From contig VLTN01000043.1 in the NCBI GenBank assembly GCA_008330645.1, forward strand, positions 1-64,000: 64,000 nt of DNA, read 5' to 3'. Of this stretch, positions 1 through 64,000 are shown in pieces (the stretch's first letter is position 1; each line of letters begins with the position of its first letter). Source of the stretch: Cafeteria roenbergensis (lineage: Eukaryota; Sar; Bigyra; Bicosoecida; Cafeteriaceae). The notes beneath the pieces are model-generated. The model searched no databases. It saw only the letters and a list, made by a program, of their open reading frames with translations, and was not told the DNA's origin. The translations under genes and the position numbers were made by a program.

Positions 1-1602
1 GGACAAGGACTGCGTCGTGGGCAAGGAGGCCGACCTTCATGCCGCCAGGGTGAAGAAGCGCTACCAGCTGGCGCACGTGTGGAGGTCTGACATCGCGGGG
101 GCTGTCGAAGGCTTGGAAGAGCTGCGCGCCGAGATCGAGGAGCTGGCGCTGGAGGCGATGATGGAGCTCGGATCTGACGACGAGTCGTCGGATGACATGG
201 AGGCAACTGCAAACCTGGTGGAGGAGTTCATCAGGGCATGCAAGGGAGCCCGCTGCCTGGCCGCAGCGACAGGGTTCGAGGGCTTCTTGCCCGACACCCT
301 GGGTAAGCTGCCGGGCGAGCTGAAGGCCAAGCTCCGCAAGTGCCTGTACGGCGACGGGGTGACAGCGCGGGCGAACGAGCAGACCGAGGCGCCCTGGCAG
401 CGCAAGATGGTGCTGCACCACGATGACATGCTGCGCATCAAGCACGAGTGCGCCTTCCTGCGCCGGCTGGCCAAGGCGCGCAGGGCCTGCACAGCACGCT
501 GCAGGGCCGAGGCGCTGGCCAAGGGCACGACGGAGAAGCGTGTCGCCAACATCGATGACCCGGCCATGTTCCGCGTCATGAGCGACCTGGTCGCGTTCCG
601 GGAGGCATGCGTGCCGGGAACACACTACTGGCTCCGCAACACGATGATGGGACCCCGCGGGCTCACGGACGAGGAGTTTGCGGTGGTGGAACGCTACCGC
701 ATCGGAGCCTCCGAGGCCGACCACGTGGTGCCGGACGGCGTGTCGATCAACTGCGCGTGCATGCAGCGAGACACCACCGCGAGAGGCACCGTCCACATCG
801 GCGGGGTCTCCGGCGTGGCGCACCACCTGGCGCGTTGCCGCTGCGGCAAGGGCTCCACCATCCGGGCGCACAACGACGTCCGCGACGTCCTGCACGCGGC
901 GGTGCGCTCGGCGGGGCTGCAGTCGGTGGTGGAGCCCTCCAGCTGGCAGGACGGTCAGGCGCGCTTTGGATCCCAGCCGGGGTCCAGCGAGGCCGCGCGC
1001 AAGCGACCGGACCTGCGGGTGCACGTCGACTTCGAGACCACCCGTCTCGTCGACGTGCAGATCACCTCGGCGGTGAGCAAGTCCTACGTGACGCAGGGCC
1101 TGCAGAACATGGACGCCTTTCTCGAGCGCCGTGAGAATGACAAGATGAGGGAGTACAAGAAGAGCTCAGCTACAAAGGACAACATGAGCTCCATTGTGCC
1201 CTTCGTCATCACGACCACGGGACGCATGGGACCGGCGGCCTTCGCCTTCCTCAAGAAGGTGGCGGACACGGCCTTCGGCGACCGGCCGAGGGAGCGTGCG
1301 CGCTGGGCCTTCCGCTGGCTGTCGAGGCTGAACGAGGTCATCGCCAAGGGACTGGCGACCCAGCTGATCGGGCAGACGCAGTACCTGCGACAGCAGGTGG
1401 AGCGTTTGCGGTGAGCAGGGGCGGCTGAGTGGCGACTCGAGGCAGTGTGATGGGAGTGATCTGGGCTTGGGACTTGGGATTGTGGGTTTGGCGCGGTTTG
1501 TGACTCATTGGTGATGGAGTTGCTGGATTGGTGATTGGTGAGTCTGTGAATCGAGTGTGTGGTATGGTTACGCGAGTTTTCGACCCCCCCCAACGATGTT
1601 CA
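1..1602 (+). mobile_element. Non-LTR retroelement copy A, 3' part
   Basis: This is the 3' portion of a non-LTR retrotransposon that enters from the left edge. It holds the end of the ORF (stop at 1412-1414) and a 188-nt 3' UTR. The UTR ends with eight C followed by AACGATGTTCA at 1592-1602, and there is no poly(A). The same UTR and terminus recur in copies B and C, which fixes the 3' boundary. The reverse transcriptase domain would lie upstream of the window and is not seen. Copy A is the least damaged of the three. Confidence 0.85.
2..1414 (+). CDS. Retroelement polyprotein C-terminus (zinc knuckle plus restriction-like endonuclease), 5' partial
   Basis: The frame is open from base 2, so the 5' end is missing; the first internal start-like codon at 17 is GTG and is probably not a real start. 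An N-terminal alpha-helical, Arg/Lys-rich segment is followed at about residues 250-285 by a Cys/His cluster (CACMQ ... HHLARCRC) that resembles the CCHC motif preceding RLE endonucleases. Then comes the typical RLE order: R-x-HN-x-VRDVL, AG-x-x-SVVEP, RPDLRV, and VDVQIT, where the acidic residues of RPDL and VDV fit the PD-(D/E)XK active site. The conserved tail VPFVITTTGRMGPAA and a terminal helix finish the protein. In R2/CRE/NeSL-type elements this domain nicks target DNA to prime reverse transcription. The exact clade cannot be set without the RT domain. Confidence 0.75.
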   Translation, partial: DKDCVVGKEADLHAARVKKRYQLAHVWRSDIAGAVEGLEELRAEIEELALEAMMELGSDDESSDDMEATANLVEEFIRACKGARCLAAATGFEGFLPDTLGKLPGELKAKLRKCLYGDGVTARANEQTEAPWQRKMVLHHDDMLRIKHECAFLRRLAKARRACTARCRAEALAKGTTEKRVANIDDPAMFRVMSDLVAFREACVPGTHYWLRNTMMGPRGLTDEEFAVVERYRIGASEADHVVPDGVSINCACMQRDTTARGTVHIGGVSGVAHHLARCRCGKGSTIRAHNDVRDVLHAAVRSAGLQSVVEPSSWQDGQARFGSQPGSSEAARKRPDLRVHVDFETTRLVDVQITSAVSKSYVTQGLQNMDAFLERRENDKMREYKKSSATKDNMSSIVPFVITTTGRMGPAAFAFLKKVADTAFGDRPRERARWAFRWLSRLNEVIAKGLATQLIGQTQYLRQQVERLR

Positions 1603-1607
1603 TCATC

Positions 1608-1979
1608 CGTCTCGTCGACGTGCATATCACCTCGGCGGTGAGCAAGTCCTATGTGACGTAGGGCCTGCAGAACATGGACGCCTTTCTCGAGCGCCGTGAG
1701 AATGACAAGATGAGGGAGTACAAGAAGAGCTCAGCTACAAAGGACAACTTGAGCTCCATTGTGCCCTTCGTCATCACGACCACGGGACGCATGGGACCGG
1801 CGGCCTTCGCCTTCCTCAAGAAGGTGGCGGACACGGCCTTCGGCGACCGGCCGAGGGAGCGTGCGCGCTGGGCCTTCCGCTGGCTGTCGAGGCTGAACGA
1901 GGTCATCGCCAAGGGACTGGCGACCCAGCTGATCGGGCAGACGCAGTACCTGCGACAGCAGGTGGAGCGTTTGCGGTGA
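1608..1979 (+). pseudogene. Retroelement endonuclease fragment with nonsense codon (copy B)
   Basis: The fragment keeps the last third of the RLE-containing ORF. Relative to copies A and C, a CAG codon has become TAG at 1659-1661, so the frame is broken between SKSYVT and GLQNMDAF. Downstream of this stop the frame is intact to the TGA at 1977-1979 and nearly identical to copy A. It cannot encode a functional endonuclease. Confidence 0.85.
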
Positions 1980-2168
1980 GCAGGGGCGGCTGAGTGGCGA
2001 CTCGAGGCAGTGTGATGGGAGTGATCTGGGACTTGAGACTTGGGATTGTGGGTTTGGCGGGGTTTGTGATTCATCGGTGATGGAGTTGCAGGATTGGTTC
2101 TTGATGAGTCTGTGAATCGAGTGTGTGGTATGGTGACGCGAGTTCTTGACCCCCCCCAACGATGTTCA
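1608..2168 (+). mobile_element. Non-LTR retroelement copy B, 5'-truncated
   Basis: This short copy begins at the equivalent of copy A base 1042 (CCGTCTCGTCGACGTGCA) and ends at the same AACGATGTTCA terminus at 2158-2168. It starts only five bases after copy A ends. The hexamer TCATCC sits both between A and B and just after B, which fits a target-site duplication made when B inserted. Its 3' end is 26 bp beyond the stop of the first ankyrin gene, on the opposite strand. Confidence 0.85.
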
Positions 2169-2193
2169 ATCATCCATAATTTAAACGGCTGCC

Positions 2194-5100
2194 CTAGATT
2201 TCGATCATTCCCAGGGTACAAGCCCAGCGCGTCAAGTGGCGGCGGCGATGCCATCGCTGGAGCCGCTCGGCACTGCGAAGCACTTCGGCGCACGCACCGC
2301 TCGTGCAAAGGGCCAGCGCGTTCTTGCCAGTCTGCAGTCGAATTCCCGAGTTCGTTGGCCAAGCAAAAGCAATCGAGTCTTTCGCCAAGGTATGCATCAT
2401 GAACGGCGATCTCTTGGGGCCAGGACTCAAGTTTGACAAGTGCTAGTTCATTGCAACCGATGGGCTCGTCACCGGCACTCCAGGGACATGGCAAGCTGAG
2501 CAGTGTCTGCAATATCACATTGTTCGTGGCCTCCAGGTCGGCGCCACGGTCCAGCAGCAGCTCCACCGTGTCCGTGTGGCCACGCCATGCAGCACGAACT
2601 AGCGCCGTACGACCATACTGCGACGTCGCAGGCCCGCACGTCACCGTACCTCGTCGCGCCATCGCTCCCACACCAACGGCCCCCCCACGCCAGCGCCACC
2701 TCACACGCCGGCCCGCCACAGGAGCACCGCGCCCCGACGCATCATCGCCGTCGCCACGCCGCCCGGCCCGCCCGCCCGCGACGCCCGGCCCGGCCCGTCG
2801 CGCAGCAACACACGGCCACCGCACTCACTCTGTCCTTGGCCTGCAGGTCGGCGCCACGGTCCAGCAGCAGCTCCACCGTGTCCGTGTGGCCACGCCATGC
2901 AGCACGAACTAGCGCCGTACGACCATACTGCGACGTCGCAGGCCCGCACGTCACCGTACCTCGTCGCGCCATCGCTCCCACACCAACGGCCCCCCCACGC
3001 CAGCGCCACCTCACACGCCGGCCCGCCACAGGAGCACGATGCCCCGACGCATCATCGCCATCGCCGCTCCCCGGCTCGACCGCCCGTGACGCCCGGCGCG
3101 GCCTGTCGCGCAGCAACACACGGCCACCGCACTCACTCTGTCCTTGGCCTGCAGGTCGGCGCCGCAGTCCAGCAGGAGCTCCACCGTGTCCGTGTGGCCT
3201 TCAGATGCAGCCCAAACTGGCGCCGTACGACCATACTGCGACGTCGCAGGCCCGCACGTCACCGTACCTCGTCGCGCCATCGCTCCCACACCAACGGCCC
3301 CCCCACGCCAGCGCCACCTCACACGCCGGCCCGCAGCAGGAGCACGACGCCCCGACGCGTCACCGCCATCGCCGCGCTCCCCGGTCCGCCCGTGACGCCC
3401 GGCGCGGCCTGTCGCGCGGCAACACACGGCCGCCGCACTCACGCCGTTCTGGGCCTCCAGGTCGGCGCCACGGTCCAGCAGCAGCTCCACCGTGTCCTTG
3501 TGGCCTCGTGCTGCAGCCCGAACAAGTGCCGTAGCGCCATACTGCGACGTCGCAGGCCCGCACGTCACCGTACCTCGTCGCGCCATCGCTCCCACACCAA
3601 CCGCCCCCCCATGCCAGCGCCACCTCACACGCCGGCCCGCCATAGGAGCACGATGCCCCGACGCATCATCGCCATCGCCGCTCCCCGGCTCGACCGCCCG
3701 TGACGCCCGGCGCGGCCTGTCGCGCAGCAACACACGGCCACCGCACTCACTCTGTCCTTGGCCTGCAGGTCGGCGCCGCAGTCCAGCAGGAGCTCCACCG
3801 TGTCCGTGTGGCCTTCAGATGCAGCCCAAACTGGCGCCGTACGACCATACTGCGACGTCGCAGGCCCGCACGTCACCGTACCTCGTCGCGCCATCGCTCC
3901 CACACCAACGGCCCCCCCATGCCAGCGCCACCTCACACGCCGGCCCGCCACAGGAGCACGATGCCCCGCCGCATCATCGCCATCGCCGCTCCCCGGCTCG
4001 ACCGCCCGTGACGCCCGGCGCGGCCTGTCGCGCAGCAACACACGGCCACCGCACTCACTCTGTCCTTGGCCTGCAGGTCGGCGCCACGGTCCAGCAGCAG
4101 CTCCACCGTGTCCGTGTGGCCACGCCATGCAGCACGAACTAGCGCCGTAGCACCATACTGCGACGTCGCAGGCCCGCACGTCACCGTACCTCGTCGCGCC
4201 ATCGCTCCCACACCAACGGCCCCCCCATGCCAGCGCCACCTCACACGCCGGCCCGCCACAGGAGCACGATGCCCCGACGCATCATCGCCATCGCCGCTCC
4301 CCGGCTCGACCGCCCGTGACGCCCGGCGCGGCCTGTCGCGCAGCAACACACGGCCACCGCACTCACTCTGTCCTTGGCCTCCAGGTCGGCGCCACGGTCC
4401 AGCAGCAGCTCCACCGTGTCCGTGTGGCCACGCCATGCAGCACGAACTAGCGCCGTACGACCATACTGCGACGTCGCAGGCCCGCACGTCACCGTACCTC
4501 GTCGCGCCATCGCTCCCACACCAACGGCCCCCCCACGCCAGCGCCACCTCACACGCCGGCCCGCCACAGGAGCACGATGCCCCGACGCATCATCGCCATC
4601 GCCGCTCCCCGGCTCGACCGCCCGTGACGCCCGGCGCGGCCTGTCGCGCAGCAACACACGGCCACCGCACTCACTCTGTCCTTGGCCTGCAGGTCGGCGC
4701 CACGGTCCAGCAGCAGCTCCACCGTGTCCGTGTGGCCACGCCATGCAGCACGAACTAGCGCCGTAGCGCCATACTGCGACGTCGCAGGCCCGCACGTCAC
4801 CGTACCTCGTCGCGCCATCGCTCCCACACCAACGGCCCCCCCATGCCAGCGCCACCTCACACGCCGGCCCGCCACAGGAGCACGATGCCCCGACGCATCA
4901 TCGCCATCGCCGCTCCCCGGCTCGACCGCCCGTGACGCCCGGCGCGGCCTGTCGCGCAGCAACACACGGCCACCGCACTCACTCTGTCCTTGGCCTCCAG
5001 GTCGGCGCCGCAGTCCAGCAGGAGCTCCACCGTGTCCGTGTGGCCACGCCATGCAGCACGAACTAGCGCCGTAGCACCATACTGCGACGTCGCAGGCCCG

Positions 5101-5788
5101 CACGTCACCGTACCTCGTCGCGCCATTGCTCCCACACCAACGGCCCCCCCACGCCAGCGCCACCTCACACGCCGGCCCGCCACAGGAGCACGATGCCCCG
5201 ACGCATCATCGCCATCGCCGCTCCCCGGCTCGACCGCCCGTGACGCCCGGCGCGGCCTGTCGCGCAGCAACACACGGCCACCGCACTCACTCTGTCCTTG
5301 GCCTCCGGGTCGGCGCCGCAGTCCAGCAGGAGCTCCACCGTGTCCGTGTGGCCTTCAGATGCAGCCCAAACTAGCGCCGTAGCACCATCCTGCGACGTCG
5401 CGAGCCCTCAACAACCACAACCCACACGGCTTGCGACTGGCGCAGCCTCACGCTAGCCACCCAGCGGCACCCAGCACGCCTTGCCACCGCCTCGATCGCC
5501 ATCACGTTTTTCAATCACTGTCGCAGGCCCTCACGTTTTCCCGCGCAGGCCGTGGCGCAGTAGCCCGGCTGGTGAAAGAAAGACACCTGGCTAGTTCTAT
5601 CACGATCCATGCCCCCGACAGCGAGCGGGAAGCGTGCCTACAGTCTCAGGGCTCACGACAGCAGCGTTTTTCCAATTCACCGGCGCGCCCTCATCGAGCA
5701 GCTTGCATGCCTGGGCGGTGTGCCCGGCCTTCGCCACCTCCCAGAGCTCGCTTGCCATTGCACTTTCATCCATAGCAGGGGTGGACAT
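2194..5788 (-). CDS. Ankyrin-repeat protein 1 (12 exons, about 419 aa)
   Basis: Rebuilt as 12 phase-0 exons. Exon 1 is 5657-5788 (ATG at 5786-5788; 44 codons beginning MSTPAMDESA). Ten 99-nt ankyrin exons follow: 5291-5389, 4983-5081, 4675-4773, 4367-4465, 4059-4157, 3751-3849, 3443-3541, 3137-3235, 2829-2927 and 2519-2617. The C-terminal cap exon is 2194-2331 (stop TAG at 2194-2196). Each middle exon encodes one 33-residue repeat (YG-x-TALVRAA-x-x-GHTDTVELLLD-x-GAD-x-x-AK). Donors are mostly GTGAGT and acceptors GCAG; the last donor, GTGATA, is weaker. The first exon (SELWEVAKAGHTAQACKLLDEGAP) is itself ankyrin-like. Start and cap match the paralog at 6704-8994. The product is probably a soluble protein-binding scaffold; the partner is unknown. 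Retroelement copy C lies about 125 bp upstream. Confidence 0.8.
2519..5389 (-). repeat. Tandem array of exon-plus-intron units of about 308 bp (10 copies)
   Basis: Ten 99-nt ankyrin exons are spaced at 308 bp (one interval 310, one 306), and the separating introns of 207-211 nt are nearly identical to each other as well. The repeated unit is therefore exon plus intron, not exon alone. Exon differences are confined to a few codons (AAWRG/AASEG/AAARG, DRG/DCG, LEAK/LQAK), and the SEG-DCG combination recurs in three units. This indicates recent unequal exchange or gene conversion. Confidence 0.9.
5390..5656 (-). other. Intron 1 of ankyrin gene 1
   Basis: This 267-nt intron runs from a GTGAGC donor (5651-5656) to a GCAG acceptor ending at 5390. 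It joins the leader exon to the first ankyrin exon in phase 0. The matching intron of the paralog is 274 nt (8589-8862). No coding potential is recognised in it. Confidence 0.7.
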
Positions 5789-5913
5789 GCTGTCAGATGT
5801 GCGGGGTGGCGCGCGAGCGCTGGTGGGGAGCTGTGGACCAAGCAGGCATTGCTGCAGAGCCCGCCGGCCACAATGTTCGCTTGAACTCAAGGCCCGGAGT
5901 TCCAGGAGGCGCA

Positions 5914-6452
5914 ACGTCCGCGACGTCCTGCACGCGGCGGTGCGCTCGGCGGGGCTGCAGTCGGTGGTGGAGCCCTCCAGCTGGCAGGACGGGCAGGCGC
6001 GCTTCGGATCCCAGCCGGGGTCCAGCGAGGCCGCGCGCAAGCGACCGGACCTGCGGGTGCACGTCGACTTCGAGACCACCCGTCTCGTCGACGTGCAGAT
6101 CACCTCGGCGGTGAGCAAGTCCTACGTGACGCAGGGCCTGCACAGCATGGACGCCTTTCTCGAGCGCCGTGAGAAGGACAAGATGGGGGAGTACCAGAAG
6201 AGCTCAGCTACAAAGGACAACATGAGCTCCATTGTGCCCTTCGTCGTCACGACCACGGGACGCATGGGACCGGCGGCCTTCGCCTTCCTCAAGAAGGTGG
6301 CGGACACGGCCTTCGGCGACCGGCCGAGGGAGCGTGCGCGCTGGGCCTTCCGCTGGCTGTCGAGGCTGAACGAGGTCATCGCCAAGGGACTGGCGACCCA
6401 GCTGATCGGGCAGACGCAGTACCTGCGACAGCAGGTGGAGCGTATGCGGTGA
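5914..6452 (+). pseudogene. Retroelement endonuclease domain fragment (copy C)
   Basis: This fragment carries the RLE core from VRDVL to the terminal helix with the frame open to TGA at 6450-6452. It differs from copy A by a few substitutions (HSMDAF for QNMDAF, REKDKMGEYQ for RENDKMREYK, a final MR for LR). It lacks the zinc knuckle and the upstream RT, so it is a dead 5'-truncated copy even though the visible frame is undamaged. The apparent ORF extending upstream to 5634 is host sequence read in the same frame. Confidence 0.8.
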
Positions 6453-6641
6453 GCAGGGGCGGCTGAGTGGCGACTCGAGGCAGTGTGATGGCAGGGATCT
6501 GGGATTTGAGACTTGGGATTGTGGGTTTGGCGCGGTTTGTGATTCATCGGTGATGGAATTGCTGGATTGGTGATTGGTGAGTCTGTGAATCGAGTGTGTG
6601 GTATGGTTACGCGAGTTTTCGACCCCCCCCAACGATGTTCA
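5914..6641 (+). mobile_element. Non-LTR retroelement copy C, 5'-truncated
   Basis: Homology to copy A starts at about 5914 (copy A base 877) and runs to the shared AACGATGTTCA terminus at 6631-6641. It fills the space between the two ankyrin genes: its 5' junction is about 125 bp upstream of the ankyrin gene 1 ATG and its 3' end is 63 bp from the ankyrin gene 2 stop. No clear target-site duplication was found by eye. Confidence 0.85.
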
Positions 6642-6703
6642 AAGCACAAGATTTCCATCACAGACACACAACGATGGAAAAGCCAAAATATAAAATCCCC
6701 GCA

Positions 6704-8994
6704 TCAGTGCGCCCACATTGCAAGAATATTGCGGCGGTGCCATCGCTGGAGCCGCTCGGAACTGCGCAGCACTTCGGTGCAGCGAGCTCTCGTGCACAGG
6801 ACCAGCGCGTCGCTGCCAGCCTGCACTCAAAGCACAAACGTGACGGTAAAAGCAATTGCGATCGAGCCATTCGCAACGGCAAGCCTCATGCACAGCGACC
6901 GTTTGAGGCCGCTGCTAAAAGCCTCCATGCTCTGCCTCCGCCGCAACCGATGCGATGGGTGCCACCGAGCACCGGGGGTTTTGCAAGACAAGCAGCTTTT
7001 GTTGTTTCACAGCGTTCTTGGCCTCGACGTCGGCGCCGCGATCCAGCAGCAGCTTCACGGCTTCCACGTGACCCTTCGTAGCCGCAGCGATCAGGGCCGT
7101 AGCGCCAAACTGCGCGGACATGTGCTCACGTCTCATCGCACTCCGTCGCACCCTCAATCCCCTCCCGACATCCACACTCCAGCGCCGCCTCCCGCCCCCG
7201 CCGGCACACGACACGAGCACGATGACCCGACGCCGCCTTGCCGTCGCGGCCCCCGGCCCGCTCGCGACGCCCGCCGCGGTCCCGTGGCGCATCATAGAGA
7301 CCGTCGCCAAACTCACGCGGTTTTTGGCCTCCAGGTCGGCGCCGCGATCCAGCAGAAGCTCCACCATGTCCGTGTGGCCCCCGGCTGCAGCCCGAACAAG
7401 CGCCGTGTTGCCATTCTGCAAGGTCGCATGCCCGCATGTCACAGCACGTTTACCCACCAGTGCCACCCTCACGACATCCCCCAAACAACGTGCCGACACA
7501 CCATCGCCATCCCACCCCCCGGCCCGCCCGCGACGCCCGCTGTGGTCCCACCGCGCAGTACACGCTAGAGCCGCATTCACTCGGTCCTTGGCCTCCAAAC
7601 TGGCGCCGCGGTCCAGCAGAAGCTCCACCATTTCCTTGCACCCACACCTTAGGGCTCCAATAAGCACCGTGGAGCCATGCTGCGACGTCGTATGCCCACG
7701 TGTCACCCCACGCTGTGCCGCGTCATCGATCCCCTCCCGACATCCACACACCGGCGCTGCCTCCCGCCCCCGCACACAACATGTGCGCGACGCACCATCG
7801 CAACCGCCGCGCCGCCCGGCCCGCCCGTGACGCCCGGCGCGGCCCGTCGCGCAGCACACACACCGTCGCCGCGCTCACGCGGTTCTTGGCCTCCAGGTTG
7901 GCGCCGCTGTCCGCCAGCAGCTCCACCATTTCCTTGTACCCACATCGTACAGCCCCAATAAGCGCCGTATCGCCATGCTGCGACGTCGCATGCCCACGTG
8001 TCACCACATGTTGCGTCGCGCCCTCAATCCCCTCCCGACATCCACACACCGGCGCTGCCTCCCGCCCCCGCACACAACGTGTGCTCGACGCCCCAACGCC
8101 GCATCGCCATCGCGCCCCCCGGCCCGCCCGCGACGCCCGCCGCGGTCCCGTGGCGCAGCGCACACACCGTCGCCACACCTACAAGACTCCTGGCCTCCAA
8201 GTCGGCGCCGCGGTCCGCCAGCAGCTCCACCATGTCCTTGTGGCCTCCGGCTGCAGCCCGAACAAGCGCCGTCGAGCCATACTGCGAGGTCGCACGCTCG
8301 CATGTCGTAACGCGCAGCATCACACCGCCGATCCCCTCCCGACATCCCCACTCCAGCGCCCCCTCCCGCCCCGCCGGCACACGACACGAGCACGACGCCT
8401 CGACGCCGCCTCGCCGTCGCGGCCCCCGGCCCGCCTGCGACGCCCGCCGCGGTCCCGTGGCGCAGCACACACACCGTCGCTGCACCCACGTGGTCTTTGG
8501 CCTCCAGGTCGGCGCCGCGGTCCAGCAGAAGCTCCACCGTGTCCGTGTGGCCTCCGGCTGCAGCCCGAACAAGCGCCGTGTCGTCGTCCTGCGACGTCGC
8601 ATGCCCGCATGTCACCACACGCAGCATCACACCATCGATTCCCTCCCGACATCTCGCCAACAGCGCCCCTTCCCTCGCCGGTCCAAGTCCTTAGATTGTT
8701 GTGCGCTGGTCTCTGCGTCTGCCGCCCGCGGCCCACAAGTGGTGGCTGGCGCGGTCCCTGGCACAGGCCTCCAGCCCCAGTCACGCTGATCAAGGACACG
8801 CGTTCTCCTCCTCAGCAGGCACGGCGACTTGGGAGCACCACGCCGTGACGCCAAACACTCACGGCCGCGGCGTGTTTCCAGTCACACGGCGCCCCCGCAT
8901 CGAGCAGCCTCCTTGCTTCGGCAGTGGCCCCCTCATTCGCCGCCTCCCAAAGGGCAGCGCCCATCGCGTCCACGTTCACTGCAGGGGCGGCCAT
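6704..8994 (-). CDS. Ankyrin-repeat protein 2 (8 exons, about 280 aa), paralog of gene 1
   Basis: Rebuilt as eight phase-0 exons. Exon 1 is 8863-8994 (ATG 8992-8994, 44 codons, MAAPAVNVDAMGAALWEAAN). Six 99-nt ankyrin exons follow: 8490-8588, 8183-8281, 7879-7977, 7581-7679, 7317-7415 and 7011-7109. The C-terminal cap exon is 6704-6820 (stop TGA). Donors are GTGAGT/GTGAGC with GTGAAT, GTAGGT, GTGGGT and GTGAAA variants; acceptors are CAG. Repeats read TALVRAAAGGHTDMVELLLD-x-GADLEAK. The first exon has the same length (44 codons) and layout as in gene 1, and the cap shares LCT-x4-EVLRS-x-ERLQRWHRR. The repeats are more diverged than in gene 1. The frame is open upstream of the chosen ATG to 9153, so a longer N-terminus is possible. 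The partner is unknown. Confidence 0.8.
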
Positions 8995-10740
8995 GTCCTC
9001 GGCCGAGAGGGGCGCCGAGCGAATGCAAGTCTGGCGAGCCGCCAAGCTTGCTTGTGCACGATTTCGTTTGCCCCTGCCTCTGCCAGTTGCGCTGGTGCAG
9101 GCCATTTGCGCTGGACTGACGAGCTCAGTCGCCTCTGCCCGAAGCATAACCATGCTGCAGCAAGCACTGATTCGGGCCTGTTTCTGCGATCGGCACGGAG
9201 CCGGACGCGGCCCTTCGGGGGCAGCGTAGAAGCAACCTGCGCCGGAGGGGATACTTGCTTGCGGCCCTACATTTCGGCGTGGCGGGCGCGCACCCCTGGC
9301 CCTCGCGGCCTCCTGGCGGCGTGCCGGGACCGCCCACTGCTCACTCCGGGAGCTGACGAGACCCTAATTTGCTCGCCGGCCGAGGCGGCCAGGGCAAGCG
9401 ACTGCCCAACGAGCTTTTCGCACTTGGTGCGCTTCTCCTCCGTGTGCCCCGGCTTCTCACGCGCGCCCAGCACCTCTGGGCCATCGTGACCGGCTTTGAG
9501 GGTGCCTGAGCTCCAAGCCACTTTTTGGACACGCTCTCCCATCCCGCACTTGACTGGTGCGTGCCTTTCACGGCGCTGGAGCCCAGCAGGCACGGATGCC
9601 AGCAATAGTGCACCACCACTCCCAGCCTGCCGACCTTCTTGGGACTTTGGGATGCCACATGTGAGTGAAAGACCGAGACTGGTCAACTGGCTTCAGCTTG
9701 CCGCGGCGTGGACCACACGGGGTCCCCATGTTTGTGACGTCAAGCTTGTGCTGCTGTCCTCCCAAGTTGAGCGGCCGTCGTCTGCAAGCCACGGCAGCAC
9801 CCCCGGACCCGCTCTGCCTCACGGCAAGCGCGGGCCATCCGACCCGCCCGCAAAGCTCGCCCTGTTGGAGATCACACCGTTTCGAGTTCACGCGGGGCTC
9901 ACCGGGCGCACCCCGAGCCAGCCGCTCGCACGCTCCCCGAGTGTGTGCATATGTGTGTGCACGCTCGACTTGATCGTGGGACCCAGCCCTCCCATCCCTC
10001 GGGCGACCCCGAGCGGTTCCCGCCGCGCCGACCTGTCGTCTTCGTCTTGCCAGCCGCCTTGTTTTTTTTGTGTCAACATACAAATATTACCCGAGACCAC
10101 AATATTAGCAGCATCAGCGGTTTGTCCAATTTCTCGTCCCAGCCGCGCAGCGTCCCCGGACCAGCATCTCAGTGTGCGCCAGCCGTCAGCAGTACGCAAA
10201 ATGAAGCCATGGCAGCAGCGGTCGCCGCTCGCCCTCAGCATCAGCGCGAGCCGAGTGGCAAGTTCCGGTCGAACCCGGGTTGTGGAAAACTGCCACAGTC
10301 ACGGTCGCTGGCTCGGCGCTGGGCTGCAGCCGCGCCATAGGTCGTGAAGCCGCAGTATCCCAGGATCCAAAGCAGGGTGTTCTGCTTTCATTGGGTCGGT
10401 GCCACTCGGAAGGCGCAACGCGAGCCCACGGGCCAGCTCCGAGGCTCGGGCTTGGGCGCGCTGTGCACGAATGCGGCTTTGCTCTCACACAACCTCAAAG
10501 CCGACCGCAACGGGCCCTGGAGTGCTGTGCGAGCGTTCGCACGGCACGGCGGGCAAAGCGAAGCGCACGCTGCGCGCGCCTTGCCAGCGAGCTGCTTGTC
10601 TTGGCCGCCGACGCAGGCGGGCAGACTTGAGCTCGAGACCCTCTGAGTCACGCCGAGGGCACCCCCAGCACGCTGTGGGGGAGCCGCGCAGTCCAAGAGA
10701 GTGTCGTGACGATACCAGATGGCTCGCCTGTTTTGTCGGG
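8995..10740. other. Intergenic stretch, no gene recognised
   Basis: About 1.7 kb lies between the 5' end of ankyrin gene 2 and the transposon. Several open frames exist on both strands (for example 9496-10347 +), but none shows a recognisable domain or conserved motif. The base composition is mixed and includes short AT-richer patches near 10,060-10,140. It probably holds the ankyrin gene 2 promoter; nothing else can be supported. Confidence 0.5.
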
Positions 10741-10749
10741 GTAGAATCT
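10741..10749. repeat. Target-site duplication, left (GTAGAATCT)
   Basis: GTAGAATCT directly precedes the left inverted repeat, and the identical nine bases directly follow the right inverted repeat at 18775-18783. A 9-bp duplication is the hallmark length for Mutator-superfamily insertion. Confidence 0.95.
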
Positions 10750-11100
10750 GGTAGAGCGTACAGGGGGCTTAAGCCCCCCCCCTTATTGACATCTTTTTCC
10801 CTTCCGCCCACTCCGGCAACCACACCACCGCCAAAACCACCGCTTTTTCGCAAAAACCGGCGCAAAGACTACTAAACCTTCATGTGTGACGCGGGCAGCG
10901 CCCAGGACCACGCCACCGAGGCGTGAGGCGGCGGCAAAGTCGGCGCCATTTACGCTGTCAAACGCCCAGCCTCCCCCACCCTCTCCAGGCCTTCGGTGTC
11001 ACCCCTCCCCCCCACAGATCCATCGTCAGGGCATGGAATGACTCCCTGGCGCGGGAATCTGGCCCAATGGAGCCAGGATGGCGCCAAGCGATCGCCGTGG
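10750..11100 (+). repeat. MULE terminal inverted repeat, left (351 bp)
   Basis: This is the reverse complement of 18424-18774 with two visible mismatches (CTTAAG versus CCTTAG before a run of nine C). It contains a copy of the first codons of the transposase frame, so this end carries an ORF start that goes nowhere. Confidence 0.95.
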
Positions 11101-11754
11101 AGAGAATGTGGACACCGTTGAACACCTTCCTCGCTCATTTCTCTGCCTTGAACGAGCGTGCGCGACCACGAGGTCGTGTGCGACTTGCTCAACTCTTAAT
11201 CGCCGCTGCAGGACTGCTGAGGACGGGGAAGGTGGGCTGCGGCGGGACCGAGAAGCCATTTTCGTCGTGGCCGTTGATCCTCAACCAGCTCCAGCCTCCC
11301 TGCTATCGCTCACAGGGCCAGGTTGCCAGGTCTGAAGATGAATCCTTTGCGTCTTCATGTGATCTCAACGCATGGGCCGCTTGCTGTTCGAAAGAACTCA
11401 TCGGAATGGCCTGACTGGTGTGACGCCTGCAGTGCTGGCCACAAAGGAGCCGTCAGCGTCGGCAGAGCCACCCCAACTGCAAGCGGCCTGTGAAGTGTGA
11501 GGTGATAGGGCACTTGGGTCGTGTGGAGACGCTGGAATCGGACTCGTGAGGCTTCTGCGGAGCGATGAATGGCCAGAATGGCCTTTGCGCAGTCCGCGAT
11601 GCGGCCGCAAAGAAGCCTCCCAGCTCGAGAGAATGCGTTGAAGAGTGATGGGTATAATGTCGCTGTCATTCACGACCCCATCCGTGTATTCGTCGGTGGA
11701 ATCTACGTCGATGGCCTTCGCAATGACGCCAGCCATGCCGAAGTCGCTGGAATG
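11101..11754. other. MULE internal region, left, no gene recognised
   Basis: This unique sequence lies between the left inverted repeat and the minisatellite. An ORF that begins at 11569 (+) runs on into the repeats, but its unique part (MARMAFAQSAMRPQRSLP...) has no recognisable domain. Confidence 0.5.
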
Positions 11755-12990
11755 ACGTCAACAGCGTCGACGTCGCTCGGAAGGACGTCAACAGCGTCGA
11801 CGTCGCTTGGAAGGACGTCAACAGTGCCTAGAAGGACGTCAACAGCGTCGACGTCGCTTGGAATGACGTCAACAGTGCATAAAAGGACGTTAACAGCGTC
11901 GACGTCGCTTGGAAGGACGTCAACAGCGTCGACGTCGCTTGGAAGGACGTCAACAGTGCCTAGAAGGACGTCAACAGCGTCGACGTCGCTTGGAAGGACG
12001 TCAACAGTGCCTAGAAGGACGTCAACAACGTCGACGTCGCTTGGAAGGACGTCAACAGCATCGACGTCGCTCGGAAGGACGTCAACAGTGCCTAGAAGGA
12101 CGTCAACAACGTCGACGTCGCTTGGACTGACGTCGACAGCGCCTAGAAGGACGTTAACAGCGTCGACGTCGCTTGGAAGGACGTCAACAGCGTCGACGTC
12201 GCTTGGAAGGACGTCAACAGTGCCTAGAAGGACGTCAACAGCGTCGACGTCGCTTGGAAGGACGTCAACAGTGCCTAGAAGGACGTTGACAGCGTCGACG
12301 TCGCTTGGAAGGACGTCAACAGCGTCGACGTCGCTTGGAAGGACGTCAACAGTGCCTAGAAGGACGTCAACAACGTCGACGTCGCTTGGAAGGACGTCAA
12401 CAGTGCATAGAAGGACGTTAACAGCGTCGACGTCGCTTGGAAGGACGTCAACAGCGTCGACGTCGCTTGGAAGGACGGCAACAGCGTCGACGTCGCTTGG
12501 AAGGACGGCAACAGTGCATAGAAGGACGTTAACAGCGTCGACGTCGCTTGGAAGGACGTCAACAGCATCGACGTCGCTCGGAAGGACGTCAACAGCGTCG
12601 ACGTCGCTTGGAAGGACGTCAACAGCGTCGACGTCGCTTGGAAGGACGTCAACAGCATCGACGTCGCTCGGAAGGACGTCAACAGCGTCGACGTCGCTTG
12701 GAAGGACGTCAACAGTGCCTAGAAGGACGTCAACAACGTCGACGTCGCTTGGACTGACGTCGACAGCGCCTAGAAGGACGTTAACAGCGTCGACGTCGCT
12801 TGGAAGGACGTCAACAGCGTCGACGTCGCTTGGAAGGACGTCAACAGTGCCTAGAAGGACGTTGACAGCGTCGACGTCGCTTGGAAGGACGTCAACAGTG
12901 CCTAGAAGGACGTCAACAGCGTCGACGTCGCTTGGAAGGACGTCAACAGTGCCTAAAAGGACGTCAACAACGTCGACGTCGCTGGAATGG
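11755..12990. repeat. Minisatellite: 30-bp and 21-bp units inside the MULE
   Basis: The block is built of 30 copies of a 30-bp unit (it contains ACGTCAACAGCGTCGACGTC) and 16 copies of a related 21-bp unit (ACGTCAACAGTGCCTAGAAG plus G), which together give exactly the 1236 bp observed. Both units carry GACGTC or ACGTC palindrome cores, and the long one also carries GTCGAC. Both lengths are multiples of three and contain few stops, so long frames stay open on both strands (TSTASTSLGR on +, DVDAVDVLPS on -). Whether either is translated cannot be told. Confidence 0.95.
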
Positions 12991-13808
12991 ATGTCACAGT
13001 TGCTCGGATGGACTTCAGCCGTGTCTTTGTTGGATGCCAACCGCGCTTGGACGACTGCCAATCGGGTTGATGCTCCGTGAGAAGTTCTTTGACCGAGTGC
13101 GTTTTGGCAACGATGCAGCCTGCGCTTGGTTGGTCCTGTGTTCAAGTTTGCAGGTGGGCGTGGCCTTGATGATCGTGCGCTCCGCTGGGCTCACGGGCCA
13201 CTACGGCTCGTGGGTGTCACGCGTAGCCAACCCATCGCGCCATATGTGCTGTGCCCACTGTGCAGAGCTGTGAAATTTGCGCGACCAAGCAGCTCGAACT
13301 GCGTCAAGTGCTCTGCTGTCACATGCGGTTCGCAACATTGTCGCCGGCACGCACCATGGCGTTACAACAGTACTTGCACGACTGATTCAATGCGTTGGCG
13401 GATAACCGTCTGAGGTGCGCTAGCAGGCAGTGTGGGGCTGTTCTTCACTTGGCCTGAGCCTCGACGCGGAGGCTCACTCGAAAAGCCTTCACGTGCCCGT
13501 TTCCTGGACTGGAGCTGCAACGCCTGCTCCGCATGGTCCCAGAGTCGCGCAAGTGCCGCGCTTCGGCTTTCGATTGTACCGCCTGTCACTTTGACGGAGT
13601 GGTTGATCGCCAGTGTGATGGTGGTCGCATGCCCGCGACAGTCCACTGTGCCTTGCCCCGTGGGAGCTGAAGCGTGGTTGACGTGGGGGCAGATACCAGA
13701 CTGGGGGCAGTAGGGGATGCCGGCACATGGCCATCTGCACCACAGGGGCTGAGTGCAAAACTTGTTGCCCGCTCCCAGAGGGAGTCAAGAGTAGCGTCTC
13801 GAACGTCC
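12991..13808. other. MULE internal region between minisatellite and transposase
   Basis: Minus-strand frames here (13586-13927 and 13362-13646) look protein-like (for example RDATLDSLWERATSFAL and SAALARLWDHAEQALQLQ) and may be continuations of the transposase in shifted frames. On the plus strand, 13126-13413 contains a cysteine-rich stretch, CPLC ... NCVKCSAVTCGSQHCRRH, that resembles a zinc-binding module. Neither reading can be confirmed by eye. Confidence 0.4.
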
Positions 13809-16800
13809 TCAAAGCAACCAAATTCCAGTGTAAACAGAGAAGTAGTATGCAGCGCAGAAGTGGCGACAACAGACGGATGCATAAGTTGTACGCGACGCCA
13901 CTTCGCAGCTGCAGCTTCGTCGAGCAAGGTCGACCCGAAACCCTGCTGAAGCTATGCCTGTTGCAAGGTCGTCTTGAACGAAGAAGGACGACGGAAACTC
14001 AAAACGAATAGGACTGGCGGCCCCAGTTTGATTGGCTTCGATAGCCTCCAGCGTGATGACGATTCCCTCGGCCGCCGGACGGCTCGCTAGCGCAGCCCGC
14101 TGAGAAGGCCGTGCGTAACCGCCTTGACGGGAAAAGAACAGCACGGCCGTCGCCGCCCCGAAGCTATGACACGCCGTGAACCGGTTGACTGGGCTTCCTA
14201 CCAGGTCATGCAGCGCTGCAAGCTGCGACCTTGGCCGGCGACACCGGTGGAAGTGGTTTTTTACTCCAGAAAACGTTCCCTCCGCAGCGTTGTTCGAAGC
14301 GTCGGAGCAATACACGCTCCGATTGGCAGCCAGCCAACTGACGCAAACTTTGGGCTGCAGCTGAGCGCGAACGTAGGCCACTAGCGTCCTCGCAGAGTCA
14401 AGAGAAACTTGCGCCTGACTCACGCCGTCGGCCAGAAGGTGCACCAGGCGAGAAAAGTTGCCCGCGACTCCTATGCCTTGCTTGCTGTCCCGAATGTCAA
14501 GCCAGGCACGCTGAACTTGCTTGCGAAGATGCAACGTCTTGACGCACGTGCTAGTTTTACGTACCATGGTTTGATTCTTGTGCCAGCTGCAATGTAGGTG
14601 CTGAAGTGCATCAGCTGGCAGGAGCGATGCAAGGTCGCCCCAGCCTGGGGATCCTGGCGGGGTGCTGCCGCCGGCCCCCAGGGCAGCTGCTATGTGCTGA
14701 ATAACCCTTGGCAAGCATCGCTGTGCTGGCCTGCCAGAGGGCAAGCGCGGCGGACCTGCCAGGGTCGGCTTGAGCGCGCTCGCAAGCAGCTTGAAGAACC
14801 GTCACTGCGTTGAGCACAATTTCGCTGAACTTTCTCTGCCTTTCCTTGGCTGATGAGCTCCGAAACAGCGGCGTAGAGGGCGCTGGCAGAGCCAGAAGCT
14901 CTTGGTTGGGCTATTGTCCAATGACCAGAGCTCCCGCTCGACGGGCCCACGCTAGGGACTGTAAGTCGCGACGCAGATTCCAAAACGCCTCTCCGGCGCC
15001 CAAGGATGGCAGCAGCAGCGGCTCTTGGGTTTGCCTGGCTGGACCGGATTCGACGAGCCCAACCGTTTGCATCAACAATCTTCACAGCGGAGGCATCGCG
15101 TTTTGGATCCACCAACGCGTGCCGCACGCGAATCGAAGACGCCCGCAGCCCTGTTGCGCGGTGGATGATAGATTCAATCGAACTCAGCTGCCAAGCAAAT
15201 GATTCCAACTCGTCAACTGAGAACAGGTCCTGCTGGCGCTCCACTGCGAAGGCAACGACATGACTGCCGTCTGCAGACACCCCCAACGATGTCTAGCGTC
15301 CCCCGCGATGTTGGAAGCGACGTCGAACACGCGCAGCCCGGTGCAGATGGACCTCAGAGGAGCCCCAGCCTCACGAAGAGGCGGGGTGCTGGCAAAAGAG
15401 TCTTGCAAGGCGCTGACCAAGCTTCCAACGTCAGCAAGCCGTCCCTCGGCAATGCTGCGGGACTTGGAAATGCCGCTTCACGCGGGGGATGAGGGACTCC
15501 GGCATCAGAGTGCTCGCCGGCTCGAGTTTCCGGAGATCGCAAATCCATGCTTGCGAAGCATAGCCTTTCCTCGAGAGAGCCTCGCTGCTGAAGCAGGACG
15601 CTGTAGACCTGGGACTCTGGGTCAAAAAAGACGGAAGAGTGCATACCCCTCAGGGCTTGGAATGCCAGTTCGGCTTGGAATGCCTCCCCGTGTTTCAAGG
15701 CCGACCTTGAAGAGGCGTTGCATTGTGTTGTCACGGAGGGACTCTCCCGACTCGGTGAGGAGCCGACTGCCACGCGTGACGGCCGCTCAGGAGGGCAGGG
15801 GCTCGCAGCAACGGTTGCCTGAGAGTGCATGCCGCAAGCCTGCGTTGGTTGAGCCTGTTGATCGGGGGAAGGACGGTGTGCATCAGGAGCTTGCAGCGAA
15901 GAGGAATCGTCAGCCTGCAGGGAGCAGGCATCGCTCTGCAAACAGGGTCGGAGGGGCCGCCGCGCAACACCCTCCCCTGCGTGAACGACAACGCGATCTT
16001 GGACAACACTGCTTGCGCCGCCGGAGACTCTGGACTCAGCGGGTCCGTCGGCCGAGGGCTAAACCCCATGGCCTTCGCCAACAGGAATGCGACATCAGCG
16101 TCTTCTTCTCCGTTTCCTGAGTCAGCCGAACCGAGCCCGGAGCGCCACTCTTGAATCTGTCGACTCAAAAGCTTGCTCTTGAACGCGGTGCAGGCCCACA
16201 GAAACTCCGGCGCTTCATCAGACACTGTCAATGCTGGAATGGGAGATTGGAAGCCCCAAACCTGAGCGCCAGCAACTCCCAGAGCAGCTCGAGGGCGCAG
16301 AGTGTCGATGCTTTGGTGAACTTTGGGCCAGCACCCGGAGAGGCCGGCATCTGACTCTCCGTGAGGAGTTCCGGCTGGCACGACTCTCTCCAGCGTCGCC
16401 CAGCCTAGCGGCACAACGCAGTCTCCAACACTACTTTTGCATACGAGCCCAAGCAGCGCACCTGCACCACTTCCAGCGGAGTTGAAGGTGTCGTCCACAT
16501 TCAGCACTCTGAGCATGTCGAGATCCCTTGCAACCATGTCTGGGACCTGCCTGTGCATGAACAGCCTGACTTGCACATGTTCGTCGCCTTCCTTCACCTC
16601 GCGTTGCCCCGTCAATCCTTGACGGCTGTACTCGTCAACGAACTCCTGCAAACTGCTTTGGTCTCCCACTGATGATTCCTTGTACAGTCGACGCTTCAGG
16701 TTGCACACGTCATCCTTCGACACATACATTCGCTGCACTCCGATGTAGGCCGGAGGAGCCGACCGCTGGAGCGCCTCAAGCTGCCGTTGTTGCCGCATCT

Positions 16801-18457
16801 TCAAAGATGCGCCCTTGGCAATCGCTGTGCTGTCCGTTCCTGTCTGGGCACAAGCCGCGCAAGCCCGTCGGATTGCACATGCCTCAAATGTTCCAGGAAC
16901 ATCCCCTCGGTCAAAACTGCGAGCCTCCGAGAGCATGGCGTTGACCACGGACATGACGGTCGTCGGTTGTGCCTTCATGCCTGCCATACTGAGGTGAGCG
17001 ACCAACGTTGCCTGAGCCCGAGGGTCCATCGGGAAAAGCCTGCCCAGAACACTGTCGGGCGCCTGACTCCGGACCCACTCGCCACAGCGCGAAACGCACT
17101 CATTGCAGTGAGCAGTGGAAAACACAATAACGGTCGTGCCCAACTCGACCAGCCGGAGACGCCCTGGGCACTTGAGACCGCTGTGAACGCGGACCTCCCC
17201 GTGAGCACGGGCTGCAACGGATCGAACGTAGCGCTCGTCAGGCAACTGAGCCTGATATCTCCTGCCAGACACCGCAGTGCCATGGCCAGCAGGTCCAACG
17301 CCTGGCGATATGGCAGAAACAGGCAATGGCACTGAAGCAGCCGGTGGCACTACCACAGGCGAGTCAACGGGGCCAGTGCTGCTCGCTGCTGAAAGCGGGG
17401 CTGTCCCACGGGGAGTAGCACTTGAGCCGTGCTGCAGGCTCGCCACCATGCTGTCCGGTCCCTCGGAAGCATCGGCAGTTGATGCTGTGGGCGGAATCAA
17501 GGCTGCCGCGTCTAATTGCTGAGTGAGCTGGCTCAAAGGCAAGCCTACAGGCGAGGAACCGTCGCTCGTGGATCCGTTGCAGCCACTAGCCTCGCTGGCG
17601 CCGCCGTCCGCGTGGCCATCGCCAGCGCAACTGCCACCTGGGCCATCGTCGTCCGGCCGGTGATCTCCCTCGGAAGCATCGGACAGGTCAACTCCTGCAG
17701 CGGTCAAAAGAGCAGCATTCTCTTGCGATGATCCCCATCGTAGTGCCTCGCGGGGTTTAATGTCCTTGCGCGCGAGGCAGCGGTAAGTCACAGAGGCTCC
17801 GGTTGCCTTGCGACTCAGACCCGCCCCCGCCGCGGCAACGAGGGTTTGCACCTGCTTCCTGGCATCCACCAGCGTAGTCCCATCGACGACGGCGAAGTGC
17901 CCAAGCAGCAAGTCCTCCGGCTCAGCTGCTCTGGTCAGCCAATCTGACCTCCTTGGCAACGCGCGCCGAATGGACGAGGCGTTATACCATTTGGAAACCA
18001 TTTTCTGGGTAACCCGGTGACCGCAGCCACCGGGTGCGCCTCTGGTAGCCAGGAGAAAGGCTCTGCCGACGTCGGCAGGCAGTGACGACAAGCTCAGCGG
18101 GCTCTCCGCCGCTCTGAGCACTTCCAGTGCCACCAACTCCACGGCATGGGGCCTCAAATGATCTGAAATGCTCTGGAGCAAGCAAACCGTGACGGAGGTG
18201 GTCCTTATTGCAGGGGGAGCATCTCCAGTGCTGGCGGGAGCGGCGAAAGCAACGGTCGATTCGTTTCGGGCAGCAAACGCCGCTACAGCCCACAGAGCCT
18301 CGCTCAACCAAGAGCCATCTCTTCCAGGGGGCGTCGGATAGACGTACATGCTGGTCCTTTGATCAGTTGGCTGCATTCCGGCCAAGAACTTGCGAGCCAC
18401 GTGCGGCCTGTTGCTGGCAACGGCCACGGCGATCGCTTGGCGCCATCCTGGCTCCAT
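13809..18457 (-). pseudogene. MULE transposase, split between frames
   Basis: The N-terminal part is open from the ATG at 18455-18457 (inside the right TIR; the frame also extends upstream to a GTG at 18601) to the stop at 15731. It has an N-terminal region, a Cys-containing segment (LKCPGRLRLVEL ... STAHCNECV), and the DDE core start VLNVDDTFNSAGSG followed by PLGWATLER, matching the first catalytic Asp block of MULE transposases. The C-terminal part, 13809-14744, has LHCSWHKNQ, the NN-x2-E block CSDASNNAAEGTFSGVK (catalytic Glu) and a SWIM zinc finger, CSC-x12-CCRH. Between them, frames 15354-15941 and 14690-15286 look coding. The frame alternates four or more times, so either introns or frameshift decay separates the pieces; I could not match splice sites, hence the pseudogene call. 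Confidence 0.7.
15731..18457 (-). CDS. MULE transposase N-terminal ORF
   Basis: This is the longest uninterrupted transposase frame, about 908 codons from the ATG at 18455-18457. Residues about 280-430 are Ser/Pro/Ala-rich and probably disordered. The catalytic-domain start (NVDDTF) is at about residue 670. A second conserved acidic block (LTVSDEAPEFLWACTAF) follows some 80 residues later and may hold the second catalytic Asp. The last 60 residues (after SKIALSFTQGRV) look like a wrong-frame tail, which suggests the real coding path leaves this frame near 15,920-15,960. Confidence 0.6.
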   Translation of the reverse strand: MEPGWRQAIAVAVASNRPHVARKFLAGMQPTDQRTSMYVYPTPPGRDGSWLSEALWAVAAFAARNESTVAFAAPASTGDAPPAIRTTSVTVCLLQSISDHLRPHAVELVALEVLRAAESPLSLSSLPADVGRAFLLATRGAPGGCGHRVTQKMVSKWYNASSIRRALPRRSDWLTRAAEPEDLLLGHFAVVDGTTLVDARKQVQTLVAAAGAGLSRKATGASVTYRCLARKDIKPREALRWGSSQENAALLTAAGVDLSDASEGDHRPDDDGPGGSCAGDGHADGGASEASGCNGSTSDGSSPVGLPLSQLTQQLDAAALIPPTASTADASEGPDSMVASLQHGSSATPRGTAPLSAASSTGPVDSPVVVPPAASVPLPVSAISPGVGPAGHGTAVSGRRYQAQLPDERYVRSVAARAHGEVRVHSGLKCPGRLRLVELGTTVIVFSTAHCNECVSRCGEWVRSQAPDSVLGRLFPMDPRAQATLVAHLSMAGMKAQPTTVMSVVNAMLSEARSFDRGDVPGTFEACAIRRACAACAQTGTDSTAIAKGASLKMRQQRQLEALQRSAPPAYIGVQRMYVSKDDVCNLKRRLYKESSVGDQSSLQEFVDEYSRQGLTGQREVKEGDEHVQVRLFMHRQVPDMVARDLDMLRVLNVDDTFNSAGSGAGALLGLVCKSSVGDCVVPLGWATLERVVPAGTPHGESDAGLSGCWPKVHQSIDTLRPRAALGVAGAQVWGFQSPIPALTVSDEAPEFLWACTAFKSKLLSRQIQEWRSGLGSADSGNGEEDADVAFLLAKAMGFSPRPTDPLSPESPAAQAVLSKIALSFTQGRVLRGGPSDPVCRAMPAPCRLTIPLRCKLLMHTVLPPINRLNQRRLAACTLRQPLLRAPALLSGRHAWQSAPHRVGRVPP

Positions 18458-18774
18458 TGGGCCAGATTCCCGCGCCAGGGAGTCATTCCATGCCCTGACG
18501 ATGGATCTGTGGGGGGGAGGGGTGACACCGAAGGCCTGGAGAGGGTGGGGGAGGCTGGGCGTTTGACAGCGTAAATGGCGCCGACTTTGCCGCCGCCTCA
18601 CGCCTCGGTGGCGTGGTCCTGGGCGCTGCCCGCGTCACACATGAAGGTTTAGTAGTCTTTGCGCCGGTTTTTGCGAAAAAGCGGTGGTTTTGGCGGTGGT
18701 GTGGTTGCCGGAGTGGGCGGAAGGGAAAAAGATGTCAATAAGGGGGGGGGCTAAGGCCCCCTGTACGCTCTACC
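18424..18774 (-). repeat. MULE terminal inverted repeat, right (351 bp)
   Basis: This is the partner of the left repeat. The transposase frame starts inside it, so the promoter and the first roughly ten codons are contained in the TIR. Confidence 0.95.
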
Positions 18775-18783
18775 GTAGAATCT
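18775..18783. repeat. Target-site duplication, right (GTAGAATCT)
   Basis: Identical to 10741-10749, directly after the right inverted repeat. Confidence 0.95.
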
Positions 18784-18909
18784 ACGTCTGCGGACAAATA
18801 TGAACCCAACCGGTTACCGACGAACCTCTCGGGCAGCTCTGCGGCCGCCAAGCGTGCCGGGGTGCTCCATGCCCGGCTCCCGCATCACCCTGGCCCCTGG
18901 CTGGATCCC

Positions 18910-20744
18910 ATGGGTGCGAATCCCCGGAGGGCACGGCCTGCGCAGGCATGGTCACCTTGGGCCGCGCCGGTCGTTGGCGTCGCGGCCTTGGCCGCGCTGG
19001 GGCTTCTCGCTTTTTTCATGACCTTCGGTGAGCGGCCCGCGGTGCTCAGCGATCCTGCCCGCTCGCCTCGCAACGCGAAGGCCCGGGCGCTTTGCACCAC
19101 GCACCTGCGCCAGGACTTGTTGGCTCCGTCGCGCTCGCAGGCGGGCCGACCGGCGCCGTGCGCAAGTCCGGCAGCTCAGTGGGAGGAGAGGCGACGTCCG
19201 TTTACGAGGGCGAGAAAGGCACTCGTTCCAACGACGCCCCCAGTGATGCTGAGATCCCTCATGCGGGGCCAGCCACTCCCATGGTGCGCAGTGTCTCGTT
19301 TATGGGCGGTGCGGACACTCGGGGCCCGGGGCTCGTCGCGGCCAGGTTCTCGTCGACAGAACTTTGCAAGCCTGGCTCCAGCGCTACCACGTTGGCTGCG
19401 GGCGGGCCCTCAGGCAGCCTCAAGCGCACCCAGCTGGCAGACGCCCAGATTCCCGCGTGCGCGGAGCAGCTCAACGGCGTGACCTGCATCCCAGCAAGCT
19501 GCCGGGAGGGCTTTGACGTCCCGTCCAAGGCTGGCACCGCCAGCGTGACGTCTGTTGAGCTCGAGTCCTCCCCGCCCGGCGCCGAGCAGTTTCCATCGTG
19601 GGTGACCCTCCCGTCGTGCGAGTCACTGAGGCAGTGCCCAGCCATGAGTGGGTGGCCGTCGCACCTGGCTTCGGTGTGCGCGTCGGACACGACGCTGGTG
19701 CACTGCCTGCACCAGCTCCCGCCCCCAGCCGACCCGCGCACGGTGGGCAAGGTGGACTTCGAGTACATCCCGTCGCCTCTGGAGTCGGAGTTCATCTCGT
19801 TGGTCGAGAAGGAGTACAAGGACCAGCCAAGCTCGGTTTGCGCTGTGCAGGACCGGTTCGCCGACATGTTTGGACAGTGGGCCACCAAAGCGGAGGCCGC
19901 GTGGGACAACCCCGCCATGATGTCGGTGTCAGACGCTTCAGTCGTCGCTGGCTGGTCCAAGGACAACAGCCAGCCGTTTTCGCTGATGCGCACCACGGTG
20001 ACCATGCCCGACGGGAGCACTCACACGTCGAGCCGCAAGATTGAGCCCATTGCCGGCATCCTTCGACACCCATGGGCCAACGATCCCAGTGGCCAGAGCT
20101 TTTGCAAGTCTGCAACCAGCGGACGCAACCTCTTTGACCACCGGTACGTGGTGCTAGACAGCCCGCGCGACCCCACGTTCGCCATGCGGTACCCAGGCCG
20201 CAAGGTGTTCATGGACTTGGGCGCGACCAAGTTTGGGGACCGGCCCAAGGACAGCCATGACACCACGATTGGCGACGCCCGCACGTACGAGGACATGTTC
20301 TCTCGCATGGGGGTGGAGTTTGACATGAAGATGGGGTGGGAGGTGAGGCCGTTCGGCCAGCAAGAGATCTTCGCCAACATGGCCAAGTACGACCCGACGC
20401 TGGTCGGCCGCACTTGCCACGCCGTCCGGCCAGCGGCGCCAGCGCCAGGCCATCTGGACAACGCTCTGGAGATCTTGGCCCAGATCTGGCGGCCAGGAGA
20501 CTACTTCGTCTTCAAGCTGGACATCGACACCCCGGAGGTGGAGGAGGCGTTCATGCGCGTCGTGCTGGACAAGTGCCCGCACGTCGTCGCGGAGCTCATT
20601 TACGAGGAGCACTGCAACGTTCCGGAGCTTGTCAAGTGCTGCTGGAACGGGCACTCAGGGTCTACCTCGCGCCAGTACGGGGCCGCGCTGAAGCGGTTCC
20701 AGCACCTGCGAAAGCTTGGCGTCCGCTCGCACTTCTGGGTGTGA
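18910..20744 (+). CDS. Membrane-anchored FkbM-like methyltransferase (2 exons, about 573 aa)
   Basis: Exon 1 is 18910-19027 (ATG at 18910) and exon 2 is 19141-20744; a 113-nt intron with GTGAGC donor and GCAG acceptor joins them in phase 1. Exon 1 supplies a short basic N-terminus and one hydrophobic segment (VVGVAALAALGLLAFFM), a signal anchor fitting a type II Golgi/ER membrane protein. A Ser/Gly-rich stem follows. The C-terminal half has VFMDLGATKFG (SAM-binding motif I, about residue 397), a middle block around WEVRPFGQQEIF, and VFKLDIDTPEVEEAF, the FkbM-family acidic block (about residue 493). FkbM-type enzymes methylate sugar hydroxyls or other small molecules; the substrate is unknown here. 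The MULE ends 136 bp upstream, so its promoter may be altered. It converges on the Tmc-like gene. Confidence 0.75.
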
Positions 20745-21107
20745 TTGCGGCCAAGTTCCACAAAACGCATTTTCAAGCGGCCGGCGTTTGCAACTCAGAA
20801 GAAGAGCGTGAAATGCCGTCCAGTCGCAAGACTGCGTCTCACACGTCCGCCAAACGCTGTTGGCCGCTGAGCACAGGTACGCCTGGCGCAACTGATGGCA
20901 CCAGGCAGGTTGGCACTCGCGAAACGCACACAACCACGCTGACCTATACGGACGTTGAGAGACGGCGTGCGAGTGCAAGACCAATGTTCACCTGATGGCT
21001 CAAGGTAGGCGCGGCGAGGGCCACACGGCGTCGCCCTCCGTGCCGTCCCGCAAGCGGCACCCTGGATGCCCGCGCGCTGTCAAGTGCACACCGGTCTGGC
21101 TAGCGAG
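20745..21107. other. Convergent intergenic region
   Basis: A 363-bp stretch between the stop of the methyltransferase and the stop of the Tmc-like gene, which are transcribed toward each other. It should hold both 3' UTRs. No conserved motif was recognised. Confidence 0.6.
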
Positions 21108-24100
21108 CTACTGACTCCCGGGTGTCTCGGGGCCGGTTGCCCTCGACGGCGAACCGGAGCTCTCTCTGGCGGCGTCTCCGGAGGCGAGCGCCATACCGTC
21201 ATCTGAATGTCTCGCATCCATTACCAGAGATCCTCTGTGCAATACCGATTTCTCTGCACGCCCCCCTTCAACTCTGCGCTTGCCACCGTCCTCTTGGGTC
21301 GCCGAGACCGTCTGCACGGGCGTGCTCCGGCTCCCTGTGCCCGCGCTGGCAACGCTGTCCGCGCCCTCCATTGCACCCGGCAGTGCCTTAAACTCGGTTC
21401 CTGCGCCGAAACTCCGCCCCAAGCTCGGCGCGTCCTCTGTCAAGTCGCGACTTGGGCCGGCATCCGCTGGCGTAGGATTCCGAGCGGAAAGCTTGGCCGA
21501 GCCGGCTGAGTCTCCCACAACGCTCTCCATGTAGGGCTGAACTTTGGAGCCCATGCTTCCATGTGACTCCGATGTCGGCAGAGCTGAAAGACGAGTGCGG
21601 GGCGCCTGGCCGCGTCCTCCCGGAGGCGCGACCGACGACGCCGTTGGCTGGACTGCAGAGTGGCGCTTCCGCGTGACCGGTCGATGCATCGCGCTCTCGC
21701 GCTTCCTCGCTGTGGAGCCCAGGGTGTCAGCGAGGCTCCGATGCGACTCCACGGCCTGCTCCATCTCGCGCACGCTCTCTGCGATTCGGGGGAATCCCAC
21801 AAGCACCTCGTCCGGGATCACCAGCAGCATGCGCCGGGTGGCCGTGACAATGCGTTCCACCCAAGTCAGCCGGGGCGAAAAAATCGTGACCACAGCCAAC
21901 AGGAACACGATGACGAAGGCAATAGTGAGATTCCGCTGACTGTCCCAGGTAGAGCTAATGTCGCCCTCAATGGAGGTCACGATGTCCTGTTCGAGCGACA
22001 GCATTGTCGCTCGGATCCACGGGTCGTACAGTCGCATTGCATTGCCGGCACCGGTCCTCGCCTCCTCAGCGTACGACGCCGCCTCTCGTTGCAGCTGGGC
22101 AGGATCCACCCCTGCCTGCGCAGCCCACGAGGCGTTGGCAGTGGCCCGTGCAAGCGTCTGCTCAGTTGCCCAGAGCCGGCGGAATGCGAAGTCGACGGCC
22201 CTGGTGACCGACCGGAGGCGCGACGTTGACACGCTGAACCCTCGCGACATGACCCCCTTGTGGGCGGTTGCGCATGACTCGGGCGAAACGATTCCCCGCT
22301 CCACGTAGTACGTCCCCTTGATGCCAAACATCACTGCCGGGCACGCGTCGATGTGAATGATGTCCTGCATGGGGCTGTGGGCCGGCAGCGGGTCGAGAGC
22401 AACGGACTCGCGACCGGTCTCGATGCGAAGCAGCTCTGCCAATGCAGACACCCCTCCGTGCTCGACGAGGCTCCCGCGGCGGATGAGGGCATCACGCTCC
22501 AGGCTGGCGCTGTCCAGCAGGAGCGCCTGAGCGGTGACGTTGTCGCGGGCGCTCGGCAGAAAGGCCGAGTCGGCCACAGTGAGGGCCAGCTTGTCGGCCC
22601 AGATGGACTGCTGCTGAAGGTGCACCAGTCTCTGGGAATCGATGGCTACTCGGTTGTGCATCGCGATATCCATGTAGTAGACGGCCACGAACCAGGCGGC
22701 GATGAGCAGGCTTGGGGCGAGATTGATGAGCAGAATCATGGTGCCGGTGCAAGAGGGGTCTCCCGTGCGGACCCCCTCCCGCCGCTCCTTCAGCAGGGTC
22801 GCTCTGATGCGGACGTCGCCTTTATGCACCAAGCCGGCGCGTCCGGCAGCACTGCCTCGTCGCCCTCCCGCCGCCACTTGCCGCCCTCGTGATTGGTGCG
22901 TGCTCCACCTGCGGGTGCCAGGGGCTCCACCTCCGACATCTGACACTCTGCCGGCCCTGGCGTCCTCGCGAGTCTCCCTCTGCGCCAAGGGCAAAGCATC
23001 GAGCTGGATCGAGGACCGGGTCGCGCGCCTGGAGCCCAGGTACCGCTCAACGGACACCCCATGAGCTGCTGCCTGATCCTCAGCCCAGTCCTGCTGCGCC
23101 ACCCGAGACATCCGCTCCACCATCAGCTGCCAGCGAATTTCCTCGCCCTCCTCCCTCTGTCTCTCCGCGCTGTCATCGCTGTCCTCCGCGACTCCCCTCC
23201 CCTCGGCCGCAAGGTTCCCCACTGCGCCAACCGTCTGTCGTCGGTGCTTGCGCAGCTTCAATTCTGCCCTGGAGGCCATGGCGGCAGCAAGTTTTCCGGG
23301 AACCTCATAGAAAATTTTCATCAGCGCAATTTGCTCCCTCCAGAGGTTTCGCGAGGCATACGTGCTCAGCAAGAGCTGGCCCACAACTGTGATGGTCATC
23401 ACTACGATGAAGGTCAGCAACTCAATGAATTCGATGGCGTTGATCTCCTGCCCCAAGGCCAGAATGCTCTGCAGCAGCGTCCCATTCACGGCGTTGCCGA
23501 TTGCTCCGCGGCCGTTGGCAAGGATGAAAGCGGCGCTTGGGTCGGACGTGGTGAATGACAGAAACGGCTGCTCCGATAGGTGCTGCAGCGCTTGCTGACA
23601 GGTTTGCAGAGCGTCGAAGAGGGGCATGTTGGCAACGCTGCTAAGACTGCTGCCCAGGCGCCGTGCGGGTGCCCTTGCATCCTCAGAGGGCGTCCCCTCT
23701 CGGGCAGCATCCATGGTAGCAACGGCCGAGCCCCGGCTGCGTGGCGACGCATCGCCCAGCGCTCGCGTGCCTGAGGCTGTTTCCGTCTTGACCGTCACCG
23801 CATCTCCCGACATGACTTGCGACAGCAGCTCCCCCCCAAGGGCCTGGATGTCAGAGAAGTAGTCTGTGACGGCATCGTCCATTCGATCGGGCAAGCGTAG
23901 CAACTGCGTCCACGTTGCGTTGAGATCCGTCACCGGCCAGCCGCCGCGGCCAGCTGCTCGGACTGCTGCTTCTGTGGAGAGCGTTTGCACTACCGCATGG
24001 GACTGGTGAAGAAGCTCGACAAGCTTTCCGGCATGCCGCAGCTCCGACACGTGTCGCTTCACTCGCGTGGCCCACGGGCCCAGAGCTGAGAGCGTGACTG

Positions 24101-27100
24101 CAACGAGGACGATGAACACGAGCGTGGTTGCCCACAAGACGCGCCTCATGAGCGTGACTCCACTCGACGGCCCCTTTGTCATGACGTCAAGCACTCGCTT
24201 CAGCGCACGGCGGAACGGGGATTGCTCAACTGCTTCCTCGTCCCCGCCAAAGTCTCCGTCTTGGCCAGGCGGCCGAGAAACAGCAGGCGTGGTGCCGGGG
24301 AGGGCCAGAGCAGTGGCACCGGCGGGCGAAGAGCTCAGCGCTGCGGTGAGGGGCGGCCTTCCGGCCGTTGCCGAAGCGTTGGGAACCAACCTAGTCCCAT
24401 ACTGCGAGGAGGCAGCAGCAGCTGTCGCATGCTTGGCCGCCTGGGGGGCAGCGCTCGCCGCAGCCCACTTGGCTGAAGCGACGTCTGCGCTGGAAGGGCC
24501 AGTGTCCCGTCTCTGCGGATGGTCCACACCATGCGAGCCTCTAGTCGTCAACACATGGTGCCCCACGCCCTCTTCTTCCCCCGATTCCTCGTCGGACGAA
24601 TCCACATTGGCGCTACTTGCAAACGCCACACCACGACGCTTCGGCGAGACAGGGTCTGCCGCCGAGACAGCCCCGCGCGCGGGCTCAGCCCCCCCTGCGG
24701 CCCGCGCCTGGTGTGCAGGGCCAGCGCTCGCCCGAAGCTGACTGCCGTGCTTGGCAAACGCGGGACACTGAGCCCCCCAGTGACTCGCGGGGCCTGTCGC
24801 GCCTGCTGGCCCCACTCCGGGCCTCCCGGGCACGTCCGCCCTCGTCCAGGCAATAAAGATCCCAGAGAGCATGTTGGGGTGTCGCTTGGGGAGGGCATAG
24901 CAGCGCACGATGACTGGGATCACCTGCGGCTCTACCCGCATCGTCGCGGGGTCCTGGTCGTCTTCGCCGTCCTCCCAGCCGCGTTGCCTTCCCGCGTTGG
25001 ACTCGTCCGAGTCGCTTCCCGCAGCGCCCATCGAATCCACGTCGCCGTCGCTGGACCTGCCCGTCAGCAGGCCAGCCATCCCAACGCCGCCAGCGTCGTC
25101 GGCGCCGGCGCCGGCGCCGACGTCCAGCAGACCCTCAGCGCTCACTGCCGCCACAGCGCCAGCCCCCTCCGACGGTTCCTCGCTTTCTTCCACGCAGGAC
25201 AGCCCGGCGTGCAAGCCCGCCCTCCTGCCCCCTGCCTTGGGAGTGTTCCCATCGTGTGAGAACGCCTCCACGCTCATGGCTCCGGTTGAGTCTGCCCCGT
25301 CGAAGTCGTCCTGGTGCAGCAGAGCTGGTACAAAGAGGTTGACACGCGTGGGGCCCGCATATGCCTGCCGCAGAGCCGGCGGGAACATGTCCAGGAAGAG
25401 AGGCAAGCCCGAGTGGGGGTGCGAGCTCCGTCCCTCCCCCGACACAGTGGCGGTGTCGTCGCCCTGCGCACCTGGAAGCACCGTGCCTGCAGCTGAGCGA
25501 GCGGAACCGGGCCTGACACTGTGTCCCTGCCTGCGCCGCGCGACGCCTTCGGGCCCGCCAAAGGCCGAGCTTGCGTTGGATTCTGCCCGGCGCATGGACC
25601 TCCCGTGGACGAGATTGCCTTGGCCAGCACCAGGAACGGGGAACGCGCCGTCCACCACCCCCCCCTGCCCGGCGGAGCCGAACAGCTCTGGGAAGACCAT
25701 GGCTGCAGGCACGCCTTGGTCGGAGAGCGCGTCCACCGGCCGCTGCAACGTCGCCGCCGTTTTGAGGCAGACGGAGAGGATCGAAAAGTCGAACGACTCG
25801 TCTCCCACGATGAGGAAGGACTCGTCAGCAATGAGCGGCGCAATGAGGCCGGTGAGCCTGGGGCGCATGTCATCCGCCGAGGGAGGCGTTTCCAGGATAC
25901 GGAAGCGAGCCGGGAAGAGGTAGCCCGCGGAGTGCTGCGCCACAAGCACGCGCGTGCTGTCCAGGAACTTGCTGGTGCCCGTCTGAGAGAAGGTGGCCAG
26001 GAGGGAGTCGTGGATGTCAGAAACGGGGCGAGGGATGATGACGTTGATGTTCGACCCGACCATGTTGCTGGAGCCGAAAATTCGAACGGCGGCCGTGTTC
26101 ACGCTCGTAATCTCGCCAAGACTGGCACGGTCGGTGCTGATGATGAAGGCCGCGTTCTGGTCGTCCGACGGAGAGAGGTCGTCGTCGGCGCGGGCATTGA
26201 ATGCCAGCGTGGCAATCCGTCGCTCCTTGATCCGCCGGTTGTTCTCCTCCACGCGCTGGGCGCGCTGCAGGAGGTCAGCGGCGGCGGTGGTATTGCCTGC
26301 TAGCTGCAGCTGGAAGTCGGCCGCGTAGGCCAGCGCCTCGGGCGACTCAGGACTGATGCGCAGCATCGCGTCGAACGCCTTGGCAGCACGACGCATAGCA
26401 TCGTCCAGCTTGGCTCCGAGCTCGGCATGGAGAAACCCAACGTCCATGGTGCGTCCAGACACATGCTTCATCAGCATCACGTGGACCGCGTAGCAGTCGG
26501 CTTGGGCCTCGAGCGCGGTGACCTTGTGCTGGTCGAACAACACGCGGTCCACCACGGACATGGAGCGCTTGCTCGGGTCGCCCTTGACCGAGTCAGCGCC
26601 GCTCTGCATGTCCTCCAGGCCCTGGAAGAAGAAGAAGTCAATGTCGAACGCGCGGCTGAGTGTGCGCGCTGTTGTCAGCGCCTGGCGCTCCTTGTAGTGG
26701 GAGAGCTGCACCGTGGACTTGTAGAACGTGGAGGCGATGGAGTGCGCGATGCCCACGCTCGCAAACAGATCCTCGAGCGCCTCGATCCCAGACACTGCCG
26801 AGGCCTCGAGCACGGAAAACCACGTTTCTCCTTCGCTGCTGGGCTTAATGCCCCACTTGCCCGCCTGCGCGCTCGGGGGCGCCTCGGCCCGAACCTCTCC
26901 GCTCGAGCCGGCAGACTCGCGCCGGCGCTTGGCAGCGCGCGCAGCCCGGAGGCGCTCCCGTGTCCACAGCACAACCATCCACATCGACGAGATGGTGTAC
27001 GGGTCGCGGATGGCGAGGGTCCGGTAGAAGTGCATGTACGCCGAGGCGAAGCCGAGCAGGCCGGCCACGGGCGTGCCAAGCAGCACAAGCAGCCCCACGT

Positions 27101-28794
27101 CTTGCGAGCCCTCGGACGCCCACACAATGGCGGCGCAGAGGCTCGCCCAGAGGAAGGAGCTGGCCATGCCCACGTGGGCTGCGTTCATGACCAAGTGCGC
27201 AAACGGCACCATGGTGAGGAACAGGACCAGCCAGAGGCCGCCCGAGACGACGAGGACCCCGACAAGCACCCACTCGGGCGCCGTCGACGTCCCGTAGGTG
27301 AGCGTTGCCGTCAGCGCCATTTTGATGACCAGCAGCAGCACGTCCGCTCGGCCGTGCGTGCGCGCGTCCAGCTGGGACGACGTCGGGACCCGGTCAATGT
27401 ACACGCTGCGGGAGAGGGGGGGGGGAGCGGCACGGGGCGGCGTGGCGGAGCTCAGGGCAGGCGTGGGTTCAGCGCGAAGCGCCTGGTTTCAGCGGCTCTC
27501 GGGTTGCCGGCAGCTCACCTGGCGACGGACAGCGACGCCCCGACGAAGAACGGCAGCAGCAGCAACACCACGACCGCAATCGAGATGTGCAGAGGTCTGC
27601 GGGGAGTCGGGGGGGGGGGCATCGGGAGCACCCCACGGGCAGCGTTGCGCTGGAGAGACTGGCTGCTGCGGCTTTGGCGGTGCGCCGAGAATCCCGGACT
27701 CCCGCCGCTGCGGGCGCCGCGCTCGAGGCCCGGGCTGCGCCCGCTCTCACCCGTAGCATTCGACGCCAGCGCCTCCCCACCACACCCCTTGGTCGCAGCC
27801 TAGCGCCTGGAGCAGCATCGAGGTCCACGGCAGGAAGAGCGACGTTGAGCTCAGCTTGGCCGTGGCGCGCAGCGTGCGCAGCAGGTAGGGGCTGTGCTTG
27901 GCGGCCTTGGATGCCACAGTGACGGCAACCACGACGGCCATGACAACAAAGGAGGTCACGCTCCTGCGGGGGGCAGGCACCCAGGGCAGGGCGCATGGCG
28001 GCGGTGAAATGGGCGGAGCCTTTCGCAGGGCGAGGCACGCGCCTTGAATGCGCCACAACGGCGCTGCCATGACATGGCTGGCCGACCGCTGCGATGCCAG
28101 GCGCAAGGCGGAATTTCCCCTCGTGCTCCAGGCCTCATTCGGCGGCCGCCGGCAGTGGCCCGGGCCGCACGGAGGCGGCAACCCGGCGGCGAGGCTGATT
28201 GCGGCGCAGGTGCACTGACACAAGTGCTCACAACAGCGCGACCGCGAAAAGCACCAAGAAGACAGTCTCGCCAAAGACCTGCTTGACCGAGTCCGGGTTC
28301 ACCACCGAGAGACCAAAGAGCAGCTCCGGCAGCGTGGACTGAACTGAGGCGCCCGGGAAGCGGCGCGCCAGCTCCAGGGCGACGGCGACTGCGAGGGTGA
28401 GGCGAGCGAGACGGGCAAAGGCGGCACGGAGTTCACGCTTGTCGTTGTCTCCGTGCGGTCTCCGCAAGGCAGACTGACGCGGGTGCCCAAGGCCGGCCGC
28501 AGCCTGGCGCGGCGGGTGTATCACCCGGCCGGGAGCGGCGGCAGGGGGAAGCAAGGTCCCCCGGGGGTGGGGGGGGACGAGGGGAGCGCTCACTGGGCAC
28601 GGTCAGAAGCTGCAGAAACGAGACGGCCTCCGAGGCCGCGACGGAAGACGAACTGGAGCGCGTGTCCTTGTTCACCAGCACCAGCACCTGCAGCCACGAG
28701 TGCTGGACCATGGCGAGCCATGCCTCGAGCGGGCTGACCCCGTGGCCGGCCATGCCGGCAACCGCGAGTGCCAGCTTGAGCGCCTCTGGAGCAA
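21108..28794 (-). CDS. TmcB-like PAS-domain multipass membrane protein (at least 4 exons)
   Basis: The main exon, 21108-27405 (stop TAG 21108-21110), encodes about 2100 residues. Upstream exons were placed by phase: 27751-27963 (GTGAGA donor to the CCGCAG acceptor at 27406; joins in phase 2), 28232 to about 28448 (GTGAGC donor, phase 2), and 28594 to about 28794. The last junction did not match in phase with a CAG acceptor, and the start codon was not found. The N-terminal exons hold hydrophobic helices (TSFVVMAVVVAVTVAS, ETVFLVLFAVALL). In main-exon numbering a PAS domain (AAFIISTDRASLGEITSVN) is at about 415-535 and further membrane segments are near 1090, 1335, 1560 and 1830, separated by long disordered loops. 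This is the layout of the tiny-macrocysts TmcB/TmcC family. Function is poorly known; the PAS and many helices suggest membrane sensing or signalling. It lies downstream of the dynein gene on the same strand. Confidence 0.75.
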
Positions 28795-29955
28795 CTGAAC
28801 CGCTCTGTGTGGCACGCGTCAACTCCTGGCGGCAAGCGCCCCAGAGGCTTCGACCGCTTCAACGTTCCGGGATGCACTCCCCCTGGCAAACGGCACCCGG
28901 GCCTAGGCGTAGCGATGGCGCCTGCAGCCAGCCGCTGTGGCGTGGTTGGGGCGGATGGACGGGGCGGGAGACAGAAATGCGGACGAGGATTCCCGCTCGA
29001 ACGGAACGCTGCCGCCAGCCTGCCTCGTGAGCCTGACCCCGGCCTTCTCGGGGCGCGCCCGTGCGTTTGAGCCGTGGGGGGCCACATGCCAGACAAGGCC
29101 ACGGGCCAATAGGGCGCCGCCAGCCATGGTGCGCCAGGCATTGCGTGCCGGCGATTCAGCCGCTGATTCACGCCGCAGCCGCACTCGCGGGCGTTGCTGG
29201 CGAGCCGAGAAGTGCGTTGACGCTGCACGAGCAGAGCGCTCGCCCAGCCACGGTTGTCGCTGTTTGGCGGGCGGGCAGCGGCAGTATCGAGCGGGACCCA
29301 CCCCGGCACGGTGGAAGAGCTCCACAAGCGCAGCCACAGCCAGGACACCCGAATTCCGAAGGGTGCTGGCGTCCGGTCTGGCGCCACGCCGCAGCTTGGC
29401 GCACACGACGACGTAGAGACTTGATCGCCGGCGCCCAAGCGTGCAATAGCTCCAGCCGCAAGGCCTGGGCTAAGGACGGGGTTCGACGATAACGCGCCGC
29501 ACATGCAGGCCACACTGCGCACGGGTCTGACGAACGACTGCCGCATAACAAGCTCCGGGCGGAAGCAGTGCACGCCACAGCGAGGCTTAAGCCTGCGGGG
29601 AGGGCCTGCTGCACCAAGTCGCCCTAGCCCGTCGCTCACCTCGTCCCGCGCGGCAGGGCTGGCGGGGCGGGGGAGGGGGGGGGGGGGCGCCCGCAGCAAC
29701 GCTGCCCAGGCTGCACGGGGTGATCGCGAATCATCAGAGTGGGCGGCGCTCCATGTGTGTTGGCCACGCGGATGTGTCTGGCGCGCAGCGCGACGATGCG
29801 GGTTCGCACTGCAGACCAAGCAGTGTGTGCATGTGCACGCCTGTCGACCACGGTGGACAGCGATTTCGGCTGCAAAGCAAGCGACTGCAAATTCCTACGG
29901 AGGCGCTAATGTCAGGCGCGGCTGCAAGCAAGCTGTCGCTGGCGGCGTTGCCACG
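28795..29955. other. Region between dynein stop and first recognised Tmc exon
   Basis: The region is about 1.16 kb, GC-rich, and contains a long G tract at 29670-29690. A 409-codon open minus-strand frame spans it, but only its downstream end (about 28594-28794) is recognisable as a Tmc exon. The missing N-terminal exon and promoter of the Tmc-like gene are expected here; I could not place them. Confidence 0.45.
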
Positions 29956-32900
29956 TCAGGAGGAACCGGAAACGAACACTCCAACTCCAGCCATGACCCA
30001 GCGGGCGGCGCCGCCGCGCGCAGAGCCCACCGGCAGAGACACCTCGGCGACGATGCGCTCACGGGCCGGGGACGAGTAGAGTGGCACCCTGAGACGGGGA
30101 CTGGCGTCCGCGTCCGCAAGCGCACGCTTCGCGTCGGGAGACACCCACGCCATGGAGCAGGGCGGGGTGGCGGCCAAGTCTGGCGCGTCGGGCTTTGCCT
30201 CTTGGAGAGCCGCCGGGCTGCCCCCGAGCGTTGCGCCCTGCATGAGCAGCGAGTCGGCCTCCACAATCACATCGGCTGGAACGCCTGCAGACACCAGCTC
30301 CCGGCGCCCAGAGAAGGACGTTTCCAGCTCAAGCTCGTCGATGGCAACCCCCAGCGCCCTCGCCGTTTGCTGCCTCACGGCGTTCAGGAAGGTTTCGGGA
30401 CGGAAGAGCTCCGCCAGCTTCACAGGGGCCGACAGCAGCCCGCCGCGAGCCACCTTGCGACGCCACTCGAACACCGCCTTGACGCGACTCACCGCCTCCC
30501 GCATCCATGCTCGCGGCTCCTGCGGGCCTTCCCACTGCGCCGCCCACGCGGACGGGACAGCGGAGCTCATGAGCGCCTCTCCAAGCCGCTCCACCGCCGA
30601 GGTCAAAGCCTCGCGACCGGAAAGCACCCGCCGGAGCGCCTCAAGGTCGCCCGACACGAGCCGGAACAGGGCCGCTCCGCGGCTTGCTTCCATGGCCACA
30701 AACGCGGCCACTGGCTCTTCATCGCCAGCCCCTGCTGCTCCGGCCCCACCTCTCGAGCCAACTGTGAGCTCACTCTCCGAAGGCAAGGACGAGCGCAGCA
30801 TGTCCCAAGCCTCCAGCACTGGTCCAAGCGCCGCACGCCACAACGAGACCTCGAATCCCGACACTGAAGCCGAAGCTGCCGACAGCGACACAATGGAACT
30901 GACGACCCTGTCGGAGGTTGCCCGCTGCAACGAGCGCTCTGCGTTGGCTGGGAGCCGGAACAGCTTGGGGCTGTCCGTCACGGGAAGAGCCCTTGCAAAG
31001 TCCGCGAGTTCCTTCGTGCTGCAGGCAAAGGGAACGCGTACGCCTCCGACCGCAGCGCGCCCAAGCTCTTCGGGGCCTTTGGGTAGCAGATCTGGGTGGA
31101 AGCAGATGCGCACGAAGGCTCTGAGAACCCGCACGTCGGCCGGGTCGTCCACCCTGCCGCCGTAGATGGCGCCCTCGAGCACCCCGTGCAGCGTTCGCCA
31201 GGGCAGGGCGCCGCCAGCTGCGCTCTCAACGACAGTGTCAATCACCGAGGCCGCCGCCCGGAGGTCGCCAGCGGAAAACTCGTAGGCCTTCGTCCACCCC
31301 TGAGGCACGTATGTGCGACGCTCCTGGACCAGCCCGTGGAACGCGGCAAGCAGAGCAAGCAGGTGCCTTCGGACGGGCGGCCCCCGTGCAACAAAGTCGG
31401 ATGGCCAAGCCGATACGGTGCGCTCCAGGTTGCGCCGCAAACCGGGGGGCGCCTCGAACGTGACCTTGAGGCACTCTTGCAGCAGAAACGGTGGGAAGTC
31501 GTCGTTGCACTCGGTCGTGAGCCACAGGCGAAAGGACGGATGGCGCTCGGACAGAGCCGCCAGCTCCTGCTGCAGAGCGGGAAGCCACGACGTGACGAGA
31601 TGCAAGTTTTTGAGGCAGATCCAGCCGCCGTCAGCTGCAGCGTCCCGCAGCATGCGAATGGCTTCGTCCTGCTGCCCGCCGCCCATCGCCAGCTCGCGAT
31701 AGCCCGACGGCCCCTCCCCTCCACGAGCGCCTGCCTCCACGGCAGCTGCTGCAGCCTCCTCCAAGTCCCGAGTGGGGTCGGCGCCCACGGTGGTCACCAT
31801 CAACAGCGGCTTGCGCGGCCCGGCCTCTGCTGCCAGCTCCGCGAGCGTCGAAGGCGCAGGACTGACGCTCTCGACTCCCAGGGTCGAGCAGACAAAGTCG
31901 CTCATTGCCGACACCAGTCTGTCCGGTCGGAGCGCTCGCACCACCAGCAGACGTTGCCATGCAGAGAGACTTGCGAGCGCGTCGGGCGGCATGTCGTCAA
32001 TGGTGGCGCCTGCGCGCGTGCCCCAGGCGTCCCACTCAGGCGGCAGGGGCGTGCGGAGCAGCCCAGAGCGTCGCATTGGCTCGGCGACTGCAGTGGCAAG
32101 CTCAGCAAATGCCGTGGCGCGGTCCGGAGGAGCCCAGAGCGGAAGCGAGGGCGGGCGTCCCGCGGCACCTCCAGCTGCCACCGTTGCCTGGCCGGTAAAG
32201 AGCTCCCACTCGCCAGCCCGAAACAGGTCGGGAAGGCAGCCATGTGCAAGGTGGAGCCCAAACATGAGGCGGTCCTCCTTGAGCAACGAGCGCGAGACGA
32301 AAAGCAAAATGCGCCGCTGCAGCTCTGGCACGAGACGAACCGCCTGCTCGGCTCCAAACGGCTCGCCACTCGACATCGATGCGGCGCCGTCGCGCACCGT
32401 CCCCACAAACACCGTCAAAAAGTCGGCAAGCGAAAATTGGTACATGTGGTTGTGCGCCGCGAGGGAGCCCAGCAGGAAGAAGAGCCGGCTGCCTCCTTGG
32501 GCGAGCGGCCTGAACGAGTCCCGCTGCTCGTCGATGGTGACCGCCGTGGCGGCAGACGCCTCCAGAGCAGTCGCAATGTCCGCAGACTTCGACTTGGTGA
32601 GCGTCAGCGACGAAACGAGCGACTTGTTTTCGAGCAAGTCGCCCTCTGACGCCGCCAGCTCCTGAATCAGGCCTCGCTCCAGGTCTGCAAGCTGCATCTT
32701 GAGGTCCTCCTCCTCTCGCAGCAGTCTGCTCTTCTCCGTCTCGAGAGTGGGGAGGATCTCTCGCAGCGTGGCGCCCAGCAGCTGCCCTTCGAGTCCGGAA
32801 CGAGTGACAGTGAAGTTCACGGTCGTCACAAGCGCGCGGGCGCTGGGCTCGAGCTGGACAGCGGGGTCCCTCGTGCAGACAAAGGCCCGGAACGAGTCGC

Positions 32901-35900
32901 CGTAGTCCACGAGCTTGTCCCCGACCATGACCGCGTTTCGAGCCCCCTGGACGCGAAGGTCTTTTCCAAGCAGGGCAAACAGCACGGGGCTGATCCCGCT
33001 CGCCTCCGTGATGACCAGCGTCTTGCCGAACCGGGCTGCAAGCTCCACCGACGTCTGCAGCTTGGGACTCCCCTCAGCGACCACCTCGACGGACACGGGC
33101 CTGCCTCCTGCCGACGAACGGGCGGGTGCCCCGCCCTTCGCTGCGCCACGACCCGCGGCGGGTCCGTGGGGCGCGGCGGAAAGCTGTTTCACCAGCCACT
33201 CCGTGGCAGCACCTGCCGGGTCCACGATCAGCGGCGCACGGCCAGTCATTGCTTCCGCGTGCAAGATAATTGCGGCGTTTTCCGTGCTCAGCCCATCGTC
33301 AGGAAGACCCCGAGACCGCCATTCCAGCGCCTCAGACTCTGAGGCCAGCAGTCGGTGGAGCGCGGGGATGTCCGAGGCGTGCGGAGGGCCGCCGCGCGAA
33401 CCCGCCGCAGCCGAGGCCGAGCTCGACGCTGCAAGAGAGAGCCACGCGGCCGTCGCGTCCTTGCGAACGTCCTCAGGCGTACCTGGCAAGTAGGCCATGA
33501 AGGCAGCGGCCACAAGCGCCTGGGCAGGCAGGGCAGCCAGCTTTGCCTGGGCCCCCTTCACTGTCGCCTCCCAGCGCCCCTTTTCGCCGCCCAGCTTTTC
33601 CAGCAAGGTCTGCGCGCGTGCAAGCGTGTCCTCGGTGCGCTGCAGCTGCAGCCGGAGCGTCTCCGCCTCAGCAGTGCGCTTCTGAAACGCCGCCTTCAGC
33701 TCGGCGACCAGCCTGTCGATCCCATCGAGCTCTGCTTGATTCTCGTCAAGCTCGCGCTGGGCCTTGGAGAGCGCGGCGGAGGCTTTGCGGAGCTCCGCCT
33801 GCAGCGGCTCGATCTTCTCCATGACGATGCTAAACTTCAGGCAGGCCTTGACCCACGCAGCGAGCGGCGCCGCGTCGCCAAGCGCACGGCGAATCGTCGC
33901 CTCTTCGAACGACTGCGCATGCTTCCGGACCACTTGTGCCACGGCCGTTCGCGTCGCGTTGGAAATGCTGCTCGGGTCGAAGTTGATGACCGACATCTTG
34001 GCGCCTGATGAGCCCAGGAACCTGCGCATGCTCGTCCAGCTCAGGTCCTCGTTGCCCAGCATGCGCAAAACGCCGGACAACACGTCCACGATGGGCTGGG
34101 GCGGGGCCTTGAGGTTTCGCAGGTACGTCAGCGTCCTCGAGTCGATGCCGCCGACAGCCTCCCGTGCCGCCTCGAGGACAGGCGTGATGCCTCCGAGCTC
34201 CGACTCAACCTCTGCCTTGCGCTCTGCTGTGGCTGCCCCTGCCTCCTCGGCGTGCTTCGTCAGCACCTCGACCTCGCGGCGGCGGTCCGATGCCTTGGCA
34301 AGCGCTTCAGTGATCTGCTGCATCGCCGAGTCAGCCGCGGATTGCTTCACCTTGAGGTCGGCCTTTTGGCTCGCGGCTTCAGCTTGCAGCTCGGCAACAG
34401 TCCGCTCCGCCTCGTGGAGCTTCCCAAGGCCGCTCTCCAGTCGCTGCGCCTCCGAGCGAACGTTGGCACGCTGGGTCAGCAGCACTGCCTTGAAGCCCTT
34501 CATCATTGCGGAAAAGTCCCGGGGGCTGGCCACCACGCCTTCGGCCGCGGGCCGCTCGGCGCACCACTGGTGGACGTCTGCCATCAGGGCGCCGAGGCTC
34601 GCGGCGTCTCCGGCTGCCTCGGCGTCCGCGTCATCGAGCTCCTCTTCGTCGCCTGCTCCATCTTCCTGGTCGGCCTCGGCGCCTTGCGGGCCGTCACCAG
34701 GTTTGGCGGTCAGACGGCCGAGGGCCATGCCGGGCAGGACTTCCAGCGCCTCGCGCTCCCAGCCCCCGAACCAGGCCACCGTGCAGGCCGTGAGCAGCGC
34801 CGGGTTGGACTCGCAGCGCCGCGCAAACAGGGGGCTGCTGGGGTCGAGAGCAACCGCAACATGGAGGCGCTGGCGCACCCGAAGGACAAAGAGCTCCCAT
34901 GGCGTCTTGCAGGCCGCCTCCGCAGACCCCGCCTTGGCGTCCGCAATGCTCTCGCGGAGCGGTGAAAGAAGCGAGTCCGCCTCGTCCTGGCCGTAGAGGC
35001 CGGGGACCTCGCCGGACGCTGCCAGCGAGTTTGCCATTTCCAGCACATGGTCGTCCTCCAGCGCGCCCTCTGGCAGGAACAGCACAACAGGCGAGCCACC
35101 GTCCTCGATCGCGGCGGCTGCCATCGCCTGCTTCAGCTCGCCGGCAAACTGCTTCGCCCCGAAGCCTCGGCTCAGGCTCGGCTCGAACACGCGCATCCGG
35201 AGCATGTGCGCAACAAGCGACACAGCCGACCGCCTGCCCACTCCAGGCGCGCCAACGAGGAGCAGGTGCCCGCCTGGCCGGCCAAGGCACCGGTCCACCA
35301 CAGCCAGCTGGTTTACTGCCTGGTCGAACAGGTGGAACTGCAAGAGGCGCTCCTCCCGGCGAAAGAGAGTGAGACCCCGCTTCGCCGCCGTCTCAAAGTC
35401 GGCCCGAGCAATGGAGTGCAGCTGCGGCCACATGCGGCTCCCGGGGACAGTCCCCTGCTGGTCCGAATCCGGGACGGCAAGCCCGAGCAGGACTGGAGCG
35501 GCCGCGGAATAGAGGCGGGTGCTCGACGGCAGCGCGCCCCATTCCTCCCGCAGCCCGCTCGACAGCACCCCGTCAAAGCTCATGCGCTCGTCGGCAGACA
35601 CCAGCTTATCCCGGAAAAGGCGCCTGCCCTCGTAGGCCACGGCGCCCAACACCCCACCGTCGGCGGTGGAGTAGCTCTCGAGCCCTGCTGCCCACTGGAC
35701 CACATCCCGCGGCGAGAACACGTAGTGCCTGTGCTCCGACGCCTGGAACCGCTCGCGCACTTCGCTCCATACTCGCACCATGCTGGACGCCAGCCGGTCG
35801 GCCCCTGCCGCGAGCGCGGCACCCGCGAACGCCGGGTCGTGGCCGCGAGCCGAAGTGGCAGCGAGGGACCGGCGGAGGCAGCGACCGGCCACGGCGCGAA

Positions 35901-38900
35901 GCTCGTCCGCTGAAGGATCCGCGACGAAGAGCGTGCGCACGGCGGCGGTGAATCGGCCCGACAGGGAGTGCCGGCCAAGCGCGTTCTGAGGAGAGACCGA
36001 TGCCACAATTTGCACGCGCTCGACGCGAAGGAACTCGAGCGTTTCGTCGTAGAAGCCGCCAAAGGCAAGAAGCTGCTGAAGAAAGGCAACGAGGGGGCAG
36101 GTGCCCCATTTGTCGGGCTTCGGCAGGTCGATTCCGCGCAGAAATAGGACCATCCGGTCGCCCTCCTTGGGCCGGAACACGCGGCCGGTCGTGCTGCTGA
36201 ACAGCCCGCAGCTCTGCTTCAGCTTCTGCACAACGTGCTCGGGGGACGTCTGGGCGGAGCAGTGCAGCGTCACCAGCTTGGCCCCGCGCGACAGCCCAGT
36301 CGCCTGTTTCACCAGCAGCGACTTGCCACAGCCCGGAGGGCCCACAACAACGACGGGGTCGCCGGCCTGGAACCACGGCGCCAGCACAGCCAGGTTGCGC
36401 AGCATCGAGTCGAGCGGCACGATTTCGTCCAGCTCGTCGACGTCCCCGCCGCTGCCACCGAAACCGATGGAGCCGCTTGACAACGGGACAAGCAGCCCTG
36501 AGTCGTCGTCGGCCTGACAGCACAAAGGGTTTGCCGGGTCGGGCGGGGCCACGCCAGCCATGCGAAACACGGCGGACGCAAATTCTGCACGCTTGGACTC
36601 CGGGACGTTGGAGCCGAGCCCCCTGACTGTGCCCATTGCGAAGCCTGCCGCAGACGTGGTGCCGCAGACGTGCGAAAGCCCACTCCGGACAGTGGCCACA
36701 AGCGTGGTGGGCGTCGCAAGCTCCGCAGGGTCCAACCGGGACCGAACCCAGTCAAGGGCAGGCAAGAACACAGACGCAACCCAGCCCTCGAGCGCGGCGC
36801 TGGACGAGGGCGCCGCGCCGCCGCCTGCCTTGCCGCCCTCGGAGCTGCTTGCCTTGGGGCCAGCCTGCTCGCTGAGCCACGCGTCCACGATTCGCCGAGG
36901 GTCGACGTCGTCGTCTGAGAGAAAGATCATCCCCATTCGGCTGATGGTCGCAGGCGAAGCGTGGCGCAGGTCGTGCGTCTCAAAGAGAAAGTTGACGTTG
37001 GGGCCAAAGCTGATGCGCTCCCCGTTGGGCAGGGTCAGCAAGTGGTTGTCGTCAAGCACCGAGTTGAGGCTCTCGATCCACTCAGGGTCCACGTCGCCGT
37101 CGCAGACGATCCAGGAACGCACGTCGGCTGGCTCGCGAACGACCTGTCTGGCGGCGGCCGTCAGAACGCCGTCCTTCCACTCTCGCGTGTCGGGGTCCAT
37201 TTCGCCAAGCAAGCGCGACCGGGGCATCGCCTTGGGGTTCATCACGTGGACCTTGACCCGTTGGCCCGCCTGCTGGAGCGCCGCTCGCAGAACCCTCCAG
37301 AGCGTGCTTTTGCCACAGCCGCTGGGCCCGACAATGACGCACCCCATTCGCTGGTCGAGCGACTCCTTGAGCTGCAGCATCTTGGCAACCTGGCCCGGTT
37401 CGTGCTTCAGTTTTCCCAGAGCCACGCCCCCGTCGCTCACAAGCTTTTGGCTGTCCGAAGGCGCGCCACCGCTTCCAGTCATCGCCCAGAGCATTGCTGC
37501 CTCCAGGGCCTCAGACCTGGCGTCCGCCATAGAGCGCCCCGGAAAGACATCGCGCATCAGCCCGGCAAAGCGCCGAGCGTCGGCTGCGGTCAGCTTGCTC
37601 AGAGTGTTGACCCGAATCGCCTGAATCAGCGCAGACGCTTCGGCTGCGGAGTCGTCCTCGATGCCACCGGCGGTTCGCGCCGCCGCCAGGAGAGAGCCCG
37701 ACGTGTTGAGGCACGTCTTCATCGCTCGGAGGCCCCAGTCGTAGTGCTGCTGCTGCGTCAAGAGCTGGCGCGACAGGCCAAAGAGGCTCGCGATCTTGCG
37801 CCCCAGGGCTCGCGCACCCCGGAAGCCCTCTGCAAACAGCAGAACCTCTGCAATCAGCTCGTTGTCCGGCTTGCTCATCGCGACTGGTCGGAACAGCTGC
37901 TTGAGGTTGTCTGGAAGCTTGGAGCGGCCGCCGTAGCCCTTTCCTGCCGGGTTCATCGTCACAAAGATTCCAGCGTTCACGTCCACGGAAATCTCGCGGC
38001 CCAGGAGCTCCAGGCTAGGCGCTCCAGACTTGATTGCTGCCTGAATAACCTGGATCTGCTGCGACACCGCCGACAGCTGGTCCGGCTTGAGGCGGTTGAA
38101 CTCGTCGAAGCAGCCCCACGCTCCGCAGCGCACAAGGCCCGTGAAGATGCGGCCCATGCTGCGAAAGTCGATCCCCTCGTCGCAGTTGAACACCAGCACC
38201 TGGCGCCCCAGCGCGCCACCGAGCGCCTTGACCGACTCCGTCTTGCCTGTGCCCGCCGGGCCGTACGGATTGCCGCCGTAGCCCATAGCGATTCCCTGGG
38301 TCAGCGCCAGGTAGCACTTGTCGGTGAGAGGCGTGTGCACGAGTTTTCCTGGAGTGCCCTGGTACTCGTAACTGTAGGGAATGCGGGCCGAAACCATGCG
38401 GGCCTCTGCAAGCGTGCCGGGACCGTCGCGGGCCCACCGTGGCGCACTGCTCCCCGCTGATGTGGCATAAAAGCGCAGCTGGCGCTGCCACGCCCACGAG
38501 TCGGCGCTGTCCGCCTTCTCGCGACGCAACTGATCCAACACGTCGGCGCGGTGAATGGTGTCCAAAACCAGGGCCTTTACCTTGAGTCGCGTAAGCGGGG
38601 CCACGCCGCCGGAGTCGGCGCCGCCTGCGGCTGATGCGGGCTTGGCGGCCGCCAGCGCCGTGAGGTCGCGCAGCTGGGATGCAACAGCGCCCTGGAGCCT
38701 ATCCAGGCTGCCAGACGAAAAGGCCGCCTCGACCCTCGACGAAAACGCAACCTCCTCGGCGACACCAAGCACCTGCGACGGAAACTTTGACAGGTCCGAT
38801 GGGCCGTCGCCGCGCTCACGGACCGCGGCAGCCAGGCTGCAGGCCAGCGTCCTGCGCATTCCATCAACAAGCTCGGTCAGCCAGTCCTCCACCTCTTCGC

Positions 38901-41900
38901 CGTCAGTCGCAACGGGCCGAGGCACGCCGGTGCCGTCCGTCAGCACGATGGCCTCGCCCGAAGCACTGGAGATGGAATCGATCCGCCCGCTCGCGCCACC
39001 CTCGGCAAAGCCGACCGAGTGGATTCCTTGGAAGAGCTTCGGCATGTGTGCCCGCACCACGTTGGGATCCTTCGCTTGGCCAAGGATCTCCAGCAGGTCA
39101 TCGTCACCGAGAAAGTAGAAGCGGGGAAACGCGGAGCGCTTAAGCTCCAAGAAGTCGGCCAGCGCCTTCTGGCACCTGTCCAGCTGGGCCACCATGCCCT
39201 TGAGGCGGTCCCTCAGGCCCGGGAACACCCCCGTGTCGGTCAGCTGGAACACTCGCGGGTCTCCCGAAACAGACGCCATGATGCTGCGAAAGTCCTCGTC
39301 GACCCTCTTGAAACGGGGCTGCTCGGCGGGAAGCGCACCGCGCCCGAAAATGGGCTCGAGGTACACCCATCGCCGCTGCACGCCGTTGAGGTCCTGGCAA
39401 CAGTCGTCGAGCAGCCCGAGGCGGGCCTCTAGCGGGGCTGCCTGGTCAGCAAAGGGCTTGAAGTACGATGACTCCTTCAGCGAGTGCAGGAGACTCTGGT
39501 TGTCCCCGATCTCAGTGAACGTGTCCGCCCACTCCCGGATCACCGGCGTGACCTTGCCCGTTGCCAGGCTGGTGTGCTCGTGCAGCTGGAACTCGCAGGT
39601 TTCGGTCCACGCACGAAGCTCTTGCAGCGCCTCGCGAATCGTCACCTCGCCCTGGGCTCGCGCGTTTAGGTCCTTGAGGAACGCGGCCTGCTCCGCCAGC
39701 GCCTTGAGAACTGGCTCGGCCAGCATCTGGCCAACGGTGAGCGAGTCAGCGCGAACCCCGCGCGGCAAGCCGAGCTTCATGAGGGCCACGGTCCAGTGCT
39801 CGTCACGGAACGGCTCGCCGCGGGCGTACTTGAACCCAGTCGAGGCCTTGCGGAGCAAGTCGCACTCCAGCGCAATGCGAGCCTTGATGCCGTCGTGCGC
39901 AGCGTCGCCGCGGCACTTGGCCATCCACTCTGCAGCAAAGTCCTGGAGCTCGAAGATTCGCGACCGAAAACCAAGCCAGTCCTCTTTGGCAAAGCCGTCG
40001 CGGGCCGCGCGGTATTCGCGCATCACCGACCAGCTCTTGACCGCCACCCCGACCTCCTCCTTGGCCTCGTCAAAGTGGCCCCACTGCGGCGGCTCCATGC
40101 CGAAGGCCTCGCAGCTGGCTTTGAGGTCGCTTGCCTCCTTCTCCAGGCCAGCGAGCCCCTCCTCCCACTGCGCCACGAGCGCAAGCGCCTTTTCCACGCC
40201 CTCGTCCGACCAGTCCGCGTCGGCGTCGGTGGGCGGCCGAACGCCTCGCCACCGCGAGAGGAAGGACGCAGCTTGCTTGCCCATGCCCTCGGCGCTGGTC
40301 CGGACAGTCTCACGCAGCCTCTCACGCTCGTCGCGCACGCGGTCGTCGAAGGCCCCCAGAGCGCGCTCGAAGCCGGCCCAGGCGTCAGGCAGCGATGACA
40401 CTCGCTCCAAAATCGAAACCTGCGCCACCTCGCCGCCAGGCAGCGTCACAGCGGTCGGGGCGAGAGCCGCTTCGGCCGCAACTCCTCCAGCCTGGTGGGA
40501 GAGCTGAACCAGCTGCCGCTTGAGAGCCTCCGACTGCGACACCAGGCTGGCCATCGCGCCCTGCTGCTCCCGGAGTTCCGCAAACGCAGTCTGCGCCGCA
40601 GCAATGTCCGACATCGACTCCACCTTGGCGCCGAGCCGCGCCCCGCCTGCCGCGACGAAGTGCTCAACCTTGGAGACGAGCTCCACGAGCGAGCGGCGAA
40701 GGGCCAAGAGCAGAGTGTCCGCCAGGCGCTGGAGGTGGTCCTCGGCTGCAGCCTTGAGAGGGGCCAGGCTGACTGCGACGCAGTCCACCGTCTGCATGTC
40801 CTGAATGCGGTCGAGCTCCTTCCGGTGGCCCTTGAGTGCCTGCAGCGCGGCACCCCAGTGCCCGGGACCAACGGCGAGAGCCGACACGAGCGCCTCGAGC
40901 GCTGCGTCGCCGCCCTCGAGCCTGCCCACTGCGGCCCAGGGAGCAAAGCTGTCGCGCAGCCGCCCCAGACGAGCAAACAGGATCTCGGCCTTGCGGTACA
41001 CCGCGGCCAGCGCGGCCGAGTTGTACTCCATCATCGCCTTGAACAGCTGGGCGTCCTCGCTGGCGCCAGACTCGAGAAGCGGTCGCACGGCACCTGGCAG
41101 TCCGACCGCCTTCTTCACCTCCCGGTAGTACGTCGCTCGGAGCTCTTCGAGGGGGGGCTTGAAGGCAACGCGCTTCCCCGCAAGCGACAGTTCGCACCTG
41201 ATCGGGGGCAGCGACTCGCTCAGGCTCTCCAGAGCCGTCCGCCAGCTCGCCTCCAAAGCCTTGTACAGCTGCCTGTCCCAGTGACGCAGCCATGGCGCCG
41301 CCCGCTCCACGGGCTGAGACCGCACCACCGGCTCCACCAGCGCGCGCAGCCCTCGCACCAGCCGCTTCAGCAGCTGCTGCTGCCTGAGCACATCTAGCTC
41401 CGCAACTGACGCCGCGTCGTGGCCAAGCTGGTCGTGCGCCGCCTTGATGGTCCCTATGGCGCGGACGACCTTGTCCCCTGACGCCTGCAGGCGCGCCACG
41501 TAGGCCGCGCACTGCGTCTGGTCCTCCCAGCTCACAGACCCGCCGTGGACAGCCTCTTCAAAGGCTGCCAGCTGCTCCAGCAGCAGAGGCTTGGTGCATG
41601 GCAACATTTGCGCTCCCATGCTGTTGTAGAACGCAGCAATCTTGCGCAACGACGCGGAAAACCGGAGCGCCTGCTCGGCCCTGCCCACACGCCGCGCGAG
41701 CGGGGCCGGCGGCGGGAAGCCCATCGCTCCGAGCTGGCGCGCCTGCCTGCCGACGGCAACCAGGTCCTCCCTGAAGGTGACACGCATGTTTCCTCGCTCG
41801 TCGAAAGTCATGAGCGACCCATCAGCGGGCGCCAGGGATGCGCGGCTCAGCGCTGACTGGGCAGCGTCGCCCCAGGCACGGGCGAGCGCGGCCTGAAGCT

Positions 41901-43887
41901 CCAGAGCGCGCTCCGCAACCGCCACGCACTTGCGAGACGCATCCTCCCAGCCAGGCAGGCCGCTCAGCACGGGCTCAGCGCCAGCCCGGAGGTGCAGCAC
42001 GCGGGACCGGGTGCCCTGCGCGAAAGCCACGCCTGCAACGGCTGCGTCCGTTGCAGCGATGGAGGGCGATCCAGTGGCCGCCTCCAGCGACCGCGACGTC
42101 CTGGCCTCCAGCTCTGCGTCAGCACTCTCCACAGCGGAGCTGAGCTGGGCCAGGGCAGCTGCCCGCTCTGTCGCAAGCGCCTTGGCGACGCCAGGCCGCC
42201 CCAGCGCGTGGCGAAACTCGGCCAGCGTGGCCAGGGCCGCCAGGTGCGACCGCGACGATCCACCAGCAGCCGCCGCGGCCGAGATTCGGTCTGCGATCGC
42301 GCCAGCGGCTTGCGTCTCGACTGCCGCCATGGCAGCTGCGTACTCGCGCACAGCGGCCGCCCAGCCTCTGGAGGGCGCTGCACCGACGGCCAGCGGGCGA
42401 AGGAGCTCGGCCCCGGGGCCAGAGAAGACCTTGCTCGCTGAGGCCAGCGGCGCTGCCGCCCCAGCGCCGGCCAGGGCTGAGATTTCGTCGTGCGCGCACC
42501 GCAGGGCCAACGCCTGGGCAGCTCTGCGAGCAACCTCCTCGCAAGCACCCATCCGGGCAGCGCCTCGCCGCCACGACGGGCGGCTGCCAGCAGGCCAGAA
42601 TGAGCTCGTCATCTCCGTCACGGCTGCTGCAAGGCCGGAGCACGCGGCCTCAGCTGCTCCCAGAGCTGAGCGCGCGTCGGCCATGCGACAGCTCCAAAAC
42701 GCCCGGGCCGTGCCGATCGCCCGGTCACAGGCAGCAGCAAGCGCGTCGTCTGCGCAGCCCAGCAGCGATCGCATGCGGTCTTCGGTGTAGCACCCCGAGC
42801 GCCACGCGTCGTCGACCGCCGCCTGTGCCGCCTCAGAGAGGCGGCCGCACGTGGCACCGGCCGCTTCCAGCTGGGCGCTCGATGGATGCGTTGCGTGGAC
42901 TGCTCCTGCAGCAGCCTCCGCTGCGCGCCAAGCTGCAGCGAGGTCGGCAATGGCGGCACGGGCAGCGGCTGCGTTGCCCTCAGCTGCGAAGGCGGGCGCT
43001 GCGTCCCCGTCCTCGCCCCAGGCGAGCGCTTCGCTGGCGAGGCTCAGCACAAACTGCGGGCTCTCGGCGTGGGCACCGCCACCAGACGCTGCGCTCGAGC
43101 GCGCAGCTGCTGTTGAAAGCTCCGCCATTGCGCTGTCGACAGACATGAGCCTCGCGCCCGACCGCGCCGCGCCATCGCCCGGCAGCGTCTCGTCCCCCGA
43201 AAGACCAGGCACAACCACTGAGCCAAGTCCCGCGGCAGCAGTTGCAGCCACCACCGCAGCAAATGCCGACGAGTCGGCGCGTGCGGGCGCCGTAAGCACG
43301 CTGACGTGCTCGCGCGCCGCGCCGCGGGGCACAGGCCCACGGAGGTGCGGCTTGAAGAAGCACACCACGCTTCCAACAAGTCGCTGGCTCGCAAGCCGCG
43401 GCTCGCAAGCCGTGAGCTGCCCGGACGCGGAATAGCCGACGCAAACAGAGGCCGATCTGCGGCGCACCGCGGCCCGGGCGGAGGACAGCGTGGGCACGGC
43501 AATGGCGGTCGGGCTCGCGCGCAAGCACGCAAACCGCGGCCCTGCACATGCAGCGCTAGAGCAGGGCGTGCCCCCTCGGGGAGGCTTGCTGCCCAGTTCA
43601 CGCGCCGCCGCCGCCGTTGGCAAAGCTGATTCGAGCCTGGCGGGCAGCCCTCCGCCCCGGTGCCGCAAAGCGCTGCGCCGCGCGCCGACGCGCAGCCCGC
43701 TCAACGCGCCCGGGCCTTGCAATCGCCCGCTTTCGTCGCGCAAGCCTCACGAGCCAGAGAAGAACCCGGAGTCGAGAGCGGCCAACAAGTCAGCGGCAAG
43801 CTCGCCAGCTCCCGCCTTGCCGGCGCCGCCCGTCCCGCACGCAGAGGCCACAGCCGAGCTGACGAACTGGACAGTGTCTGCGTCCAT
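29956..43887 (-). CDS. DYNC2H1: Cytoplasmic dynein 2 heavy chain (retrograde IFT motor), 2 exons, about 4605 aa
   Basis: Exon 1, 43751-43887, starts at ATG 43885-43887 (MDADTVQFVSSAVAS). A 114-nt intron with GTGAGG donor and GCCAG acceptor follows, then a single 13.7-kb exon, 29956-43636. Family-specific signs of dynein-2 rather than dynein-1 or axonemal chains are FKPPLEELRATYYREVKK in the tail, GNPYGPAGTGKTESVKALGG with LVFNCDEGIDF and CFDEFNRL in AAA1 (about residue 1837), GPSGCGKS in AAA2 (about 2148), THDLRHASPATISRMGMIFL, GPPGCGKS in AAA3 (about 2478), and the AAA4 loop GAPGVGRRS with Arg in place of the usual Lys (about 2841). A coiled-coil stalk with microtubule-binding tip follows at about 3100-3400, then AAA5/6 and the C-terminal domain ending RWVMAGVGVF. 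It drives tip-to-base transport in the flagellum. The length is near the usual 4300 aa plus Ala-rich insertions. Confidence 0.95.
43637..43750 (-). other. Dynein intron 1 (114 nt)
   Basis: GTGAGG donor at 43745-43750 and a CAG acceptor at 43637-43639 join codon 46 in phase 2. Without this splice the main frame has no ATG near the expected N-terminus, and the exon 1 peptide would stop after FFSGS. Confidence 0.7.
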
Positions 43888-46800
43888 AGCGCACAGTCCC
43901 CTGCGACCTTCGGCCTTGGCCTCCGGCAAGGGCCCGAGGTATCGCAAGTGGCCGGCCGCCGAGGCGTTGCTGGGCTGGACGCGCAGGCCACGCATGCTCT
44001 GCCGCCGGAGCTCTGGCCACAGGCTTGCCGAGCAGGGCGCAATCCGGGGCTGGTCCAAGATCCACCGCCACACCTGCCCCCACCCTCAGGACACGAACGG
44101 CGCAGCCACGGAGCTCGGCAGCTCGGGATGGATCGTAGAATTTGGCGAGGGCACTCTGGACCAAACGCTCTGGAATCACAACCGCTCTGACTCAGGTAGG
44201 TGGCAAGTCACACAACCAATCCAAATCGGCTTGGGAGCGAGTGGCCAACTTTCCACGCGTGAACAGTTGGCTTTGAGAAAGCAGTTCCAAGAGGCGGCAG
44301 CTGGCAACCCCCGAGCAGAGGATGGCTCAGCGAGGATCTTGGAATGCGCATGCAATCCGGGAAATGCCTCTTGCTGCTGTGGGCACTCCAAGCGCTCGTC
44401 GGATCACCTCACGGGCGCTGGTTGCGCCAAAGAGCTTGCAGTGGGGCTCGTCGATGGCCATCCCTGAGCCAGACCTCAGCTGAAAACCCTCCGTGCCATC
44501 GCTGCCATGCGCAGCAACCTGAGTCTTCCGAGCTCGGGCTATCCCCGCGTCTGCAAGTTCGATGCAAGAGCAAACGCTGATGCCAAAGCCAGACGCAATG
44601 CCCCCTCCAAGCTAGCCACAGTCGCCAATCATCAGGCACATGCAACCAATCAGCAAGGGCATCGTTGTGTTTGCAAAGCGGGTCATTGGCGCGTTGGAAC
44701 GGAAGCTTTTGTGTCGCATGGCTGGGCTGGATGTTTCAAAACCTGCCGACTGCAAGTGTCAACGGGCACCGTTCTGAATTTTTGACGCAACAGCAGCGAA
44801 GCTTGCAGACAGCGTGAAGGCCCCCACGCACTTTGTGCCAAGAGACATCTGCGTGGCACGCTGGAGTTCCCGACAAGTCTCGGCTTCAAAGGGTTCACTC
44901 TCACTGGCCTGCCTAGCCGGAGACAGGAGGGAGGGGGGGAGGGGGGAGGAGGGGGGCGTCCAGCGTGCCAGCCAACCCAATCGCAAGCGGTCGCAGCAAA
45001 GCGAGTCATCGTTCCCCAACACCGCACGGCGAAGTTAGACAGCTTTCGCAAACGCCGTAAACAGCAGCCCCTTCCCCTCTCACAGAGGTTAACACAGAGG
45101 AGCATCTCCTGCTAGCTCGCCTGGAAATGTGACCTTGGCTCAGGTCCTCTGACCAGCCACGTGCCCCCCAAAAGCACCCGTGCGCTGTGGCAAATGTTGA
45201 CCGTCGAATTCGGTGAGTCCCTGGGCTCAAAGTTCAACAGCGACTCAACATGAGGGAGACACTCCACCGGTGTACGGGAGTGTGACTAGCAGTCTTGGCA
45301 GATTGGGCTGGTGCACGTGCCTCTGCAGCAAACCAAACTCCAGCTTGGAGATGATGAGCCCCCGCTGACCACTCCCGCGCACCAGGCAGATCCCAGCTGT
45401 ACTGGGCGGATAGCTTTGTCAGGCAAGCCGCACTGGCCAAAATGCAGCACATTGCGTCGCTGTTGAAGGGCTGCCTGCCGCGTAAGAGCAAAGTCGCAGG
45501 TGTGAGCTTCTTGAGGCTGCACCACCCGTCTCGTTGCCGGCGGCACGAAAGTGAAATGTTGAGGTGTCATCGATGCTCGCCAGATGAAGAGAACGGTCGC
45601 CAAAGTGAACCGGTGAGCAGCCGAATTGCTTGCGCATTTTCGCTCTGTTGCTCAAGAGTCAACGATACAATGGCCCAAGCAAGTGGACTTCCTGGGTTTT
45701 AGTGCCACAACAGCAATGGCAACAAACACCTACACCCAAGTCTTCAACATTGACCCGGCATCGAGCTCCAGATGAATCGAAGCAGTTTGCATTGCGATTG
45801 TCATGACCATTCTGTCGACATCTTGAATGCCACGGAGTTGAAAATGTCAGCTCGATCGTGCAGGGACGAACACAGATGGGCAGGTTTGCAAACGTCAACG
45901 AAGCTTGCGTGTGACAACACAGAAACTCGATCACATGCGGTGACTGCGCGAAAGGCCGGCGCTGTAAGCCTGCCCAAGCCTCCTTCCACAAGAGGACAAG
46001 CTAGGTGTGACCAGCAAGCCCCTACGTACCGCAGGCAAGGCTTCTGTTGCATGGGATGGCTTGCTGTGTCAAAGACCAGACAGCATTGCTACTGCTGATG
46101 GCAAGTGTCTTCTGGATCAGAAAGTGCGGAACAGCTTCTCAACACGGATTTTGGCCAGCAGGGGCCATCGCAAGGTGCATGCGTGCGACTTCGATTTCCG
46201 CGCAGCGCAATCGGCCACACCACGTGCGAGTGCATGCCATGCAAGCAATTTTGATTCAATACCAAGCATCGGGGAGCATTCCCGTACCTTCGAAACGAAC
46301 GACTCGCGTCGTTCACGAGTGCCGTTCACGGTTCCAGACGATAGATTGCCTGCCAGAGGCTTGGTTGGATGCATGGCTTTGTAAGGAACGTGGAGAGTCA
46401 GTCACCAGAGACAGACTTGTTTGTCAAGCACCATCGAACATTTTCACTGCCGTTTTCTGTCAATGGATTCCCTGCCGTTCAACAAGCAAACGCAAGCTTG
46501 TGAGCACTGGCACAAAGCTTTCGCGATTCGAGGCTGAAGATGGTGGCCGTGGCTGAAGAGATGTCTCGTTTGTTGTTGGTGATGAGTGCTTTGTCTGTGT
46601 TCAGCGTGAACTTGATGATTGTAGGCGATGTTCGCTTCGGCGGATCGCACGGGCCCAGCGGCAATCTCGCTCCTTGACCGCTTTCGATTTGTTGCCAAGC
46701 GGTTCTTTCGGCGGGTGGGGAGGCGCCACTGATGGGATACTTGCGACGCTCAATCAGAACCGTTCGGCTCCGAAGCGCAAGAGTGTCCAACCATTGGCTT

Positions 46801-47933
46801 TGTTTTCAATTTTTTGGCTCAGATTCTGCGGACCCAACACAGCCAGCTTCCGAGCTTTCCGACGCCTCTGCATCGAACACTTTGCCAATCCAGCGACCTT
46901 TTGTTCAAGTTCAAGCTTCAGTTTAGTGTTCGGCAGAGTGCAAGCGCTTAGCCATTCAGCACTTGTTTGTTGCACACGCCTTTCGGCCCGTTCTACTTGA
47001 CGTGAAAGGGTCTTGGGTTGGTGAATGAAGGAGGGAGCAGTATGTGTGGAGCTTTCCTCCTTGCTCGCTGACGTGGGTGGCCACAAGACCTCCCGTGCTT
47101 GGACTCCGGATATGTGAGCACTCACGGGGGCTTGGTACTCCTCGTACGACAAGCCGTCGCCTTGTCCATCTTGCTTTGCTGGAGTCCGCAGCGAGGGGAA
47201 CGCACTCCCGAATCCGAGCGGAGCGCCTTCTGTCACGAACTCTCCAGGCCTAGCTTCTTGCATTGTTGCAAATGCTTTGTGGCAAAGCGCGCAGCAACGA
47301 CGATTTGAGGCGGTGCACGATCGCACAGGGCTTTGTCGCACGTTGCAGCCCTGCAGCTTGGGCCTTCAGACCGGCGGGAGCGATGTGTCGTGGTCCCTGA
47401 GCGCCAATGTCAGAGACTGTCGCCTTGGCGCGAGCCCGCGACTGTCACCTGTCACAAGCCACTCTCGTCATGCAACAACCCAGCCATGTGCATCATCAAG
47501 GAGCGCACGTTCCCTACGGCACTCATTGCAGCATGACGCGTGCGACAGGCGACGATGTTTGCTTTGCAGCATGCCTTGCGCCCCGCAGTCGCGGTTGTGC
47601 GAAAGGAACTCTGAACGTGCTTCGATGCGCGCGAGCGGAATGGAGTGGCAGCATCTCACCTTGGCGTCGCGTGCACATCCGGAAACCCGGCATTTCCGCC
47701 TGCTCGAGCACAACCAAAGCGTGTGCGTTGTCGAGCCAAAGAAGCGCCCGGCTAATGGGGGCACTTCAGTTGTTCCGCGTGTCGCGTGGGCAGGGCTCGC
47801 TGTGCTAGATGAAACGAGAGCTGCATCCAGCTTGAGCGTGTGTTCTTGCATGGTTGGGCACAGACTACAACGCACATTTTGAAGCTTCCTGGCTGTGCAA
47901 GTATCGGCGATCGCAGCGTTGGCCCGCCACGGT
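43888..47933. other. Gene-poor stretch of lower GC
   Basis: About 4 kb between the dynein 5' end and the stop of the PAK1IP1-like gene. From about 44.2 kb on, the sequence is visibly less GC-rich than the flanking genes, and open frames are short on all strands. The region 44925-44960 is a purine (G/A) tract. The only frames with protein-like composition are minus-strand 46754-47341 (charged; EEYQAPVSAHISGVQAREV ... QVERAERRVQQTSAEW) and 46479-46790 (PTIIKFTLNTDKALITNNKR) in another frame, which together could be a decayed gene. No family was recognised. The first few hundred bases should include the dynein promoter. Confidence 0.5.
46754..47341 (-). pseudogene. Possible degraded ORF of unknown family
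   Basis: This open frame, up to about 195 codons, begins at a non-ATG codon. It has a CALCHKAF Cys/His segment near its start, a charged middle, and a basic C-terminal part (KLKLELEQKVAGLAKCSMQR). A second open frame at 46479-46790 follows in a shifted register and is also charged and low in Ala/Arg bias. The pair could be one frameshifted gene or an exon pair. It is not recognised, and it may be chance. Confidence 0.2.
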
Positions 47934-49890
47934 TCACGATCGCCTTGCACCGAAGCGCACCTGCTTCTTGCCGCTCCCAGTCTTCGGCGCAGCCTTGGGC
48001 GTCTTTGTGCCCTGATGGGGCGCTCCAGCTGCGGCTTTCGGAGAGGCCTTTGAGGCCTTTGCTGTTGCCTTGGATGGTCCTGTTGCCGCCTTGGCCGCGG
48101 CACCCTTGGCCTTTCCCTTGGGGCGCTTGGCAGAGCCTGCGGCTGCCTCGCCGACGTCGGCCTGTGGCCTGGCGCGCTTGGGCTTGCGCTGATGCTTGCC
48201 AGAGGCCGCGCCGGCGGGCCCGCGAGAACGTTGCGGGGCATGGGACGCCACGAGGCAGGTGAGCCTGCTCCCCTCCGCCGCGCGCAGCACGAGGTCAGGA
48301 GCGACAGTCGCCACCTCCCCTTCGGCAGCTGCGCCTCCCATTGCGGGTCCAACCGCCATGTCGGCGCCAGCGCTGTCCGCCGCCACGCTGCTGGCGCTGG
48401 AGCCCTCCTCCAGCGCCGCATCCACGACAGCCGCGACCCTGCGAAGCGAGATGAGGGACACCTTGCCGGTGGACGAGGCGCACACCACGATGGGGCCAGT
48501 CCCTGCCAGGGAGGCCGGCAGCGGCTGGTCGTCGGCGCGAATGCGGGCGGTGCCGACGTCGGCTGCGCTCGCGGCGGCTTGGGCAGCCTCCTCGGGGGTC
48601 TGGTGCGCTCCCGCCGGCGTTGCAGCCAGGCCGTGCAGCAGCACCACCTGCTTGGTCCTGGAGCCGTCGAACCCGCAGTCCACTCGTGCAGAGGGCGCGC
48701 CGATGACTGGCGCCACTGGGCGGGCGGCGGCTGCGCGGGCGCGGCCCGCTGCTGATTCCTCCGCGTCGCTGCCCTCAGCCTCCTCCTCCAAGTCGCTGTC
48801 GTCGGGGTCAGAGCCGGAGCCGTCCGCGGCCTTGGCGCTCTCAGGGACCGCTGCCACTCGGCTGGCGCGCGCTTCGGCCCGCGCGCGCCAGTCTGCCCAG
48901 ACGGCGAGCGTGCCGTCTTCGCAAGCAAGTGCCACCCACGGGTCGGGGCCCTTGGAGGCAGGGAGGAAGGCAGCGTGATGGCAACGGGACGTGGCTCGCA
49001 TGCGGGCCAGACGCTGGCCGGTCGCGCCGTCGAACACGTCTGCGCCCGCCGACCCGTGCACGAGGAAGAGGCCGCCGTCGCTGCTGTAGCACACGCCCTC
49101 CGGGCGACCGAGCGCCTCGCTGGCGGCGCCGCGGCGGCGCCCGCGCGGGATGACAGGCGTGACGTGAGCCGGGCGCATGCGGGCCAAGTCCCACAGAACC
49201 AAGCGGCCATCCTCCCCCAGCGAAAGGGCCGCGCGCCCGCTCGGGTGCGCTGCGATGGCGGCCACACGCTTGCCTCCGTGCGCGGCCGTCTCGCGAAGCA
49301 AGCAGCTCCAGTCGGACCGGCGCCACACGCACACCATGCCTGCAGCGTCAGCCGTCAGCACATGCGCTGCTGGGGTCTTGCCGGCCGCCTCCACTGTTGG
49401 CACGAAGCAGCTGGCCAGCACGTCGGCTGCGTTGCGGAGCAGCGAAGGGCGCAAGGGACGGGCAGCACGCCAGCGTTTGCGCAGCAGCAGCCGGAACCAA
49501 AGCAAGCGACGGCGCCCCCCACACGCAGCGACGCAGCAACATTGCCGCCTGAGACTGTCCCAGCAAAAAGGCACCCGCCGCCTGGCCCGCCGAGCCGGCA
49601 GGCCCTGGCCTCGCGCTTGGGTGGACGCAAGCCTCACCACCGTGCGCCACAAGTTGCCCAACGCTCTGCAGGCGCTCCAAGTCGAAGACGCGTGCCGTCT
49701 CGTCGGAGCTAGTAGACACGAGGGAGGTCCCGTGGCCGGCGATGGCGTCCAGCGCAATGCTTCGCACCGGCGCCGAGTGAGGCACGAAGGCAAACGCCAC
49801 GCCAATGCGCCCGCGCTCCGCGCTGAGCCGCCACCCCGCAAGGGAGCCCTCGTAGGTCCCAATCACAATCTCCCCCATGGGCATTGCCAT
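47934..49890 (-). CDS. PAK1IP1: PAK1IP1/MAK11-like WD40 protein, 60S ribosome biogenesis (2 exons, about 581 aa)
   Basis: Exon 1 is 49638-49890 (ATG at 49888-49890, MAMPMGEIVIGTYEGSLAGW; Met codons at 49884 and 49878 are alternatives). A 211-nt intron with GTGAGG donor and CGCAG acceptor, phase 1, leads to exon 2 at 47934-49426. The spliced protein begins with the family N-terminus (short strand, then SSDETARVFDLERL) and continues with WD blades. The first of these, VLTADAAGMVCVWRRSDW, precedes AAHPSGRAALSLGEDGRLVLWDL, which closely parallels HPSG-x-LALSVG in PAK1IP1. The middle is an acidic insert (SGSDPDDSDLEEEAEGSDAEE) and the end is a Lys/Ala-rich tail (PKGKAKGAAAKAATGPSK) typical of nucleolar proteins. 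Mak11/PAK1IP1 acts in pre-60S assembly. The acidic insert and long tail are lineage additions. Confidence 0.8.
49427..49637 (-). other. Intron of PAK1IP1-like gene (211 nt)
   Basis: The donor GTGAGG is at 49632-49637 and the CAG acceptor at 49427-49429. Phase 1 on both sides rebuilds a GCC codon and restores the WD blade order. Both flanking frames stay open through the intron, so an unspliced reading would give false N-termini of 100 or more residues. Confidence 0.75.
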
Positions 49891-50172
49891 GCCTGCCGAT
49901 TCCGCACCGCACGACGTGGCAGTCGGCCACTCAAAGGTTGTGCGGCAGAGCTGCGCGCACGGCGGCCACAGCAGAGCCAAAACAAAACAAAACGATGTGT
50001 GTGGGCTGCCTTCTTGCGCGCGCCGTCGGAGCGCGGCAGTGGCTGTGGCAGGACAGGAGGACTTGTGCGCAAGCGGGGCTCAGGTTGGGGCGGGGCGCAG
50101 GGGAATCACGTCAGCCATGCAGCATGCCGCCGGCAACACGAGTCCCTCTCATTCGCCGGCGCCGCTGCTTGC

Positions 50173-52368
50173 TCATGCGCGCTTCGACCATGCTGACGCG
50201 AGGTCCCTGTCGACAGCCGCGATTGCGGCGACCCAGTCTTGGATCATCGCCTCTGTGGTTGCTGGGTTGAAGAACACCGCCTTCTCGCCAGCAAAGTCCA
50301 GCCGCCGACGCCTCCCCTGCGTCGTTTGAGTGTGCGCCACCTGCCCGACCCACGCGGTGCGCAGCCCTCGCTCCTCGATAGTCGCAGCCTGCTCTCTCTG
50401 CTTGTACACAGCGTGGTGGTAAGCCGATGCCATTCCGGCGCGCTGCACGGCGGCGGCGAACTCCGGGTGGCTGGCCAGCTCCGCGTCGTCGCAGCCGTCG
50501 AGCGCCTGCAGCGTCTCGAAGAGGGCCCTCGCGTCAGCCGAGAACTCCTCTGCTGTCGACCCTGGGGGCTGAAGCCTCCATGCTACGGACGGGCCGTGAG
50601 AATCGAGCACCACCGCCCTGGGGCCCAGCTCCGGGTGCGAGCGGATGGCGTGCCGCGCGAAGGCCGCGTTGTGAAGGCTGGTTGCCACGCACAGCTGCAT
50701 CCCTTCCTCGCCCAGCGCCTGCCAGTGCATCTGCGCGGCGAACACGCCGGTTGCCGCACGGCTGCACTCGATGGTCAGCTCGTGCAGAGGGCGCGTGGCC
50801 GTGCTGCGCGCCGCGGCAGGCTGGTGGCTTGCGTAAGGGTGCTGGCTCGTTGCGGCCACGCTCAGGGGGTCCGCCCCGCGAGCTGTCTCCACGCGCTCGT
50901 CCCTCGCTGCAGGGCTCCCACCGCGCTGCGCAGCCGGCTGCCCCCCAGGCTCGCACACCTCTTGCAGCGAAGGTCCCGAGGTTGAAACCAAGGTCGGGGG
51001 CTCAGGGACGAACCGCGGCTCGCCGCCATCCTGGTGCTCGGCAGCGGGCGCGAGGCTCGACTCAAAGTACGAGTAGAGCTCTGAGGGGGAGGCAAAGGTC
51101 CCCAAGCTGTCGGCATCCCGGAAGACGACGCAGGACGAGGCGTACGTGACCAGCCCCCACTTGTGCCAGTCGATGCTCACCGAGTCTGCGCGCCTCAGGC
51201 CGTGGAACGCAGACACGAGCGCGCGGGTGGCGTCCAGGGCCGCCTCTGACAGCCCGAGCGGGTTGGCCTCCGTGTCGTACGACTGCATGAAGATGACCGG
51301 CCAGCCCACTGCGGCGTCAACGTGCAAGTGAGGCCGCCGGAATCCTGGCCACGCTCTGCACACCTCGTCCAGCACGTTTGCAACACCTGCCGCATCGTCC
51401 ACCGCGAATGTGTCAGTTGTCCCCATGGTGAGCAGGATAGACGGGACCATGACTCCGTCGCGGGCGCAGCTCTCCAGCGCGGCTTGCAGCGCCTCCACGT
51501 CGATTTCGTTGCGGTCGTTGATGTCGACGCGCAGGCCCTGGGACCGCGGATCCAGGCCCAGCGTTGTCATGGCCGTCACGTTCGAGTAGTGTCCGGCTGC
51601 GCTGGAGGCCACCCTCAGCCTGGTGCCCTGCGGGATGGCGGAGAGGCCGCGGGTGGCCGAGAGCGGAAATGCCTTCCGGATGCCTGCCAGCAGCCCGTAC
51701 GTGTTGGCCATGGTGCCGCCGCTAGTGAACACGCCCATGGCCCCGGCGGGCTCGGGGTAGCCGATCGTCCTGGCCAGTGCGCGGATCAGAGCCTGCTCCA
51801 TGTCGCCCACGACTCCGGAGTACTCAGGGTCCACCAGGTTTGCATTCACCACCGTGCCGAGCGCCGCGCCCAAAATGCTCGGGTCCGAGGCAGGGCCAAT
51901 GACGTTGTGGCAGAACCGCGCCGAGCTTGACACGGAGGAGTGGGAGGCGGCGCCAAGTGCAACATTCACAGCGTTGAAGCCGAGCTCGTCAGCGTCCGCG
52001 CAGCGGCCTTCTGCGCCCATGCCCCCTGGCCCGCGACGCCCGATCGCTTCAAGCGCACCCTTGGTGGACCATGTGTTGCGGGGAATGGGCATGCCAGTCG
52101 CGCTTGCAATGGCAGCTTCAATGTGACGGTCAACATCTGTTGCGATGCCGGCGCTTTCCAGACAAGCAGCATGCACATCAGCGTCACGAGGGCGGAGCAC
52201 TCCTGGCGTGCCAGCGGCCGCTCGGCCCCGCTGGTAGCTGATCACCTGCTTCAGCAGCGGAGCTGCGAAGAGCGGGGTTGCCGCGTCATCCCGCGAGAAG
52301 AAGCGAGATACGAGCTCCTGCCGCAGCGCCTCGAACGTCGGCGTGGGCTTGAACTTGCGCCGCAGCAT
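50173..52368 (-). CDS. Group II PLP-dependent decarboxylase-family enzyme (731 aa)
   Basis: A single-exon frame starting at ATG 52366-52368 (MLRRKFKPTPTFEALRQ); the four codons upstream begin with GTG. It shows the fold-type I decarboxylase signature: FTSGGTMANTYGLLAGIRKA (phosphate-binding, Ser/Gly), HLHVDAAVGWP (cofactor Asp plus His), and SVSIDWHKWG with the Schiff-base Lys at about residue 403. The small-domain region after residue 600 ends in a helix (EAMIQDWVAAIAAVD). Residues about 445-545 are a Pro/Ala/Ser-rich insertion without counterpart in typical 450-550 aa family members, which explains the length. Members decarboxylate amino acids such as glutamate, aspartate or aromatic amino acids; nothing visible fixes the substrate. 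No targeting signal is clear. Confidence 0.8.
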   Translation of the reverse strand: MLRRKFKPTPTFEALRQELVSRFFSRDDAATPLFAAPLLKQVISYQRGRAAAGTPGVLRPRDADVHAACLESAGIATDVDRHIEAAIASATGMPIPRNTWSTKGALEAIGRRGPGGMGAEGRCADADELGFNAVNVALGAASHSSVSSSARFCHNVIGPASDPSILGAALGTVVNANLVDPEYSGVVGDMEQALIRALARTIGYPEPAGAMGVFTSGGTMANTYGLLAGIRKAFPLSATRGLSAIPQGTRLRVASSAAGHYSNVTAMTTLGLDPRSQGLRVDINDRNEIDVEALQAALESCARDGVMVPSILLTMGTTDTFAVDDAAGVANVLDEVCRAWPGFRRPHLHVDAAVGWPVIFMQSYDTEANPLGLSEAALDATRALVSAFHGLRRADSVSIDWHKWGLVTYASSCVVFRDADSLGTFASPSELYSYFESSLAPAAEHQDGGEPRFVPEPPTLVSTSGPSLQEVCEPGGQPAAQRGGSPAARDERVETARGADPLSVAATSQHPYASHQPAAARSTATRPLHELTIECSRAATGVFAAQMHWQALGEEGMQLCVATSLHNAAFARHAIRSHPELGPRAVVLDSHGPSVAWRLQPPGSTAEEFSADARALFETLQALDGCDDAELASHPEFAAAVQRAGMASAYHHAVYKQREQAATIEERGLRTAWVGQVAHTQTTQGRRRRLDFAGEKAVFFNPATTEAMIQDWVAAIAAVDRDLASAWSKRA

Positions 52369-52672
52369 GGCGCAGCGCACGGTGCCTCGGAGTCGGGGAC
52401 TGGGGGCTGGGTCTGTGCCTGCCGCTCGGACTCAAGTCGCCGCGCAGCAGGCATCGAGGACTCTGCCACGCGGCCTGCAGAGCACGCGTTCGGAGTGGCG
52501 GAGAGATTGCAGCGCTTCAAGAGTGGGCGGGAGGTGCGCGTCTTGCAAACGTGACAGCAACGGCCAGGCCGCGACAGCCGCGCTTCTCGTGCAGCTGCAC
52601 GTGCTGGGATCCCAAGCACACAGCCCGGCGCTCTGAGGCGGAAGGCGGCGCTGCGTGCGGGCTCGCTGTGCG
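52369..52672. other. Intergenic region between PLP enzyme and AAA+ gene
   Basis: About 304 bp that should contain the promoter of the PLP gene and the 3' UTR of the AAA+ gene; both are on the minus strand. No motif was recognised. Confidence 0.5.
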
Positions 52673-54844
52673 TCACGCCATTGCTGAGCGCTCATGCCTG
52701 TACCGCTGGTAGAAGTCGACAGTGCGGCGCGTCAGAGATGGCTGCACCGCCGCGAAGGCCCCCGCCACCATGGCGTCGGTCAGCGTGGGGCAGGTCGAGC
52801 CCGACCTGACCGCGGCTGCTGCCGCCGCATGCGCTGCGTGCCGCGCAACCGCTGCAAAGTCGGCGCCCGAGAACAGCGCACCCTCGAGTCGGCATTCATG
52901 CACCCGGGCCAGCACGGCTCGCTCGATGGCCGGCGCAATCGCGTCGCCGGCCCCAGGGACCTTGGCGAGGAGTCTGGCCACGATGGCCGCTCCGTCTGCG
53001 GCCGACGGCGGCCCAACGAACACTTGCTGGTCGAGGCGCCCGGCCCGAGACAGCGCGGTATCAACGCGGTCCGGGCGGTTGGTAGCGCCGATGACCACGA
53101 CGGGGGCGCCCGATGCGGCGACGCCTTGCATTTCCTGGAGCAGCTGGTTGAGCAGCCGCTTCCGCGAGCTGGTGCCGCTGCCCTCCTCTCTAGCGGCGGC
53201 AATGGCATCGACTTCGTCCAAGAACACCACAGCCGGCGCCTCTTTCCGCGCGCGGCGAAAGAGGGCGGCGACTGCGCGCTCCGCGTCGCCGACAAAGCGG
53301 CCGAGCAGCGAGGAGGACGAGGCGACGAGGAACGACAGGCCGGCTGCACCCGCGACGGCCCTGGCCAGCATCGTCTTGCTACAGCCAGGGGGGCCGTACA
53401 GCAGCACGCCCGTGGACCGCCCGGTGCCCATCGGCCTCGAGGCGAGCCAGATGGCGTCCTGCAGCGCGGCCTTGGCTTCGCGCTGACCCACCACTCCGGA
53501 CATGCTCCCATCCGTCACGGGCCCGCTGGCGTGCTCTGCCGGAGCCACGGGGGCAGTCTCGGGCGACATCGCGGGCACAGAATCGGACGGGCGAACAGCG
53601 GCGGAGGCCGACACGCTGGCGAGGAGGGCCGGCCTGAGCCGCTGCCGCTGCGCGCTCGCCGTGGGGCTGCCGCCGCAACCGTCGGCGCTCTCCGGGTCGC
53701 GGCCCTCTTCGGGCACGACGACAAGGTGCACGCGCGCGCAGGCCGCGGACTGCGCCTCGAGGGCCGCCACCAGCCGGCGCTGGAGCAGAGAGTGAGGCCG
53801 GCGGCCCCTTGCCGCGCCTGCGCGCAGGCACGCAGCAGCAGCGGCCGGGAAGTCCGCCGCCCTCACGGCGAGGATCGCCCCGCGGCCGCTGTTGTGACCG
53901 TCCGCACAGCGCTCAGCAGCCCGGAAGGCAGCGCCGACCGCAGCCCCCGTGCCGCCGAGGTGAGCCTTGAGGCAGCCGCGCAGCGAGAGCCAGCGAAGGG
54001 GCATCCCGGCCTTGTCAGCCAGCACCCTGAGCGCTGCGGCCGAGGGCGCGCGCACGGCAGCGGGGCTTTCGCCCCGCTCAATGGCCGCCCGGCCCTCTAC
54101 GGATGCCCTGGCGGCGATGGACCGCGCCAGGGACACGGCGGCAGCAGCGTCGCCTGGCTTGGCGCCCGAATCGGCGGGCTGAAGCGCCGCGCCGACCGCC
54201 GCAGGTGCAGGGGTATCGTCGCCCACGCGCGAGCGCGCCAGCAGCTGCGCTTGCACCGGCGTCAGAGAGGCCGACGTGGAGCCCTTCCGAGGCGAGCTGC
54301 GGCCGCGGGCGTCCGAGCGCTTGTCCGGAAGCCTCGCCAGGACCCTCCGCCCGTCCGGGGTCACGGCGAGCACAGCGCAGCCCGGCATTGCCACCGGGGG
54401 GCCGGCGTCAGGGCACCTCCATCTGGGCAGCGGCAGGGCCATGCCGCCACCGCTGCTTGGGGCCTCCACACGGCCGATATCCTCCGCGATGCCGCCGATG
54501 ACAGCCGGCTCGAGAAGCAACTTCTTGTCGCCTCGGCTGCCGGAGCGCTGGAGCCAGGCCGGCGCAACACACGACCCCGGCGACAGCGCATCAGAGGGCC
54601 AGACCTTGGCCGCGAACGAGATGTCAGACGTGCTCATGCGCACCCGGCATGGCTGGCCTCCGACCATGGTCAGCTTGCCCATGTCCGCGGGGTTCACGAG
54701 CACGGTGGGCAGCCTCCACAACGACGGCGCCGCCACGATCCGCAAGTCCACTGGCGCCCCGCCCTCCGCCGCATATACAGCAGCACGCGAGAGCTCGTCC
54801 GCGAAGTTCGAATCCTCGTGCCACCCCATGACGGAGAGCAGCAT
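52673..54844 (-). CDS. AFG2/SPATA5L1-like AAA+ ATPase (723 aa)
   Basis: A single exon starting at ATG 54842-54844. The N-terminal 130 residues resemble the Cdc48-type N-domain (LVNPADMGKLTMVGGQPCRV). A middle region around residues 260-420 looks like a degenerate first AAA module that has lost its Walker A (WLSLRGCLKAHLGGTGAAVG). The second module is complete: GPPGCSKTMLARAVAGAAGL (Walker A with the Cys-Ser seen in AFG2-family second domains, about 482), FVGDAERAV, VVFLDEVDAI (Walker B, about 538), ATNRPDRVDTALSRAGRLDQ (SRH with two Arg, about 585-606), and LFSGADFAAVARHAA. The C-terminus PSLTRRTVDFYQRY matches the D2 tail style. Animal AFG2A/AFG2B proteins remodel pre-60S particles; AFG2B-like is the best guess because of FVGD and the degenerate D1. 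Confidence 0.75.
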   Translation of the reverse strand: MLLSVMGWHEDSNFADELSRAAVYAAEGGAPVDLRIVAAPSLWRLPTVLVNPADMGKLTMVGGQPCRVRMSTSDISFAAKVWPSDALSPGSCVAPAWLQRSGSRGDKKLLLEPAVIGGIAEDIGRVEAPSSGGGMALPLPRWRCPDAGPPVAMPGCAVLAVTPDGRRVLARLPDKRSDARGRSSPRKGSTSASLTPVQAQLLARSRVGDDTPAPAAVGAALQPADSGAKPGDAAAAVSLARSIAARASVEGRAAIERGESPAAVRAPSAAALRVLADKAGMPLRWLSLRGCLKAHLGGTGAAVGAAFRAAERCADGHNSGRGAILAVRAADFPAAAAACLRAGAARGRRPHSLLQRRLVAALEAQSAACARVHLVVVPEEGRDPESADGCGGSPTASAQRQRLRPALLASVSASAAVRPSDSVPAMSPETAPVAPAEHASGPVTDGSMSGVVGQREAKAALQDAIWLASRPMGTGRSTGVLLYGPPGCSKTMLARAVAGAAGLSFLVASSSSLLGRFVGDAERAVAALFRRARKEAPAVVFLDEVDAIAAAREEGSGTSSRKRLLNQLLQEMQGVAASGAPVVVIGATNRPDRVDTALSRAGRLDQQVFVGPPSAADGAAIVARLLAKVPGAGDAIAPAIERAVLARVHECRLEGALFSGADFAAVARHAAHAAAAAAVRSGSTCPTLTDAMVAGAFAAVQPSLTRRTVDFYQRYRHERSAMA

Positions 54845-55211
54845 GGCTCACGCTTCCGGGCTCCCGGCCTGAAGGCTGCCGTCCGCAGCCTGCGCCGCCG
54901 CCGCTCAAGCTGGCTCTTCCGCCAAACTGGGCCTCTGGCGAGGTGCACCAGCAAAAACACCCTCCCCGGGCGCGGCGTGCCTCGCTCGCGGTGTTGCTGG
55001 AGGCAGCGACGGCCGTCCGGCGCTCGGGACGCCGTCTGGCAGAGCCGCAGTCGGAGCTTCGCTGCTTGCGCTGCTTTCGCCCGAGCGCCGCGGCGCTCAG
55101 AGCGTGCCCGAGCAGCACGCGCGACTCGGCGCCAGGGCGACCCCGAGGCAGGCGCTTGTTCTGCCGGCGCCACCGGGGGCGCTTCCTTGATCGGGGAGGC
55201 TAGCTGCGCCA
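54845..55211. promoter_or_regulatory. Divergent intergenic region, probable bidirectional promoter
   Basis: A 367-bp, very GC-rich interval between the start of the minus-strand AAA+ gene and the start of the plus-strand gene at 55212. No TATA-like element is seen. The promoter assignment rests only on the divergent gene arrangement. Confidence 0.45.
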
Positions 55212-57233
55212 ATGGCAGTGCGTCCGGTCCGCAGGCTGCAGCGCCTCGTGCGCTCCGGCTGGCGCCCCGGGCTGCCTGTGACGGACTCGGTTGTTCAGCT
55301 CGACGGTGCCGACGCCCGACTCGCGCTGCAGACGGCGATCATTGCCCACACTGCTGGGCCCGGTGCGCTGGGCCTGCCGGGCACGGACGTGGACGAGTCC
55401 GAGGCTGGCTGGCGGGCGCTGCGCCTGGCCATTTCGGCCGCCCACGGCGCGCCCCGCATCGCGTTGCGTCCCTGGAAAAAGCCCAAGCCAGGGGCCAAGC
55501 CCAAGTCGGCCGCGGCCGCGGCCACGGCGCGACTCGCGGAAGTGACGGCAGCCACAGAGCAGCTGGCGTGCGGCGCCGCCGGCGTGTCTGGCTGGGCGGC
55601 GCAGGCCACATCGGCGGCGCACCCGTCGCACCACCTAGCCGTCAAGTCCGTTGTCAGCGCTCTCATGGCCAACCCCAAGGCCCTGCTTTCGTACAACGAC
55701 AAGCCTGCCTTGCCTGCCGGCCCAGCGGTGCGCCGTGCTGCCGCCGACAGGCTCCCTGCCGCAGGGCGCGACGCCGTGGCGCTCATGCGGGCTGGGATCG
55801 ACAGCGCCACGGCCTCGACGGGGCCGCCTCCCCGAGCAGGCGCCGCGGCCGCTGGGCTCGCCAGCGCGCACGACGCCGTCAGCGCCGCCCGGCGGACCAC
55901 GGAGGCATGGCGCCGCGTGGCTGTGCTGTCCCGCGCGTGCTCCATCCACGGCATGCCCCAGGACGCTGTGTCCCTCTCCCGCTGGGCCGCTCTCATGCGC
56001 AACGGACAGGCCTCCTACCTGCAGGTGGAGGCTGCGGCGCTCGCCGTGGCCGAGCTTTCCGTCAAGCTCCCCGGCTACATCGGCTCCCCGCCAGCCACGA
56101 AGCGGGTCGAGCTGAACACGCTTCGGGACCAGGCTCAGGTGGACGGCACCCCGGAGCAGGCCGATTCCGTCGAGAGCTTCGTGCCGCTCACGGACGAGCT
56201 TGGGCAGCTGGTTCGGCCATCGCGCATGAGCCGCCGCAACTGGGCAGAGATGGTGCCCGTGCCGCGGAGGCAAACGTCTGATCGCGCCGGCTGGGTGCTG
56301 GACCTCGTGGCGGCTGCGCGGCTCGCCCTGCAGGCCGAGGCGGACGCCGAAGCGGCGGCTTCTGGGGGCGCTGCGACTCGCACGGCGCACCTGCCGGGAC
56401 GGTTCATTGCGCTGATGATCCGCATCCTCCTTCCCCACAGCGTGGCCCGCGCGGGGGGCGACATCGCCGCGTGGGGCGCCGCGCACTCGCGCCGCCTGGT
56501 CTCGCTTTGGGCCGACGAGGTGGCCGGCCCCGGCACCTCCATGGGCCTAGGCCTCTCGCCCCCCGACGTCGAGGCGATCCTCAAGAGCGAGTCGGGCGGG
56601 CAGCTCTTCCCCCCTGCCACAGGGGTGACGGCCGCGCAGGCAGAGGCCCTCGCCGCCGCGGGCGCGGGTCCCGCGCTGGAGGCCCTCGCCACCGTCCTCA
56701 TCGTTGCTGGCCGCACGACTGATGGCATCGGCGTGATGCGCGCGCAGGTGTCAGCGGCTATGGCGCTCGCCCCTGAAGAGGAGGACGAGGCCGAGGGCGA
56801 GGAGACCACGGTCGCAGCCGCCGCATCGAGCGCGCTCATGCCTAGCAGCGCGCTGTTTGCTCGCGTGCTGGGCACCGCCGCTGCGCGCGACACCGCCGGC
56901 CTCCACGAGACGGTGGAGGCCCTCTTCACGGCGGGCCGCAAGCCCACCGTGGCTGTGTTCCGCGAAGTTTTCCGCGCGCAGTACGCTGCGGCGCAGGCTG
57001 AGGAGAACCACTCCATCGACGTTTTGGCGCTCGCCGAGGGCACTGCGGAGGCGCTCGGCCAGCCGGTGCCGGCCAGCGTGCTGGGCTGGTGCGCGTTCCA
57101 AGCCGCAAGGGCTCACCGGTGGGACCAGGTAACTGCGATCAGGGCCAAGGTGGACCGCGAACACCCGGGCGTGTGGGAAACGTCGCTCTGGGCCGACCGG
57201 GTCCGCGAGATCAGCAAGACCGGCCGGGTGTGA
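55212..57233 (+). CDS. Divergent helical-repeat (PPR-like) protein, probably mitochondrial (673 aa)
   Basis: A single frame from ATG 55212 to TGA at 57231-57233. The N-terminus (MAVRPVRRLQRLVRSGWRPG) is Arg-rich without acidic residues, like a mitochondrial presequence. The rest is almost all helix. The C-terminal third shows paired helices of roughly 35 residues (SSALFARVLGTAAARD ..., then KPTVAVFREVFRAQYAAAQ ..., then PASVLGWCAFQAARAHRWDQ) like pentatricopeptide repeats, which bind organelle RNA. An acidic loop (EEEDEAEGEE) lies before them. The repeat match is by eye and weak, and no other domain is recognised. It converges with the gene at 57632-63865. Confidence 0.7.
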   Translation: MAVRPVRRLQRLVRSGWRPGLPVTDSVVQLDGADARLALQTAIIAHTAGPGALGLPGTDVDESEAGWRALRLAISAAHGAPRIALRPWKKPKPGAKPKSAAAAATARLAEVTAATEQLACGAAGVSGWAAQATSAAHPSHHLAVKSVVSALMANPKALLSYNDKPALPAGPAVRRAAADRLPAAGRDAVALMRAGIDSATASTGPPPRAGAAAAGLASAHDAVSAARRTTEAWRRVAVLSRACSIHGMPQDAVSLSRWAALMRNGQASYLQVEAAALAVAELSVKLPGYIGSPPATKRVELNTLRDQAQVDGTPEQADSVESFVPLTDELGQLVRPSRMSRRNWAEMVPVPRRQTSDRAGWVLDLVAAARLALQAEADAEAAASGGAATRTAHLPGRFIALMIRILLPHSVARAGGDIAAWGAAHSRRLVSLWADEVAGPGTSMGLGLSPPDVEAILKSESGGQLFPPATGVTAAQAEALAAAGAGPALEALATVLIVAGRTTDGIGVMRAQVSAAMALAPEEEDEAEGEETTVAAAASSALMPSSALFARVLGTAAARDTAGLHETVEALFTAGRKPTVAVFREVFRAQYAAAQAEENHSIDVLALAEGTAEALGQPVPASVLGWCAFQAARAHRWDQVTAIRAKVDREHPGVWETSLWADRVREISKTGRV

Positions 57234-57631
57234 GCCAGGGCACACCACACTCTGCGCGAGGATCAACCTGCCTTCGGAGCACGGCGGTTGTCGCTCTCCG
57301 TGGCCATGCGACCGTCGCCACGACCAGCGAGCAGCCGCTGCGGAATGGCTTGCCCCCACGCTCCAATCACGGCGGCCGCTGGCTGTTGTTTGTCGTGCGG
57401 AGCGCGTTTTGGGCGAACACGCGAGCGTGGTGAGAAGGAGGGGCTTGCCGCCCGCTGTGCGAGCCAGCCACGCGGGCAACGGTCGCCAATCCAGCCGTTG
57501 ACTATGTGCACGCACGCACGCACGCACGCGCGCACGCACGCACCTTCGAAGTCGCCACAGAGACAAGGAGCGGGACACTCGCGCTCGAAAACGCAATCCG
57601 AACAAACAGAGGCCTGGCGAAGGCGAGCACA
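57234..57631. other. Convergent intergenic region with microsatellite
   Basis: 398 bp between two convergent stops. It contains an alternating (GCAC)n tract at about 57508-57543; nothing else was recognised. Confidence 0.6.
57508..57543. repeat. (GCAC)n microsatellite
   Basis: About nine tandem four-base units with one CGCG interruption. This alternating purine-pyrimidine sequence lies in the shared 3' region of two convergent genes. Confidence 0.9.
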
Positions 57632-60600
57632 TCACACGAACTTCTCGTTCAGGGGTGGGCGCAGCGGGGGCAGCCGCACCCCCACGAGGGAGCCTGCCAC
57701 GGCGCGGTCCGAGGGCGAGTGCAAGAGGCTGCCGGCCGTCGTCACCGACGACAGCGGCGGCGGCCCGCGACCGCCCTGGCCCCAGCGTGGCACCCACCCG
57801 TTCAAGGGTTCATACAGCGGCGGGCTGCCGCTGCCCGAGGCGATCGAGTACCGCTGGCCTCGCACAGGACGCAGAACCGCCACGTCGCCCCGGCGGCTCG
57901 CCATGCCAGGCCGAGGCCACCGAGTGCCGTCCACCCGTGCCCACACCCGGACGTGCGCGGGCCGCTGCCTTCCCGCCTCAGCCCTCGGGACTCGAGAGCC
58001 GCTCCTTCTCGCGCGGTGGGCGGCGGTGGACGCCTCGGCAACAGTGGCGAGCTTTCGCCACGCCAGCGCCGGAGCTCGCACGATGTTGTCATGGGCCACA
58101 TCGGACAGCGCCCGAGCTCCGGACTCGTGCCCCGTGCTGCTAGCCAGCGCGCTGGACACGGCTTGCAGCACCTGGGCAGTGCCCATCGGCCCCGAGCCGT
58201 CTTGGTCGAAGTTGGACCGCGCTGCCATGTGCGCGAACAGCGCTCCGAGGCCGGACTCCGACACAGGCCCTGCGGGTCCGAGCGTGATGGAGTGGCTCGG
58301 CGACCGTGAGGCGGCAACGCTGTCGGCAGCTTCAGCCGCAGCCGTGGCAATGCTTGCCACCGGGGCCGCAACTCCAGGCGGCAGCGCCGCCAGCGCAGCG
58401 ACCAGCCCGGCCATGCCCGCGCCGAGCGCGGTCACCTTCTGAGAGAGCGACTCCACATACCCGAGCAGCTGGGCGCAGCGCGGCGCATCCAGCGACAGGA
58501 CGGCGTCGCCCAGGCCGTTGGACGAGTCGGCGGTGTGCCGCAGCATGGACTGCACCGCTTCTTCGGCGAGCGCGTTGTCCACGGCGGCGCCGTGCGAGCT
58601 GCTCGAGGCTCCGACCCGAGGGCAGCCCACTGAGGGTGCCAAGGCCGAGTTTGCGCAGCGCAGCAACTCCACAAGCGTGCGGGAGACGAGAGGCGACGGC
58701 GGGTGCGCCGCGGGCAGCGAGAGCAGCATTGCGGGCCGGTCACCCCCGCTGGGGGGCGGCTGCAGCATGCCCAAGGAAATGCCCGCGCGGCGCAGCAGCT
58801 TGGCGGCGTCGGCACCCGCGCTGACTCCCGGTTCAGCCCGAGACGCCACGCCTGCGTCCGTCACCGAGCCAGTGCGCGCTGCCCTGGAACGCGGCGCGTA
58901 CATGCCCGCATCGTCCACGCCCGGGTCGCCGCCTCCACCCCTGGCATTGTCGGCGTCGTTGTCAGTGCGGGGCCGCTTGCCGTGCCACCGGCCCGACGCA
59001 GCGCTCGCTTGCATGCCTGCTGGTGTGCTAAGCGCAGCTGCCGAGGGTGGGACGCCGGAGCGGGTAACCCTCAGTGGCTGGTGGCTTGAGCCCAGGCTTG
59101 CCGCCTCCTTGGGTGTCGTCGCTGCCGCTGCCGCTGCCGCTGCCGCTGCCTCTACCGCCGCCGGGTTTGGTTGCGCGTCCCCGCTCGCGGAGCCGCCAGC
59201 ACCGTCCAGGCCGACTTGGAGTTCGCTTGGGGGCAGCCCCGCGCTGGTGGCAGCAGGAATCGGCGCGTGCCACTGCTGCTGCTGCCTCTGGCTGAAATCG
59301 AGGTGCTGGCGCTGGCCCGGGCTGCCCGGCGCCCCAGCCGCAGGCCCCTGCTTGGCCAAGGAGCTGGTGTGAGCGGGACGCACCGTCGCCCTGCCTGCTT
59401 TCATGTCGTTGCTGGTGCCCAAGCGGCGGAACTGGGGTACCGGAATGGCCCCGCCAAGCTCCCTGGCGGCATCCACGGCCGCTGGAATGGCGACAGACAG
59501 CGCCGGCCCCGGCAGCGCCGCGGCAGGCACGTCCACAGAGGACACGTTGCCGTCCTGCAGCCTGACACCGCCGCCAACTGACATGCCCAGCGGAGTCTGA
59601 GGCACGTCCTCGCCGGTGGATGCGGCGTGGCTCATCATTCCGATGGACACGTTTGCGACGGCGCCAGGAGACCTGGAGGAGGGCCGCGCATTGCCAGAGC
59701 CGCGCCCCCGGGTGTCCTCCACAGCGTTGGACATGGCGCCCACGTCACCATCCCCTCCGTCGATGCTTTGGAGGGACGTGTGCGCCTCGGACAAGGGGCG
59801 CCGGAAGTGCGGCCCGGCGGTCAGGGCGGTCGGACCGCCAGCGGCGCCCGCGCGCAGGCTGGAAGATTCGGACCCCCGTCTCTTCCTCGCTGGGACGGCA
59901 GGCAAAGCCCAAGGCGACGGCTGTGGCGGAGGGGGCAGCGGGAGAGGGCCGGAGGCGTCGTCGGGGCCGCTTGGCTGTCCGTCTGCGCCGCTGCTGCCCC
60001 CGGCGCCCAGGCCGGGCTGCAGCCCCTCGAGCGCCCTGGGGTCACCGTGGGGGGCTGCTTTGACACGTGGTGGATCCGGGGCAAAGAATGCCGGTGGGGG
60101 AGCGAGCTGGCGACGCTGCAGCGCCGCAGTGCTGTCCGCAACGCCGCTTGCAGGCTCGAGGCGCGCGGCAGCAGCCGCCGCACTCGGAGCGGGCGCTTCG
60201 CGCTCCGCAGGGCCGCGCAGGCTCAGCGAAGAGGGCGGCGCTGCAGCGGCCCGAGTGCCCAACGCAGCGCCAGCGTGAGCTGCCGCTCCAGGGGAGCTGC
60301 TGCCAGCCTGAACAACGGCCCGAGGCACCGACACCTCCGCCATGGAGGTAGCCAGGGGGCGAATCGTCGCAACGGCTGGCGAGAGGGCCGGGCGCACCGC
60401 TCCGAGCTCGCTGCTGCTGGGCGGACCCGCAAGGGCGTCCACTGCGCTCACGAGCGCGGCTGGGCCAAGGTGCCACGCCGCAGCGGTCGTGGCGCCCACA
60501 AGCAGCCCCACTGCCTGCCCGCCGTAGGCCTGGACGGCCCTGTCCTGGGCCCAAGAGAGGGCGCTCTCCGTCGCCTCGGCGCCACGGGAGATGAGCCAGC

Positions 60601-63600
60601 GGCCCAGGCCGCGGATCCGAATGCGAAGGCCGCCGCCGTTGCCTGTTGCTGACGCGACGCATGCCGCGGGAGAGCGGCCGCTGGAGCGCGATGCCTCCAC
60701 CCAAGCGATTGGGACGCCGGCCAGGTCGCCAATGCATGTCGATTCCGACGGCTTGGCGTGCCCGGGCTCTGGCCCCGCGCTCGCGGGGGGGACTCCCCGC
60801 ACAGACCCGTCGGGCTGCGTGGCAGTTGCGCATCCTGTGAGCAAATGCGCCGGGGCCTGCGCCAACGCTTGGCCGGAAGAGCTGCTGGACGCCTGTCCGG
60901 CCACATCGGCGTCAGCGGGGCCAGAGCCAAGCTGTTGAGGCGCGCCCTCGCCCGATGAAGCTCGCGCCCGGGGCGCTGTGCCTTGGGACGACGGCCCCCC
61001 CGGCGCCGCCGACACTGCCGCACTCGCCATCGCCAGCGCCGCCTGCTGCACTTGCTTGCGCCGGGCCATTCCCAGCGCCCCCACCGCCACCCCCCGGCTC
61101 GTGACGCCCATGAAGCGTTGCTCCGTCAGGGTTGCCGGCCGCAGCACCGTAACCGTCACCGGCGCCTGGCAGCAGAGCCGTCCCGACACAGCGGGGACGA
61201 GGACCGTTGGGTGGGCGAGCAGCGCCTTGACGCGAAGCTCCACCTCGGAGTCGGAGGGTGCAGCAGGCTGCTGCCCGGGGGTGCTTGGCTTGCCGAGCCC
61301 CAAGATGACGCTGGCATGCTCCAAGGACGGGAGCGGCACATTGTTTGGCCGGCCGATGCTTGCCCACCTGCTCTCTCTCACAATGTCAGCAGTGGCTGCC
61401 CCCACGGAGAGAGCGCGAACGCTCGACACCAGCGCTCGGCGCATGGAAGGCAGCGCCGCGCGCACTGCGGCAGCGGCCACTTCCGGCCCCACGCTGTCCG
61501 TGGCCGGGGAAGCGGCAAACTCTGCCAAGGCAGCCGCAAGCTGCGCCGAGCGCAGCGCGGCCGAGCCCGAGCCAGCCCTCGCAAAGGCTGGCGAGGCGCC
61601 GCCGGAGGCCACGGATGCCGTCGCGCTTGGGGCGTGCGAGCCGCTCGCAAGTGAGGGGGGTGCGCCAGCGAGGAGGTCCGGTGGGCGATCCCCAGAGGCA
61701 GCGCCGATGCCGCCGGCAGCGCGCCAGCCACCAGACCGCAAGCTTGGCAGCGAGCCGTTGCCAACAGAGACGGCGCCGTCACGGCCGTCCAGTCCGTCGT
61801 CGTCTTCGTCTTCGTCTTCGTCGTCGTCGTCGTCGTCGTTGTCGTCGTCGTGGCCGCCGCCGCCGCCGCCGGCGCCGCCGGCGCCGCCGGCGCCGCCGTC
61901 CTCGTTCCCAGCGAAGCCGTCCGTCGCCTGGGCGTCATCGTCGTCGTCATCATCATCGCCGCGGCCGTCGAGCTGGGGTCCGCGCCCTGCCACCGGGCGC
62001 CCTGGCCCATCCAAGGCAGCCCCCTTCGAGGCCTGGCCGCGGTGCGCGGACGCCGACCTGCCGGCAGAGGCTGCCACCCGCGCCAAATCCGAAAGGCCGC
62101 CAATTGCGCTTCGCGGGCTACGCCCAGCCGCAGCAGGCTCGCCCCGCGCAGCACCCCCCGGCCCGGAGCGGCCCCGGTGCCAAGCGGCCTCCCCGCGGGG
62201 CGCCGCGCCAAACATGGCCGGGCCGCCGGCTGCCCAAGCCCTCGCGAGCGCAAAGGCGGCCACCTGGGAGCTGTGCCCGGCGCTGGACAGGCTCTGCTCG
62301 ATGGGGCCGATGGGAGCCCACCCCGCGGGCCCCCCTGCCAGGGCCAGGAGAACTGCCGCCAGCGATGCGATGAGCGGCGGCGGCAGTTCCGGCTGCGGGG
62401 TCTGGCCTTGGTCAGCCTGGGAGGCGGCGCTGCTGGGCAGCAGCTGCGCGCCTCGCGCTGGCGCGGCAGAGGCGCTGGTGCTCGCGTGGCCGTGGGAGTC
62501 GCTTCGCAGCCGGACTGCGCCGACCGCAGGCGAAGCAGTCCCCATCGTGCCGTCGCCGAAGAGGGAGTCGATGATCGATCGCCTGGCCAACACGTCCGCG
62601 ACCGAGCCGCTCGGCTTGGAGCTGCCAGCAGGACCGCGCATCGTCGTCTCGCCGTCCCCGACGGGGCACCAAGGCCCGCCCCAGTCAGTCAGCGTCGTGG
62701 CCGGGGCCCGCAGGCGCCTGAGCTCCTTGCGGAAGCAGGTCAGCGCCAGCAGGCGCGGCGCGGTCGACGGGTGCCCGACGTCGCGAGGGTGGGACGCGGG
62801 CGCGCCGTGGGAGGGGGCGCCGAAGACTGCCCTGCGCTCCGCCGCGTCGGCCGGGGCGTCCATCGCGAACGCGTGGCAGAGGGACCACGCGAGCGACGGC
62901 CCCTGCACCAGGAGCGGATTCGACCGCGGGTCGAGCAGGCCTGGCGAGCCGCTGAGGCCGGGCAGCCGCGACGCCGCGTCGTCCACGAAGAGCTGCAGCA
63001 CGCCAGCCGCAGCCACGTTGGCAGCAGCTGGGCTCTCCGCGCGCAGCTCCTTCGCTCGCTGGGCCAGGGCGGCGGCTCGAGAAGAGAGGCTGGGCGGCGC
63101 CGCTGCGGCCTTGGCCGCCGGCAGCTGCGGCGGGCCGGTGCTCGGCGGCAGCTGGGGGGCGGCGGCGCGGCCGTGAGCCACCGCGTGAGGTCCAGGGGAG
63201 AAGGGCACCGGCTGGGGCAGCATCGCGTCCGTGGGAGCCGGGAAAGGCTGCCTGGGATTGCCCGGCCACGGGCCAGTCGCGTCGCTGCCCCCGCCCACGG
63301 ACTGCGCGGTGCCGATGGGCAGGCCGAACCCGTGCTCCGAGTCGAGGCTGGTGATGCCCACTACGAAGCTGAGGTCCCTCCCGTCCTCGCCCAAGCTCTG
63401 CCTGAAGCGTGGGGCGACCTGCGAGGCGCCGTGCGTCGCGCTGCCGATCGAGAGGGGGCCCCGGGCAGCGACGCGCTCCGTGCCGCCGAGGTGCCGCTGC
63501 GCTGGAAACGAGACCCGCTGCTGCGCAGCAGGGGGCCGCGCGCCTCCGCCCTGCGCCCTGCCGCGGTTGCCCCCCCAGGGCCGAGCGCCTGGGCGAGGGC

Positions 63601-63865
63601 CGGAGTCGCTCGGGGCCTGGCCGGCGCGCTGAGCGTGCGGCGGAGCCTGCGGGCTGAAGGAGCGGGGCGCCGCCGCGCTGCGTCCTGCTTGCGGCCGCTG
63701 CCACGGCGCTCGATAGTACGACGCCAGGCCTGCACCACCTCCGCCTCCGCCTCCGCCTCCGCCTCCGCCATCCACACCGCCGCCCGCTCCTCCGCTGGCG
63801 GCACCATTGCCGCGGCGAGCGTCGCTCCGGCCGTGGCCGGTCGCATCGCTAGCTCCATCATCCAT
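57632..63865 (-). CDS. Large Ala/Gly/Ser/Pro-rich protein of unknown function (about 2080 aa)
   Basis: A single minus-strand frame open for about 2.1 kb of codons, ending with TAA-type stop before LPPLRPPLNEKFV is read (stop at 57632). The first ATG in view is 63863-63865 (MDDGASDATGHG); the frame remains open upstream to the window edge, so the gene may be longer. It has no recognisable domain. Visible features are a long Gly run near the N-terminus, YYRAPWQRPQ, a moderately conserved-looking block around residue 390 (LLALTCFRKELRRL), two Asp tracts (about residues 650-720), an ordered-looking block (EVELRVKALLAHPTVLVPAV) at about 880-950, and a Gly/Ala tract. Composition suggests a mostly disordered, possibly nuclear or scaffold protein. 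Long antisense frames occur because of the extreme GC bias, but this one is the longest and reads most like protein. Confidence 0.65.
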   Translation of the reverse strand: MDDGASDATGHGRSDARRGNGAASGGAGGGVDGGGGGGGGGGGGAGLASYYRAPWQRPQAGRSAAAPRSFSPQAPPHAQRAGQAPSDSGPRPGARPWGGNRGRAQGGGARPPAAQQRVSFPAQRHLGGTERVAARGPLSIGSATHGASQVAPRFRQSLGEDGRDLSFVVGITSLDSEHGFGLPIGTAQSVGGGSDATGPWPGNPRQPFPAPTDAMLPQPVPFSPGPHAVAHGRAAAPQLPPSTGPPQLPAAKAAAAPPSLSSRAAALAQRAKELRAESPAAANVAAAGVLQLFVDDAASRLPGLSGSPGLLDPRSNPLLVQGPSLAWSLCHAFAMDAPADAAERRAVFGAPSHGAPASHPRDVGHPSTAPRLLALTCFRKELRRLRAPATTLTDWGGPWCPVGDGETTMRGPAGSSKPSGSVADVLARRSIIDSLFGDGTMGTASPAVGAVRLRSDSHGHASTSASAAPARGAQLLPSSAASQADQGQTPQPELPPPLIASLAAVLLALAGGPAGWAPIGPIEQSLSSAGHSSQVAAFALARAWAAGGPAMFGAAPRGEAAWHRGRSGPGGAARGEPAAAGRSPRSAIGGLSDLARVAASAGRSASAHRGQASKGAALDGPGRPVAGRGPQLDGRGDDDDDDDDAQATDGFAGNEDGGAGGAGGAGGGGGGHDDDNDDDDDDEDEDEDDDGLDGRDGAVSVGNGSLPSLRSGGWRAAGGIGAASGDRPPDLLAGAPPSLASGSHAPSATASVASGGASPAFARAGSGSAALRSAQLAAALAEFAASPATDSVGPEVAAAAVRAALPSMRRALVSSVRALSVGAATADIVRESRWASIGRPNNVPLPSLEHASVILGLGKPSTPGQQPAAPSDSEVELRVKALLAHPTVLVPAVSGRLCCQAPVTVTVLRPATLTEQRFMGVTSRGVAVGALGMARRKQVQQAALAMASAAVSAAPGGPSSQGTAPRARASSGEGAPQQLGSGPADADVAGQASSSSSGQALAQAPAHLLTGCATATQPDGSVRGVPPASAGPEPGHAKPSESTCIGDLAGVPIAWVEASRSSGRSPAACVASATGNGGGLRIRIRGLGRWLISRGAEATESALSWAQDRAVQAYGGQAVGLLVGATTAAAWHLGPAALVSAVDALAGPPSSSELGAVRPALSPAVATIRPLATSMAEVSVPRAVVQAGSSSPGAAAHAGAALGTRAAAAPPSSLSLRGPAEREAPAPSAAAAAARLEPASGVADSTAALQRRQLAPPPAFFAPDPPRVKAAPHGDPRALEGLQPGLGAGGSSGADGQPSGPDDASGPLPLPPPPQPSPWALPAVPARKRRGSESSSLRAGAAGGPTALTAGPHFRRPLSEAHTSLQSIDGGDGDVGAMSNAVEDTRGRGSGNARPSSRSPGAVANVSIGMMSHAASTGEDVPQTPLGMSVGGGVRLQDGNVSSVDVPAAALPGPALSVAIPAAVDAARELGGAIPVPQFRRLGTSNDMKAGRATVRPAHTSSLAKQGPAAGAPGSPGQRQHLDFSQRQQQQWHAPIPAATSAGLPPSELQVGLDGAGGSASGDAQPNPAAVEAAAAAAAAAATTPKEAASLGSSHQPLRVTRSGVPPSAAALSTPAGMQASAASGRWHGKRPRTDNDADNARGGGGDPGVDDAGMYAPRSRAARTGSVTDAGVASRAEPGVSAGADAAKLLRRAGISLGMLQPPPSGGDRPAMLLSLPAAHPPSPLVSRTLVELLRCANSALAPSVGCPRVGASSSSHGAAVDNALAEEAVQSMLRHTADSSNGLGDAVLSLDAPRCAQLLGYVESLSQKVTALGAGMAGLVAALAALPPGVAAPVASIATAAAEAADSVAASRSPSHSITLGPAGPVSESGLGALFAHMAARSNFDQDGSGPMGTAQVLQAVSSALASSTGHESGARALSDVAHDNIVRAPALAWRKLATVAEASTAAHRARRSGSRVPRAEAGRQRPAHVRVWARVDGTRWPRPGMASRRGDVAVLRPVRGQRYSIASGSGSPPLYEPLNGWVPRWGQGGRGPPPLSSVTTAGSLLHSPSDRAVAGSLVGVRLPPLRPPLNEKFV
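59116..59158. repeat. (GCTGCC)n simple repeat
   Basis: Hexanucleotide repeat inside the large ORF; on the coding (minus) strand it encodes alternating small residues (Ala/Ser/Gly type tract, read as Ala run). Confidence 0.8.
61793..61851. repeat. Trinucleotide repeat encoding an Asp/Glu tract
   Basis: GTC/TTC/GTC triplets on the plus strand read GAC/GAA/GAC on the coding strand, giving an acidic run of about 19 residues. A Gly/Ala-coding GCC tract follows at 61852-61900 and a second short Asp tract at 61934-61958. Confidence 0.85.
63733..63775. repeat. (CTCCGC)n simple repeat encoding poly-Gly
   Basis: Tandem CCTCCG hexamers; the coding strand gives a run of about 13 Gly near the N-terminus of the large ORF. 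Confidence 0.85.
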
Positions 63866-64000
63866 GGGCTCTGCCGTGTGGTGCGACTGCTGGCGGACGG
63901 CTTCGAGCGACTCGGCGGCGAGCAAGAGCGACGTCAGAGACCTGGCAGAGCCTCCCCCCGCAGCTGAGCCCAGGCCCAGGCGACCGCCTGCGACGCTACC

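Follow-up and report, generated by a model that had tools for sequence, protein, structure and literature searches.

Gene A, one of two neighbouring genes in the window (the whole 64,000-nucleotide stretch of DNA analysed here), is in our assessment (probability roughly 0.7) a spliced ankyrin solenoid gene belonging to a mostly chromosome-end family in which modules turn over, exons are reshuffled and selection acts on the binding face, with a probable use in recognition. The DNA comes from strain BVI of the marine flagellate Cafeteria roenbergensis, now C. burkhardae, the species name given in a later paper (PMC8547959). Of a primer pair in the literature, one, printed for strain RCC970-E3, has a single exact match in this genome and the other has none. 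Gene A runs on the minus strand from 5788 to 2194 and comprises an N-cap exon, ten repeat exons and a C-cap exon (419 codons). Beside it lies a sister gene (gene B; 8994-6704, minus strand) with a matching plan and six repeat exons. The features of this region are as follows.

1..1603, plus strand: 3' part of a retroelement, with an open frame at 17-1414 and its 5' side facing the contig start
1604..2166, plus strand: second retroelement copy, 5'-truncated, 97% to the first copy; 27 bp separate its 3' end from the end of gene A
2194..2331, minus strand: last exon of gene A, which encodes the C-terminal cap (45 aa) and the stop; a related exon occurs in other groups
2332..2518, minus strand: last intron of gene A (187 nt), which reads GTGATATT...CAG (spacing before the C-cap exon elsewhere, 143-199 nt)
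2519..5389, minus strand: repeat part of gene A, with ten exons of 99 nt separated by nine introns (207-211 nt) at a period of about 308; repeat exons 1-5 at 5389-5291, 5081-4983, 4773-4675, 4465-4367 and 4157-4059; repeat exons 6-10 at 3849-3751, 3541-3443, 3235-3137, 2927-2829 and 2617-2519
5390..5656, minus strand: first intron of gene A (267 nt), which reads GT...CAG and separates exon 1 from the first repeat exon
5657..5788, minus strand: first exon of gene A (44 aa), with the start codon and the N-terminal cap; ATG...GTC, then GTGAGC
5914..6650, plus strand: third retroelement copy, 5'-truncated, between genes A and B, delimited by eye
6704..6820, minus strand: gene B last exon, C-cap
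7011..8588, minus strand: gene B, six 99-nt repeat exons at 8588-8490, 8281-8183, 7977-7879, 7679-7581, 7415-7317 and 7109-7011
8863..8994, minus strand: gene B exon 1, N-cap, 44 aa

An earlier, sequence-only reading had placed an ankyrin gene of ten 99-nt, phase-0 exons at 2519-5389, and this was borne out on the minus strand: each repeat exon encodes one 33-residue ankyrin repeat, is preceded by CAG and followed by GT, and is in phase 0 at both ends. Its introns of 207-211 nt and period of about 308 bp were found as well, in nine introns that all start GTGAGTGC and end GACGTCGCAG (9/9), and Tandem Repeats Finder gave independent support (308-bp unit, 9.3 copies, 94% matches, score 5052). The extent it assigned to the gene holds for the repeat part; the gene itself is longer, with exons added at 5788-5657, whose product begins MSTPAMDESAMASELWEVAK, and at 2331-2194. 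Gene A is predicted to be spliced at these GT-AG sites in vivo. Eleven introns in one gene are unusual, because the strain BVI genome paper gives a mean of only 1.67-1.89 introns per gene (PMC6972860).

Pfam analysis of the spliced product identified an ankyrin repeat protein (PF00023, 269.7 bits against a cut-off of 21.1, in 10 stretches; PF12796, 275.9 bits against 27.3), and the best PF00023 stretch placed profile positions 1 to 33 on residues 45-77, which is one exon of gene A. A third family, PF25353, exceeded its cut-off (27.7 vs 27 bits) and overlapped the repeats. Pfam matches to the gene A model consisted of ankyrin families and PF25353, with no NACHT or NB-ARC domain, and an LRR model was absent from the 13 families listed for the product. 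The product is therefore described here as ankyrin-only, lacking by Pfam a clear effector or signalling domain, and is probably a cytosolic solenoid of about 419 residues. A search of solved structures with its first 176 residues returned a designed ankyrin repeat protein (DARPin) as top match and also matched Ankyrin-1/2. Homolog searching with the spliced protein recovered generic ankyrin proteins, none named Cafeteria among the 120 listed of 5512, most of them unnamed.

We then examined the family across the genome (167 contigs, 36,303,456 bases), in which a one-module DNA search gave at least 329 matches and a one-intron search gave 133. Twenty further loci besides the window were examined (C61, also matched, lay outside this set) using an exon scan that demanded AG upstream of an open frame of 99 nt scoring as ankyrin-like and left a downstream GT optional. 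At loci with two or more matches the scan returned 259 matches, and GT came next in 256 of them (background 7.5%), which supports their being real exons; the 99-nt length was imposed by the scan, so that the support lies in GT at the exact distance and in the regular spacing. Groups of three or more neighbouring exons, 25 in all, were present at 21 loci and together contain 254 exons, ten of them on C129, a second copy of C10. Introns (n = 221, C129 left out) started with GT in 219 cases and ended with AG in all 221, the AG being demanded by the scan; 137 were not a multiple of 3 in length, and in-frame read-through was possible in 53. An N-cap exon was found upstream of 21/25 groups and a C-cap exon downstream of 11/25, counts that include the query genes A and B and in which several groups end with their contig or with the examined stretch. 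This recurrence of cap exons supports a common gene plan.

Ten genes had both caps, and they carried between 5 and 24 repeats: 5 (C4), 6 (C155), 6 (gene B), 9 (C8), 10 (gene A), 14 (C10, one of them frameshifted), 14 (C55), 17 (C12), 21 (C14) and 24 (C74). The proposal that copy number is free to change without a frame shift is supported by this range. A further frameshifted module was found in C129. Across the first 8.3 kb, the alignment of C129 with C10 had 30 mismatches, of which 10 fell in the flank and the other 20 in modules 7, 8, 10 and 11, and 44 gap columns (39 in the flank); many single-base indels cloud the comparison, and the module differences between these copies are suggestive only. 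Literature outside paywalls yielded no description of these uniform-exon ankyrin arrays, and neither of the two Cafeteria genome papers uses the word 'ankyrin' in its main text.

Most arrays point to the nearest contig end (17/21 loci; C4, C10, C129 and C12 do not). On contigs of 64 kb or more, every array lying within 12 kb of an end was oriented outward (14/14; sign test 1.2e-4; for C43 only the start is known), and 5/14 reached the contig end itself (C88, C20, C2, C29 and C60). The long-contig loci C4, C10 and C12, and also C55, lie outside 12 kb from the end of a long contig. The retroelement follows a similar pattern. We take it to be a non-LTR element, because its copies are 5'-truncated and Pfam found a reverse transcriptase upstream of another copy. 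A search with its 3' part, in which the best 40 of 265 candidates were scored, gave 58 matches: 31/32 on the plus strand begin no more than 9.5 kb into a contig, and 26/26 on the minus strand finish no more than 7.7 kb from the end of theirs. This pattern of strand and position indicates that the 5' side faces outward, with C85:99346 as the exception among the matches listed. With a shorter query, the 3' tail from the third copy, 42/49 listed matches fell within 12 kb of the end faced by the 5' side, and those breaking the rule were on C55, C76 (two), C85 (two), C107 and C114. Among the matches listed, the element occurred at both ends of contigs C3, C17, C30 and C31, and also at ends of contigs that carry no array; it lay between the array and the contig end pointed to at 9 or more of the 21 loci (C43, C68, C31, C51, C79, C14, C74, C15 and C55). 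Canonical telomere repeats were looked for and none were found. Because the retroelement sits outward-facing at contig ends, the arrays are likely to lie at chromosome ends, although contigs can also break in repeats.

Comparison of modules supports the earlier proposal that whole exon-intron modules were multiplied in tandem, and it reverses the claim that introns in gene A are almost as alike as exons: the suggested comparison of divergence was computed for both across modules, and it is the exons, not the introns, that are more diverged (mean pairwise 10.2% vs 3.05%; 36 module pairs). In the seven modules with a common intron, variable columns numbered 17/99 in the exon and 5/209 in the intron (Fisher p 8.5e-6, with sites within a block non-independent), and in all nine modules with introns 25/99 and 24/212 (p 0.0025). 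The exon differences among the seven alter residues 1, 3, 6, 8, 11, 12, 24, 28 and 29. Gene B introns were much more diverged (22.9%, far above those of gene A), so gene B looks like an older array. Across the family, exon and intron divergence were 0.178 and 0.152 within arrays and 0.224 and 0.240 between them (229 introns), which indicates homogenisation inside arrays, stronger for introns than for exons. Mean divergence was higher in exons than in introns in most, not all, of the 25 groups, and family-wide fourfold sites were near introns (0.169 within and 0.245 between arrays vs 0.148 and 0.233).

Exon and intron histories seem to be partly decoupled. Among module pairs with introns less than 3% apart, exons were more than 10% apart in 47/97; choosing near-identical introns inflates exon divergence, and the reverse conditioning also gives decoupling (exons less than 3% apart, introns more than 10% apart in 9/35). 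Decoupling under both conditionings suggests that recombination inside modules works in both directions. The ten repeat exons of gene A carry four blocks (nt 7-8, 22-36, 60-72 and 85) in 7 combinations, and in this gene all four combinations were present for 42/91 informative site pairs in exons and 0/6 in introns, the intron test resting on 6 pairs only. On this pattern, pieces of exons were exchanged among gene A modules; exchange is favoured over repeated mutation because multi-base blocks recur together. Such exchange is not confined to exons, since four-combination site pairs are common in introns too (923/2527 in exons and 2849/12745 in introns for 17 arrays together; intron pairs of this kind in 16/17 arrays tested). 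No exons were identical between loci, and 8 cross-locus pairs had five or fewer differences. This rarity of cross-locus sharing suggests that exchange is mostly within one array. The nearest neighbour lay in the same array for 72% of exons, 80-81% of 99-column intron pieces and 87% of whole introns. Exchange between loci as the main source of exon sequences was accordingly rejected on the few near-identical pairs, although exons are less array-specific than introns.

To locate the binding face, we used six a-priori positions (residues 1, 3, 11, 12, 31 and 33), which we take to be those randomised in designed ankyrins, with the register taken from the solved-structure match. Over 244 repeats (C129 left out), residue entropy was highest at 8, 1, 33, 11, 12 and 3, so that 5/6 of the top residues belong to the presumed randomised set, residue 8 being outside it and residue 31 ranking 12th. 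The six face positions together had high entropy (permutation p 1.2e-4), though entropy peaks at these positions would be expected of old ankyrin repeats generally. The proposal that variable residues sit where ankyrins bind partners agrees with these locations, most of which are among the presumed randomised positions of designed ankyrins.

Substitution counts within arrays (1536 module pairs) gave a face pN of 0.38, pN elsewhere of 0.116, pS of 0.213 and intron divergence of 0.148. Bootstrapped over 22 arrays, face pN was 2.2-3.2 times the intron value and 1.56-2.24 times pS, and it exceeded intron divergence in 22/22 arrays; these pN/pS values are uncorrected counts on a presumed site set rather than a recombination-aware codon model, and recombination can disturb them. 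The corresponding values for gene A were 0.30 (face pN), 0.05 (pN elsewhere), 0.116 (pS) and 0.03 (intron). Because pS there is so far above the intron value, the exon excess in gene A is not due to selection alone, and an account of its diverse exons on uniform introns by positive selection alone was rejected, synonymous sites being raised too. Our best reading is that the scaffold is under purifying and the face under diversifying selection, on top of exchange.

A purely neutral history, in which unequal crossing-over near chromosome ends amplifies modules that have no recognition role and many arrays are perhaps decaying, would account for the high internal identity, since tandem modules and concerted evolution alone yield it, and the frameshifted modules of C10 and C129 fit such decay. 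We nevertheless judge it improbable: scaffold codons are constrained relative to pS, pN at the face is above pS when the arrays are pooled and above the intron value in every array, and the splice sites of the 99-nt exons are kept in nearly all exon matches. About equally improbable, in our view, is that the retroelement spreads modules by co-mobilisation or by exchange via its copies, as has been proposed for the REP element of Tetrahymena; the arrays would then follow the element instead of selection at the protein level. In favour, element copies lie between array and contig end, 27 bp past the end of gene A, and in the space that separates it from gene B, and a comparable association is reported in Tetrahymena (PMC6564038); yet among the matches listed the element also occupies array-less contig ends, and nearness may simply reflect a common location.

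Somewhat less improbable, though still unlikely, is that these are cellular scaffold or adaptor ankyrins, in which the number of repeats sets the length and the variation arose by adaptation to many fixed partners of the cell's own. An ankyrin-only product with no clear effector or signalling domain is what such proteins would offer, and the structure matches of its first 176 residues include Ankyrin-1/2 besides designed ankyrins, but fast change in recent copies together with a chromosome-end position would be unusual for fixed partners. Long-read assembly of near-identical 308-bp units may be imperfect, and mis-assembly could have given a wrong number or order of modules; the five arrays that reach a contig end and the second-copy contig C129 with many single-base indels in its flank would fit this. 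We regard such an artefact as very improbable, since gene A modules can be told apart by their exon blocks and by two of the introns, and the matching plan recurs at 21 loci.

The preferred reading of a turning-over, reshuffled and selected ankyrin family would work in several steps. Whole exon-intron modules would multiply and be lost by unequal exchange, modules would be homogenised within each array, exon blocks would be reshuffled between modules, and selection would hold scaffold residues fixed while favouring change at binding-face residues. The architecture, the family, the mosaic exons, the substitution pattern and the contig-end place beside the retroelement are features of the assembled sequence itself. 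Recognition is what we infer from an ankyrin fold with a rapidly changing face and no other domain, and the array products would most likely serve as a repertoire of natural binders for molecular recognition, with a virus, bacterial prey or parasite, or self/non-self as candidate partners. The interpretation offered by the sequence-only reading, an expandable recognition protein, is partly supported overall.

The nearest published design is that of the Tetrahymena 90-bp-exon LRR genes, described as possibly unique in a paper whose authors know of no other eukaryote with such exon uniformity and suggest a single origin (PMC6564038). Going by that paper's description, those genes and the C. burkhardae arrays have in common repeat-length exons of one exact size and one intron phase, a variable number of exons per gene (1-51 in Tetrahymena, 5-24 here) and signs of recombination among exons. 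For T. thermophila group III the exon-intron unit measures about 347 bp, compared with about 308 bp here. The Tetrahymena genes are also enriched in pericentromeric and subtelomeric regions and have a neighbouring non-LTR retroelement; a possible counterpart here is the place of most arrays near contig ends, which are likely chromosome ends, with the presumed non-LTR element at 9 or more of 21 loci. The two differ in fold and lineage (LRR in a ciliate, ankyrin in a stramenopile), in exon (90 bp, phase 2 vs 99 nt, phase 0) and in scale, the Tetrahymena species studied having about 72,000 exons, far more than here. Near-identical exons are common to different genes in Tetrahymena, whereas here they are hardly seen (0 identical, 8 close pairs).

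Fungal NLR repeats, as described for the WD40 repeats of hnwd (PMC2873952) and for ANK/TPR repeats (PMC4986451), likewise have highly alike repeats with concerted evolution, unstable repeat number and positive selection on the binding face, and the fungal NLRs include ankyrin repeats (PMC4986451). They come after a NOD domain, whereas the proteins here are ankyrin-only with each repeat its own exon, and the Podospora hnwd paper (PMC2873952) never uses the word 'intron' in its main text. DARPins (PMC8683736) also resemble gene A in having an N-cap, interchangeable internal 33-residue repeats, a C-cap and one variable face. DARPins are man-made libraries, whereas the natural arrays here vary most at residue 8 (DARPin position 10). 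That position presumably lies outside the randomised set. Vertebrate ankyrins have 33-residue repeats with, in many cases, one exon per repeat, and are similar in both respects; they differ in that their repeats are old and fixed, have unrelated introns and are not known to have been amplified recently.

A bolder and tentative reading, which we hold to be possible rather than probable, is that C. burkhardae has a natural, DARPin-like library of intracellular binders built from interchangeable one-repeat exons, a second independent invention of uniform exons, used for non-self recognition. If so, the uniform introns would be safe exchange sites, and new binding faces would arise by adding, losing and block-swapping exons. 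The arrays place uniform repeat exons in a second eukaryotic lineage and a second fold, against the suggestion that the design evolved once, and they join module turnover, exon block exchange and binding-face change in one family, with uniform introns as a built-in yardstick beside every repeat. C. burkhardae is the host of the giant virus CroV and serves as a model in the biology of giant viruses and virophages, and in this cultured flagellate a recognition role would be directly testable.

Beyond the ankyrin genes themselves, the window holds the following features:
1-2166 and 5914-6650, plus strand: copies of the retroelement.
11742-12996, open on both strands: tandem repeat with a unit of ~132 bp (9.3 copies, 86% matches).
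29956-43743, minus strand: 4595-codon open frame, dynein heavy chain-like by eye.
50173-52380, minus strand: open frame; the proteins that a homolog search found for it carry PF00282 (pyridoxal-dependent decarboxylase).

The dynein heavy chain-like frame runs uninterrupted over its whole length, whereas the ankyrin genes are intron-rich. For the 50173-52380 frame, the homolog search gave two relatives at 85-87% identity (both from source 'lgn'), which suggests that sequence from a species close to this flagellate already exists elsewhere. A Pfam search of two further open frames (13809-18601, minus strand) returned no match; the first has a cysteine-histidine rich end that by eye resembles the SWIM-type motif of transposases.

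Uniform-exon ankyrin modules also occur in sizes other than that of gene A, and an exon scan located two such sets on other contigs of the assembly (C plus a number; L plus a number denotes a stretch fetched from one):
C136, L046:270-950: 289-bp ankyrin modules with 99-nt exons.
C15, L045:8508-9718: 278-bp ankyrin modules with 99-nt exons.
The 99-nt exon length is that of gene A. Contig C129 (L051) duplicates the ankyrin array locus of C10 (L052) at 99.2% and 98.8% identity over two long pieces, and the stretch between these, at modules 12-13, measures 229 bp in C129 vs 398 bp in C10, reflecting either allelic rearrangement or misassembly. Intronless long ankyrin-repeat open frames were found on C28 (802 aa, as one example), C45, C46, C48, C86, C126 and C162; they represent a second style of ankyrin frame, sharing its regions with the exon-module genes. 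Among the matches listed, the retroelement lies ≤1.5 kb from the intronless frames on C28 and C45.

Genome-wide, this retroelement family clusters at contig ends, where its 5' side faces outward (57 of the 58 matches listed for the 3'-part query, from the best 40 of 265 candidates scored), and the shorter 3'-tail query placed 42 of 49 listed matches near a contig end in the same orientation. Four contigs (C3, C17, C30 and C31) carry the retroelement at both ends. When the assembly was searched for exact (TTAGGG)2 and (TTTAGGG)3, neither was found. In flies, telomeric retroelements cap or border chromosome ends; by likeness to these, the Cafeteria retroelement family may form a cap or border on the chromosomes of this flagellate.
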